From contig BQJJ01000017.1 in the NCBI GenBank assembly GCA_021604645.1, positions 1 through 46,363 on the forward strand: a stretch of DNA of 46,363 bases, read 5' to 3'. Below, in pieces: positions 1 to 46,363 of this stretch. Made by a program: the position numbers and the translations under genes. The notes beneath the pieces are model-generated. The model saw only the letters and a list, made by a program, of their open reading frames with translations, made no database searches and was not told the origin of the DNA. This DNA comes from Methyloligella sp. (lineage in GTDB: Bacteria; Pseudomonadota; Alphaproteobacteria; Rhizobiales; HXMU1428-3). Numbering within the stretch: the first letter of the stretch is position 1; each line of letters starts with the position of its first letter.

Positions 1-64
1 CTTGACGAAGCTTGGATTAGTTTCTACAAGCTTTTGTTCCAGCATTTAAAATTCATACCATTGT

Positions 65-141
65 GGCGGGGTAGCTCAGCTGGTTAGAGCAGCGGAATCA
101 TAATCCGCGTGTCGGGGGTTCAAGTCCCTCTCCCGCTACCA
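65..141 (+). tRNA. tRNA with CAT anticodon (Met, or Ile2)
   Basis: A cloverleaf can be drawn by hand: seven-pair acceptor stem 65-71/131-137 with G-U at pairs 1:72 and 7:66, D arm with TAGCTCAGC at 72-80, anticodon CAT at 99-101 in a GCGGA/TCCGC stem, T arm GGGGG/CCCTC around TTCAAGT, and an encoded CCA end. CAT can be elongator Met, or Ile2 if lysidine-modified. Elongator Met is more likely from its similarity to alphaproteobacterial tRNA-Met genes. The gene is the integration target: its 3' half was replaced by the element's copy and stays functional. Confidence 0.93.
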
Positions 142-143
142 AT
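92..143 (+). repeat. attL core (tRNA 3' half, element-supplied copy)
   Basis: These 52 bases are repeated at 45982-46033, with differences only at the acceptor-stem positions 131-132 (TC here, CT at the right end). The first 39 bases, from the anticodon stem to the T arm, are identical, so strand exchange most likely lies there. Confidence 0.88.
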
Positions 144-189
144 ACTTTCAATAACTTAGCTCATTTTCCACAAATTGAAAAATTTGCAT

Positions 190-211
190 AGCTACCTGAG
201 AGCTACCACAA
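190..211 (+). repeat. Integrase arm-site-like repeat, left end
   Basis: A 22-base sequence containing two AGCTACC units 11 bases apart (AGCTACCTGAGAGCTACC) lies 47 bp inside attL. It occurs again in the same orientation at 45861-45882, just inside the right end. Paired short repeats near both ends with about one helical turn between units fit arm-type binding sites of a tyrosine integrase. The function is inferred from position. Confidence 0.6.
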
Positions 212-350
212 ATGTGCAAAGAATTAGGACTAATTGCGTAGAAAATTCCGTGTTCCTGAGTATTTTTCCACAGGCTCAATTTATCATTTTAGCAATTATA
301 TCACAGACGCTTGCCATGATGACACGACCTGATTTGTTTTAAGATTCGTA

Positions 351-542
351 ATTTTAAAGTGTCGAAATGCTGGTTTGTTGATACTTCATATTTTTAAAGT
401 GTCGGATTTTCATAAATTCAAAATTTAAACGATGCGGATTGATGAAATTTCATAAATATAGATTTTAGATAATTCACCAAGTTGAATTATTAGTGTGTCG
501 GAATTTTATAATTTTAATTATCTGACATTTGAGATTGTCAGA
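351..542 (+). promoter_or_regulatory. Partition operator/promoter region
   Basis: The 475 bp between the tRNA and parA carry no gene. They hold short direct repeats TTTTAAAGTGTCG at 352-364 and 392-404, a related GTGTGTCGG near 493-501, and an inverted repeat TCTGACA-N8-TGTCAGA at 521-542. Small ParA/RHH systems usually bind arrays of this kind upstream of parA, both as the centromere and as the autoregulatory operator. That role is inferred from position. Confidence 0.45.
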
Positions 543-615
543 TTTGCAACAGTCCTTATTGGTGAAACTTCTTATCGTCTAGACTTCATCATTACGACGC
601 GTAAGACTTTCACCT

Positions 616-1254
616 ATGAAAAAAATTGCAGTCCTGGCCCAAAAGGGAGGTGTTGGAAAAACAACGCTTTGTTTGAACTTAGCTATCGCCGCTAAATTAG
701 ATCGTAAAAAATCCGCTGTGATTGATATGGATCCGCAGAAAAGTTCGTCTGAGTGGGCGAAGACTAGATCACAACAATGGCCACAAATTAGAGCCACGAG
801 CATTTCTTATCTGCCCAAGATGCTATCTGTATTAAATGAGCTAAAAACTCATTTTGTTTTTATCGATACACTTCCCAAAGATGATGACCTCACAGCCATG
901 GCTGCTGCCCAAGAGGCGGACATCATTATCATACCTGTTGGAAAATCTATCTTAGATGTTCGAGGCATTGCTCCGACTGTCAAAATTGTGCAAGCCTCAA
1001 ACAAACCAACTTTCTTTGTTTTAAGTCGTTTCCCTTATGGCACTGCTAGGAAAGAAAAAGTGATCAAGGTGCTTGCAAACAAATATCCCAATATTCCTAT
1101 TGCACCGATCTGTTTGATTGAACGCCCCACCTATGATGCCAGTTTAGAACATGGCCTTGGTGTTATTGAGTTCAAGCCTAAATCTCATGCCGCGTCAGAT
1201 ATGAAGACTTTATATAGATACCTCTTAAAACAAATGAAGGAGTGCGGATCGTGA
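616..1254 (+). CDS. parA: ParA-like partition ATPase
   Basis: This 212-residue ATPase would segregate the circular form of the element. It has the deviant Walker A motif KGGVGKTT at residues 9-16, with the signature lysine before GGVGKT, and a DMDPQ motif near residue 37. Its length fits the small plasmid ParA type (ParF-like, without an N-terminal HTH), so DNA binding would come from the partner protein. The stop overlaps the next start (GTGA at 1251-1254), which indicates translational coupling. ParA next to a RepA gene is the usual plasmid arrangement and is not expected for a purely integrative island. Confidence 0.9.
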   Translation: MKKIAVLAQKGGVGKTTLCLNLAIAAKLDRKKSAVIDMDPQKSSSEWAKTRSQQWPQIRATSISYLPKMLSVLNELKTHFVFIDTLPKDDDLTAMAAAQEADIIIIPVGKSILDVRGIAPTVKIVQASNKPTFFVLSRFPYGTARKEKVIKVLANKYPNIPIAPICLIERPTYDASLEHGLGVIEFKPKSHAASDMKTLYRYLLKQMKECGS

Positions 1255-1631
1255 GTTCTAAAGAAGATGAGATGCTTAAGGCTTTGGATGAAATGGAACA
1301 TGCTGTTCTCAGCCAATCGCAAGATCCAACTGTAAGCATTGAAACAAACATACCTGAAACTCCCTCAGGTGAGACCACAGGCTATAATGAAGATAATAAC
1401 GATAAGACTTCTAAGAGTGATGACAAAACGGCTTTAGACGGTGTTAGGTTTAAGCAAATTGGAGGGCATTTTCATATTGATGTTCATAAAGCTATTGCAT
1501 TGATCGGTGTGAATGAAGATCGCACCATCCAATCACTTGCAGCTGAAGCCTTTGAAGACCTGCTTCAAAAACGTGGGTGTGAGAATGCAATTCTAGAACT
1601 GACAAAGTTAACGCGGCCTACAAAGAAATGA
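1251..1631 (+). CDS. Small ParB/ParG-type partition protein (ribbon-helix-helix)
   Basis: This 126-residue protein is the probable DNA-binding partner of the preceding ParA. I chose the GTG at 1251 because AAGGAG at 1237-1242 lies 8 bases upstream and the codon overlaps the parA stop. A start at 1242 would fall on that ribosome site. The N-terminal half is acidic and polar and looks disordered. The C-terminal 60 residues (FHIDVHKAIALIG, then two helices) resemble a ribbon-helix-helix fold as in ParG. The candidate binding sites are the repeats upstream of parA. The assignment rests on context and fold resemblance. Confidence 0.65.
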   Translation: MSSKEDEMLKALDEMEHAVLSQSQDPTVSIETNIPETPSGETTGYNEDNNDKTSKSDDKTALDGVRFKQIGGHFHIDVHKAIALIGVNEDRTIQSLAAEAFEDLLQKRGCENAILELTKLTRPTKK

Positions 1632-1698
1632 TGCGTCAGGATCAAAATTTATAGTTTATTTTTTTAAGTTAAATTTCAGATTAATTGATTTTTTTTCA

Positions 1699-1721
1699 TA
1701 GCTCCTGTAGGACAGTAGCTA
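1699..1721 (+). promoter_or_regulatory. Inverted repeat in the repA leader
   Basis: TAGCT-c-CTGT-AGG-ACAG-t-AGCTA forms a near-perfect palindrome 22 bases upstream of the repA start and just before its purine-rich ribosome site (GGAAGGGAAG, 1731-1740). It could be a RepA autoregulatory operator or a translation-modulating hairpin. The sequence alone does not decide. Confidence 0.35.
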
Positions 1722-1743
1722 CAAAATTAGGGAAGGGAAGTGC

Positions 1744-2673
1744 TTGGCTCAGCCGACACGCCAGAAATTACAACTTATAAATACTGCAACTGAGTTGCTC
1801 AATAACCCTTACCCTACATATGATCAAATGATCTTTATGCCTAGTGATCTAGCGCAAATAACATTTCCTCATTCTGACCCTGGTGACGTGCCAATTTGGA
1901 CGCGTAAAAATGGTAATCAAGTGTTTTTTATTCGGCCCGCCGCTAGCCAAGGTAAAATTATTGGCTATCCATATGGACCTATTCCTCGTTTGTTAATGCA
2001 CTGGATTACAACGGAGCTTCAACATAGTTCTGAACCGGTTTTGTCACTTGGTGATAACCTTTCTAGATTTATGAAAGAATTGGGCTTAGATCCTCATAGA
2101 GGTGGTGTGCGAAGTGATCGTGTTCGTTGTCAAAAGCAATTACAACGTTTCTTCCGCTCAGTTTATAGCAATGAATATGATCACTCGAAACACGGTAAAA
2201 AAGGATTTGAATATAGTGATGTTCAAATTGCACCGAAGGGTAAGCTATGGTGGGAATTTAACGGGGATGAAGAAAGTGTTTTTGATGGCACACTGAAACT
2301 ATCTGAAGAGGCTCTTGAGATGTTTCGAAAGTCTCCTATACCCGGAGACCTCAGAATTCTAAATGCTTTGAAAAGTTCTTCTTTGTGTCTTGATTATAAT
2401 GACTGGCTGCATCTCAAAACTTATATTGCTAATAAAAAAGACTTACCACAACGAGTTCCCTGGCGCGGTTTGATCATGCAGTTTGGTGGAAGTTATGGTG
2501 CTGAGGAGACTATCACCAAAAGCCATATCAGTAATTTTAGGCGTAAGTCAAAATGGGCGATCCAATGTGTTACCCAGTTATGCCCTTATTTGGATATTGA
2601 TTACTTTGATGGGGGTGTGATTATAAAGCCTGCAACGTTACCATTAGATATTCAAAGAAATTTATCTAAGTAG
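1744..2673 (+). CDS. repA: RepA-like plasmid replication initiator
   Basis: This 309-residue protein matches the plasmid RepA_C family common on alphaproteobacterial plasmids. The diagnostic stretch is GYPYGPIPRLLMHW near residues 79-92, followed by SLGDNLSRFMKELGLDP. It should bind the iterons directly downstream (2688-2914) and open the origin. The start is a TTG after GGAAGGGAAG. A rare start and a palindrome in the leader suggest low, controlled expression. Beside parA it makes a complete theta-replication module in an integrated element. Confidence 0.85.
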   Translation: MAQPTRQKLQLINTATELLNNPYPTYDQMIFMPSDLAQITFPHSDPGDVPIWTRKNGNQVFFIRPAASQGKIIGYPYGPIPRLLMHWITTELQHSSEPVLSLGDNLSRFMKELGLDPHRGGVRSDRVRCQKQLQRFFRSVYSNEYDHSKHGKKGFEYSDVQIAPKGKLWWEFNGDEESVFDGTLKLSEEALEMFRKSPIPGDLRILNALKSSSLCLDYNDWLHLKTYIANKKDLPQRVPWRGLIMQFGGSYGAEETITKSHISNFRRKSKWAIQCVTQLCPYLDIDYFDGGVIIKPATLPLDIQRNLSK

Positions 2674-2687
2674 TTTATTTTCAATCA

Positions 2688-2914
2688 CTTACATATGCTG
2701 AATATGTACTCCCCTCGCAAAAGTCGAGAGTGTGGATAGTTTGGCTTATCCACGCTGAATAGGTACTCCCTTAATTCTCGGAATTAAAACAGTTGCTTAG
2801 CCGACAAATCAAAGACTTACCTATGCTGCAAAAGTACTCCCCAAATTGGTGGTAATGATTTCAATTAGTTAGATTGAAAGTGATGGAGTTTAGATAAGCT
2901 GTAAAGGTACTCAC
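2688..2914 (+). other. Putative replication origin with four iterons
   Basis: Four 26-bp direct repeats lie at 2688-2713, 2745-2770, 2816-2841 and 2889-2914, sharing the core GCTG-ANNNGTACTC with TTA about 7 bases before it. They follow the repA stop by 15 bp. The start-to-start spacings are 57, 71 and 73 bp. The fourth copy is the most diverged. Direct iterons beside a RepA gene are the standard mark of an iteron-regulated plasmid origin. Confidence 0.8.
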
Positions 2915-3183
2915 ACCCTATAAGAAACCCTATAGAAAAATTGGCCTTGTAATAGACGGGCACAAATTGTGGGTAATTTTTATCTGCTCTTGGGGCTTTG
3001 CCCCGCCGCTTAGGCATCCCCAGATGTTCAGAGGGATACCGTAACTTGTTTAGTTATCTAGATTAGCCCTATTTTTATTTATAGCCGTGGATAAAGTGTT
3101 TTTTTGAAAAGATAGCATTCAATGATTTCAACTATTGAGGGTAATATTAATCGTTCAAAACTAATTCAGTTGGTACATGAAAA
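2915..3183. other. Gene-free stretch after the iterons
   Basis: Beyond the iterons there is an AT-rich part, then a compact hairpin GGGGC-TTT-GCCCC at 2992-3004, a form often seen in plasmid intergenic DNA. I see no gene except a doubtful 21-codon frame (3122-3187) that overlaps the next start. It may be part of the origin. Confidence 0.4.
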
Positions 3184-4467
3184 ATGATGGATCCATCTAA
3201 AACTGAGGACTACTATAAAAGGCAACAAGATTTTGGGCTTTTGTTGGCTAAATATTTATCTCCTGCAAAGGCTATTAGTTCGCTTGAATTTCTTCGAGGA
3301 AGACAGGAACAATTTGATTCACTCAGAAAAGCGCTTTTTAGCCCTGGTCGGCATGCTTTAATATATGGTTTTCGAGGGGTTGGAAAATCATCTTTAGCGC
3401 AAACCATTGCTTACCATATTTCTAATTCATCATCTGATCCAATTTTACTTAGCTGTGAAGATGGAAATAATTTTGAAAAAATTATTTGTGACTTATGGGA
3501 AGCCGCATGTGATAAAGACCCTGCATTCTCAGAGCAGACAGTTGAAAAAAATATTGGAATTAAATTACCATTGTTAGAAGCTAACAAACGTGATGAAACT
3601 CTATCCAAAAAAATTAATCACTTTGATTCTATGAATCAAGTTGTTCGATTAATTCGTCACCTTTGTAAGAATATAAACGGTGACTTAATCGTTATAATTG
3701 ATGAATTTGATCAACTTACAGATAAAACAGAGCAACAGAAATTTGCAAATTTAATAAAACAAATATCTGACCAAGGTATAGCAGCAAAGTTTATATTTTG
3801 TGGTATTGGTGAGAGTGTTGACGCTTTTATGGATGCTCATGCAAGTTCCAATCGTTATTTTCATAATGTACATTTAGAACGCCTTTCTTATGAAGCGCGT
3901 AGAGAAATTGTTGAGGTTGCTGCGGAAAATCTTGATATTGAAATTGATGATACAACATTGTGGAGAATAGTGAGAATTTCTGATGGATTTCCCCATTATG
4001 CACATTTAATTGCAGAGAAACTTTTTTGGCAAGTATTTGAAGCTAATAATGGACTGAAGGTAACTGGTGAGTTGTTTGAACGTGCAATGATTGATGCATG
4101 TGATGCAATGGAAATGAAATTTAAAGGGCCATACGAAAAAGCTACAAGAAAATATACAAATGATTATGAACCAATTCTATTTGCAGTAGCTGATGATCAT
4201 GAATTACAACGTACAAGCAGTGATATCTATTGTTCATATTGTAGAATAATGGAAGATCTAGGTAAAACTCCCCTGGTAAGATCAAAGTATAATTCACGGA
4301 TAAATAATTTAAAGAAACCTGAATATGCAAATATTTTAGTTGGAAGTAGACAGGGATGGTATGAATTCAATGAAAAAGTTCTCCGAGGTTATGCTAGGTT
4401 AAGATCAGAACGTTTAGGAGTTGAATTAGAAAGAGATCATCCAAAAGGCAAAAGGCGAGTAGCGTAA
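3184..4467 (+). CDS. P-loop (ORC1/AAA-type) ATPase of unknown function
   Basis: This 427-residue protein has Walker A GFRGVGKSS at about residues 63-71 and Walker B LIVIIDEFD at about 169-177, followed by an arginine-containing sensor-like region. The order fits the AAA_16/ORC1-like ATPase group. The last 130 residues match nothing I recognise. It has no signal or membrane segment. It stands alone between the origin and the relaxase region, on AT-rich DNA. Lone ATPases of this type on mobile elements are sometimes defence or maintenance proteins, but no function can be assigned. ATGATG gives two adjacent starts, and I used the first. Confidence 0.75.
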   Translation: MMDPSKTEDYYKRQQDFGLLLAKYLSPAKAISSLEFLRGRQEQFDSLRKALFSPGRHALIYGFRGVGKSSLAQTIAYHISNSSSDPILLSCEDGNNFEKIICDLWEAACDKDPAFSEQTVEKNIGIKLPLLEANKRDETLSKKINHFDSMNQVVRLIRHLCKNINGDLIVIIDEFDQLTDKTEQQKFANLIKQISDQGIAAKFIFCGIGESVDAFMDAHASSNRYFHNVHLERLSYEARREIVEVAAENLDIEIDDTTLWRIVRISDGFPHYAHLIAEKLFWQVFEANNGLKVTGELFERAMIDACDAMEMKFKGPYEKATRKYTNDYEPILFAVADDHELQRTSSDIYCSYCRIMEDLGKTPLVRSKYNSRINNLKKPEYANILVGSRQGWYEFNEKVLRGYARLRSERLGVELERDHPKGKRRVA

Positions 4468-5138
4468 ATTTATAATATTTAGTTTTAATAAACGCTCCCG
4501 TAGGAGCGCCTTAAGCAACTTTCGTTACGTATATCCACAACCCTCGGACATCATTCGTTAGGCTGCTCAAGAATGATAGGTAAGAGGTCAATTCAGGTCA
4601 ATGAAACTGCTTATTTTTCGAGCAATTTAAAACAAAGCTCTCACTCACTAAAATCAATATTCAAGGCGGTTTTCTTTCAAAAGACTATCCCTCTAATCCC
4701 AACCACTAAAACGACCTCAAATCGCCATACAGCGCGTTACGGTATCCCTTTGAACATCCGGGGGTCTGGGGGCTGGCCCCCAGGGGTACGCTCTACTTTT
4801 TTTGGTCAATGCATCGTATACGTTTATGAAAAGCACGCTGTTAGACATGCCCGCGCGATTTTTTGTGATTAGAAAAGTTGCATACTACTAGCACTCGAAA
4901 TTTTTTGAGGGTATTTGACTGTGTGTTGTAAAGGAAACAAAGCAGGGAAGGTGACTACAGAGAGACTATTTAAAGTGCAACTATACATCGCTGCGCGACA
5001 TAGGTGCTTTGCTGCAACAAAAACAACAATCAAACCAGCAAAATTTTTATTTAAGCGAATTGTTTTCGCAAAACCGGTATCCACTTTTGCGCAATGCGCT
5101 TTAGCTAAAGAGAAATAATGATTGATTGACAAAATAAA
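4468..5138. other. 670-bp non-coding region, candidate oriT
   Basis: No convincing gene lies between the ATPase and the relaxase. The region has two strong hairpins: CGCTCC-CGTA-GGAGCG at 4493-4508, possibly a terminator for the ATPase gene although it lacks a T tract, and CTGGGGGC-TG-GCCCCCAG at 4766-4783 inside a GC-rich patch unlike its surroundings. MobA/MobL relaxases usually nick directly upstream of their own gene, so the origin of transfer is probably here. The nick site cannot be named. Confidence 0.45.
5061..5100. repeat. Rhizobiales-like intergenic repeat
   Basis: GCAAAA (5068-5073) and TTTTGC (5085-5090) flank CCGGTATCCAC, followed by GCGCAATGCGC. I associate this layout with short dispersed intergenic repeats of Rhizobiales genomes. 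The match is from memory, so it is weak evidence for the host lineage only. Confidence 0.35.
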
Positions 5139-6404
5139 GTGACCAACCCCCACTTTAATATAAAGACCATATCGCGCTCAGACGGGACTTGGTTTTCTGC
5201 GGTCAAGGCAGCGTCTTATATTTCTGGTGAGCGGCTCTATGATGCGCGCGCCAAAGAATATGCTGATTATGGCTGGCGGAAAGATGTGGCTCATACTGAA
5301 ATACTCGCACCTCAAGGCACACCAGATTATTTGCTTAATCGTCAAACCTTGTGGAACAAGGTTGAAGAAGCTGAAAACCGCAAGGACAGCCAGCTTGCAC
5401 GGTCACTTGTTATTGGAATGCCCCATGAGCTTAACCATCAAGAACGGGTCGAGTTATTGCAGGGCTATGTGAAAGAAAATTTTGTATCTAAGGGCATGAT
5501 TGCCGATATTGCCCTGCATAAACCAGACCTTGAAAAATCAGCAGATGAACGCCACCATCACGCCCATATTTTATTGACCTTAAGGCAAGCCGATAAAAAC
5601 GGCCTGTACCGAACCAAAACACGTGAATGGAACTCGAAAGACAACGTCATAAAATGGCGCAAGTCATGGGCTGAATGTCAAAACCAATCTTTTGAACGTA
5701 AAGGCCTTGTGTTGCAGGTCGATGAACGAACCCTCAAACCCAAGCATGAAATGGCTTACGGCCATGAGAATTTCCCTGACCAATATCTGTTTAAGCTCAA
5801 GCCAGAACTTAGAATGGGTATGAAGAACAGTCCTGATTATCGCCAGACCTTACGTAAAAATCAAAGCATCATCGATGACAATATCGGCGTTATTTCAGAC
5901 ATGTACGAGAAAGCAGATAAGCGCCTGAACAAAATTGACCGTATGAAAGACCGCCTCAAAAAACAAGAAAGACAGAGCCAACCTAAGCAGCGCTCTCTTA
6001 GAACACCTCCACACCCTGAATTTAATAACATTGGCCAAACCTTACAGCAGATTAAAAGTGCTTCACGCCGTCATCAGCGCTTGCGCTTTTTAGCTAAGAA
6101 ATCCGATGAGCATTTCCAGCTCATGATTTATTTGCATGGGTTTAAAGCGGCCCTGACTCACCGTAAGCAGGACTTGAAGAAACTAGAGAAGAATTTGCGT
6201 TATATTGATCATTTGAGTGGTAGGCTTGAAAAGTTCTTTAGTAGGGTAGCTGAGCGAGAACAAGAGCAAGCACGCAATGAATCCTTCATTCCCAAGAAAG
6301 AACCTGAGTTGAAGTCTAAGGAAAACAAGAAGCCGCATGTTAAAAATGTTCAGCAAGAAAAGAATGTACTGAGACGCAGGCAAAGGAGAAAAGAGCCATC
6401 TTAA
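5139..6404 (+). CDS. MobA/MobL-family relaxase
   Basis: This 421-residue protein would nick the origin of transfer and pilot the strand. The first 200 residues match MobA/MobL: the segment AVKAASYISGERLYD (about 22-36) with the candidate catalytic Tyr28, then LWNKVEEAENRKDSQLAR, a GMIADIALH strand, and the metal-binding triad segment HHHAHILLTLR at about 138-148. The remainder is basic and predicted coiled coil, without a helicase or primase domain, so it is of the short type. The GTG start has only a weak ribosome site. It must work with a VirD4-type ATPase such as the one at 7781-9346 and with a helper secretion channel. Confidence 0.88.
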   Translation: MTNPHFNIKTISRSDGTWFSAVKAASYISGERLYDARAKEYADYGWRKDVAHTEILAPQGTPDYLLNRQTLWNKVEEAENRKDSQLARSLVIGMPHELNHQERVELLQGYVKENFVSKGMIADIALHKPDLEKSADERHHHAHILLTLRQADKNGLYRTKTREWNSKDNVIKWRKSWAECQNQSFERKGLVLQVDERTLKPKHEMAYGHENFPDQYLFKLKPELRMGMKNSPDYRQTLRKNQSIIDDNIGVISDMYEKADKRLNKIDRMKDRLKKQERQSQPKQRSLRTPPHPEFNNIGQTLQQIKSASRRHQRLRFLAKKSDEHFQLMIYLHGFKAALTHRKQDLKKLEKNLRYIDHLSGRLEKFFSRVAEREQEQARNESFIPKKEPELKSKENKKPHVKNVQQEKNVLRRRQRRKEPS

Positions 6405-6441
6405 GCCGTTTTTATCTGAAATGAAGGTTGGTGCGCCTGAC

Positions 6442-6471
6442 TTGACATAAGAAAAATAAATGAATTATATT
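6442..6471 (+). promoter_or_regulatory. Sigma70-type promoter for fic
   Basis: TTGACA (6442-6447), an 18-bp spacer and TATATT (6466-6471) lie about 105 bp before the fic start, in an AT-rich gap after the relaxase stop. Confidence 0.5.
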
Positions 6472-6575
6472 TACTTTTCTTGCTTTGTATGTAGGTTTTA
6501 TTGATATTTTTCCTTTACAAAGAAAAAATAAAGCGCAAAAATTTCTTTTGCTGATAGATAAAGAAAAGATAAATC

Positions 6576-7772
6576 ATGACGGATACGACAAATACGCGGT
6601 TGGGAAAATATATCAAGTGCAGTGTCACTGGAGAGGCTTATCAGGCATTTTTACCATCTGATCTACCGCCAAACCCGCCTGTTGACCTTATTCCTTTGCA
6701 GGCTTTGCTCGCAAAAGCCAACCAAGCGTTAGGTAAGTTAGATGCTGTATCAGACATTCTACCAGATCATACCTTGTTGCTTTATTATTATGTGCGCAAA
6801 GAAGCCGTTTTGTCGTCGCAAATCGAGGGAACACAATCCTCACTTTCCGATTTATTGCTTTATGAAAGCAATGAAATTCCTTCTGTGCCGCTAGATGATG
6901 TAGCCGAAGTTTCTTCCTATGTTTCAGCTTTAGAGCACGGCTTAAAGCGTGTTCAGGATGGGTTTCCTTTATCATTGCGGCTTATTCGAGAAATGCATAA
7001 ACTTCTCTTATCCACGGGCAGGGGGAGTAATCAACAACCGGGCCAGTTTCGCAGTTCGCAAAATTGGATTGGAGGATCAAGACCTGGCAATGCAGCCTTT
7101 GTGCCTCCGCCTGTTGAGCATCTCATGGATTGCTTGGATGCGTTTGAAAAATATCTCCATCTTGAACAGCGCCCCTATAGCTCATTGATTGATGCGGGGC
7201 TGCTTCATGTGCAATTTGAAACCATTCATCCATTTTTAGATGGCAATGGTCGGATTGGTCGATTGCTAATTACCTTTTTTCTCATGATGATGGGGGATTT
7301 GCGCCAACCTAATCTATATCTCAGTCTTTATTTTAAAAATAATCGAGCCGCTTATTATGAACGATTAAGTGCTGTTCGCAGTTCTGGTGATTGGGAAGGT
7401 TGGCTTGAGTTTTTTCTTAAAGGGGTTACAGAAACGGCGAACCAAGTGGTCCAAACCAGTCAAGCTGTATCGAATCTGTTTAAAACGGATATTGAGAAAA
7501 TCGCAACGCTAAAACGGGCAGGCATTTCAGCTGGCTACGTTCATGAATATTTACAACAAAAAGCCATTTTGAATGCAACCAATGCTGCGAAAATTCTTGA
7601 TGTCACTATACCAACAGCAAGAGCTGCTTTGAAAAACCTCAAAGAGCTTGGTATTGTTCATGATATTAGCGGTTCAGGTAAGGAGCGGCTTTATATCTAT
7701 ACGGCATTGATTGATCTCTTGGAAAAGGGTACTGAGCCCATTGCTTATTCACAAGATGAAGAAAATAGATAA
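6576..7772 (+). CDS. fic: Fic-family AMP transferase (class II, self-inhibited)
   Basis: This 398-residue protein transfers AMP to target proteins. The Fic motif HPFLDGNGRIGR (about residues 217-228) is complete, including the catalytic His and the Asn/Gly-rich anion site. The N-terminal inhibitory helix motif SSQIEG (about 79-84, with Glu83) marks a class II enzyme that blocks its own active site, so no separate antitoxin is expected or seen. The C-terminal 100 residues look like a winged-helix domain. Its place between the relaxase and the coupling protein suggests accessory cargo of the mobilisation block. The target is unknown. Confidence 0.9.
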   Translation: MTDTTNTRLGKYIKCSVTGEAYQAFLPSDLPPNPPVDLIPLQALLAKANQALGKLDAVSDILPDHTLLLYYYVRKEAVLSSQIEGTQSSLSDLLLYESNEIPSVPLDDVAEVSSYVSALEHGLKRVQDGFPLSLRLIREMHKLLLSTGRGSNQQPGQFRSSQNWIGGSRPGNAAFVPPPVEHLMDCLDAFEKYLHLEQRPYSSLIDAGLLHVQFETIHPFLDGNGRIGRLLITFFLMMMGDLRQPNLYLSLYFKNNRAAYYERLSAVRSSGDWEGWLEFFLKGVTETANQVVQTSQAVSNLFKTDIEKIATLKRAGISAGYVHEYLQQKAILNATNAAKILDVTIPTARAALKNLKELGIVHDISGSGKERLYIYTALIDLLEKGTEPIAYSQDEENR

Positions 7773-7780
7773 GGCTTGTT

Positions 7781-9346
7781 CTAAGCTGCCTCAGTGACAA
7801 TTTGTTGGCTATCAGATTGCTCTGTAAAATCATCAGCTAAAATAACATTGTGATGCGGCGGACGACCATCCCACAAATCATAGAGACCCTTAAAGAAGCT
7901 ATGAGTGTAATGCATCTTATCCGCCAAAATCGGGCGCATGCCTTTTTGCAGCACAATACATTGATGCTGTTCCATAGCCATAATCTCATCGGCCGTCATT
8001 AGCGGTCGTGAAGCCTCGCCCGTGCCGCCATTGATAGAATTTGGCATGACATCCGTCACTCCGTGATTATGACCGTTTGAGCGTGTTTTAACCGTTTTAA
8101 CGCCTAATGTATCTGAGAGCTTTTTTGCTTCTTCAATTTGGTTGATACCAAACACGATCTTTGTATTACAGTTGGCCTCGAAGCTTTCCCAACCATTACC
8201 ATAGACCCGTTTCGCTTGCGCCATATCTTGAACAAAGAGACATAGCTGAATGCCAGCTTTTCGCGCGATTGAAATCGCCGTTTCAAATGGCTTTAGCCGT
8301 CCTAAATTTGAAAACTCATCAAGCATAAACGTCACCCGCTTTGGGTGTCTGGATTGAGCGCGATTAATCTCAGCCAGGGCGACACCCGTCATCATGGCAA
8401 GAGCTGGATAATACGTTGCCAGATGTTCAGGCGGCACCACAAGGTATACGGTCTCGGTGAAGTTTCTTAAATCTTTAAAACGAAAATCTGACTTATTCGT
8501 TACAGCGTTTAAAAGAGGGCTATCCCAAATGCGGGTTTTGCTTTGCACAGTTGCCATTACATTGCTACGAAGCTTGCTCTCTTGATTTTTCAGCATGTGG
8601 GCAACCCGCGTAATAATGGGATGACCATAGTGAATCATGCCAATCAGCATCTCGTCAAAAGCTTCTTCACTCAATGTTAGAAGGTGCCTGACTTCTGCAA
8701 GAGTGCGTTTTTCCTCTTTTCGTGTGTAAAGCACGTAGAGGATGACCCCCATCAACACCTCACGCGCTTGAGAATTCCAAAAGCCATCTTCTGAATTGGC
8801 GCTATCGGGAACTATTAAGGATGTAATCAACTCTACATCATCCCGTTCATTCGGTGTGCCAGCACGCACATAATCAAGTGGATTGTATTTATCAGAAAGA
8901 GGGCTAAACGGCGCCCACAAATGTACACGCCCATATTCGCCGCGTGTTCGTTTGGTTGCGGCCCAGCATTCACCATTAGGATCCGTTACCACCGCCGATG
9001 TCTCGCCTAATTTAAGAAGATTGGTAATTAGAAAACATGTGGTTTTCCCTGAACCAGTAGGCGCGGTTACTAAACTATGGTCATCAGTAGGCGCATATAA
9101 ACGCTCGCCGTTAATTTCCCCAACGATCAAGCCTTGACCATTAGAAAAGCCGTTTTGTTTAAGCTCTGATGCATTTGAAAACCGTGCAGAGCCAAGAGTT
9201 TTTGGTGCTGTGCCAAATATGTAAATACAGGCCTTACCTAGCCAGCTAAAGACAACGGCCACGCCCTTTAGAATGTAGTAACTCAGGCTAAACGCAGCCA
9301 ATATAATATTAAAACTTAGGTTAAAAACCTCGCCTATAATCCCCAT
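7781..9346 (-). CDS. VirD4/TraG-type coupling ATPase (T4CP)
   Basis: This ATPase would feed the relaxase-DNA complex into a type IV channel. It has an N-terminal hydrophobic stretch (about residues 5-40), the LGSARF segment typical of TraG/VirD4, Walker A TAPTGSGKTT, Walker B MLDEFSNLGRL, and the conserved Gln region LCLFVQDMAQ. I start at the ATG at 9346, directly before the membrane segment. A GTG at 9397 would add 17 residues, and neither has a good ribosome site. It is convergent with fic. No other mating-channel gene is in the element. The 347 bp up to 9693 hold nothing I can name. Confidence 0.87.
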   Translation of the reverse strand: MGIIGEVFNLSFNIILAAFSLSYYILKGVAVVFSWLGKACIYIFGTAPKTLGSARFSNASELKQNGFSNGQGLIVGEINGERLYAPTDDHSLVTAPTGSGKTTCFLITNLLKLGETSAVVTDPNGECWAATKRTRGEYGRVHLWAPFSPLSDKYNPLDYVRAGTPNERDDVELITSLIVPDSANSEDGFWNSQAREVLMGVILYVLYTRKEEKRTLAEVRHLLTLSEEAFDEMLIGMIHYGHPIITRVAHMLKNQESKLRSNVMATVQSKTRIWDSPLLNAVTNKSDFRFKDLRNFTETVYLVVPPEHLATYYPALAMMTGVALAEINRAQSRHPKRVTFMLDEFSNLGRLKPFETAISIARKAGIQLCLFVQDMAQAKRVYGNGWESFEANCNTKIVFGINQIEEAKKLSDTLGVKTVKTRSNGHNHGVTDVMPNSINGGTGEASRPLMTADEIMAMEQHQCIVLQKGMRPILADKMHYTHSFFKGLYDLWDGRPPHHNVILADDFTEQSDSQQIVTEAA

Positions 9347-9693
9347 GGCTATATATGATGATAGGGAAGGGAAGCAATGGCAATCATTGCACCCCACAAA
9401 TGAAAAGCCATTGCGTTATTTCTAACACATGAGCATGACCGCTCTAATATCAGATTACCAAAAGCTAAGGGGCGCTACATAGCCAAGACTATTTTGACTA
9501 TCAAAGCTCTTATCATCGATTTATTAATTTAGTGCAATAAATCGATTTTATAGAGAAACATCTATTTTAAATGTCGGCTACTAATTTATCTTATGATTGA
9601 GTAAATTTTAACTAACTAACAAAGTCAGATTAATGCAGAGAGGCAACATTTAGTTTAGTCGGTAGCAAGGCAGGGGGTATCCAAAATTTATAC

Positions 9694-10854
9694 TCAACTT
9701 TGCTTAATTTTTAAAGTCGGAATAAAACTTCCTATATTGGTGTTCTGATCGTAGATTATAAGCGGTAAATCAGCTTTTGGCATCCAGACACGTCCCACTT
9801 CGACAGCCGCAGAAATAGGCAGCGCAGGAAAGACGTGGATAGAAACATCCTCTCCATGTATGGCTTTTATGCGATCAAAAATTTTGCGCAAACGCTGTCG
9901 AAACATTACTAGATGGTCCGAATTTCTTATAATGTCATTGTGTGGATATTCAACAGTAATAGACCAAACAGAGACATCATCCCCTAAGACTTTATGGATA
10001 CGTTCATCGTTAACGGTAGCACTTAAAGCCAATTTGAGAGCAATGTTTTTTGACCCGTGTTTGCCTTCTGAAGTAAGGAGGGTAATTGGTTGGCTATCTT
10101 CCACCCAGCCCCACCCTTTTGGCTCCCGCTTGAGTTGATGAATATTTGCGGGACAGATATCGCATAATAGCCTGCCTAGCTCAATCAACAATGGCTGCGG
10201 TGCTAAAGCAAAAACTGATAAATGCCTGATCTCTCCCGTTTCAATTTTCCCTTTTATTTTATCCCGGAATTGCCTTTGTAAATTTTCTTGCTGGAAAGTC
10301 CAATATGATTCTTCATGGTCTTCGTATTGACAGCCTATTAACTCAAGCCCAATAGAACGGCCATCAGCAGGATAGTGGTCGGGCAAAACAACTGTACGAA
10401 CGTTTTCAAATGATAGTGGTGATTCATTCGATCCGATCTTAGCTCCGTATCGAATGACATGTGTTTGTTGGTCCTCAGTCAAATCGCCGAGGGTTTCTAT
10501 GCGCCGTTCATGAGAAGCCTTCATTTCTAGCAATCTATCCTCTGGATGCTCAGCAACTTCATCGATATCAATCAGTCGATGATGATCGTAACAAAGAAGC
10601 ATAAGATTCTGTATATCGTCTACTAGTTGGGGAGAACGTATGTCGTCACCACGGGGTCCGTTCTTATCCCCTGCTATGATGTGGGCTACAAGAGCAGCAT
10701 TGATATCACGATTCCCTGAAATAAGGTCCCCAATTAAAAGACGATTACAGTTTGAATATTGACACCGACCAGCTGCCTTAGCCCATAGGATTTGCCTTGT
10801 TTTATCTCGTACTTTTCTACTACCTGATGTTTCAGAGATACCTGCTTTACTCAT
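9694..10854 (-). CDS. cap5: CBASS effector Cap5 (HNH nuclease with SAVED sensor)
   Basis: This 386-residue nuclease should degrade DNA once it binds the cyclic nucleotide made by the CD-NTase of the same operon. The N-terminal HNH domain (about residues 20-115) shows GRCQYSNCNRLL, then VAHIIAGDKNGPRG, and LMLLCYDHHRLID with the catalytic/metal His residues. The C-terminal half is a SAVED domain, ending with the characteristic HVFPALPISAAVEVGR and a DLPLIIYDQN strand. Its ATG overlaps the upstream stop (ATGA), after GAGGAGG. It is the last gene of the three-gene operon. The abortive-infection role is established for the Cap5 family. Confidence 0.92.
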   Translation of the reverse strand: MSKAGISETSGSRKVRDKTRQILWAKAAGRCQYSNCNRLLIGDLISGNRDINAALVAHIIAGDKNGPRGDDIRSPQLVDDIQNLMLLCYDHHRLIDIDEVAEHPEDRLLEMKASHERRIETLGDLTEDQQTHVIRYGAKIGSNESPLSFENVRTVVLPDHYPADGRSIGLELIGCQYEDHEESYWTFQQENLQRQFRDKIKGKIETGEIRHLSVFALAPQPLLIELGRLLCDICPANIHQLKREPKGWGWVEDSQPITLLTSEGKHGSKNIALKLALSATVNDERIHKVLGDDVSVWSITVEYPHNDIIRNSDHLVMFRQRLRKIFDRIKAIHGEDVSIHVFPALPISAAVEVGRVWMPKADLPLIIYDQNTNIGSFIPTLKIKQS

Positions 10855-11321
10855 GTGGCCTCCTCTCGAATTGTTTCTTCATCTGGATGTCGTCCTCCGC
10901 CTTTCCATTTTCCCGTAGCTAACCACGCTTCATAAAAAGAGAGCCATCGTGATGCCCAAGGTACTGTCGTTTCTGAAATCCAATCACTTGGTGACCACTC
11001 AGACTTGTGAGGGTCGAAAAGGCAAAGATAAGGAAAAGAGGCGGTGAGTGAACTTGTATAGACATGTGGGATAGGTCCCTCTTCATATTCAGGATGCCTT
11101 TCCAAGACGGGGTCGAGAACTTGAACACGAGGTTGAACTTCAACCAACTTGAAATGCTCTATAACCAGAGGTTTTTTATAGGAGATCGTTAAAGTATATT
11201 TTTTGCGTTGGGGAGTAAGTGTTCCGACCCATTTAACACAACTCTTATCTCGGTCTTGGACCTCAAATTGCGGGTATTGCTCAGACATTTTTGTTATCTG
11301 TGCATCAATGCTTCTTATCAT
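10851..11321 (-). CDS. cap2: E2-like Cap2 of a short type II CBASS
   Basis: This 156-residue protein resembles the stand-alone E2 ubiquitin-conjugating-like Cap2 of short type II CBASS, which primes the CD-NTase by a ubiquitin-like thioester mechanism. The key segment is PYLCLFDPHKSEW, whose Cys is the candidate catalytic residue. Conserved PWASRWLSFYEAWLATG and a GGGRHP tail follow, as in this family. No E1 or JAB domain or gene is present, which separates it from the long type II systems. Both ends overlap the neighbouring genes by four bases. The named role is from family knowledge. Confidence 0.85.
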   Translation of the reverse strand: MIRSIDAQITKMSEQYPQFEVQDRDKSCVKWVGTLTPQRKKYTLTISYKKPLVIEHFKLVEVQPRVQVLDPVLERHPEYEEGPIPHVYTSSLTASFPYLCLFDPHKSEWSPSDWISETTVPWASRWLSFYEAWLATGKWKGGGRHPDEETIREEAT

Positions 11322-12562
11322 TCTTTAATTGCACCTCCGTAGAATGTATTGGGCTTTGCAATAGCAGGTGTTGAAGCAATTGAAGCGCCCGCACTTATGA
11401 GAGAAATTCGTCCATTTTTGTTATGAGCAATTCTATTTTGTTCGCCATGCTTAGCCAGACGGTCAATATATCGATTAACAGCTGCTTTCGCTGGCGATTC
11501 TCCAAAAAGACTTTCAAGAAGTTTGCCCATTTCATCCAGACTGAGATCGCCAGACCTTAACAATTTAATCTTTTCTACGAAATTATTCAGATCACCAATG
11601 AATTGCCCCTGCTCTTGCAAATTCCCAGGCCAACGATCAGTAAATTTATCTTCATGACAGCGTGGATTAGATACATCAATGAGCTGGTTGCGAGCTTGAG
11701 CATCTTTTAAGCCTCTAAGGATGTATCTTGCCTGGACAAGTAGCTCTTCACTCAAACTTTTTGCTCTACCTGTTACATCGACTACCATACAGGATATCAT
11801 TACAGTTGAAGGCATACGCCCAGTACGATTATCGTAAACCACGTTCCTGTGCCTTTTTAGGAGCTGTAATGCAACTACCGACAAGGATTTAAGATAGGCA
11901 GGCTCAGGATCAGGAACAGGTTCCGAATCTGCATCTAAGAGAAATTCAGCCTGCATTGAGCGTTGTCCGAAAGCTTTTGCAAAATCTGGATCCAACTGCA
12001 TATTTTCATTAAAGTATTCCGCAAACCCCCAAGGGTTTCCTAAAAGAGTTTCATGCTTTTCTAAAGGTTCATCTTCATGAGCGTGGAAAAGCCAACTGGT
12101 TCTTGGATCAGCCACTTCCGTGGTTAAAATCATAGGAGTAATATCGACGTGCATACCATCAGCGTAGTGAATCGTAATGCAACGTGTTCTCCGCTCAGTC
12201 ATGTCATAATACTTTGAGCCCGGCTCTCCTCGAATTGATTTGTAAAGGAGATTAAGAACATAGGCAGGCGGAGTACCAGGAGGTAGTAAGATTTCCGCGA
12301 CTTTGTCTATATCGAACTCATCATTTTTAAGTCGAGCATTGATTGTCGTCCCCGTTGCCATACTACCCTGTGCATAAAATAAGGCTATAAGCCCTTGTAG
12401 TGGGCTACCCTCACGCTCCATATGCCTTTGTAGAGCTTCTGAGCGCTCAATGGCCATTTTATGTTTTCCAGGGGGGAGTTGAACGCTAATTGCCACATCA
12501 GCTAAAAGCGCTTCTGCAATGTCCTCAAATGGATTACTCGGAATGTTTTTATCTGTGGTTTT
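11318..12562 (-). CDS. CD-NTase (cGAS-like nucleotidyltransferase) of CBASS
   Basis: This enzyme makes the cyclic oligonucleotide alarm signal. The nucleotidyltransferase core is complete: GSMATGTTI (the GS motif) followed by EFDID, the metal-binding acidic pair, and a third Asp in MHVDITPM. The C terminus contains FYGGAIKE. In related systems the CD-NTase C terminus is the site of Cap2-mediated conjugation, so this end is worth a look. I chose the ATG at 12562. A GTG at 12595 would add 11 residues but sits inside the GGGAGGTG ribosome-site-like sequence. The clade (CdnG is one guess, because of the Cap5 partner) and the product cannot be settled by eye. Confidence 0.9.
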   Translation of the reverse strand, partial: KTTDKNIPSNPFEDIAEALLADVAISVQLPPGKHKMAIERSEALQRHMEREGSPLQGLIALFYAQGSMATGTTINARLKNDEFDIDKVAEILLPPGTPPAYVLNLLYKSIRGEPGSKYYDMTERRTRCITIHYADGMHVDITPMILTTEVADPRTSWLFHAHEDEPLEKHETLLGNPWGFAEYFNENMQLDPDFAKAFGQRSMQAEFLLDADSEPVPDPEPAYLKSLSVVALQLLKRHRNVVYDNRTGRMPSTVMISCMVVDVTGRAKSLSEELLVQARYILRGLKDAQARNQLIDVSNPRCHEDKFTDRWPGNLQEQGQFIGDLNNFVEKIKLLRSGDLSLDEMGKLLESLFGESPAKAAVNRYIDRLAKHGEQNRIAHNKNGRISLISAGASIASTPAIAKPNTFYGGAIKE

Positions 12563-12620
12563 CATCAGTGTATTATTCCTGTTGTTTTTCTTCACCTCCC
12601 AAGAAGAACTAATTTCGTTC

Positions 12621-12649
12621 TATATAGCGAACAAATATTCTCTTGTCAA
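12621..12649 (-). promoter_or_regulatory. CBASS operon promoter with repressor site
   Basis: On the minus strand TTGACA (complement of 12644-12649), a 17-bp spacer and TATATA (complement of 12621-12626) make a near-consensus promoter for the CBASS operon. A GTTC-N8-GAAC operator at 12617-12632 covers the -10 box, so CapH binding should shut it off. Confidence 0.8.
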
Positions 12650-12671
12650 GTACGTTTGTGTTCGGTAATAT
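12643..12671 (+). promoter_or_regulatory. capH-capP promoter with repressor site
   Basis: TTGTCA (12643-12648), 17 bp and TAATAT (12666-12671) form the promoter of capH. Its -35 box overlaps the -35 box of the divergent CBASS promoter. A second operator, GTTCG-N7-CGAAC at 12660-12676, covers its -10 box. Both operators are followed by AAATATT, which supports one protein binding both and autoregulating. Confidence 0.78.
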
Positions 12672-12708
12672 CGAACAAATATTTTTTGAATTTAGAAAGG
12701 AGATAAAA

Positions 12709-13026
12709 ATGCCGACCACATTAGGGCAGAAAATAAAAAAACTCCGCCAAGACAAAGGGTATTCTTTAGACGATCTAGCCCGTGAGACTGAGACGAGCAA
12801 AAGCTATCTTTGGGAGCTTGAGAACCGGGATGAGAGAAAACCTTCAGGTGAAAAACTTACTCTTATTGCTCAAGCTTTAGACGTAACCGCTGATTACCTA
12901 CTGGATGAAAAAGCTAACCCTGATGAGGCTGTTTTACGAGAAGCGTTTTTCAGGAAATACAACAAGCTAGAAGCGGATGATAAGAAAAAAATCAAACAAA
13001 TGATTGATTTGTGGGGAAAGAAATAA
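12709..13026 (+). CDS. capH: CapH-like HTH repressor of CBASS
   Basis: This 105-residue XRE-type protein has its helix-turn-helix at about residues 5-60 (LGQKIKKLRQDKGYSLDDLA, then TSKSYLWELENRD). The C-terminal helix may serve for dimerisation. The start is fixed by AAAGGAGA eight bases before the ATG at 12709. It is divergent from the CD-NTase and coupled by TAATG to the capP-like protease, the arrangement published for CapH-CapP control of CBASS, where the repressor is cleaved after DNA damage. Specific operators are visible in the shared promoter region. Confidence 0.88.
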   Translation: MPTTLGQKIKKLRQDKGYSLDDLARETETSKSYLWELENRDERKPSGEKLTLIAQALDVTADYLLDEKANPDEAVLREAFFRKYNKLEADDKKKIKQMIDLWGKK

Positions 13027-13946
13027 TGACGCTGCCAACCACACCTGAAGGCTGGGCAATTAGACTTTCACAGGTTGTGAGAATTTACCATGAGACACAC
13101 AAACTTGAGCGCTTTCCTATAAAAGTCGCAAGTCTTGCGAAGGAATATTCAAAGCAAGTATTTCCGAGTGAACCCATCACCATGATAAGTGCGGATGAGT
13201 TAACTGATGGCATAGAGGGGATGCTTGTGCCCAAGCCTGATGAAAGCGGTGAATGGGGAATTATTTTCAATAATTCTTCCAAAATTTCCAAAGGTCGGAT
13301 CAATTTTACACTTGGGCATGAACTAGGTCACTATTTACTACACCGCGGGCGATCACCAAAAGGCTTCAAATGCACTATGCGAAATATGATGGAATGGAAT
13401 TCGGAGGTTGGCCGTATGGAGGCGGAAGCAAATAAATTTGCCTCTTATCTGTTAATGCCCCTTGATGATTTCCGCGAAAAAATAAAGGGGCAAGAGGTAA
13501 GTATGGAACTTATGCGCCATTTAGCGGATCGTTACGAGGTTTCTATCACAGCAGCAATCTTAAAGTGGTTAGAATTTACACCCAAAAGAGCTATGCTTGT
13601 ATTTGGTATGTCAGGTTTTATAGATTGGGCTTGGTCAAGCACACCATTGATCAAGTCTGGAATTTTTTACCCAGCTCGTCAAAAAACAATACAACTTCCT
13701 AGTAAATCCTTAGCAGCTACCGGAACTCCTTATAGTGATTTTCCGGATGGCTTTAAGCATCCTAAAGGCGTATGGGCTGGTAATGAACCTGTGCATGAAA
13801 CAACGATTTTTTCACCACAGAAAGAGATGAGCATAACTCTTCTTATTTACTCTGACTATTCACCTCAAAACTTATATAAGGGCTCTGCTGATTATGAGGA
13901 AAAACGTGAGTGGGATACATTCGATCAATTTAAAACGAATAGCTAA
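13026..13946 (+). CDS. capP: CapP-like metallopeptidase (ImmA/IrrE family)
   Basis: This 306-residue protein has the zinc-protease signature HELGHYLLH at about residues 97-105, and a second acidic site in the helix around MEAEANKFASYLLMP, as in COG2856/ImmA proteins. CapP proteins are activated by ssDNA and cut CapH, which releases CBASS transcription. This role is taken from the family and from the gene order. The start codon overlaps the capH stop, with GGGGAAAG just before it. The C-terminal 130 residues probably form the sensor part. A start 15 bases earlier is possible but has no ribosome site. Confidence 0.88.
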   Translation: MTLPTTPEGWAIRLSQVVRIYHETHKLERFPIKVASLAKEYSKQVFPSEPITMISADELTDGIEGMLVPKPDESGEWGIIFNNSSKISKGRINFTLGHELGHYLLHRGRSPKGFKCTMRNMMEWNSEVGRMEAEANKFASYLLMPLDDFREKIKGQEVSMELMRHLADRYEVSITAAILKWLEFTPKRAMLVFGMSGFIDWAWSSTPLIKSGIFYPARQKTIQLPSKSLAATGTPYSDFPDGFKHPKGVWAGNEPVHETTIFSPQKEMSITLLIYSDYSPQNLYKGSADYEEKREWDTFDQFKTNS

Positions 13947-14280
13947 AACTCACACTTACTTACTGAAGGTCGCTATGTTTCTTCAGACTGGATAGCTTTG
14001 ACAAATGACATCAGCAGCTAGTCATGAGCTTTCCTTTTTATCCGAATATAAGGTGTCCGTCATTGACGTGTGCACGTGTCTTTTAAAAAATCCAGTAACA
14101 AGTAGAAAATTGCACACAATCTAAGCATGTTAGATGCAGGGATTCTGTGAGAGTGGTAGTCTTCGCCAATCCATTCGGATAGCAACATCTTATTCATCTC
14201 GTTTTTTGAACACGCCAGGTTTTTTGGCGTAAATGATTTGTTGTGACTTTCTTTCCCTCTGTTCCTGAAGGAGACAGTAC
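13947..14280. other. Gene-free stretch between capP and the next small gene
   Basis: There are 334 bp with no credible gene. A short hairpin ACGCCA-N7-TGGCGT at 14212-14230 is followed by the ribosome site of the next gene. Nothing else stands out. Confidence 0.4.
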
Positions 14281-14526
14281 ATGTCTGACAAAGATTATAA
14301 ACCTGATTTTAATGTCTACACCATCACTGGTGAAGGCAGGCAGAAATATTGGAGTAAAGTTGGTGCTGCCTTTGCGCATAGCGATGGCAAAAAGGGATAT
14401 AACATTATCCTTTCTGCTTTGCCCCTTGATGGTAAGCTTGTGCTTATTGATTATGAAGAAGATGAACAACGCCGACTTGAAGCTAAAGAGCAGCCTAAGA
14501 CGACTAAAAAAGCAACGGCTGCTTAA
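14281..14526 (+). CDS. Conserved small protein of alphaproteobacterial mobile elements
   Basis: This 81-residue soluble protein has the pattern KYWSKVGAAFAHSDGKKGYN followed by LSALPLDGKLVLID. I recognise it as a frequent hypothetical protein on alphaproteobacterial plasmids and integrative elements. Its function is unknown to me. A Lys/Ala-rich tail ends it. GAAGGAGA lies seven bases before the ATG, and a good terminator (14553-14586) follows, so it is a one-gene transcript. Confidence 0.75.
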   Translation: MSDKDYKPDFNVYTITGEGRQKYWSKVGAAFAHSDGKKGYNIILSALPLDGKLVLIDYEEDEQRRLEAKEQPKTTKKATAA

Positions 14527-14552
14527 ATAAGTTTCGACTGACCATCTAATTT

Positions 14553-14586
14553 AAGACCGCTTCTTTATAGGGCGGTCTTTTTTATA
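14553..14586 (+). terminator. Rho-independent terminator
   Basis: AAGACCGC (14553-14560) pairs with GCGGTCTT (14572-14579) and a run of T follows. It ends the transcript of the small gene at 14281-14526. Confidence 0.85.
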
Positions 14587-14636
14587 TTTAAAACTAAACG
14601 TTTTGCATTCTTGTCTTTCGCGTTACACTTAAGAGC

Positions 14637-14810
14637 CATGGGAAACCGTGACAGGGAGTAACTACCCTTTAATCGAGCGGCTGGTATTGCCGTTAACAAT
14701 ACCGCTTTCGGTATGACCGCGAAGGCGGTACTTATGTTCAGGCGAAAGCTAAAAGGTATCGCTCCATTCTCGATAATGGTTAGTTAACTTCGGGTCGCTT
14801 TTGCGGCCTT
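14637..14810 (+). ncRNA. Candidate structured leader/RNA before the HTH gene
   Basis: Four helices can be drawn in 175 bases: GGTATTG/CAATACC (14683-14703), ACCGC/GCGGT (14716-14729), CCATT/AATGG (14764-14779) and GGTCGC-TTTT-GCGGCC (14793-14808). The last is followed by TTTGTT, close to a terminator, 25 bases before the HTH start. It resembles an attenuator or small-RNA gene. I could not match it to a known riboswitch class. Confidence 0.4.
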
Positions 14811-14834
14811 TGTTCAATAATGACAAGGAGTGAC

Positions 14835-15158
14835 ATGCCAACTAATACTCATAAGATTCTCAACATTCAAATAGGCCACCGTATTCGCAAACAACGGAAA
14901 ATCTGTAATAAAAGTCAAACTGATCTAGCTGAAGTGATAGGTGTCACCTTTCAACAAATCCAAAAATATGAAAATGGTACCAATAGGGTGTCAGCTGCCA
15001 CCTTGTATTCAATCGCTAAAGTTTTAGAATTGTCTATCACGTATTTTTACGGTGATGTGGCCGACATCATAGAGACATCCGAGCTAGAATGTATCGTAAC
15101 TCGTTTTAATAAGCTTTCATATGAAAAGAAAATGGCTTTTCTCCAATTATTATCCTGA
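14835..15158 (+). CDS. XRE/cro-C1-type regulator
   Basis: This 107-residue protein has an N-terminal HTH with the form IGHRIRKQRK, SQTDLAEVIGVTFQQIQKYE and NRVSAATLYSIAKVL, followed by LSITYFY. That layout is common in alphaproteobacterial regulators and helps place the host. The ATG at 14835 follows AAGGAG. An ATG at 14820 would overlap that site. It heads the second replication/transfer block and may control it. A structured leader precedes it, and a long palindrome (15191-15246) separates it from the convergent next gene. Confidence 0.85.
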   Translation: MPTNTHKILNIQIGHRIRKQRKICNKSQTDLAEVIGVTFQQIQKYENGTNRVSAATLYSIAKVLELSITYFYGDVADIIETSELECIVTRFNKLSYEKKMAFLQLLS

Positions 15159-15190
15159 AAGCCTGAACCCCACCAGAAAACATGGTCGCC

Positions 15191-15246
15191 AGTTTCCCTT
15201 CACCTGTCCCCAGTGGGCGGAGCCATGGGACAGGCTCCAGGAAACT
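15191..15246. terminator. Two-step inverted repeat between convergent genes
   Basis: AGTTTCC (15191-15197) pairs with GGAAACT (15240-15246) and, inside it, CCTGTCCC (15203-15210) pairs with GGGACAGG (15227-15234). It lies between the ends of two convergent genes. It could stop both transcripts as a hairpin, but there is no clear T run. A protein-binding site is the alternative. Confidence 0.5.
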
Positions 15247-15261
15247 TGGCTCTAATGATCA

Positions 15262-16194
15262 CTATGGATTTTGATTTAACCTTCTTTCATGAAAATCACT
15301 CAAGCTAATAATTGTGTTTTGATTCATGAATTCAATAAGAGGTTCGAAATTAATCGGTAGTTTGTGATTTTTTATTTCCTCATGAAAACCCTCAATATTG
15401 GAAAATCCTTTTTTTAAAATACCATCAAATGAACCAAGCTCTCCTTGATAATCATTTAATCCATTTTTTGGTTTTTCTTGTACGTGACAAGCTGAATCTA
15501 ACCGTGCAAAACAAATTGGTGAGAGCTTAAATTCTGTATGGGTGTTCGCTGTGTAACCTGTCATATAAAAAGTAGACTTTTTTGGTGTTGAATTTGAATT
15601 CAAAATCATCAGATGAGATCTGTCACTGAAATTTCTCAAAAATTGAGAATGAGGCAGATGAGAAATAAAAATTTTATTGTGCCCCATTGCATAATGAATT
15701 CCACCCACCTCTTGTTTTGTTATGTCTGTTCCGTAGAGTTTTTCTCGGCCATAATAATGAAGAGTAAAAGCATAATAATTTTCAAGAGACCCCAGACACA
15801 TAATGACGACTTGTGGAGAGTGGTTATGTGGATTTAATCTTATGCCTAGATACAAGCCCCTCGGAGCTTGATACTCGGTTAGATCTAATGAACTTGCTTT
15901 TTTGATAGACCCTAAAACATTGAACGGATCGGCATATTCAGATTCTGGCTCAGATAGTAATTTCTTAATGCCACCATTTTGATCGACAAATTCAATAATC
16001 GCTTTTATGCGTTTATCTCGGCGTTTTTTACCCGTGCTGCCTTTTACAAAATTTTGCAGATAAACATCCGTGACTTGAACACCAACTAACTGTAAAGCCA
16101 TTTCTTTATAGCTCATAACTTCATTGAGTACTTTTAGAGCCCTTCGATATTGATTGATCTGTGCTTCGCTGATTGTCAAATAATCATAATTCAT
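15262..16194 (-). CDS. Unrecognised 310-residue protein
   Basis: I do not recognise this gene. Residues 25-70 (SYKEMALQLVGVQVTDVYLQ, then a KGSTGKKRRDKR stretch) could be a helix-turn-helix-like segment. The rest is a mixed alpha/beta domain without known motifs, signal or membrane segments. It is opposite to its neighbours, lies on AT-rich DNA between the HTH regulator and the excisionase-like gene, and has no good ribosome site at its ATG. It may be a regulator with a C-terminal sensor, or cargo inserted in the replication block. Confidence 0.55.
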   Translation of the reverse strand: MNYDYLTISEAQINQYRRALKVLNEVMSYKEMALQLVGVQVTDVYLQNFVKGSTGKKRRDKRIKAIIEFVDQNGGIKKLLSEPESEYADPFNVLGSIKKASSLDLTEYQAPRGLYLGIRLNPHNHSPQVVIMCLGSLENYYAFTLHYYGREKLYGTDITKQEVGGIHYAMGHNKIFISHLPHSQFLRNFSDRSHLMILNSNSTPKKSTFYMTGYTANTHTEFKLSPICFARLDSACHVQEKPKNGLNDYQGELGSFDGILKKGFSNIEGFHEEIKNHKLPINFEPLIEFMNQNTIISLSDFHERRLNQNP

Positions 16195-16340
16195 TTGATT
16201 GAACCTGGGTGATTTGTTCTGGCCTATACGCCAAGTAAATTTCAGTAAAAAATTCTTGCCAAACCTTATCGATTTACTTGCTCGATTTATAGCAGTTTTT
16301 CAGACACCCTATTAGCATCACTAACCGTTTAGAGAAAGTC

Positions 16341-16586
16341 ATGCAGATGTCTAATAACCTTCAGAATGTTGATTCGTATTTCAATACCAAAGAAGCAGCT
16401 CAATGCCTCAACCTTTCACCGCGCACTTTAGAACGTATGCGGGTGAGTGGTGGTGGACCGCAGTTTTTTAAAGCCGGGCCTGGCAAGAGGTCCCGTGTGC
16501 TTTATGCCAGATCAGACCTTGTCAAATGGCTGGAAGCGCGTTGCTTCGATAGCACCTCAGAATATGAGACTCTTGGCAAGCTTTAA
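16341..16586 (+). CDS. Excisionase/AlpA-like HTH protein
   Basis: This 81-residue MerR-like HTH_17 protein has FNTKEAAQCLNLSPRTLERM at about residues 14-33, then a wing ending in VLYARSDLVKWLEAR. Such proteins act as recombination directionality factors or as regulators of replication genes. It stands 74 bp before the rolling-circle rep gene, so control of rep or of excision is equally possible. It is far from the integrase but is the only excisionase-like gene in the element. Confidence 0.72.
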   Translation: MQMSNNLQNVDSYFNTKEAAQCLNLSPRTLERMRVSGGGPQFFKAGPGKRSRVLYARSDLVKWLEARCFDSTSEYETLGKL

Positions 16587-16659
16587 GCCATCCAAAAAAT
16601 CGGATCAGGGCCTTTACTTGATACTAATCGAAACATCAGGTCGTTTTGAAAGAAAAACA

Positions 16660-17640
16660 ATGACAGAAAATAACCAACCCCTACATCATATCACACCATC
16701 AGGTAAGCATCGCAATTGGCGCAAGCATCGTTTGCAATCAATTGCTTTGGGGGCAGCCTACAAACGATTAGGGGTTGGTTTCCAGAAAAAATCAGAGCGG
16801 GTTTTTAATTGCACGCGGCGCATAGATTTTGCCAAGCCAGAAGAAGGACAATTGGGTCAAACAGTTATCAATCGTTACGGCTGTAAAGATCGTTTGTGTC
16901 CAGGGTGTCAATCAACCCGTTCTCGTAAAAACTTCATGGAATTAATGGGGCTTTATCAGCATTATAAAAATTCATATCCGGCAGATCGGGCTGCCATGTT
17001 AACACTGACCATGCCAAACGTCTCTATCGCCACCATGAAAGAAGATATCAGTGCGCTTTTAACCGGCTTTCGCAAGCTAACCCGTCGCAAACCATTTGAA
17101 CAAGCTGTGCGGGCCTGGTTTCGGGCTTTGGAAGTTTCTTATAATCAAGAAACCGGTCTTTACCACCCCCATATTCACGCATTGCTTCTGTTTCCACCTC
17201 ACTATTTTGATAAGCAGCATAATTTTTATCTCAATCATCAACAATGGTTGAAGCTCTGGCAGCAAGTCATGCGCCGTCCTGATATTAAGCATCTCGATAT
17301 CCGGATGCTTAAAGCTCACCCCTTATCAAACCCTGAGCAGGGCAAAGAATTAGCTATGGGTAAAGCAATCGCCGAAATTGCCAAATATGCAACCAAACCA
17401 GCAGATATTTTCATACCGAATGGTGGCGGCTACACGGTCGATGAACAGGTCATCTTTGCCTTGGCTTACACACTTAAACATCGGCGACTGATCGCCTTTA
17501 GTAAAGTCTTTCGTGAGTTCCGCCGCGAACTCACACCCTCAACAAAAGAATCCGAGATAGACGAATTAGATGTCTATGTCTGGTTGGAGCAGCCGGACGT
17601 GCAGACGGTTGATTATTTCCTCCATGAATTCTGCACATAA
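16660..17640 (+). CDS. Rep_1-family rolling-circle initiator (possible relaxase)
   Basis: This 326-residue HUH endonuclease is of the pUB110-type Rep_1 family. A zinc-like segment CKDRLCPGCQ (about residues 72-81), the strand MLTLTMPNV, the metal-binding YHPHIHALLLF and the candidate catalytic Tyr in EIAKYATKP occur in the family order. It nicks a double-strand origin and starts single-strand displacement. Rep_1 proteins in some Firmicutes elements serve as relaxases with an FtsK-like coupling protein, and that pairing is also present here (18063-19850). The ATG at 16660 was chosen because the frame upstream overlaps the HTH gene. The ribosome site is weak. Confidence 0.88.
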   Translation: MTENNQPLHHITPSGKHRNWRKHRLQSIALGAAYKRLGVGFQKKSERVFNCTRRIDFAKPEEGQLGQTVINRYGCKDRLCPGCQSTRSRKNFMELMGLYQHYKNSYPADRAAMLTLTMPNVSIATMKEDISALLTGFRKLTRRKPFEQAVRAWFRALEVSYNQETGLYHPHIHALLLFPPHYFDKQHNFYLNHQQWLKLWQQVMRRPDIKHLDIRMLKAHPLSNPEQGKELAMGKAIAEIAKYATKPADIFIPNGGGYTVDEQVIFALAYTLKHRRLIAFSKVFREFRRELTPSTKESEIDELDVYVWLEQPDVQTVDYFLHEFCT

Positions 17641-17669
17641 TAACTCAACTCTCAATTAAGGAGAAACAC

Positions 17670-17933
17670 ATGCCGCTTATGTTTCAAGGAAAGATTAAAG
17701 GGATCAAACCTAAACAGTTCGACAATGTTAAAACTCATATATTGCAATTCATTGAAGACAAGCCTGATGGGTCGTTTGATACGATTCAAATAAAGGTATC
17801 AAGTGACGTGCCAATGACTGAGTTCAAAAAAGAACAAACTGTGTCTGTGCCGGTACTCTTGGCCAGTATGGATAATCAGATCTATTACCGGATTGATGCA
17901 GAAGTTTACAAACAACAGCTTGCTCGACGGTAA
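17670..17933 (+). CDS. Small protein, candidate ssDNA-binding (OB-fold)
   Basis: This 87-residue beta-rich protein directly follows rep, with TTAAGGAG before the ATG. Its size, the alternating hydrophobic strands and the position after a rolling-circle initiator suggest a gene-V-like single-strand binding protein that coats displaced DNA. There is no diagnostic motif, so the call is contextual. Confidence 0.5.
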   Translation: MPLMFQGKIKGIKPKQFDNVKTHILQFIEDKPDGSFDTIQIKVSSDVPMTEFKKEQTVSVPVLLASMDNQIYYRIDAEVYKQQLARR

Positions 17934-18062
17934 ACAGATCAGTCATGCAGAGATCAGCTTTACCGGAAAAGATGCATCAAACATTGATCACTGCCACCAA
18001 TAAATAAGTTGGACAGGCTTATGCGCAAAGTCTGTACAGCACCTAAATTCCGGAGATTAAAA

Positions 18063-19850
18063 ATGAAATTTGAATCAAGATTGGACAGAGCCTATCAAAA
18101 CAGGGTCGGCTTGATCATTCTTACAACGATGAGAGCGCAGGCCTGGTTAACACAGAGCTTTATTCTGGCTGTTCTGAGTTTCGAGCTGCATGGTTCACAT
18201 GGTTGGGCTGTCGTTGTCTTTTTTATCAGCCTGTTTTGCTTATTTGGGCACAATTATCCCTATTGGGAACTTTTTCTAGGTCCCATACTGTATAAGAGAG
18301 GTTATTCTGCAACCCCACTAAAGCTTGCTCTTATTAAAACCTTCTTCCCAATTGTTCTGATTTACACTTTGCCTGAGTGTAAAAAGTTACTCTACCGCCA
18401 CTATAATATCGGCCAGCAATGGATGAACAGTTCCAAAAAACTTACCCTATTAGAACAGACAGAGACACTTGCTCAAGAAAATGAGCAAAAAAGAGATCGC
18501 TTAATTAAAATTATCGATTGGGGAATGAAACGCTACCAAAATCAAAGCATCCGTAAGTTTGCTAATGCTATGAGAGCGATTGGCCAACATATAGATGCGC
18601 TTGAGCCTCATTATGAATGGGGTGCAAGTGAAGAAACTCTATGCAATTTGTTTGAGCGCTATAATTATGGTCTTCCAAGTCATAAGGAACTGATTGAAGA
18701 CAGGTATCGCAATAAAATAGCTCCAAGCTATGATGGTAAAAACCTACCTGAAATTTCACCACAACAATCAACCCGAGAAGGCAAGCTCTTATATCTTGCT
18801 GTGCTCATCAGGGCTGAAAAAGATAAACATTATAATCGGCTGGATTTTAAAAGATCTGATTTTAATAAGGGCCGTTATGTTTACACGTCTGATCGTAGTG
18901 CTATTGATATGGTGTATTGGAATAGACACTTGCCTGCTATCAATGCTTACCTTGGCGGTGAATGGATGATAGAGCCGATAGATGGCACCTCACTCACGCT
19001 GTTTCAACTGCAAGAGTTACCACCGGTCATTCCGTTTCAGCCAGAGTTTTTACAAGATGGTAAAATCTTCTATGGCTTTAATGTCAGAACAGGGGAGCGT
19101 TATTATAATGATCTTGATAAATTCCCACACCATCTTATCGTCGGGCAATCGGGCTCTGGTAAATCAGTGTTTTTAAACCAAGTGATGGCATCTGTCATTC
19201 ACAACATGGATTATTTTGAAAAGATTGTCCTGATTGATTTAAAAGGCGGTGTAGAACTTGCGAAATATGAAGGGCTGCATTCTAAAATTCATTTGGTTGA
19301 TGATTATGATGATCTCTTGGGGAATATCGAAAAAATCTATGCGCAATTGAAAGAACGCCTTAAACTTATGAAACAAAAAGGTCATACCATTTATGATGGC
19401 CCGCATTTGTGTATGATCGTTGATGAATATGCTCAAATCCAACAGTTTGAACCAATCACAAAACAAGAGAAAGAAGCTTATAAGCTTTTACTCTCCTATT
19501 TAAATCGCATTTCAATGTTGGGGCGTGCTGCTCGTGTGACCATTTGGGCGCAACTTCAAAAAGCAACCGTGGATAATATCAGTGCCAGTTTCAGAAATAA
19601 TCTCCAGACTAAAATTTGTTTCAAAGTCCATTCTAACTCAGATGCAGCAATTGTATTTGGTAACGCTGCTGATTTGCCAGGCATAGCTTCATTAAGTGGG
19701 TTCAAGAATATGCCGAAGGGTCGTTTTGTCTTAAGTGATGATGTCACAGGTGAAGATGTGTATATGCAAGCAGCGATGTTAGATGACGGGTTTCCGCTGG
19801 CCCGTCTGCTTCAGACGGCTGGCGATGCGCGAGTGGTAAGTGAGGAATAA
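18063..19850 (+). CDS. FtsK/TcpA-like DNA translocase
   Basis: This 595-residue membrane ATPase has two N-terminal transmembrane helices at about residues 32-75, then a linker and an FtsK/SpoIIIE motor domain. The motor shows Walker A GQSGSGKS, the FtsK-type segment LIDLKGGVELAKY, and Walker B LCMIVDEYAQ. It lacks a gamma domain and is shorter than chromosomal FtsK, so a TcpA/TraB-type coupling or conjugation motor is more likely. The start at 18063 follows CGGAGA. A TTG at 18009 would add 18 residues. With the Rep_1 gene it forms a second initiator-motor pair, unrelated to the MobA/VirD4 pair. Confidence 0.85.
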   Translation: MKFESRLDRAYQNRVGLIILTTMRAQAWLTQSFILAVLSFELHGSHGWAVVVFFISLFCLFGHNYPYWELFLGPILYKRGYSATPLKLALIKTFFPIVLIYTLPECKKLLYRHYNIGQQWMNSSKKLTLLEQTETLAQENEQKRDRLIKIIDWGMKRYQNQSIRKFANAMRAIGQHIDALEPHYEWGASEETLCNLFERYNYGLPSHKELIEDRYRNKIAPSYDGKNLPEISPQQSTREGKLLYLAVLIRAEKDKHYNRLDFKRSDFNKGRYVYTSDRSAIDMVYWNRHLPAINAYLGGEWMIEPIDGTSLTLFQLQELPPVIPFQPEFLQDGKIFYGFNVRTGERYYNDLDKFPHHLIVGQSGSGKSVFLNQVMASVIHNMDYFEKIVLIDLKGGVELAKYEGLHSKIHLVDDYDDLLGNIEKIYAQLKERLKLMKQKGHTIYDGPHLCMIVDEYAQIQQFEPITKQEKEAYKLLLSYLNRISMLGRAARVTIWAQLQKATVDNISASFRNNLQTKICFKVHSNSDAAIVFGNAADLPGIASLSGFKNMPKGRFVLSDDVTGEDVYMQAAMLDDGFPLARLLQTAGDARVVSEE

Positions 19851-19949
19851 GTCGATGCGCGAGTGCGTGAGGCCGAGTGAGCGGAGCGAAAGAGGGTGAT
19901 CAAACGAGAGAGGAGGGCTTGTGACAAGCGTCCGCGAGTGCATCGCCAG
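19803..19949. repeat. Palindromic region spanning the ftsK-like stop
   Basis: Near the 3' end of the motor gene CCGTCTG-CTT-CAGACGG (about 19803-19819) is followed by a 10-bp inverted repeat, CTGGCGATGC at 19819-19828 and GCATCGCCAG at 19940-19949. GATGCGCGAGTG occurs twice between. The DNA here is GC-rich and unlike the rest. It may be a replication or transfer structure or a palindromic repeat. The 180 bp that follow hold no gene I would defend. Confidence 0.5.
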
Positions 19950-20133
19950 AGGATCGATAGATCGCCAGCGGAAGCGCGGCGGATGGCAGATCTCTCAAAT
20001 GAAACAATACAGCCTTGAGCTCAGTGGGAAAGAGATAAGGGAGTGAGACGAATTTATGACCACAATTAAAGTCAGCAACACACAGCAAAGAGGCCAGGGT
20101 TTTATTACTCTGGCCATTCTTATTTGATTTCAT

Positions 20134-20274
20134 TTAAAACCAACCGCGTCGGGCTCTTTTCTTAGCGCGGCGTTGTTTTAACCAAGTGGCGTAAAATCTG
20201 CGCAACTTGGCAAACAGGTGCATCGACACATAAAGAATAAAAGCTGATTTCCAAAGTAGTAGTTCAAATTCCAT
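20134..20274 (-). CDS. 46-residue basic membrane peptide
   Basis: A short frame begins MEFELLLWKSAFILYVSMHL and ends with the very basic KQRRAKKRARRGWF. It has one hydrophobic segment (about residues 5-22) followed by Arg/Lys-rich residues, the layout of a small inner-membrane protein with a cytoplasmic basic tail. AAGGAGAAATAATT precedes the ATG and matches the sites of ardA and the small gene at 17670. A very large hairpin (20316-20511) lies directly upstream on the same strand. Function unknown. It could be a toxin-like peptide or a transfer accessory. Confidence 0.65.
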   Translation of the reverse strand: MEFELLLWKSAFILYVSMHLFAKLRRFYATWLKQRRAKKRARRGWF

Positions 20275-20315
20275 AATTATTTCTCCTTGTTGTTGATAGG
20301 AGTAGTATGGCGGAG

Positions 20316-20428
20316 ATCTCTAGCCTTTTCACAGCCGAGGGGCTCCCGTCTGCAAGCGGAATATATAATAATACCCGAAGGGTTCTATATCCGCTGAAGA
20401 TGGGAAACGGCTTGAAAAGGCTAGAGAT
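20316..20428. repeat. 113-bp extended hairpin upstream of the 46-residue peptide
   Basis: A perfect 16-bp stem (20316-20331 with 20413-20428) continues through AGCCG/CGGCT, TCCCGTCT/AGATGGGA (one G-T wobble), AGCGG/CCGCT and ACCC/GGGT to a three-base loop. Almost the whole length pairs. It is a candidate single-strand origin, single-strand promoter or structured RNA of the rolling-circle block. Confidence 0.8.
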
Positions 20429-20439
20429 GTAATAGAATG

Positions 20440-20511
20440 CCCCATGAGAGCCTGGACTAGGGAGCAGCCCCTAATTAGCTAGAGACCGCTGGCCAGGCAT
20501 CTCTCATGGGG
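20440..20511. repeat. Second extended hairpin, adjacent
   Basis: CCCCATGAGAG (20440-20450) pairs perfectly with CTCTCATGGGG (20501-20511), and inside it GCCTGG pairs with CCAGGC. It lies 11 bp from the first hairpin and just after the ardA stop on the minus strand. It may also terminate ardA transcription. Confidence 0.75.
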
Positions 20512-20536
20512 GAATAAATAACTTAAAAACACTTGT

Positions 20537-21043
20537 CTAAGGACAAGTGTAGATAAAGTATTTTCCAGCAATGGTAACTTCTGAATGGTCCATTGAAAGG
20601 TCGTAAGCCATGGCATCATAGTCGATGTAGTTAGCAAGTGATGATGGAATATCACCGTAATAGCCTTCATCGACAAACTGTTCAGCGAGTTCTCTTAAAG
20701 TATCACAATGGTAGATGATGACTTCAAAGTCATCGGGTTTGACTGTTTGAGGATCAAAGTCGTACCCGACTTCACCAACGGCAATGATGAAGCATTGTTT
20801 CTCATGGAGTTCCCAATCTTCAGTAGCTTTAAAAAAGCTCTCTAGAGAGCATTGAGATAAGCCCCAGGCATGTGCCAGTGCGACATCAATACTTTCGCCT
20901 TCTATAAACTGAATTTCATATTCTTCAACGGGCTGATTGTAATCATTTCGGTTGGCTTTGGCTTGTTTGAGATAGTCCTCTGCATTGTCGAAATAAAAGC
21001 CCGATGCTGAAATGTCGTAAGGTTGAGCGAATAGGGTTGTCAT
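20537..21043 (-). CDS. ardA: ArdA-type antirestriction protein (DNA mimic)
   Basis: This 168-residue, strongly acidic protein blocks type I restriction enzymes by mimicking B-DNA. Family marks are the LAEQFVDEGYYGDIP segment with SLANYIDYDAMAYDLSMD next to it, which is the conserved ArdA C-terminal region, and the many Asp/Glu residues. The start at 21043 follows AAAGGAGAAACAATC. The gene protects the element when it enters a new cell as unmodified DNA. A large cloverleaf-like inverted repeat lies directly upstream (21083-21195), in the position where some plasmids carry single-strand promoters for early ardA expression. Confidence 0.9.
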   Translation of the reverse strand: MTTLFAQPYDISASGFYFDNAEDYLKQAKANRNDYNQPVEEYEIQFIEGESIDVALAHAWGLSQCSLESFFKATEDWELHEKQCFIIAVGEVGYDFDPQTVKPDDFEVIIYHCDTLRELAEQFVDEGYYGDIPSSLANYIDYDAMAYDLSMDHSEVTIAGKYFIYTCP

Positions 21044-21082
21044 GATTGTTTCTCCTTTTGTTTTCAAGACAGCGGAGAGACA

Positions 21083-21195
21083 AGCCGGGTGCTGAGCGCC
21101 AAGGGTCACTGACAGCTTTGCTGGAAGGAAACGGCCAACACGGGCTTCTTTAAAGCTGGTGCGGGCAGGCCGTTGACCCTGCGCTCCAACCGGCT
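21083..21195 (-). promoter_or_regulatory. Large inverted repeat before ardA (candidate single-strand promoter)
   Basis: Paired blocks run AGCCGG/CCGGCT (21083/21190), GAGCGC/GCGCTC (21094/21181), AGGGTCA/TGACCCT (21102/21174) and ACGGCC/GGCCGT (21131/21168), with an inner CAGC-TTT-GCTG side hairpin. It lies 40 bp upstream of ardA. Frpo/ssi-type promoters of conjugative plasmids have this appearance and position. That function is inference. Confidence 0.55.
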
Positions 21196-21552
21196 AGACA
21201 GCAGCACCTTGAATAAACAAAAGGAGAAATAATCTGATAACAATGCTCGGGACTGATCGGAATTCATCTGACAAAATGAGACAACAGTGGTCTCATGGCC
21301 TTCAAGCACATTAGAAATTGCTTAAATTAGTTAGGTGAGAATTTATCGGTTTTAAAAGAAGGCAATTAAATGATTAGCGCCTTCAAGTGCTCAAGAACGG
21401 CTTCTAGGCTTAATGTTTTCATAACATCTGATTACAACAAATGCTTAACAGAATTAGATGCTTTTTTCTGACATGTGGACTTGCCGTTCAAGTCTCTTCT
21501 TCAGTAACTCCCCCAATATCTGTATTGTTTTTGCCGCTCCCTTTTCAAGCAA

Positions 21553-21704
21553 CAGCTCCAAGCTGCCTTTCGCTTTGCAATGGTGCGTAACGTGCTTCCC
21601 GTCTGGATGCAATGAGCTTCCGCACCAAGTGACCGAGAAGCTATGCATCCAGCCGCTCAGCACGTTCTCTCCCGCACCATCGAAAGGCAGCTGTAACTGA
21701 GCTG
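21553..21704 (+). promoter_or_regulatory. 150-bp extended hairpin before ardC (candidate single-strand promoter)
   Basis: Paired blocks are CAGCTC/GAGCTG (21553/21699), AGCTGCCTTTCG/CGAAAGGCAGCT (21561/21681, 12 bp), ATGGTGCG/CGCACCAT (21580/21673), ACGTGCT/AGCACGT (21590/21659), CTGGATGCA/TGCATCCAG (21603/21644) and AGCTTC/GAAGCT (21615/21637). All nest in order. It ends 28 bp before the ardC start. The rest of 21310-21552 shows nothing I can name. Confidence 0.65.
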
Positions 21705-21731
21705 TCTCAATTTTTGAAAAGGAGAGCTCTT

Positions 21732-22616
21732 ATGAAAAAAAGCAAAACAGATATTTATCAGGCCGTGACTGATCAGATTATCAGTTCACTTGAGCAAGGC
21801 ACAGGTGAGCCGCAAATGCCCTGGCAACGCATCGGGTTTAAAACAGGATTACCAACCAATGCTTCCACCCAAAATGAATATCAAGGCATTAACATACTTT
21901 CATTATGGGCTTCAGCAATGACACAACAATTTGAACAAGGGCTTTGGGCCACTTATCGCCAATGGCAAGCCATTGATTGCCAGGTTAAACAAGGTTCTAA
22001 AGCCAGCTTGGTTATTTTCTATAAGGAATATGAAGCTGACCCAAGTACTGTGAATGAAAATGCAGGAGATGATGGCAAGCGCCGTGTGGCAAAAGCCAGC
22101 TATGTCTTTAATGTTGCTCAGGTTGAAGGTTATAGCCAAGAACAGATTATTGAACCACAACCTCCAATGGATCGTATTTTAAAGGCTGATCAATTTATTC
22201 AATTTTCTTCTGCCACCATTCAACATGGTGGTGATCTTGCCTTTTACCAACCAGCCACCGATCATATTCAAATGCCAGATGAACATCTTTTTATTGGTTC
22301 TGAAACTTTCAATCGTCAGGAAGCTTATTATGCTGTGTTGCTTCATGAACTTACCCATTGGACTGGACATAAATCACGCCTGAACCGTTCATTCAGTGAT
22401 CGCTTTGGTAGTGAAGCATATGCAATAGAAGAACTGGTTGCAGAACTTGGGTCTGCTTTTCTCTGTGCCGATCTAAATATTACACCAGAGACCCGGCCAG
22501 ATCATGCTAAATATATTCAATCATGGCTTAAAGTGATGAAGGCGGATAATCGTGCCGTTTTTGCTGCTGCTTCTAAAGCACAAGAAGCTGTGCGTTTTTT
22601 AAAACAGTTGAAATAG
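21732..22616 (+). CDS. ardC: ArdC-type antirestriction protein (ssDNA-binding, zincin domain)
   Basis: This 294-residue protein has the ArdC N-terminal domain (DIYQAVTDQIISSLEQG, then MPWQRIG and NEYQGINILSLW), known to bind single-stranded DNA. Its C-terminal metallopeptidase-like domain has HELTHWTGH (about residues 210-218) and a downstream acidic EELVAELGSAF helix. ArdC proteins protect incoming DNA against restriction. I use the ATG at 21732, because AAAGGAGAG lies just before it. A TTG at 21714 would overlap that site. It is the last gene of the second transfer block. Confidence 0.9.
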   Translation: MKKSKTDIYQAVTDQIISSLEQGTGEPQMPWQRIGFKTGLPTNASTQNEYQGINILSLWASAMTQQFEQGLWATYRQWQAIDCQVKQGSKASLVIFYKEYEADPSTVNENAGDDGKRRVAKASYVFNVAQVEGYSQEQIIEPQPPMDRILKADQFIQFSSATIQHGGDLAFYQPATDHIQMPDEHLFIGSETFNRQEAYYAVLLHELTHWTGHKSRLNRSFSDRFGSEAYAIEELVAELGSAFLCADLNITPETRPDHAKYIQSWLKVMKADNRAVFAAASKAQEAVRFLKQLK

Positions 22617-22626
22617 ACGTATAAAG

Positions 22627-22645
22627 AGACGGTGGAAATCCGTCT
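22627..22645 (+). terminator. Weak hairpin after ardC
   Basis: AGACGG-N7-CCGTCT lies 10 bp after the ardC stop. It lacks a T run, so termination here is only possible. The following 250 bp up to the convergent ATPase gene hold nothing I can identify. Confidence 0.35.
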
Positions 22646-22900
22646 TCTAGTTTGAAATAACTTAGTGGAATCGCTTTAAAATGAAATCAAGTATTTAGCT
22701 GTTGTATAAACTTGTCGCAAAAAGGCAAGATTCGTCTATTCTTGGTACGATAACGACTATCGTAAAATAAGAAATTATGGTCACTTCATAAACCATAGTA
22801 AAATTTGTTTATTGTCACAAAAATTAGAAATCTAACTCTAAGTCCTAGACAAGTAATACCCATTATTTACCTTCTGATTTAATTCAGTTTCCAGTGAATA

Positions 22901-25267
22901 TTAATTGTGCAAATTAACGTGGCGCAACCGCAAGGCGTTTGCGATTACAGAGACTGAAGATAAACTCATCGCAGCAGCTGCGATCATAGGAGACAATAAC
23001 CAACCTGTTAGTGGATAGAGAATTCCTGCAGCTATAGGAATACCAGCCGCATTATAGGCAAAGGCGAAAAACAGGTTTTGTTTGATATTGGTGATAGTCG
23101 CCTGCGACAAGTTTCGAGCGCGAACAATTCCATCCAGGTTACCTTTTACTAAAGTGAAACCAGCACTTTCAACCGCTACATCCGCTCCAGTTCCCATAGC
23201 AATACCCACATCAGCAGCAGCAAGTGCAGGAGCATCATTAACTCCATCACCTGCCATAGCCACATAATTTCCTTTTGAATGGAGTTCGTCAACTAAAGCT
23301 TTTTTATCTTCCGGTAAGACATCAGCACGGATTTCATCAATACCGAGCTTTGAAGCTACAGCCATGGCTGTGCGTTTGTTATCACCCGTAGCCATTATTA
23401 TTTTTAAGCCAGCTGCATGGATGGCTTTTATAGCTTCAAATGTAGAAGGTTTAATCGGATCAGCGACAGCAATCAGACCAGAAAACTGGTTATCAATCGC
23501 AATAAACATTGCTGTTTTACCTTCATCACGAAGTTGATCAGCCTGGTGATGAAATGAAGTTATATCAAGGTTTAGTGCATCCATCATTCCTGTATTTCCA
23601 AGAGAAACTTTTTTTGTCCCAATCTTACCAGTAACACCTTTGCCAGTGATGGCTTCAAAACCTTCTGAATTGCTAAGTTTGTGGCCACGATCTTCAGCAC
23701 CCTTAATTATAGCCTCAGCTAAGGGGTGCTCTGACCCTCTCTCAAGTGAAGCTGCAAGAGTAAGAAGTTCATTTTGATCAATTCCATCGACAGGTATAAT
23801 ATCTGTGACCTTTGGCTTGCCTTCAGTGAGGGTGCCCGTTTTATCAACAATCAAAGTATCAACTTTTGCAAAAAGCTCCAATACTTCAGCATCACGAACC
23901 AGAACACCTGATTGTGCGCCGCGACCGGTTGCTATCATAATAGACATGGGGGTTGCTAGTCCTAATGCACAAGGGCAAGCGATAATTAAGACTGAAACCG
24001 CGACGACTAAAGCATGGGCTAAAGCTGGCTGTGGCCCTAGCAATGCCCAGATTACAAAGGCGATAGAAGCGACCAGAACAACAATTGGTACAAAATAACT
24101 CGCAATTTTATCAGCCAGACCTTGGATAGGTGCTCTGGATCTCTGAGCAGCTGCAACCATGTTTATTATTTTTGCTAACATAGTATCATCGCCAACACGC
24201 TCTGCCTCCATGATGATTGAGCCCGTTCCGTTTAAGGTGCCACCTGTCAATTTATCACTTTCAGATTTTTCAACTGCAATTGGTTCGCCTGATATCATAC
24301 TTTCATCTATAGAAGACCTACCTTCCAGAACAATTCCGTCAACGGGAACACTTTCTCCAGGGCGCACCCTTAGTCTGTCACCCACAAGAATATTCTCAAG
24401 CGGGACATCTCTTTCAGAACCATCAGCATTAATTCTTCTCGCCATTTTAGGAGATAAATCAAGAAGGGCACGAATAGCTGATCCAGTACGTTGCCGGGCA
24501 CGAAGCTCCAAAACTTGACCTAGGAATACGAGTGTCACAATTACAGCAGCTGCTTCAAAATAGACAGGCACCGTGCTATCTATCTCTCTAAACGATGCTG
24601 GAAATATGCCTGGGAGTAGGGCTGCAATTAGGCTGTATCCATAGGCAGCACCCACACCCAGCATAATAAGAGTCCACATATTGGGACTTTGATTGAGTAT
24701 AGAATTCCAACCTCGTTTAAAGAATGGGATGGCTGCCCATAGAATAACTGGTGTACTAAGTGCTAATTCAATCATTATCGTTGTATTTTCCCCTAACCAT
24801 TCGCGGATATTTAAGCCTATCAATGGTCCCATAGTCAGTATTAAAAGGGGAATAGAACAAATTGCTGATACCCAGAAACGCTGAGTAAAATCAATTAATT
24901 CTTCGTTAGGCTCATCGGTTGGTATGCCTTTTGGCTCTAGAGTCATTCCACAAATGGGGCAATCTCCTGGATGGTCCTGTATGATTTCCGGGTGCATGGG
25001 GCAAGTATATTCAGTTTCGGCACCAGCAGTTTTTGTTTTTAGTTTGTGCGCACCAGATATATAAAATTCAGGATCGGCCTCAAATTTATCATGACAATTT
25101 TCTGAACAAAAATGATAGGACGTCCCCTTATGGACATGTGCAGGTTTATGCTTATTTTTATCAACACTCATACCACAAACAGGATCAGTCTCTTTGGTAT
25201 CGTTAACATTCTGATTAGAATGTGTTGCATTATTTGAATGATCACATTTGCTATCTTGTTTGGTCAT
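22901..25267 (-). CDS. copA: Copper-exporting P1B-type ATPase with YHS and heavy-metal-binding domains
   Basis: This 788-residue pump moves Cu(I) (possibly Ag) from the cytoplasm. Order: His-rich N terminus, YHS-like domain (DPVCGMSV, then YHFCSENC), a heavy-metal-binding domain with YTCPMHPEI and CPICGMTLEP, eight membrane helices with the ion site CPC in IACPCALGLATP, the phosphorylation site DKTGTLTEG, nucleotide-binding MATGDNKRT, and GDGVNDAPAL. It lacks the classical CXXC ferredoxin-like domain. AAGGAACG precedes the ATG. The promoter at 25299-25329 has the geometry of a MerR-family copper promoter. Confidence 0.93.
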   Translation of the reverse strand: MTKQDSKCDHSNNATHSNQNVNDTKETDPVCGMSVDKNKHKPAHVHKGTSYHFCSENCHDKFEADPEFYISGAHKLKTKTAGAETEYTCPMHPEIIQDHPGDCPICGMTLEPKGIPTDEPNEELIDFTQRFWVSAICSIPLLILTMGPLIGLNIREWLGENTTIMIELALSTPVILWAAIPFFKRGWNSILNQSPNMWTLIMLGVGAAYGYSLIAALLPGIFPASFREIDSTVPVYFEAAAVIVTLVFLGQVLELRARQRTGSAIRALLDLSPKMARRINADGSERDVPLENILVGDRLRVRPGESVPVDGIVLEGRSSIDESMISGEPIAVEKSESDKLTGGTLNGTGSIIMEAERVGDDTMLAKIINMVAAAQRSRAPIQGLADKIASYFVPIVVLVASIAFVIWALLGPQPALAHALVVAVSVLIIACPCALGLATPMSIMIATGRGAQSGVLVRDAEVLELFAKVDTLIVDKTGTLTEGKPKVTDIIPVDGIDQNELLTLAASLERGSEHPLAEAIIKGAEDRGHKLSNSEGFEAITGKGVTGKIGTKKVSLGNTGMMDALNLDITSFHHQADQLRDEGKTAMFIAIDNQFSGLIAVADPIKPSTFEAIKAIHAAGLKIIMATGDNKRTAMAVASKLGIDEIRADVLPEDKKALVDELHSKGNYVAMAGDGVNDAPALAAADVGIAMGTGADVAVESAGFTLVKGNLDGIVRARNLSQATITNIKQNLFFAFAYNAAGIPIAAGILYPLTGWLLSPMIAAAAMSLSSVSVIANALRLRHVNLHN

Positions 25268-25298
25268 TGAGGACGTTCCTTTAATTCATTTATTATGC

Positions 25299-25329
25299 AT
25301 AATACGGTTTCCGGTTACTGGAAGGTCAA
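25299..25329 (-). promoter_or_regulatory. CueR/HmrR-type promoter of copA
   Basis: On the minus strand TTGACC and TATTAT are separated by 19 bp, the overlong spacer typical of MerR-family promoters. The spacer holds the dyad ACCTTCC-N7-GGAAACC, close to the CueR/HmrR operator. No regulator gene of this family is in the element. Confidence 0.85.
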
Positions 25330-25405
25330 GAGCTTCATCGGAGAACGTTTATTTCTTCGCTAGATATAATAAATACCAAAATGATTTAGTCATGAGAGTT
25401 ACTAT

Positions 25406-26740
25406 TTAACTGTTATCACTCTGATGAGTATAGTTTCTGTGTAGAAATAAACGTTCTCCGATGAAGATCAGAGCTATTCCGAAAAGTGCAGCATAAATCA
25501 CCATCAAATCCGTTTGTACTTTGACCATTAAGAAAGCTCCAAGCACAATGACATCAAAGATAATGGCAGAAATTAGCACAAAGCCATTGGCATTGATTTC
25601 CTTGCGTAAATAGCGGAACACTCCCCAATGCACGGCGATGTCCATGGTGATGTAGAAAATGGCACCGAGTGAAGCGATGCGGCTTAAATCAAAAAATATG
25701 GTGAGAAAAATGGCAATCACCACCGTATAAACCAGTGTATGTTTCTGAATACTTCCCGGCATTCCAAAATGGCTATGAGGTACCAGCTTCATATCGGTGA
25801 GCATGGCAAGCATCCGTGATACGGCAAAGACGCTGGCAATCACTCCGGAGATGGTGGCAACAATGGCTAGCCCTACAGTGAACCATAGGCCAAAATCACC
25901 AAATGCTGGGCGTGCAGCCTGCGCTAATGCATAATCTTTAGCGGCAATAATTTCGATAATGCTGAGATTGCTAGCTACCGCGAAAGCGACTAATGAATAA
26001 ACCACCACACAGACGATAATAGAAATAACGATAGAACGACCGACATTCTTATGTGGATCAATGATCTCCGAGCCGCTATTGGTGATGGTAGTAAATCCCT
26101 TATAGGCTAGGATGGCCAGTGCCATGGCTGCTAGGAACCCGGTTGCGGAAGTACCTTGTACAGCTGACTCGTTGACTTTAAAATTAAAATTAGCCAACCA
26201 TAAACCACCCGCTGCAAATATCAGAATTCCAGCAATTTTAATGAAGGCCATAATCAGTGAAAAAAGGCCGATCATACGATTGCCGGAAATATTAATCAGA
26301 AAAGCAAAAATCAGTACAGCAACACCCAGAGCGGTTACAATCCAGCTGCTAGATGGGATATCGAATAACTGTACGCTGTAAGTGCCAAAGGTACGCGCCA
26401 CTAAACTTTCATTTATCACCATCGAAAAATACATCAGCAATGCACTGGCAGCAGTTATAGTGCTTCGACCATAGGCCTTTTCTAAAAACATACCAATGCC
26501 CCCAGCGGATGGAAAGGCATTGGACATCTTCACATAAGAATACGCACTAAAAGCGGTGACAATGGCTGCAGCCAAAAATGCCAATGGAAATAATGGTCCT
26601 GCAAGCTCGGCAATTTGACCGGTCAATGCTAGAATGCCAGCACCAATCATCACGCCAGTGCCCATCGACACTGCGCTAATAACACTCAGGCTATTCTTTT
26701 GGTATTGTGCTGATTGCCCGTGATGTGATTGACCCTGCAT
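25406..26740 (-). CDS. APC-family amino-acid permease
   Basis: This 444-residue inner-membrane transporter has about 12 hydrophobic helices. The first carries the APC signature SMGTGVMIGAGILALTG, followed by FPSAGGIGMFLEKAYG in helix 2/3. The substrate is unknown. It lies downstream of the Cys-rich small gene and the ICMT-like gene on the same strand, so it is probably part of that operon. A permease in a copper island might supply a metal-chelating amino acid or thiol precursor, but that is speculation. GGAG lies before the ATG. Confidence 0.83.
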   Translation of the reverse strand: MQGQSHHGQSAQYQKNSLSVISAVSMGTGVMIGAGILALTGQIAELAGPLFPLAFLAAAIVTAFSAYSYVKMSNAFPSAGGIGMFLEKAYGRSTITAASALLMYFSMVINESLVARTFGTYSVQLFDIPSSSWIVTALGVAVLIFAFLINISGNRMIGLFSLIMAFIKIAGILIFAAGGLWLANFNFKVNESAVQGTSATGFLAAMALAILAYKGFTTITNSGSEIIDPHKNVGRSIVISIIVCVVVYSLVAFAVASNLSIIEIIAAKDYALAQAARPAFGDFGLWFTVGLAIVATISGVIASVFAVSRMLAMLTDMKLVPHSHFGMPGSIQKHTLVYTVVIAIFLTIFFDLSRIASLGAIFYITMDIAVHWGVFRYLRKEINANGFVLISAIIFDVIVLGAFLMVKVQTDLMVIYAALFGIALIFIGERLFLHRNYTHQSDNS

Positions 26741-26756
26741 GCTTTACTCCATATTG

Positions 26757-26933
26757 TTATTTGTCCGCTGTTCTACTCATCGTGTTTTCTCTTTCAACAT
26801 CTAATTCCATGCAGCACGAGGGTTTAGCTTCTTTCTTTACCTTAACTTTCGACTTTACTTTTTTCTTTGAGTTGCAGCAGCAACCATCGGATTCTGGCTG
26901 TTGCATGGTTTGATTTTCTTGTGTCTTTGTCAT
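26757..26933 (-). CDS. 58-residue Cys-rich, Lys-rich small protein
   Basis: A short frame starts MTKTQENQTMQQPESDG and continues with CCCNSKKKVKSKVKVKKE, then PSCCME. It holds five cysteines in CCC and CC clusters separated by a basic stretch. AAAGGAGATGGATC gives a strong ribosome site. It lies 15 bp after the ICMT-like gene and 17 bp before the permease gene, inside one operon. There is no signal peptide, so it is probably cytoplasmic. Clustered cysteines in a copper island suggest metallothionein- or chaperone-like Cu(I) binding. I know no named family. Confidence 0.7.
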   Translation of the reverse strand: MTKTQENQTMQQPESDGCCCNSKKKVKSKVKVKKEAKPSCCMELDVERENTMSRTADK

Positions 26934-26948
26934 GATCCATCTCCTTTT

Positions 26949-27596
26949 TTAATTGTTAAATAGAGTGCTCCATTTTGGAATAAATCCCGGAACATGAGCT
27001 TTGTAATCGTCCCACGCTTTGCCAAATCGCTGTTGAGAATCACGCTCTTCTTTTTTTGCTAATCTGATATACATATAGGTGAGTATCGGAAACAGGACGA
27101 GTGTCAGGATCGTTGGCCATTGCAGCAAGAACCCGAACATAATGGCAATAAAGCCGATATATTGCGGATGCCGAATTTTCTTATAAAGCCCCGTCACCGC
27201 CATTTTTCCTTCACGTTGCGCTTTATAAAGCACTTTCCACGCCGCTGATAGAACCCAAAACCCACCGCCAATGAAGACAAAACTTAATATGTGGAACGGT
27301 CCAAAATGAGGATTACCTTCCCAACCAAACATCATCTCCAAAAGATGACCTGAATCATGAGCGAACCAATTGATATCAGGGTAACTTGTTTGTAACCAAC
27401 CGGAGAACAAGTAGATGGTCAACGGAAAGCCATACATCTCAGTAAACAGTGCCAATAAAAAAGCCGAGAACGCTCCAAAGCTCCGCCAGTCTGTTTTTGT
27501 CTGTGGCATAGCAAAGCTGAACGCAAAAATAATAAATATCAGCGAATTTAAAATGACCAGTGACCAGAGGCCATAGGATCCCACAGCATGTTCCAT
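26949..27596 (-). CDS. Isoprenylcysteine methyltransferase-like membrane protein
   Basis: This 215-residue protein has about five membrane helices and the ICMT/PEMT C-terminal signature: GLYKKIRHPQYIGFIAIMFG, then YIRLAKKEE and the tail GKAWDDYKAHVPGFIP. Bacterial members occur in many copper and heavy-metal islands with unknown substrate. Its start lies three bases after the stop of the DUF2933 gene, with GAGGAG in that gene's 3' end, so the two are translationally linked. Confidence 0.82.
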   Translation of the reverse strand: MEHAVGSYGLWSLVILNSLIFIIFAFSFAMPQTKTDWRSFGAFSAFLLALFTEMYGFPLTIYLFSGWLQTSYPDINWFAHDSGHLLEMMFGWEGNPHFGPFHILSFVFIGGGFWVLSAAWKVLYKAQREGKMAVTGLYKKIRHPQYIGFIAIMFGFLLQWPTILTLVLFPILTYMYIRLAKKEERDSQQRFGKAWDDYKAHVPGFIPKWSTLFNN

Positions 27597-27599
27597 AGC

Positions 27600-27851
27600 T
27601 TACTTCTCCTCTTCATCATCGGAATGTTTTTGGCTACCATGTCCGCCGTGACTTCCGTGCATAAAGAAGTGCATTAATGGACAGGCCAGTAAAATCAACC
27701 ATATCCAGTTCTCACCTATATGCGCGCTGTGCTCCTTGGCCAGGAAATATCCTCCGACAAAAAAGAAGAAAATTACGGTCATACCAAATGATGTCTTCCA
27801 CCATGGCTGTTTGTTTTTTGGCCTGTGATAATCTTCGTGATCTTGCATCAT
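27600..27851 (-). CDS. DUF2933 small membrane protein
   Basis: This 83-residue protein has two hydrophobic segments, the second ending in LLACPLMHFFMH, followed by a Gly/His-rich GSHGGHGSQKH tail. This is the DUF2933 pattern seen in copper-resistance clusters. The His/Met groups suggest metal contact at the membrane. It is the second gene of the operon starting with the Met-rich protein. Confidence 0.8.
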   Translation of the reverse strand: MMQDHEDYHRPKNKQPWWKTSFGMTVIFFFFVGGYFLAKEHSAHIGENWIWLILLACPLMHFFMHGSHGGHGSQKHSDDEEEK

Positions 27852-27865
27852 TTAGACTTCCTAAT

Positions 27866-28228
27866 TCAGTGTTCGTGTTTTCCATGACCTTTATCTTTGT
27901 CATTTTGCCCATGCATCATGCCTTTTCCTCCCATCATGGTTCCCATCTGTTTCATGTGTTGCATCATACCGCCCATATCAATATGCATTTTTTGCATATT
28001 CTTTTTCATAGTCGGGTCTTTCATCATCTCCATCATACCCTGCATATCAGTCATCATACCGCCCATCTTGGTTTGCATCTTTCCCATTTGGTCTGTCATT
28101 GAGCATTTTTCCCCTGATGTACACATTTTCATGGAGCCCATTTGCCCATTATCATGGTTACCAGCGCTAGCTACTATCGGTGATGTTAGTGCCGTAGCAA
28201 TCAGTAGGGTTTTCAATATGTTTTTCAT
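27866..28228 (-). CDS. Met/His-rich periplasmic copper-binding protein
   Basis: This 120-residue protein begins with a clean signal peptide (cleavage probably after VASA, residues 19-22). The mature part has about 25 methionines in MGGMM/MMKD-type repeats, two Cys (KMCTSGEKC) and a His-rich end. Such proteins sequester Cu(I) in the periplasm. TGGAGA precedes the ATG. The CueR-like site at 28371-28401 lies 143 bp upstream, so copper induction is likely. Confidence 0.8.
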   Translation of the reverse strand: MKNILKTLLIATALTSPIVASAGNHDNGQMGSMKMCTSGEKCSMTDQMGKMQTKMGGMMTDMQGMMEMMKDPTMKKNMQKMHIDMGGMMQHMKQMGTMMGGKGMMHGQNDKDKGHGKHEH

Positions 28229-28370
28229 CTCTAATCTCCATTTCTAAGATAATTAATTTGATATTGATCCGAACAAAAATGGTAGGTTGTTCTCACGTGG
28301 TCATGATTTGTTTTTATGTGAATGATCATGTTGGCCATCTTGCTTGCTCAGATATGAGGTACCTATAATT

Positions 28371-28401
28371 TGCTTAAGGTTTCCGGTGACTGGAAGGTCA
28401 A
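28371..28401 (-). promoter_or_regulatory. Second CueR/HmrR-type operator
   Basis: TTGACC, then the same dyad ACCTTCC-N7-GGAAACC as at the copA promoter, and a weaker -10 (TAAGCA) after 19 bp. It precedes the Met-rich protein operon. The dyad differs from the copA copy at one of seven centre bases. Confidence 0.75.
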
Positions 28402-28514
28402 AAACTTCAATACAAAATATTTTAAACGTATCCGCCTAAATACATCTCCCTCTCAGTAAGTAAAAGAAACTATGCTGAGAGGTATGATGAAAGTACGCAA
28501 CAGTTCTAGGTAAA

Positions 28515-28700
28515 TTAACCTCCCTCATCTGTAGATATATCCAGATCAGATATAGAGTCTTCCTTAACCACAATGCTATGATCTATAGTGTTATTTCGAC
28601 TTGTAAATTTACTAATATCCTGAACGTTTACCGCTGCAATAGCATTTGCCGGGACTAAAATTAGAACAGCAATTATCATCGTTTTAAAGGTCTTGTTCAT
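28515..28700 (-). CDS. 61-residue exported protein under ECF-type promoter
   Basis: This small protein has a signal peptide (MNKTFKTMIIAVLILVPANA, cleavage after AIAA) and a 38-residue acidic mature part ending DISTDEGG. AGGAGTTCAAA precedes the ATG. No family is recognised. Its upstream region carries TGAGGG-N16-CGTATTA (28731-28759), identical in boxes and spacing to the promoter before the CnrY-like gene, so it may be a dedicated target of that sigma factor. Confidence 0.7.
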   Translation of the reverse strand: MNKTFKTMIIAVLILVPANAIAAVNVQDISKFTSRNNTIDHSIVVKEDSISDLDISTDEGG

Positions 28701-28730
28701 TTTGAACTCCTATTAATTAGGTTATGTAAC

Positions 28731-28759
28731 TAATACGGTTCTCTAGGAAAAAGCCCTCA
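28731..28759 (-). promoter_or_regulatory. Putative ECF-sigma promoter (small exported protein)
   Basis: On the minus strand TGAGGG (complement of 28754-28759), a 16-bp spacer and CGTATTA (complement of 28731-28737) match the promoter at 35380-35408 exactly in both boxes and spacing. Confidence 0.6.
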
Positions 28760-28780
28760 AAATATTTAAAATTTTGTTGA

Positions 28781-29335
28781 TTATTTCATATCGTTAAACT
28801 TTATATCACCCTTCATTCCGGCTTGATAATGGCCAGGCACATTGCAACCGAATTCCAGCATGGCTGTGTTTTTAAACTTCCAAATCAATTCCTTTTTCTC
28901 ACCAGGATTTAGATACAATGCATTTGGATCATTGTGTTCCATTTTGTGACCTTCATTTGAATTCATTGCTTCCATCATTTTGGACATTTCCTTTTGATGG
29001 GCGACTTGAATTTCAGGAGTGCCAATTGTGAAGTCGTGGGCAGACTCACCTTTATTGATAAGAACAAATTTTATGGTTTCACCATCACTCACTTTCAAAG
29101 AAGAGTGACTAAATTTTAAATCATCAGTGGCAATAATTTCTATCGTGCGATTTATCTCTGATGCTTTGCCAGGCTGTCCTCCAACAGTCATATGTGCTTT
29201 CTCATTATCATGACTATGATGACCTTCATGAGCTTTGCCAGCAGCATGAATAGGTGAAATCAGCGCTATGGTTATAACTGTTGTTGAAATTAGTGAAATG
29301 CCAGATTTTTTGTTTTTGTTCAGTAAGTTAAACAT
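28781..29335 (-). CDS. Cupredoxin-like periplasmic copper protein
   Basis: This 184-residue exported protein has a signal segment (about residues 12-32), a His-rich linker with HEGHHSHD, and a blue-copper fold. The type 1 site is visible as His in ESAHDFTI and as Cys, His and Met in GCNVPGHYQAGM. An insert with MSKMMEAMN adds more Met residues. It is likely a copper carrier or electron donor for the oxidase. The ATG at 29335 follows TGAGGT. An ATG four codons earlier has no such site. Confidence 0.85.
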   Translation of the reverse strand: MFNLLNKNKKSGISLISTTVITIALISPIHAAGKAHEGHHSHDNEKAHMTVGGQPGKASEINRTIEIIATDDLKFSHSSLKVSDGETIKFVLINKGESAHDFTIGTPEIQVAHQKEMSKMMEAMNSNEGHKMEHNDPNALYLNPGEKKELIWKFKNTAMLEFGCNVPGHYQAGMKGDIKFNDMK

Positions 29336-29397
29336 TTTATACCTCATAATACATTGATTTGTTTAAATAAATATCCGTTAATCATTGACTGGATTTA

Positions 29398-29796
29398 CTA
29401 GAAAATTCCATTCTCTCTTTGTATCTCCCTTATGTAAGAGATGATTTTTTCTACATCTGAACTAGTTACACCTTTGATCGGCGGCATATTTCCAAACTGC
29501 CAATGGTGGGGTCTAACTCCATTTTTTACTGCAAGAAAAAATGAACGATCAGAATGGTGATTGGGCTCATAATATTTATGAATAAGGGGAGGTCCTTTTT
29601 GGGTGCCGCTTCCAGACTTACCGTGACAGCCCATGCATTTTTTCTCAAAAATTTGTCGACCCTCGACAGCGACCTTCGAAAACTGTTTAGGTAGTTTTAT
29701 TTCTACAGCCACATCTTTTTTCTTAAATGTTAAGGATATAAAAAATACCGTGATGAGAATAAATCCCAGAAATACAAACCATTCATATTTATTCAT
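29398..29796 (-). CDS. Membrane-anchored cytochrome c
   Basis: This 132-residue protein has one N-terminal membrane helix (residues 5-24) and a single c-type heme site CMGCH near residue 57. The axial Met is probably in FGNMPPIKGV. It is the small class I cytochrome c form. ATAGGAGG precedes the ATG, ten bases after the multicopper oxidase stop, so both are in one operon. It may take electrons from the oxidase or cupredoxin. Confidence 0.87.
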   Translation of the reverse strand: MNKYEWFVFLGFILITVFFISLTFKKKDVAVEIKLPKQFSKVAVEGRQIFEKKCMGCHGKSGSGTQKGPPLIHKYYEPNHHSDRSFFLAVKNGVRPHHWQFGNMPPIKGVTSSDVEKIISYIREIQRENGIF

Positions 29797-29805
29797 AGTT
29801 GCCTC

Positions 29806-31242
29806 CTATATTTTAATTCCATCGCGATTGAAATCTTCAGTCGTGGCAGGTCCTACCAATGTTCCACTAGGTGGCTCATACCAACCTGGGTCGTCATAGT
29901 TTTTAATGTCTTCACGGACTTTAAAAACAGTGAACATACCACCCATTCCGATGTAATCATGAAGACCCTGAGTGCCCACCATAGGGATGCTATTTTCTGG
30001 CATGTCCATATGCTGAGCATGCTTACCCATATCTCCCATACCATTTGCTCCCATGGTCATATAGCCAGGCAATAAATCACCAACTTTCTGATCCAGTCCT
30101 GTGGTTTTAATACCAACCATATTTGGTAAACCATGTCCCATTTGGTTCATCGTGTGATGTGTCATGTGGCAATGCATTGCCCAATCACCGGGGTTATCAG
30201 CGACGAATTCAATATTTCGTGTCTGTCCAACGGAGACCAAAACGGTAACTTCAGGCCACTGTCCTGCTTCAGGAATTTCACCTCCATCTGTTTCAGTGAC
30301 CTTGAAAGCATAACCATGTAAATGGAAAGGATGATGATCCATTGCTGATAGATTACCAACCCGGATGCGTATTTTGTCGTTTAGCTTGCTGACGAGTGGG
30401 GCCGTTCCGGGAAAAACTTTTGCGTTAAGAGTAAGGGTATTATATCCACTGGAAACACTTGTGTCAGGTCTGTATGTCCCTGGCTTTATGTCCCACTCAG
30501 ACATCAAAAGTACAAAATCACGATCGGGACGTTCTCTCTTAGGTTTACGGGGATGAATAATAAACATGCCCATCAATCCCATACCTTCCTGGGTCATAGC
30601 GTCTTTATGTGAGTGGTACATAAAGGTGCCATGTTGAACCAGTTTATACTCATACTTAAATGTTTCTCCCGGTTTAATTGTACGTTGTGTTAGTCCAGCA
30701 ACACCGTCCATCCCCATAGGTAAAATTAAACCGTGCCAATGTACCGTCGTTGGTACGGCTAATTTATTGGTGACATAAATACGAATATTATCACCTTCAA
30801 CAGCTTCAATAACAGGGCCATGTACTTGTCCATTATAACCCCAACAATGCGACTTGAAGCCTGGAGCAAATTCATGGAACACCTCTTCGGCAATTAAGTG
30901 AAATACTTTAATTCCGTCGACGATTTTAAATGGAAGTGTGCTTCCATTCGGTACGACAACAGGAGTGTAATCTTTTATAGGTTCCCCTGGATTATATGTC
31001 TCTTCTGGATCAATTGTTCGTGCATAAAAAGCATTCCCGGTCGGCGTGCTGTATTTTCCAGATCCTGTAATTTTTGAGGCTGGCTTTTTAGTTTGTCCCA
31101 TATCCATTTTATGACCTGAATGGGAGCCTCTCATATCATGCCCTTCATGCTTTCCTTGAGCCAAAAGATCTTTGCTAGCCAAAGTCGCACTTGCAACTGC
31201 AATGCCAGATGTGGTTAAAAACTGTCTTCGAGATCTATCCAT
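29806..31242 (-). CDS. Periplasmic multicopper oxidase (CopA/PcoA-like)
   Basis: This 478-residue enzyme oxidises Cu(I) to the less toxic Cu(II) in the periplasm. It begins with a twin-arginine signal (RSRRQFLTTSG). Four copper segments are present: HWHGL, MYHSHKD, HHPFHLHGYAF and HCHMTHHTMNQM. A His/Met-rich segment follows the signal, and MGDMGKHAQHMDM lies near the C terminus. Its length is below the usual 550-600 of PcoA. The ATG overlaps the stop of the outer-membrane protein gene (TAATG). Confidence 0.92.
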   Translation of the reverse strand: MDRSRRQFLTTSGIAVASATLASKDLLAQGKHEGHDMRGSHSGHKMDMGQTKKPASKITGSGKYSTPTGNAFYARTIDPEETYNPGEPIKDYTPVVVPNGSTLPFKIVDGIKVFHLIAEEVFHEFAPGFKSHCWGYNGQVHGPVIEAVEGDNIRIYVTNKLAVPTTVHWHGLILPMGMDGVAGLTQRTIKPGETFKYEYKLVQHGTFMYHSHKDAMTQEGMGLMGMFIIHPRKPKRERPDRDFVLLMSEWDIKPGTYRPDTSVSSGYNTLTLNAKVFPGTAPLVSKLNDKIRIRVGNLSAMDHHPFHLHGYAFKVTETDGGEIPEAGQWPEVTVLVSVGQTRNIEFVADNPGDWAMHCHMTHHTMNQMGHGLPNMVGIKTTGLDQKVGDLLPGYMTMGANGMGDMGKHAQHMDMPENSIPMVGTQGLHDYIGMGGMFTVFKVREDIKNYDDPGWYEPPSGTLVGPATTEDFNRDGIKI

Positions 31243-32666
31243 TAGTGACCTCCTCCTTCTGCATTATTTGTTGATGAAATTGTGCTATTTGATACTGCGC
31301 CGCCTGAATTGCCAGGTAATCGACCATGAATTAATTGCTTGATGGCAATACGTGCGCGCCAATAGTCTTGTTGTGCTGCTATGTATTGTTGACCAGAAGA
31401 TATTTGTTGACGTTTTGCGGTTATTAATTGAAAAACGCCGGCCTGCATTGCGTTATAATCACGCTGCATTCCAGAAACGATTTGTTTATTTTCTGGCAAT
31501 ATGGTCTGCTGATAGTAAGCTACAGTTTTGCGAGTCGATAATAGTTTGGCACGCAACAACCTCGCGGTAGACCTAATTTGAATACCTAAAGACCAATATT
31601 GATTTCTTAATTTTTTAATCTCTAAGTTAGCTTTGGTGCGTTTGGCTTCTCCCATATCAAATATAGGAATTTCAATTTCAAATGTTGGTCCAAACTGTTT
31701 TTCACCATCATCTCGTTCATACTCTGCCCCTACTTCAAGATCAGGTAATAAAGATTGTTTGCGTTTTAATTGATACTTAGTTGCAAGTGTTAAGAGTGAT
31801 TGTTTTACCTGCGCCAGGTCCAAGCTGTTCTCAATGGCCGTTTTTTCTATATTAGCTGTTTTAACATCATATCTAGGCAAAACGGGCAATCTGTTAGGGG
31901 CTCTCCAATTTATATCTTTGCCAGATAATCCCATCAAAACATTCAGTTTTTCTTTCATCTCAACTGCATTTGCTTCAGCTTTGGCTAAATTAAGTTTAGC
32001 TAAGGTCAAAATATTTTTTTGTTGATCAAATTGAAGAGCGGTTATATTGCCAGCTTTTCGTAGTGCACTGGCTGCCTCAACTGTAGCTCTCGAAGATCGA
32101 ACAACTTGTTGGAATAAGTTAATCTGTTGGCGAGCGGCAATATAATCTATGTAAGCTGTGTGCGTTCGTGCAACCATATCAATTACAATACCGGAAATTT
32201 CTAGCTTCACAGTTTCAAGTTCGGATGTTGCTATCTCTCTTTTTAAAGGAATCCAAAGGATCTCAATAAATTTAACAGCAAGTCCAAATGTAAGATTAGG
32301 CGTGCTAATTCCTTCAGGAAAGGTTATGGCTCCATCTAAAATTGGATTGCTTAATAGGCCTGCCTGTACCAAATCTGCCTGAGCCACTCCTAACTTTGTA
32401 TAGGCAGCTTGTAGGTCTTTATTATTGAGTAGAGAAATCTGTATCGTATTTTTTGCCGTTAATTGACGTGACAAAACAGATTTCATAACACCCTCAGCCT
32501 GAAGGTCTTCAGGTGAGCCCGAGTTCCACAAAATCTTTCGACCTGTTCTCTCTAAGACATCATCTGAAACATCTAAAAAAGCTTGTTCCGCTGATAATTG
32601 AGCGCAACCAGCTAATCCAATCATGCTAATCAGAATTAGTACTGTAGGCTTTAATTGTTTAATCAT
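31242..32666 (-). CDS. TolC-like outer-membrane efflux lipoprotein
   Basis: This 474-residue protein has a lipoprotein signal (lipobox LAGC) and the repeated long helices of the outer-membrane efflux family. It stands next to the multicopper oxidase without an RND pump of its own, so it replaces the PcoB position or partners another pump. The ATG at 32666 follows GGGAGAG. A start seven codons upstream overlaps that site. Confidence 0.85.
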   Translation of the reverse strand: MIKQLKPTVLILISMIGLAGCAQLSAEQAFLDVSDDVLERTGRKILWNSGSPEDLQAEGVMKSVLSRQLTAKNTIQISLLNNKDLQAAYTKLGVAQADLVQAGLLSNPILDGAITFPEGISTPNLTFGLAVKFIEILWIPLKREIATSELETVKLEISGIVIDMVARTHTAYIDYIAARQQINLFQQVVRSSRATVEAASALRKAGNITALQFDQQKNILTLAKLNLAKAEANAVEMKEKLNVLMGLSGKDINWRAPNRLPVLPRYDVKTANIEKTAIENSLDLAQVKQSLLTLATKYQLKRKQSLLPDLEVGAEYERDDGEKQFGPTFEIEIPIFDMGEAKRTKANLEIKKLRNQYWSLGIQIRSTARLLRAKLLSTRKTVAYYQQTILPENKQIVSGMQRDYNAMQAGVFQLITAKRQQISSGQQYIAAQQDYWRARIAIKQLIHGRLPGNSGGAVSNSTISSTNNAEGGGH

Positions 32667-32683
32667 TCTTCTCTCCCACAGGC

Positions 32684-32935
32684 TCAATTTTTATTCATCT
32701 GATGACCGGAATGATCATTTGATGGCAGCTCTTTAAGTTTACGGTTTGTCTTACCAAGCTCTGGTTTGATATCGTAGAATTCGGTCTCTAATGCTTTTGA
32801 AATTCTTATTGGCGCACCAGATCTAGCGTCTGGATCAGCAGGATGACCCACTGGTAAATAGACTTCTGGTGTTTCTCTTAAACAGCCTGATAAGCCGATA
32901 GTGGTGACAAGACTTAATATTATTGGACGTAGCAC
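32684..32935 (-). CDS. Small lipoprotein of the copper operon
   Basis: This 83-residue protein has a lipobox LSGC near residue 18 and a short polar mature part ending in HSGHQMNKN with His and Met residues. It is the first gene of the operon with the outer-membrane protein, oxidase and cytochrome. The start is GTG after GGGGGA. It has no recognised family. Confidence 0.7.
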   Translation of the reverse strand: MLRPIILSLVTTIGLSGCLRETPEVYLPVGHPADPDARSGAPIRISKALETEFYDIKPELGKTNRKLKELPSNDHSGHQMNKN

Positions 32936-33051
32936 AGCGTTCCCCCTGAGTAATTTATCGAGTGCGATAAATGAAAATTGCAGGTTAATTTTCAGCCAAT
33001 GATTTTAAAAATCACCGGTCGAATGATATTTAAATTTTCAGGAGGAGTGAA

Positions 33052-33486
33052 TTAAAGGCGCAATCGTTTTGTCTGCCTAAGAACAGAATGAAAAATTGTT
33101 GACTGCAACTCTATAAAACGATCAGTAAATTGCGACCGTTTAGAATATGATTGTAGGGCTGGGATGTTGGAAAAAGAATAAAATTTATATTCTTTTTCAC
33201 CTGTAGAAATCACATTTTTGGGAAGTTTTTCAGAAAATGAATTGATAGCAATTTGCTGGCTACAATCAAGTGAATTATGATCGCAAGGGTCGTTAGAATT
33301 TTCGGATAAATCATTGCTGTTCTCATGATGATTAGCATGATTATGTTTTTTATCATGTATCTCAATACTCTTAGTGGTAAGACTGTTTTGATGATGAGAG
33401 TTAAACGCAAAAGCAGAAAAAGCACCCGTGCAGCACGAGCCCACTAAAATAGAAAAAATTATAAAAACTGCTAATAATCTGCTCAT
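33052..33486 (-). CDS. Exported Cys/His-rich protein, unknown
   Basis: This 144-residue protein has an N-terminal hydrophobic signal (SRLLAVFIIFSILVG), then a His/Asn-rich region with KKHNHANHHENSND and Cys pairs (CDHNSLDCS). It resembles small metal-island proteins with a signal, a His cluster and a basic tail (RQTKRLRL). The start is uncertain: a TTG at 33522 adds 12 residues. The layout is like that of the protein at 43942-44289. Function unknown. Confidence 0.55.
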   Translation of the reverse strand: MSRLLAVFIIFSILVGSCCTGAFSAFAFNSHHQNSLTTKSIEIHDKKHNHANHHENSNDLSENSNDPCDHNSLDCSQQIAINSFSEKLPKNVISTGEKEYKFYSFSNIPALQSYSKRSQFTDRFIELQSTIFHSVLRQTKRLRL

Positions 33487-33628
33487 ATAACCAAATATTT
33501 TTCTATGCGAATCTAATTCCAAATTATACCAGATTCTGTTATGCCTTCTAATTTAAAAGTACAATTTTAAGAATGCAATCTTAGTGATTGTTGTAAATAA
33601 GTTACGACTTCATTATATCAATTTAGTA

Positions 33629-33917
33629 TTATTTAGTAGCGCACCCTTGATACCAGGGCGTATAAATATGCGTGTGAGGCCTGCGGTATCTATGGTTTCT
33701 ACGATGGTGTTTTGTCATAGGATTATAACCAATTCCGCAAGTCCGAGAGGCATTGTATCGTAAAAAATGTTCCGGGTTATTCTGCGGAGTGACATATGTA
33801 CTGATGAGTTTAATTTTATTCATCTTAAATTCGACTTTTCCGTGTGCAAAGGTTGAATTCACAAAAAAAAATAGACGTAGCTAAAACAGATAAATGAGCC
33901 AATGCAAATACGTTCAT
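33629..33917 (-). pseudogene. Frameshifted copy of the small RRNHRY-type exported protein
   Basis: The C-terminal 50 residues (ASRTCGIGYNPMTKHHRRNH, then HIYTPWYQGC) match the gene at 37203-37514. Upstream, an ATG at 33917 opens a signal peptide (MNVFALAHLSVLATSI) in a different frame. The frames meet at a run of nine T on the coding strand (near 33863-33871), and removing one T would join them into a protein of about 95 residues with a signal cleavage after TFA. It is either a real slippage mutation, phase variation or a base-calling error. Confidence 0.7.
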
Positions 33918-33984
33918 TTCCAAATATTCCTTAAGTCTTAAAAAATAGGTTCAGATACTACTACGTGCAAATTCTATTAATCCC

Positions 33985-34593
33985 TTAAAATAAGTTTGAT
34001 AATTTTTCAGATAAAATTTTTCTGGCTCTATAAACTCTTGTCTCTATAGTTTTAGGAGTTACATTCAACAACTTAGCACATTCTTCTTGCGAATGATCCT
34101 CAATAGTAAATAAGACCAATGCAGTTTTGAGCTTATGCGGCAGGTTTTGCATTTCCTTTTCAAGAGCACGAAGTTGATCTCTGGAATCAATTAAATTTTC
34201 AATATTTACTGTGGGATCCTCAATTGTTTCTTCAATACTTTTTGAACTATCAGGTGAAACATAAGCGTTTAAAGAAATAAAATTTCTTATCTTCTGTTTT
34301 CGTCCCCAGTCACGACAGAGGTTCATGGCAATTTGATAGATCCAAGTTGAAAATGTGAACTTAGGATTGTAAGTATTCGCTTTTGTATAAACCCGAATAA
34401 ACGTCTCTTGTAATAAATCATAAGCAACGTCTTCATTTCGCACATACTTAAATATAAAAGAGAATAATTTAATCTTATAGCGTGCCATAAGTTGATTTAG
34501 CGCTGCCTCATGGCCTTCTGATAGGTAACAGATGAGATCTTTATCTGAAGATTGTTCATTAAACAGCGCTTTTTTATTTATTTTCGAGCGCAT
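33985..34593 (-). CDS. ECF sigma factor, CnrH-like
   Basis: This 202-residue protein has sigma region 2 (LFSFIFKYVRNEDVAYDLLQETFIRV, with FSTWIYQIAMNLCRDWGR) and region 4 (LKTALVLFTIEDHSQEECAKLL, then KTIETRVYRARKILSEKL). It is the last gene of the set with the CnrY- and CnrX-like proteins and overlaps the second by 20 bp. That is the order of cnrYXH in Cupriavidus, where the sigma is held at the membrane until metal is sensed. Its probable targets are the TGAGGG-N16-CGTATTA promoters. Confidence 0.9.
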   Translation of the reverse strand: MRSKINKKALFNEQSSDKDLICYLSEGHEAALNQLMARYKIKLFSFIFKYVRNEDVAYDLLQETFIRVYTKANTYNPKFTFSTWIYQIAMNLCRDWGRKQKIRNFISLNAYVSPDSSKSIEETIEDPTVNIENLIDSRDQLRALEKEMQNLPHKLKTALVLFTIEDHSQEECAKLLNVTPKTIETRVYRARKILSEKLSNLF

Positions 34594-35023
34594 CTGAAAC
34601 CATTTTTTCCAATTTTAGATTTTGACCTTCAGTGAGGATTGGGCGCATTTGAAAGAAATGCTGCAATGTGGCCTTTTGCAACTCACCCATAGCCTTATGG
34701 ATTTTATTGGTTGCTTCCTGGACTTGTAGACTAAAAGTTTTATCCTTTTTTATAGCTAGTGCTAATTCTTTATTTGCTAAGTATATTTGTTTCTCTAATG
34801 CTTGGCGTTCAGTATGAAAACGGTTTTCAATTATCAATAATTTTTTTGCTTGATTTGGTGTAATATTTAATTTTTCATGTAACTTCTGGTGCCAATGTAC
34901 AAAATAAGTATCACGTTCTTTGCTTTCAAAATGTAAATAATTTTGACCAATATAAAGACCAACAAATGTAGTCGTTAAAAACAGCAACAAAAAAATTATT
35001 GCATTCAAATAGCGCTGTTTCAT
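34574..35023 (-). CDS. CnrX-like periplasmic metal sensor
   Basis: This 149-residue protein has an N-terminal membrane anchor (about residues 6-26) and a periplasmic four-helix domain of the Metal_resist type. Candidate ligands appear at the places known from CnrX: VHWHQKLH in helix 1, ENRFHTE in helix 2, and LQHFFQM in the last helix. It would transmit metal binding to the CnrY-like anti-sigma. The ATG at 35023 is preceded directly by the stop of that gene (TAAAATG). The metal cannot be told from sequence. Confidence 0.78.
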   Translation of the reverse strand: MKQRYLNAIIFLLLFLTTTFVGLYIGQNYLHFESKERDTYFVHWHQKLHEKLNITPNQAKKLLIIENRFHTERQALEKQIYLANKELALAIKKDKTFSLQVQEATNKIHKAMGELQKATLQHFFQMRPILTEGQNLKLEKMVSDALENK

Positions 35024-35024
35024 T

Positions 35025-35348
35025 TTATTTTCCAATTAAATTAACTGCTAGGTATGGGCTGTTCGCACTGAAAAGTGTCAAATCTAAAGTGTGTTGATTT
35101 ACCTTAGAATTTGGTGAAAATTCGAAATTCGATATTGAACTCAAACTAATGCCAAATAAGAGAGCAAATGCTAAAGCTGATACTTGAAATTGCGGTATAT
35201 TAAATACCGAAATGATTTTTTGTTGCCATGTAAGATCGTATGCATGGATTTTATGCCAGACATCATGTTCCAACCTATTTAATTTTCCAGTATTAGGATC
35301 TTTATTTAGAAGTCTGGCTAAATGGTCGTCTAAATTATTTTGAGACAT
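35025..35348 (-). CDS. CnrY-like membrane anti-sigma factor
   Basis: This 107-residue protein has a cytoplasmic N-terminal part that could hold the sigma factor (LDDHLARLLNKDP, LEHDVWHKI), one membrane helix at about residues 52-71 (VSALAFALLFGISL) and a short periplasmic end. Sequence similarity to known anti-sigmas is low, so the call rests on topology and gene order. It is first in the operon and carries the ECF-type promoter directly upstream. Confidence 0.7.
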   Translation of the reverse strand: MSQNNLDDHLARLLNKDPNTGKLNRLEHDVWHKIHAYDLTWQQKIISVFNIPQFQVSALAFALLFGISLSSISNFEFSPNSKVNQHTLDLTLFSANSPYLAVNLIGK

Positions 35349-35379
35349 TTTTTATCCTCATATTTTATATCTTAAGAGT

Positions 35380-35408
35380 TAATACGTGGAAAAGCCTCGT
35401 ATCCCTCA
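35380..35408 (-). promoter_or_regulatory. Putative ECF-sigma promoter of the cnrYXH-like operon
   Basis: TGAGGG (complement of 35403-35408), a 16-bp spacer and CGTATTA (complement of 35380-35386) lie 32 bp before the anti-sigma start. It is identical in both boxes to 28731-28759, which is consistent with autoregulation by the encoded sigma. Confidence 0.62.
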
Positions 35409-35496
35409 AAAATATTTTATGATTAATTAAATAACTTACATAAATTTTATTGAGAATTAAGAAACAAATGTTTTTACTTCTCAATTTCTGCTTTGT

Positions 35497-37088
35497 GCCG
35501 ATTTTGTTGATTTAGTCGGACTTGATTACTTTTAGTGATTGTGATTCCATTTCTTAAGAGATTTGCTTAGGAGATGAGATGATGATGAGACTGCAATCTG
35601 AACCAGATCAACTTTTCTATGATTTTTGCCTCAATGATCATGTGCCTGAAGATCATCTCCTGCGCAAGATTGATCGTTTTCTTAATTTTGACGATCTTAG
35701 ACAAAAACTAAAACCGTTTTATTGCTCGAATGGACGGCCTTCGATTGATCCAGAGCTGCTGCTCAGAATGTTGCTTGTTGGCTACTGTTTTGCCATTCGA
35801 TCAGAACGGCGCTTGTGTGAAGAGGTTCATCTCAATCTTGCCTATCGCTGGTTTTGCCGATTAGGACTGGATGGGAAAGTTCCAGATCATTCGACATTCT
35901 CTTTGAACCGCAATGGACGCTTTCGTGACAGTGGTATTTTGCGTCATTTGTTCGAAGGCACAGTGTAGCGCTGTCTTGACGAAGGATTGATCGGTGGTGA
36001 GAGTTTTGCTGTGGATGCAAGTCTCATTCAAGCTGATGCTAACAAGCAGCGATCATTGCCGGGTGATGAATGGAATATAGAGACCTTGCCGGAAGATGCC
36101 GGGCGGTCCATTCGAGACTATATTGATACGCTGAATGATGCAGCCTTTGGTGCTGCCAGTGATAAGCAACCAAAGTTCATCTCGCCATCTGATCCTGCAG
36201 CACAGTGGACAGGAGCGCTTCGTGGCCCTGCCTTTTTTGCTTATGCGACCAACTATTTAATTGATACCGATAATGCTGTCATTGTTGATGTTGAGGGTAC
36301 CCGCGCTATCCGTCAAGCTGAAGTTGGATCAGCTAGAACAATGATTGAACGCACGATAGATCGCTTTGGTCTTTATCCAAAAAGTTTGGCAGGAGACACT
36401 GCTTATGGCGCTGCTGATATGCTGGACTGGCTGGTCTATGATAAAGGCATCGAACCGCACATCCCTGTTTTTGATAAATCTAAACGGACGGATGGCACCT
36501 TCTCACGTGAGGACTTTACATTTAATCACAAAGACAATGTCTACATTTGTCCGGCAGGTAAGCGGTTAAAGAGCAGTGGAAAAATCAATTATGACGATAC
36601 GTACCGCTATGTCGGCAGCACCTATGATTGCCGCCCATGTCCTCTTAAGTCACGCTGTTGTCCTAAGACACCGCAGCGTAAAACCCCACGTTCTATCCAC
36701 GAGGGAGCCAGAGATATGGATCGTGATATTGCAAAGACTAAAAGCTATGAGGTCTCTCGAAAGAACCGTAAAAAGGTGGAGATGTTATTTGCTCATCTCA
36801 AGCGTATCCTGAAGATGGGGAGATTGAGACTGCGCGGACCCAACGGAGCAAAAGATGAGTTCCTTCTTGCAGCCACAGCTCAGAACCTCAGGAAGCTTGC
36901 TAAACTCAGACCAGAACCACCACCCAAAATGCAAACGGACTGAGAAATCTGAAAAATAGGAGGGCAGATATGAATGAATAAGCAGAATTATCATCAGACC
37001 TGGCCTAACGGTCAGGGCAAGAAGCCTGCTTCTAAAAAGAGCGAGAGATGTAGCTTGATAAATTTTGATTAAATCAACAAAATCTGCC
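35497..37088 (+). mobile_element. IS1182-like insertion sequence
   Basis: The terminal inverted repeats share GATTTTGTTGATTTAGTC (35500-35517) and its inverted counterpart at 37067-37084, with two mismatches over 18 bases. They enclose one transposase gene, for an element of about 1.6 kb. It split the region between the sigma cassette and the Czc operon. No target duplication could be seen with confidence, and the exact ends are approximate. Confidence 0.75.
35579..36943 (+). pseudogene. IS1182-type DDE transposase with internal stop
   Basis: The 454-codon frame is complete except for TAG at 35966-35968, after FEGTV and before RCLDEGL. Related transposases have Gln at this position (CAG), so one C-to-T change explains it. 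The N-terminal part shows DHLLRKIDRFLNFDDL, and GRPSIDPELLLRMLLVGYCF. The C-terminal part shows FAVDASLIQADANK and the CxxC region CRPCPLKSRCCP. It is probably inactive unless the stop is read through. Confidence 0.85.
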
Positions 37089-37140
37089 CTGAACAGAAGT
37101 CAGGAGCGTATGCTTACTTAAGTTGCGCTGAAAAAATATT

Positions 37141-37171
37141 AAGAGTCAGAGAAAACCATTTTCTGACTCTT
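37141..37171 (-). terminator. Terminator of the Czc-type operon
   Basis: AAGAGTCAGA (37141-37150) pairs with TCTGACTCTT (37162-37171). On the minus strand the stem is followed by AATATTTTTT, a T-rich tail. It lies 32 bp after the stop of the 103-residue protein gene. Confidence 0.8.
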
Positions 37172-37202
37172 AAAGTTGAAATTTTTCAGTTGATTAAACT
37201 CA

Positions 37203-37514
37203 CTAGTCTTTGCAGCCTGGTCGCCAAGGCACATTAGGATGGACATGAGGTCTTTTATATCGATGATTACGGCGATGTTGCTTGCTCATAGGGTTATACC
37301 CTTTGCCACAGGTGCGCGATGCATTCCCAGCGATGTTATAGTGATATGGATTAGTTTTATATGTAACATAGGTGCTATTATAATTATGTTTAGTATTGTT
37401 GCGATCCATCATAAATTCACTATGACGCTCATGAGCTTGAACATATCCTAAGGTCGATATTTGAAAAAATAAAATAGCAACAGCAGCTATAATAAATTTG
37501 CTTATATTAAACAT
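37203..37514 (-). CDS. Small exported basic protein with RRNHRY motif
   Basis: This 103-residue protein has a signal peptide (cleaved near VQAHE, residue 27) and a His/Asn-rich middle. A conserved end follows: NASRTCGKGYNPMSKQHRRN, then HRYKRPHVHPN and PWRPGC. The same end occurs in the broken gene at 33629-33917, so it is a family with at least two copies here. Two Cys could form a disulphide. The many His/Arg suggest periplasmic metal binding. AAGGAAAAATC gives the ribosome site. No named family is known to me. Confidence 0.72.
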   Translation of the reverse strand: MFNISKFIIAAVAILFFQISTLGYVQAHERHSEFMMDRNNTKHNYNSTYVTYKTNPYHYNIAGNASRTCGKGYNPMSKQHRRNHRYKRPHVHPNVPWRPGCKD

Positions 37515-37583
37515 TGATTTTTCCTTAAACTAATAAATTTCTAATTTTTAAATAATAAAAAAAAGTAGGTGCTATTTCATTTG

Positions 37584-38111
37584 TTAAGGCATTTTATAAC
37601 GGACTTGAGATGAATGACCGTGTGGATCAGTGAGGGTTATTATGACGCGTGCGCCATTAACATTTGAAATTGAATCAGTGCTCTGCAAATATTTTTCATC
37701 AACACTTAGAAGTTTCAAAGGTCCCTGCTTACCCTGTGCACTTAAAATCATAGCAATAGCCGTGAACCCTTTCGTGGCAACGTCTTTACCATCATGATCA
37801 CTTAGGAATAATTTAATCTTCCCATCATTGAGAACCAATTCACCATGATACTCATCAATTTCTAGAACAACACCACCATTAGCAGCTTTCGGGTGATGCT
37901 TAGCATGTTCGTTTGCTCCCTCTTTTGAATGATCATGTTCATGCTTTTTACCCTCAGCGGCATGATCGTGACCTTCATGCTTTTTACTCTCGGTTTCATG
38001 GTCATGACCTTCATGTTTTTCTTCCGCCAAGGTTGGAGTAACCGCCCCATTTTGCACCGCTGTAAAGAACAACGCGAGAAATAGCAGACTTGCCAATTTT
38101 TGTTTTTTCAT
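37584..38111 (-). CDS. His-rich periplasmic metal-binding protein
   Basis: This 175-residue protein has a signal peptide ending near TLAEEK, then a repeated HEGHDH/HAAEGKKHEHDHSK region with about 20 His, then a 100-residue beta-rich domain starting KAANGGVVLEIDEYHGELVL. It sits directly after the RND pump gene and may buffer or hand metal to it. AAGGAAAAATTG precedes the ATG at 38111. Confidence 0.75.
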   Translation of the reverse strand: MKKQKLASLLFLALFFTAVQNGAVTPTLAEEKHEGHDHETESKKHEGHDHAAEGKKHEHDHSKEGANEHAKHHPKAANGGVVLEIDEYHGELVLNDGKIKLFLSDHDGKDVATKGFTAIAMILSAQGKQGPLKLLSVDEKYLQSTDSISNVNGARVIITLTDPHGHSSQVRYKMP

Positions 38112-38153
38112 CAATTTTTCCTTTTATTAAAACTTATTTGCAGTTGGGATGTT

Positions 38154-41100
38154 TTAGGTTTTGTTTGTCTGACTTATTTCCTTTCTGTGTACAAGCCCGT
38201 ACAGAACCGGTAACACAAGTAATGTTAGTAAAGTGGAAGAAATAATGCCGCCAATTACAACTGTTGCAAGTGGACGTTGCACTTCAGCACCGGCTCCTGT
38301 TGCAAGAGCCATTGGTACAAATCCGAGAGAGGCAACAAGGGCTGTCATTAATACCGGGCGCAGTCGTTTTCTTGCCCCTTCAATAATTGCTTCGTCCAAA
38401 GACATACCTTCACTTCGCAAGCTATTTATAAATGATATGATCACAAGCCCATTTAAGACAGCTACACCTGAAAGAGCGATAAAGCCAATTCCAGCTGATA
38501 TAGAAAGCGGTATACCTCGTAACGCAAGAGCGGCAACACCGCCGGTTAAAGCAAGAGGGACACCAGTAAAGACAACTGCTGAATCTTTGATCGTGCCCAA
38601 AGAGGTAAAAAGCAATAAAAAGATCAAAGCCAATGCCACTGGTACAACAACTGCTAGCCTCTTTGATGCTGAGATCAATTGCTCAAACTGTCCGCCCCAA
38701 GTAATCCAATACCCAGATGGCAGTTTGACATTTTTATCGATAAGCGCTTGCGCATCTTGTACAAAACTGCCCATATCTCTTCCTCGAACGTTTGCCGAAA
38801 TAACGATCCTGCGTTTGGAGTTTTCTCGACTAACCTGATTGGGGCCTGGAGCCAGTGAAATGTCTGCAATATCTTCAAGCAGAATCATTCGAGCCATCTT
38901 ATTAGTCGAGTTTGCATAAAAAGCAGAAACGACAGCGGTGTCTTTATCGCTGGTTTCCGGAGGAAGAGGGATTGGAAGCGTCCTAATTGTATCAATATCA
39001 GTACGTAAATTCTCAGCTAAACGAACCACAATATCAAATCGCTTATCTTTCTCAAACAGGGCACCAGCGCTCTTTCCACCGATGGCAATCTGTATGTTTT
39101 CTTGCACATCCATCACAGAAAGCCCAAATCGAGCCAGCTTTGCCCTATCGGGTTTTATTGTCAAAAAGGGTAATCCTGAAATTCGCTCTACATTTACATC
39201 AGCAGCACCCGGAACACCCCGCAGCTGATCAGCTATTTGATTACCAGTTGCTAAAAGTTTATCAAGATCATCGCCAAATACTTTAACTGCAATATCGGCT
39301 CTTACTCCTGCTATCAATTCATTAAAACGTAATTGAATAGGTTGAGAAATCTCATAATTGCTGCCAGGTATTTCATTAGAAGCAGACTGAATCTCTTTTA
39401 CGACCTGAGCTTTTGATTTAGATTTATCTGGCCATTCACTTTTTGGCTTTAGCATTACATATCCATCTGAAATAGACGGTGGCATAGGGTCAGTTGCAAC
39501 TTCTGCCGTTCCAATGCGAGAGAAAACCTCTTTCACTTCAGGTATTTTAATCAATCGTTTTTCGAGCATATCCTGCATTTTAACAGATTGGGTAAGGCTG
39601 GTGCCCGGCCCTCGCAAAGACTGAATTGCAACATCGCCTTCATCAAGCCGAGGAATAAATTCACTACCAAGTTTAGTGGCCATAAGACCGCTGAGAATGA
39701 GCAGACAAGCTGTGGCCGTTAAAACAACTGATTTATTATTCAGCGAAATTTTCAGAATTGGGTCATAAAGATGCCGTGCTTTACGTACAATTAAATTTTC
39801 TTTTTCAGCAACCTCACCAGTAATAAACAAGGCAATGGCAGCCGGCACAAATGTAATGGAAAAGATCATTGCCCCAGTGAGAGCTAGCACAACTGTGAGT
39901 GCCATCGGTGTAAACATTTTTCCTTCCACTCCAGTCAAAGTTAAAATAGGAAGGTATACGACCATGATAATAAATGAACCAAATAGGGATGGTGTGATCA
40001 CCTGTAATGTGGCTTCTTTTACAGTGGAAAAACGCTCTTGAAGACTGAGTAACTTGCCTCTTTTATGTTGTTCTTCGGCAATCAAGCGCAAACAATTTTC
40101 AACAACAATGATGGCACCATCTATGATGATGCCAAAATCAATAGCACCAAGGCTCATCAGGTTGGCGGAAATTTTATATTCAACCATACCTGAAATTGCA
40201 AACAGCATCGACAGAGGGATCATTATTGCTGCAATCAGTGCAGCACGAAAGTTTCCTAAAAATAAAAATAAAATAATTATTACTAATAGGGCGCCTTCGA
40301 GAAGATTTTTTTCAACCGTGTGGATGGTTTTATTCACCAGATCTGTGCGGTTATAAACCGTCCTTAAGAAAATTCCTTCCGGCAGGCTTTTTCTTATCTC
40401 AGAAAGCTTTGAATGAATTCGATCTGCAACAGCTCTGGAATTTTCACCCAGTAACATTACAGCAGTCGAAAGAACAACTTCATCGCCATTATATGTCCCA
40501 GCACCTGTGCGCAATTCTTTTCCTATTGCAACTTCGGCCACGTCTCGAACATGAACTGGTGTACCACCATGGGTTCCAACAGGAATGTTAAGCAGATCTT
40601 CAATCCCGCCTACCTGGCCGGGAGAGCGTACCAGGTACTGTTCGCCGTTTCGCTCAATATAACCTGCACCAACATTATTATTATTTTTGCTGATCGCATC
40701 CATCAGAGCGTTCAGGGATATTTTAAAGGAATTCAATTTTTCCGGGTCTGGAAGTATGTGATATTGTTTAGTAAAACCACCTATCGCATTCACTTCAACT
40801 ACGCCTGAAACCGTTAGAAGTTGTGGTCGGATCACCCAATCATGCAAGGTGCGTAAGTCTGTGGGTGTAACAAGAGAACCATCTTCATTGCGCGTGCCTG
40901 GTTTTGATTCAACTGTATAAAAATAAATCTCGCCAAGACCCGTTGAAATTGGACCCATCTCCACGTCAATACCGTTGGGCAACTTGTCGCGTGCCTGCTG
41001 AATACGCTCGTTTACAAGTTGACGAGCAAAATAAATATCGGTTCCGTCTTTAAAAACTACTGTGACCTGAGAAAGGCCATAGCGAGATAGGGAACGTGTA

Positions 41101-41342
41101 TAATCAAGGCCGGGTAATCCACCTAACGCGGTTTCAATCGGAAAGGTTATACGTTGTTCAACCTCAAGGGGGGCGTAGCCTGGAGCATTTGAGTTAATCT
41201 GCACCTGCACGTTTGTAATATCTGGCACTGCATCAATGGGCAGTTTAAGAAAGTTATAAATGCCAAAAGCCGCAACACTTATGGCAATAAACATAACCAG
41301 AATGCGTTGGGTAATAGAGAATGATATAATTTGATGTATCAA
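38154..41342 (-). CDS. czcA: Heavy-metal RND pump, CzcA/CnrA type
   Basis: This 1062-residue inner-membrane proton antiporter exports divalent metals from periplasm or cytoplasm through the CzcB/CzcC channel. The motif DFGIIIDGAIIVVEN in helix 4, with its Asp and Glu proton-relay residues, marks the Zn/Co/Cd/Ni type and not the Cu/Ag CusA type. Twelve membrane helices and two large periplasmic loops (QVQINSNAPGYAPLEVEQR at the start of the first) are in place. The start is TTG at 41342, eight bases after AAGGA. Specificity between Zn, Co, Ni and Cd cannot be read. Confidence 0.92.
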   Translation of the reverse strand: MIHQIISFSITQRILVMFIAISVAAFGIYNFLKLPIDAVPDITNVQVQINSNAPGYAPLEVEQRITFPIETALGGLPGLDYTRSLSRYGLSQVTVVFKDGTDIYFARQLVNERIQQARDKLPNGIDVEMGPISTGLGEIYFYTVESKPGTRNEDGSLVTPTDLRTLHDWVIRPQLLTVSGVVEVNAIGGFTKQYHILPDPEKLNSFKISLNALMDAISKNNNNVGAGYIERNGEQYLVRSPGQVGGIEDLLNIPVGTHGGTPVHVRDVAEVAIGKELRTGAGTYNGDEVVLSTAVMLLGENSRAVADRIHSKLSEIRKSLPEGIFLRTVYNRTDLVNKTIHTVEKNLLEGALLVIIILFLFLGNFRAALIAAIMIPLSMLFAISGMVEYKISANLMSLGAIDFGIIIDGAIIVVENCLRLIAEEQHKRGKLLSLQERFSTVKEATLQVITPSLFGSFIIMVVYLPILTLTGVEGKMFTPMALTVVLALTGAMIFSITFVPAAIALFITGEVAEKENLIVRKARHLYDPILKISLNNKSVVLTATACLLILSGLMATKLGSEFIPRLDEGDVAIQSLRGPGTSLTQSVKMQDMLEKRLIKIPEVKEVFSRIGTAEVATDPMPPSISDGYVMLKPKSEWPDKSKSKAQVVKEIQSASNEIPGSNYEISQPIQLRFNELIAGVRADIAVKVFGDDLDKLLATGNQIADQLRGVPGAADVNVERISGLPFLTIKPDRAKLARFGLSVMDVQENIQIAIGGKSAGALFEKDKRFDIVVRLAENLRTDIDTIRTLPIPLPPETSDKDTAVVSAFYANSTNKMARMILLEDIADISLAPGPNQVSRENSKRRIVISANVRGRDMGSFVQDAQALIDKNVKLPSGYWITWGGQFEQLISASKRLAVVVPVALALIFLLLFTSLGTIKDSAVVFTGVPLALTGGVAALALRGIPLSISAGIGFIALSGVAVLNGLVIISFINSLRSEGMSLDEAIIEGARKRLRPVLMTALVASLGFVPMALATGAGAEVQRPLATVVIGGIISSTLLTLLVLPVLYGLVHRKEISQTNKT

Positions 41343-41353
41343 TTTGTTATTCC

Positions 41354-42466
41354 TTAATGCGAATGTGCGGCCATGCTTTTAGATAGCTCAGCTTTCAGCA
41401 TAAAACTGTTGTCAGAGACATAACGTTGATTAGGGAGCACACCGAAATAAATCTCTATGTAATTCTCATCACTAGGTCCTAACTCGACATTCTTAGGAAT
41501 AAATTTGCTACCATCCTTCGTTTGTTCCTCTATAAAAACAACAGGCTTTCCTTCAATATATTGCACCGCATTTTTACGCACGGCGACAAAAGCCTTTTGT
41601 TCAGCTAAAAGCGCTTGTCCGGTAACAAATAATCCGGGTCGCAAGTTGCCATTTGAATTATCAACCACAGCTCTTGCAAGCATGCTTTGAGTATCACTGA
41701 CCCCAATTGGCGAAATATATTCAATCTTTGCCTTGGCAGTTGGGCCAAGGGATAGCATTGAAATTTCAACATCTTGATTGATTTTTAATTTCTTAAAATC
41801 TCTTGGATAAACTCTAAAATCGACCCATACAGAACGGAGATCTGCTATGATCATTAATTTATCATTGAGATCAACATGCTCACCTAAACTCACACGTCGA
41901 TTTATGATGGTACCAGCCATCGAAGAAGTGATTGTATATTGTTTTAGGCTCTGATCACTTTCAATAGTGAGAAGGACATCACCTACTTCAACTCTACTCC
42001 CAAGACGTTTATTTATCTTTTTAACAACACCAGGATAACGTGGACTAACATTCACAATCGTTTCTTCATTTGGCGTGATAATGCCGTTAAGCAATAATTT
42101 TTGTTTCAAGGCAACTGAGCCCGCTGTTTCAATAGTAAGACTGGCATTTTTGAGTTTGGTTTTATCAAGCAAAACCGCTTCACCCATTTCGCCGTTTCCA
42201 TGATCATCATGGCCGGGAGATTTGTTTACTTCTTTATGATCACTGTGGCCTTCATTGTCTTTATGACCTGAATGGTCACTATGTTCTTCAGTAATAGCAG
42301 ATTGAGTGCTTTCTGCTGAATTTATAAATAATGCAAGCATAGCTGTAGCGCCAATGATGCTACATATCACAATGAACTGCAGTGAAGTCTTGATAACTTT
42401 TTTAAAAGTTGTTGATGTATCTGCTGTTTCTCTTTTAGAGCCAGAGTTTTCAGATGGATTTTTCAT
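41354..42466 (-). CDS. czcB: Membrane fusion protein of the RND pump
   Basis: This 370-residue adaptor has one N-terminal membrane helix (about residues 31-50), a His-rich insert (EEHSDHSGHKDNEGHSDH), a barrel-sandwich lipoyl half-motif (PRYPGVVKKINKRLGSRVEVGDVLLTI, read as two pieces) and the beta-barrel with WVDFRVYPRDF. It joins CzcA to CzcC. It is followed after 11 bases by the pump gene. The His-rich insert could capture divalent metal. Confidence 0.88.
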   Translation of the reverse strand: MKNPSENSGSKRETADTSTTFKKVIKTSLQFIVICSIIGATAMLALFINSAESTQSAITEEHSDHSGHKDNEGHSDHKEVNKSPGHDDHGNGEMGEAVLLDKTKLKNASLTIETAGSVALKQKLLLNGIITPNEETIVNVSPRYPGVVKKINKRLGSRVEVGDVLLTIESDQSLKQYTITSSMAGTIINRRVSLGEHVDLNDKLMIIADLRSVWVDFRVYPRDFKKLKINQDVEISMLSLGPTAKAKIEYISPIGVSDTQSMLARAVVDNSNGNLRPGLFVTGQALLAEQKAFVAVRKNAVQYIEGKPVVFIEEQTKDGSKFIPKNVELGPSDENYIEIYFGVLPNQRYVSDNSFMLKAELSKSMAAHSH

Positions 42467-42478
42467 TACTAAAACTTT

Positions 42479-43774
42479 CTACCTTTTACGCACAGGGCCA
42501 GTGAATGGATCAATGCCGGATAACAAACGGAGTTGCATGGCAGTAACCTGGCAATTCACTTGAGATTGAATTTGGACTGATTGTGATTTTGTTAAATCTG
42601 AAATTGCATCAAGAAGAGCTACCACGGTATATCGCCCGCCAAAATAACCTTCTTTAATTGTTGTAACTGATTTTTTAGCTTTTGGAACAATTGAAGATGC
42701 GTATCGTCTTGCCCGATGGCATTCACGATGTAAATTGCCATAGCTGGCTGTTACTTGCTGTTTTAAGCGCCGCATTTCCTCAGAGCGTTCAAGGCTGGAT
42801 TTATTAATACGTTCGGCTGCAGCATCTATATTTCCACGGTTCCTATCGTAAATTGGTAAAGGGATAGAACCTTGAGCAACTATGGCCATATCATCAGCTT
42901 CTTCAGACCATCGCACGCCAAGTCCTAGAGTGAGGTCTGGAATAGCTTGTGATTGCTGAAGTTCGAGTTCAGAAATGCGGGCTCTTTTAATAAAATCCCA
43001 TTGTTTAATTCTTGGGTGGAATTTTAAATTGGAGATAATTTTATCTATAGGAATGGCTTCGCGGCGTTGCAGTTTTATTTGACCTGACGCACGAATATTT
43101 GGTTGTAATAAACCATTCCAGTTGGAAGCCAGTTGACGGCGTGTTGTATGGAGTTTAATTTCAGCTGATTCTAAAGCTACATAAGATTCCTCAGCCGCAA
43201 TTTCACCCCGAACCAAGTCCACTTCAGGAGAACCACCAGCTTCAACACGTTTTTTTATAGGCCGTAAAAGATTGATAAATTCTTTCTTTTGAGTCCTTAA
43301 AAGATCAACCTCTCTTTGAGCACCCAGAACCCTGACAAAATCTACGCCTGTTTGGAAAACAACAGCTTGACGGGCTGATTGAATCACAGCTGAAGCCACA
43401 TCTTCTTTAGCTGCACCTGAATTTAGACGAGCTTGTTTTTTACCTCCCAACTCAAATTTTTGAGAGAGAGAAAAGGTAAGTTCACTTTTCTCAAATCCGC
43501 TAAATTCTCCAGATCCAAGAAAATTCTCAACTTCTACACCCAGCTCAGGATTTGGAGAGCGCCCAGCTTGATAAGTCTCAGCTTGTTTTGCGATAAGTTC
43601 AGAACGTTTTAATTTTATACGAGGATCATTTTCTAATGCTTTCTTAATGGCTTGATTGAGTGTTATTTCAGCGCCGATAGATTGAGTTATAATTCCTAAA
43701 TTAAGACTCAATGCTGCAATGATGATCAAGGAATAATGAAACACATAGAAAGAATGTTTTTTTAAATTTGACAT
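42479..43774 (-). CDS. czcC: Outer-membrane channel of the RND pump
   Basis: This 431-residue TolC-family protein has a signal peptide ending near QSIGAE, the segment ITLNQAIKKALENDPRIKLK, and GGSPEVDLVRGE in the second helical repeat, as in CzcC/CnrC. It is the first gene of the czcCBA-type operon. The ATG at 43774 opens the signal peptide. An ATG at 43846 would add 24 residues with no ribosome site. No ECF-type promoter like those at 28731 and 35380 is visible upstream. Confidence 0.87.
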   Translation of the reverse strand: MSNLKKHSFYVFHYSLIIIAALSLNLGIITQSIGAEITLNQAIKKALENDPRIKLKRSELIAKQAETYQAGRSPNPELGVEVENFLGSGEFSGFEKSELTFSLSQKFELGGKKQARLNSGAAKEDVASAVIQSARQAVVFQTGVDFVRVLGAQREVDLLRTQKKEFINLLRPIKKRVEAGGSPEVDLVRGEIAAEESYVALESAEIKLHTTRRQLASNWNGLLQPNIRASGQIKLQRREAIPIDKIISNLKFHPRIKQWDFIKRARISELELQQSQAIPDLTLGLGVRWSEEADDMAIVAQGSIPLPIYDRNRGNIDAAAERINKSSLERSEEMRRLKQQVTASYGNLHRECHRARRYASSIVPKAKKSVTTIKEGYFGGRYTVVALLDAISDLTKSQSVQIQSQVNCQVTAMQLRLLSGIDPFTGPVRKR

Positions 43775-43941
43775 AATAACTGCCCGTTTTATTTGAATAA
43801 ATTCAACAAAACTGAAAATTTGGTATATCAAAATATGGCGAGGCATTCAGCTATAGAAAAATAGATTTTCTTAAGCTGTCACAACCATGCAACGCACATT
43901 ATTTTGCTAACTAATATGAATTTTCAGAGGATTTAATTAAA

Positions 43942-44289
43942 TTATCCAAAAAGCCGGGGGGGCTTTTTAATAGATTCAGCTGACCTGCCATTAAAAACAT
44001 CAGCATAGCTGTAATGTTTAGTCGATCTAACCAATCTCTCATTTGTTAATTGGTTGTCTCCAACATAAAGATGGTAAAACACATGGCATGTTTCACAATG
44101 AATATTTTCTGATTGTTCACCTTCGTGTTTATCATCAATTTCATATACCGCTTGGGCAATTGTAGAAACTGTAATATCAGAAATATTGTAAGAATTATTA
44201 CTAATTTGATCTTCATGAAAAACAGGAAAAATTGTAGCGACAAGCATTCCAGTAATAACCATCAGTGATAATAGTTTTTGCTTTGTCAC
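43942..44289 (-). CDS. Small exported protein with His/Cys segment, unknown
   Basis: This protein of about 115 residues has an N-terminal hydrophobic segment (LLSLMVITGMLVATIFPV), then CETCHVFYHLYVGD, with a CxxCH sequence that could bind a metal or, less likely, heme. The end is basic (IKKPPRLFG). It is similar in layout to the protein at 33052-33486. The start is uncertain: GTG at 44289 is my choice, TTG at 44379 adds 30 residues, and neither has a good ribosome site. Confidence 0.5.
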   Translation of the reverse strand: MTKQKLLSLMVITGMLVATIFPVFHEDQISNNSYNISDITVSTIAQAVYEIDDKHEGEQSENIHCETCHVFYHLYVGDNQLTNERLVRSTKHYSYADVFNGRSAESIKKPPRLFG

Positions 44290-44673
44290 AACAATTAAGT
44301 CCAATATATAAAATAATAATAACTCATAACCATTTTGGTCGAATCGTGTTACCGTCTCATAAATAACTATAAATATCAAGAAAAGATTATCAATTTTTTG
44401 TTATAAATTAGAAAACTTGAGATCTATACAAATCATATATAGAGGATACATTGACTTAAAATTTATTATTAATGCCAATGAATTAACATAAAACACCATG
44501 CCCACTCAAGGCACAAATCGGACTATATTTGACAAAGAAATAGTCCCATTGTTGTACCAGCTAACGTTAATTGATATTTTTTAGCATTAAATAGAAAATA
44601 TTTAGCGGGTTAATAACTTTTGGTGCGCAGAGGAAGATACAAAATCCCGCCCACTGATCCTTAGTTTGTTTTC
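44290..44673. other. Gene-free stretch before the integrase stop
   Basis: These 380 bp are AT-rich and without a gene. A small inverted repeat GGACTAT/ATAGTCC lies at 44520-44546. It could end integrase transcription, but lacks a T run. Confidence 0.4.
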
Positions 44674-45822
44674 TTAAATATTTTTCATTGTATCTTTAAT
44701 TAAACCTCCCACTGTTTCATTTAGTTCCTTAATAGGATTATTAGCTATGTGGGTATAACGTTCAGTGGTCGTAGATTTCTTGTGCCCTAATAATTTTCCT
44801 ATATGTAATAAGGAAGCGCCGCTTTCAGCTGCGATAGAGGCGAATGAATGACGGATATCATGTATTCGAAAATCATCTAAGTTTGCAGCTTTTCTCACTA
44901 TATCCCAAGGTTTAAAGATGTTGACCATCGGTTCTCCGTGAACTTTTCCTACTATCACATATGGGTTGCTAATTTGCCTGGGTACTATTTCTAGCACCTT
45001 TATTGTTGGTTCATTCAGATTGATAACCCTGGCACCAGTTTTAGAGTCAGGTAATCTGATGACTTGTTTTTCATAATCAATATATGCCCATTTTAAAGTA
45101 AGGATCTCACCACGCCTGGCACCGGTGAGAATGAGTAAGCGAATGGCAGCGGCGGCATAGGTTGAGATTTTGCCTGTGTTCTCAGCTTCGTTTAAGGCTT
45201 TCCCTAACCGATTTAGTTCTTCTTTAGAGAGATAGCGTTCCCGTTTGTTTTCAGTGAATTTCTTCATGCCTTTACATGGATTGCTATTTTGTTCTCGATA
45301 GCCAAACTCTTCAGCCCAACTCATTATGATTGAGAGCACCGCCAAAGCCATATTTGCACGCCGTGGTGTCTGAGCAAATTTGTGATGAAACCTTGTCACA
45401 TCAGCCCGGGTGATCTCAGCAATTTCCAATTTGCCTAATGTAGGTAGGATTTGTCTTTCCAGAAGCGAGGTGTAGTCCTTTCTAGTGCGTGGTTTGATAT
45501 TTGGATAGTGGGCGAGTTTAAAAGGCTCTGCTAACTTGAATAAGGTTGGAAACTCTTGCTTTTTCTGATCAATAGCTGATGGATCCAGCTTGTAGGCCAT
45601 TGCCTGTTTGCGGGCAGTGTCCGGAGTGTAAGGGCTGTGCTGGCCGATTGTTATCCAACGCTGTTTGCCTCTAATCCTAGTCTTTAGAAAATAGCTAGCC
45701 GTATGTTTTTGTCGGCGTGCGCCAAAACCTTTTAACTCGGTGTCCCAGACACAATCTCCACTTTGAAGTCGCTCAATAACTGTCTTTGTAATGCGTGCGT
45801 GAAAACTATTTTTACCGTTCAT
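44674..45822 (-). CDS. int: Tyrosine integrase (P4-like)
   Basis: This 382-residue recombinase integrates and excises the element at the tRNA gene. The catalytic set is visible: Arg in TGARRGEIL, His and Arg in HDIRHSFAS, His in LLGHKKSTTTERYTH and the nucleophile Tyr in the same segment. The N-terminal DUF4102-like arm domain (DTELKGFGARRQKHTASYFL) matches P4-type integrases. CAGGAG precedes the ATG. It faces into the element from the right end, and its upstream region holds the arm-type repeat. Confidence 0.93.
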   Translation of the reverse strand: MNGKNSFHARITKTVIERLQSGDCVWDTELKGFGARRQKHTASYFLKTRIRGKQRWITIGQHSPYTPDTARKQAMAYKLDPSAIDQKKQEFPTLFKLAEPFKLAHYPNIKPRTRKDYTSLLERQILPTLGKLEIAEITRADVTRFHHKFAQTPRRANMALAVLSIIMSWAEEFGYREQNSNPCKGMKKFTENKRERYLSKEELNRLGKALNEAENTGKISTYAAAAIRLLILTGARRGEILTLKWAYIDYEKQVIRLPDSKTGARVINLNEPTIKVLEIVPRQISNPYVIVGKVHGEPMVNIFKPWDIVRKAANLDDFRIHDIRHSFASIAAESGASLLHIGKLLGHKKSTTTERYTHIANNPIKELNETVGGLIKDTMKNI

Positions 45823-45860
45823 GTCCGTACTCCTGTAGATACCAATCAGAGTACCTGAAT

Positions 45861-45882
45861 AGCTACCTGAGAGCTACCACAA
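45861..45882 (+). repeat. Integrase arm-site-like repeat, right end
   Basis: This is an exact copy of the 22 bases at 190-211. It lies between the integrase start (45822) and attR, where the integrase promoter must be, so integrase binding here could also repress its own gene. A further partial unit (GTACCTGA) precedes it at about 45851. Confidence 0.6.
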
Positions 45883-45981
45883 GGCCTCATATTCAAGCGT
45901 AATATTGATTAGGCATGCCGTTAAGATGTTGTAAAAAAGAAGGTATTTCAAGGTGTTTAGTAATGATGGAAAGTTAGGAAC

Positions 45982-46033
45982 GCGGAATCATAATCCGCGT
46001 GTCGGGGGTTCAAGTCCCTCCTCCGCTACCAAT
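45982..46033 (+). repeat. attR core (displaced original tRNA 3' end)
   Basis: This is a direct repeat of 92-143 lacking the 5' half of the tRNA (no acceptor 5' strand or D arm), so it is a remnant and not a gene. It marks the right end of the element, 159 bp beyond the integrase start codon. It reads CTCCGCT where the left copy reads TCCCGCT. Confidence 0.88.
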
Positions 46034-46083
46034 TATTTAGATAACCTCTTGTAAATAAAGGGGTTATTTTTTTGTCTTAATAC

Positions 46084-46107
46084 AGCCCCACATTTAGCCC
46101 CACATTT
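46084..46107 (+). repeat. Tandem 12-bp repeat outside the right end
   Basis: AGCCCCACATTT occurs twice in tandem, 51 bp after attR. Sequences of this kind (TGTGGGG spaced by one turn) are typical arm sites of other P4-type integrases, so the flank may belong to a second element, or its remnant, at the same tRNA. Confidence 0.45.
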
Positions 46108-46153
46108 AGGTTATCCTTAAGATCGAGGAAACAGATGAATACACCCGTAAACA

Positions 46154-46283
46154 GGGAGCATGCGGTAGTGCTGACTGAGGGAGTGACTGAGGGCTAAGTA
46201 AGCTTATTAGGCGTAGCGCAGCGGAGCGTAATAAGCGTTAGCCCGAAGGAACGAGCGAAGGAGAGTGCTAAAAGCATGCTCCC
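46154..46283. repeat. 130-bp palindromic structure in the right flank
   Basis: GGGAGCATGC/GCATGCTCCC (46154/46274), GGGCTAA/TTAGCCC (46191/46238) and GCTTATTA/TAATAAGC (46202/46229) nest in order into a long imperfect hairpin. No gene is seen from 46034 to the end of the window. It resembles a dispersed palindromic repeat of the host chromosome. Confidence 0.6.
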
Positions 46284-46363
46284 GGCATTATAGCTCGATC
46301 ATCTGCATGCCTGACGACAATCCCTACCACGAATAGAAATTAATGGTTAGATGTGGACTTTAT

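Follow-up and report, generated by a model that had tools for sequence, protein, structure and literature searches.

A Rep_1 and FtsK-like gene module beside MobA and VirD4 in an integrated alphaproteobacterial element: a possible second rolling-circle replication/transfer module

The window, which is the whole 46,363-nt stretch of alphaproteobacterial DNA that was analyzed, harbors an integrated element of ~45.9 kb flanked by tRNA-Met repeats (92-130 and 45982-46020). We propose, with a confidence close to even, that this element is an integrative mobilizable element (IME) carrying two sets of DNA-processing genes. One of them, module 1, would consist of MobA and VirD4. Module 2 would comprise an Xis-like HTH protein, Rep_1, an OB-like protein, and an FtsK-like motor, followed by ardA and ardC, and would constitute a second rolling-circle replication/transfer module.

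Results

The attL core (92..130, + strand, 39 bp) corresponds to the 3' part of a tRNA-Met gene (65-141). It has an exact copy at the right end, the attR core (45982..46020, + strand), beyond which the similarity runs on to position 46031 with 2 mismatches. The assembly contains hints of an unoccupied integration site. A tyrosine integrase gene (44674..45822, - strand; Phage_integrase, 86.6 bits) adjoins attR, and its product is 69% identical (379 aa) to the integrase of a sister element present in the same genome (C9). The element also encodes a ParA-type ATPase (616..1254, + strand), a RepA_C plasmid initiator (1744..2673, + strand), and the first transfer module, composed of a MobA/MobL (MobQ) relaxase (5139..6404, + strand; MobA_MobL, 179.6 bits) and a VirD4/TraG coupling protein (7781..9397, - strand; T4SS-DNA_transf, 274 bits). 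Integration at an att site, an integrase and a relaxase of its own, and the lack of a complete T4SS of its own are features of an IME. The sole VirB4 match (PF03135) of the genome is located on contig C2, not on the contig of the window (C17); this gene is a possible helper.

The second module (16.3-19.9 kb) is separate from MobA and VirD4 (5-9 kb), as claimed in a first-pass annotation, and all the genes named there were found. The recurring unit extends from 16341 to 19850 and is followed by ardA, ardC, and two structured non-coding blocks. The first gene (16341..16586, + strand) encodes an HTH_17 protein of the excisionase/AlpA-like type (42.5 bits, cut-off 27), homologues of which adjoin the module in other elements too. 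The second gene (16660..17640, + strand) encodes a Rep_1 (PF01446) HUH rolling-circle initiator of 326 aa (191.6 bits, cut-off 33.2) with intact HUH (YHPHIHALL) and KYATKP motifs. Translation probably starts at ATG 16660, because the alignment with the C9 homologue begins there, and not at GTG 16447 as initially annotated. The third gene (17670..17933, + strand) encodes an 87-aa protein whose predicted structure is an OB-like barrel nearest to PriB and SSB, with modest scores; it is a candidate ssDNA-binding protein, as suggested by the first-pass annotation. Comparison with PDB sequences detected no match to the Rep profile at E ≤ 0.1 and a single chain (E 0.7) with the OB profile. The fourth gene encodes the FtsK/TcpA-like motor (18063..19850, + strand; FtsK_SpoIIIE, PF01580, 53.1 bits, cut-off 24). 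Its start was chosen by eye, the longest ORF beginning at TTG 18009. According to hydropathy only, the motor has about two hydrophobic N-terminal helices, which together with the FtsK_SpoIIIE domain form a TcpA-type layout. Besides the module, the region delimited in the first-pass annotation contains a further HTH gene (14820-15158) and an ORF that matches no Pfam family (15262-16194), both located outside the recurring unit.

In a phylogenetic tree holding two TcpA rows, the FtsK-like proteins and one Vibrio piece formed their own clade (support of 99/97) outside chromosomal FtsK. Assignment to the FtsK of chromosome dimer resolution, the result that would have contradicted the first-pass annotation, is rejected by this separate clade. 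Constraining the FtsK-like proteins to stay with the chromosomal FtsK rows gave a p-AU of 3.9e-6, with a constraint that necessarily displaces other rows as well. Grouping with TcpA gave a p-AU of 0.53 with two TcpA rows, one of them named from its TcpD/TcpE neighbours. The single TraB row, which has a very long branch, fell apart from the FtsK-like proteins. The best match of the motor among PDB sequences was 6o1w, a 'DNA translocase coupling protein' (105 bits, profile positions 216-507), followed at a lower score by FtsK 2iuu (87.6 bits). We take 6o1w to be TcpA of pCW3, which would make this protein the nearest solved sequence relative of the window motor. Structure prediction of the FtsK-like protein from a two-row alignment was unusable (pLDDT of 37.7). 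In genomes G045 and G179, hydrophobic helices were found in a gene neighbouring the FtsK-like gene. The prediction was negative for the FtsK-like proteins of G201 and G316, for two neighbouring G316 ORFs, and for the longer Vibrio piece.

Purifying selection acts on genes of both modules. Comparison of the window with C9 gave dN/dS values of 0.09 for Rep_1, 0.13 for the FtsK motor (0.25 over the whole length of the protein), and 0.07 for both MobA and VirD4; synonymous sites of the OB gene were saturated, and no value was obtained.

The C9 sister element occupies a tRNA-Arg site, and its gene order is equal to that of the window. C9 and a genome of the same genus (G006) both have the unit with unchanged gene order, their FtsK-like proteins displaying 76 and 56% identity, and Rep_1 proteins 81 and 77% identity, to those of the window, respectively. 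The module is therefore not a chance assembly. Within the order, an FtsK-like gene was present downstream from all seven strong Rep_1 loci (E ≤ 1e-29), on the same strand and at a distance of at most 3 kb, and was detected (E ≤ 1e-20, in the stretch read) at none of 11 weaker loci. Profile A4, which is partly circular, being built from loci found before, and for which the best three to four candidates per genome were scored, matched 7 of 397 genomes of the order at E ≤ 1e-28. In the class, 14 of 372 genomes were matched at E ≤ 1e-22, namely the genome of the window and 13 genomes matching the motor core only, with open frames of 593-861 aa in 12 of them and 442 aa in one. The only match in the phylum (329 genomes, E ≤ 1e-30) was the genome of the window. 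FtsK-like matches were obtained in 218 plasmid and 216 phage records, none with 80% query coverage.

A canonical relaxase was present within ~15 kb of six of the seven strong loci. With regard to occurrence of the pair without MobA/MobL, a check proposed in the first-pass annotation, three loci encode a MobA/MobL (MobQ) relaxase, three a VirD2/MobP-like relaxase (one called by Pfam and two by similarity to that one), and none was found at the last. Search with PF03135 detected no VirB4 in five of the seven genomes in which the module is present, complete or as a remnant. Since most loci have a canonical relaxase, module 2 may serve replication or maintenance alone: Rep_1 would multiply the circle in rolling-circle mode after excision, with the OB protein shielding the strand; the motor would position, segregate, or clear circles at the membrane, and transfer would be left to MobA and VirD4. 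We assign to this explanation an appreciable likelihood that falls short of probable. Rep_1 genes on short MAG contigs (L030-L035, 3.3-4.6 kb) are present there without an FtsK-like ORF, and Rep_1 therefore seems sufficient elsewhere. The Rep proteins of the window, C9, G006, G045, G201, and Vibrio have the E-x3-Y active site of RCR plasmid initiators such as pC194 RepA. However, the element is already equipped with RepA and ParA, small RCR plasmids need no motor, the motor belongs to a clade distinct from chromosomal FtsK, and the motor gene is adjoined by ardA and ardC, which we count in favor of a role in transfer. Irregularities were noted in some Rep proteins: G316 has no recognizable KYxxK motif, Q replaces the motif Glu in G179, and the G201 match contains one in-frame TGA. 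FtsK-bearing and FtsK-free Reps did not form two clean clades in the Rep tree, most forks of which are unresolved.

In G179, the module set is present, no relaxase was found over the 60 kb read, and PF03135 gave no VirB4 match. Such a locus might suggest self-transfer in the fashion of the TraB protein of Streptomyces, the FtsK-like motor alone pumping dsDNA to a neighbouring cell without a T4SS, and the set of Int, Xis-like protein, Rep, and FtsK-like protein does resemble the modules of AICEs (PMC3218068). This mode is improbable, since the hosts in which TraB acts are mycelial Actinobacteria, an envelope of two membranes would require a channel, and the sole TraB row is apart from these proteins. 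A phage-like origin, with Rep, the OB protein, and the motor left over from a satellite or ssDNA phage that packages or extrudes DNA, is highly improbable: the Vibrio Rep distantly matches nine phage records (six labelled Inovirus, one satellite phage), but two peptide patterns, with 44 stretches tested, revealed no relative of the Rep alignment in viral contigs, and a Pfam scan of 30 proteins of the window detected no capsid or coat family.

Conserved non-coding blocks were located at 15.17-15.25 and 20.3-20.5 kb. The first, an 81-bp block (15171..15251) with 88.8-93% identity in three elements, contains an imperfect hairpin (arms 15191-15210 and 15227-15246) and is a candidate origin (dso/oriT) or operator. 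Folding z values were only -1.5 to -2.3, inspection by eye revealed no compensatory change, and the four matches of its sixteen-base core in viral contigs are not above a possible chance level. For the double-strand origin that the first-pass annotation suggested near 16.3-16.7 kb, the data speak neither in favor nor against; a perfect 9-bp inverted repeat is present at 16232/16272. The pC194/pUB110 nick motif was absent from the window in its longest form, shorter forms being scattered. The second block, between the convergent ftsK and ardA genes, folds strongly (z of -8) and contains stem-loop A (20316..20428), with a perfect 16-bp outer stem, and stem-loop B (20440..20511). Both partners were altered in two of 67 pairs, for each pair in a single row; the block is too conserved for covariation testing. 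The ArdA (20537..21109, - strand) and ArdC (21732..22616, + strand, start chosen by eye) antirestriction proteins both pass the Pfam cut-off. An imperfect hairpin of ~180 nt (21541..21721, + strand; z of -7) ends at the ardC ribosome-binding site and is a candidate Frpo-like ssDNA promoter on the basis of its predicted folding. It is strong in the window, C9, and G179; the corresponding region of G045 showed ordinary folding (z of -0.5), and no unusual folding was detected 5' of ardA. Both folding blocks would fit DNA working in single-stranded form. Nothing but tRNA reached the Rfam gathering score in the whole window, and regions 13900-16500 and 20200-20620 gave no convincing match at E ≤ 5.

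Discussion

If module 2 is a second replication/transfer module, Int and the HTH protein would excise a circle, and Rep_1 would nick an origin, leading to rolling-circle replication. The displaced strand would be covered by the OB protein, and the FtsK-like motor, anchored in the membrane, would deliver Rep_1 and its bound DNA to the secretion channel of a helper, a coupling step modelled on the presumed role of ConQ with Rep_1 plasmids of Bacillus. After entry into the recipient, early expression of ardC might start from the hairpin while the DNA is still single-stranded. The more specific combination, in which Rep_1-headed strands have the FtsK/TcpA-type motor as their coupling protein, in addition to the MobQ/VirD4 route, and the system has its own antirestriction region read in single-stranded form, is less likely than not.

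The combination of an RCR initiator and an FtsK-type motor is already known from streptococcal IMEs, which associate an RCR-type relaxase with a TcpA coupling protein; what is new here is the canonical relaxase alongside. According to the available part of that study (PMC5357655), these IMEs share with the window an RCR-initiator-like relaxase, an FtsK-domain coupling protein, an excisionase, and a tyrosine integrase, without a T4SS. In contrast to the window, their hosts are Gram-positive, their relaxases belong to MobT/PF02486, PF01719, PHA00330, PF01719-PF00910, or PF02407 rather than PF01446, tcpA is upstream from the relaxase gene whereas the window ftsK is downstream from Rep_1, and TcpA is never described there with a canonical relaxase, whereas the element of the window includes MobA/VirD4. 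The Rep_1 proteins of three plasmids (pC194, pUB110-, and pTA1060-type) act as relaxases with ConQ of ICEBs1 (PMC5714925, citing Lee et al., 2012). Here too a PF01446 initiator is associated with an FtsK/TcpA-type motor, a partnership that is putative in the window; in the ConQ case, the motor is supplied by one element and Rep by another, whereas one cassette holds both in the window. AICEs of the pSAM2 type share the integrase, Rep, and FtsK-family protein. As far as the accessible text of PMC3218068 describes them, they replicate by RepSA, RepAM, or Prim-Pol, not PF01446, rely on the FtsK-family protein as sole transfer protein, whereas the window has MobA/VirD4, and are confined to Actinomycetales in that survey.

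In the part available of a recent review (PMC12857230), some Gram-positive systems have TcpA-type coupling proteins, all Gram-negative ones have VirD4, and no Gram-negative T4SS with a TcpA-type coupling protein is described. If the motor does act as a second coupling protein beside MobQ/VirD4, module 2 would, as far as the literature searched shows, provide the first example of TcpA-like coupling from a bacterium with two membranes, and one element could enter two kinds of channel. Typing by canonical relaxases alone might overlook elements such as that of G179. With a Hyphomicrobiales Rep_1-OB-FtsK cassette under selection beside MobA/VirD4, the role of an FtsK-type motor in transfer from a two-membrane cell becomes testable, as does the question of why one element keeps two relaxase/motor pairs.

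Organization of the element and of its sister copies

The window is the complete contig C17 of a 3.57-Mb genome. A tRNA-Met gene lies at its start (65-141), and the 3' part of this gene (92-130) recurs as an exact 39-bp repeat at 45982-46020. The presence of this repeat at both ends, with the right copy located just beyond a tyrosine integrase gene (44674-45822), identifies 92-46020 as an integrated element of ~45.9 kb. Within 46021-46363, the 332 bp located past attR had no match elsewhere in the genome; the element may therefore be followed by a second one or by a different flank. The 141-bp tRNA-Met end (1-141) was common to C17 and to two further contigs of the genome, C3 and C13, as if the occupied and unoccupied sites had both been assembled, owing to excision or to a mixed population.

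A sister element on contig C9 of the same genome resides in a tRNA-Arg gene and is bounded by two identical 63-bp sequences, at 21446 and 52014; its integrase is 69% identical to that of the window. The two elements share the gene order ParA, RepA, MobA, VirD4, cargo, small conserved ORF, HTH_17, Rep_1, OB protein, FtsK-like, ArdA, ArdC, cargo, and integrase. A third copy was found on a 24-kb contig (JAEPQF010000049.1, Hyphomicrobiales MAG) of G006, a genome of the same genus. This contig encodes MobA, VirD4, HTH_17, Rep_1, OB, FtsK-like, and ArdA, and ArdC and the integrase had no match on it. The small conserved ORF at 14281-14526, close to the Rep_1 module, is present twice in G006 (11181-11474 and 14577-14843 of locus L026), one copy adjoining VirD4 and the other located nearer the Rep_1 module.

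A Fic/DOC protein is encoded between MobA and VirD4 (6576-7772), and a CBASS-like defence cargo comprising a SAVED-HNH protein, a 156-aa ORF, and a SMODS nucleotidyltransferase is located between VirD4 and the Rep_1 module (9694-12595). The matching place in the C9 element is occupied by different long ORFs, which by eye resemble methylases and helicases. Metal-type cargo (22901-43846) includes a P-type ATPase, recognized by eye, and a multicopper oxidase, a cupredoxin, and RND efflux proteins assigned by Pfam. The ATPase region has probably moved recently, since it is 94.9% identical to G006 across 2478 bp versus 72-82% for most other matching stretches.

Pairing of Rep_1 with an FtsK-like motor

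Rep_1 was searched in 397 genomes of the order (matches in 12) and 385 genomes of the class (matches in 6, including the window's own genome), which yielded 19 places for the two samples together. Seven of these reached E ≤ 1e-29 (the window, C9, G006, and database genomes G045, G179, G316, and G201), and all seven had an FtsK-like ORF within 3 kb downstream on the same strand. One weaker place was an ORF neighboring the G201 locus. None of the 11 other weaker places had an FtsK-like ORF at E ≤ 1e-20 within the stretch read, the single match there having an E value of 4.7e-4; two of these 11 contigs were shorter than 5 kb. Searching the order with a profile built from the seven FtsK-like proteins recovered just the same loci and G004, a genome that yielded no Rep_1 match and in which the FtsK-like gene is truncated at the start of its contig.

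Ten Rep_1 loci were obtained from named genomes, including L029 (G006) and L036 (Vibrio rotiferianus). The L036 contig (1-5625) encodes Rep_1, OB-like, and FtsK-like pieces and little else, the FtsK-like sequence being split between two frames. This contig is probably a circle of ~4.4 kb, as judged from the 1.2-kb overlap of its ends. No FtsK-like ORF was found in the eight remaining loci (L030-L035, L037, and L038; contigs of 3.2-4.6 kb). In the G179 element, a family A DNA polymerase is encoded just downstream of the HTH_17 gene (14517-16424 of L051).

Type of the motor

The motor-domain tree comprised 41 rows, including 14 chromosomal-type rows, rows from phages and metagenomes, two TcpA rows, and one TraB row, and contained several long branches. 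The eight element FtsK-like proteins and the Vibrio piece formed one clade (support 99/97) apart from all of these rows. Grouping the element motors with the chromosomal FtsK rows was rejected (p-AU 3.9e-6), in a test that was strict because other rows were forced out of that group. Grouping the element clade with the two TcpA rows was not rejected (p-AU 0.53). Among PDB sequences, the best match of the motor profile (positions 216-507) was 6o1w, a 'DNA translocase coupling protein' (105 bits), versus 87.6 bits for FtsK 2iuu. The 6o1w entry corresponds to TcpA of pCW3. For Rep_1, the E-x3-Y motif provides a link to RepA of pC194. Membrane helices were judged by hydropathy alone.

Selection and exchange

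For the single pair formed by the window and C9, dN/dS was 0.03 for RepA, 0.07 for MobA and VirD4, 0.09 for Rep_1, 0.13 for the FtsK motor (0.25 for the whole protein), 0.25 for HTH_17, 0.10 for ArdC, and 0.24 for ArdA; synonymous sites were saturated in the OB gene. The dS values were ~0.5 for the FtsK motor, ArdA, and ArdC versus 1.0-2.5 for RepA, VirD4, Rep_1, HTH_17, and MobA (the value of 2.5 for MobA being near saturation), which points to a probably more recent exchange of the motor-Ard block.

Structured non-coding DNA

Block 1 (20306-20530), located between the convergent ftsK and ardA genes, folds into two long stem-loops (DNA fold z of -8.0, 0/200 shuffles; with 40 shuffles, -9.9 in the window, -7.7 in C9, and -7.8 in G006). 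Its identity is 94% with C9 and 92% with G006, the medians for 200-bp windows across 14.8-22.7 kb being 80.5% and 60%, respectively; the ardA start region is equally conserved. Block 1 was not found in the six other genomes of the genus, matched no Rfam family, and had no match in plasmids. Block 2 (21541-21721), just before ardC, also folds (z of -7.0, 0/200 shuffles); with 40 shuffles, the pre-ardC region gave -12.4 in the window, -7.7 in C9, -4.5 in G179, and -0.5 in G045. Three pre-ardA regions showed no unusual folding (z of -1.2 to 0.5), as did 17 of the 18 control genes of the window (-1.9 to 0.7). The remaining control, the sequence immediately 5' of the ATPase gene (22901-25267, minus strand), folded strongly (-6.0). 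Block 3 (15171-15251) is conserved in the three elements and folds weakly.

The leading regions of conjugative plasmids carry anti-defence genes such as ardA, and some of these genes are preceded by Frpo promoters, which adopt their fold in single-stranded DNA (PMC11541004). By analogy, block 2 would fit this pattern. From its position between gene ends, block 1 appears closer to an origin, whether of the sso, dso, or oriT type.

Transfer or replication

The strongest point in favor of a role of the Rep_1 module in replication only is the presence of a canonical relaxase near six of the seven strong Rep_1 loci. MobA and VirD4 are present in the window, C9, and G006. G316 encodes a PF03432 relaxase and a VirD4-like ORF, and similar relaxases were found in G201 (E 9e-112) and G045 (E 3e-11), the latter having an additional MobA/VirD4-like pair ~18 kb further away. 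At the seventh locus, in G179, three relaxase queries and one VirD4 query had no match in 60 kb. The presence of a canonical relaxase at six of seven loci is also the main difference from streptococcal integrative and mobilizable elements, in which TcpA was never found together with one (PMC5357655).

The reading favored over this rival is that the module may act in transfer as well as in replication, with the FtsK-like protein as a putative coupling motor. VirB4 (PF03135), a possible helper, is encoded in the window's own genome (C2:116523) and in G006, and was not detected in the five other genomes tested. Among the matches listed, titles and abstract starts described no Rep_1/FtsK-like cassette in Proteobacteria, most subscription journals lying outside the scope of this search. 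A direct precedent for the mechanism proposed for the module is provided by three Firmicutes plasmids, the Rep_1 proteins of which act as relaxases with ConQ (PMC5714925).
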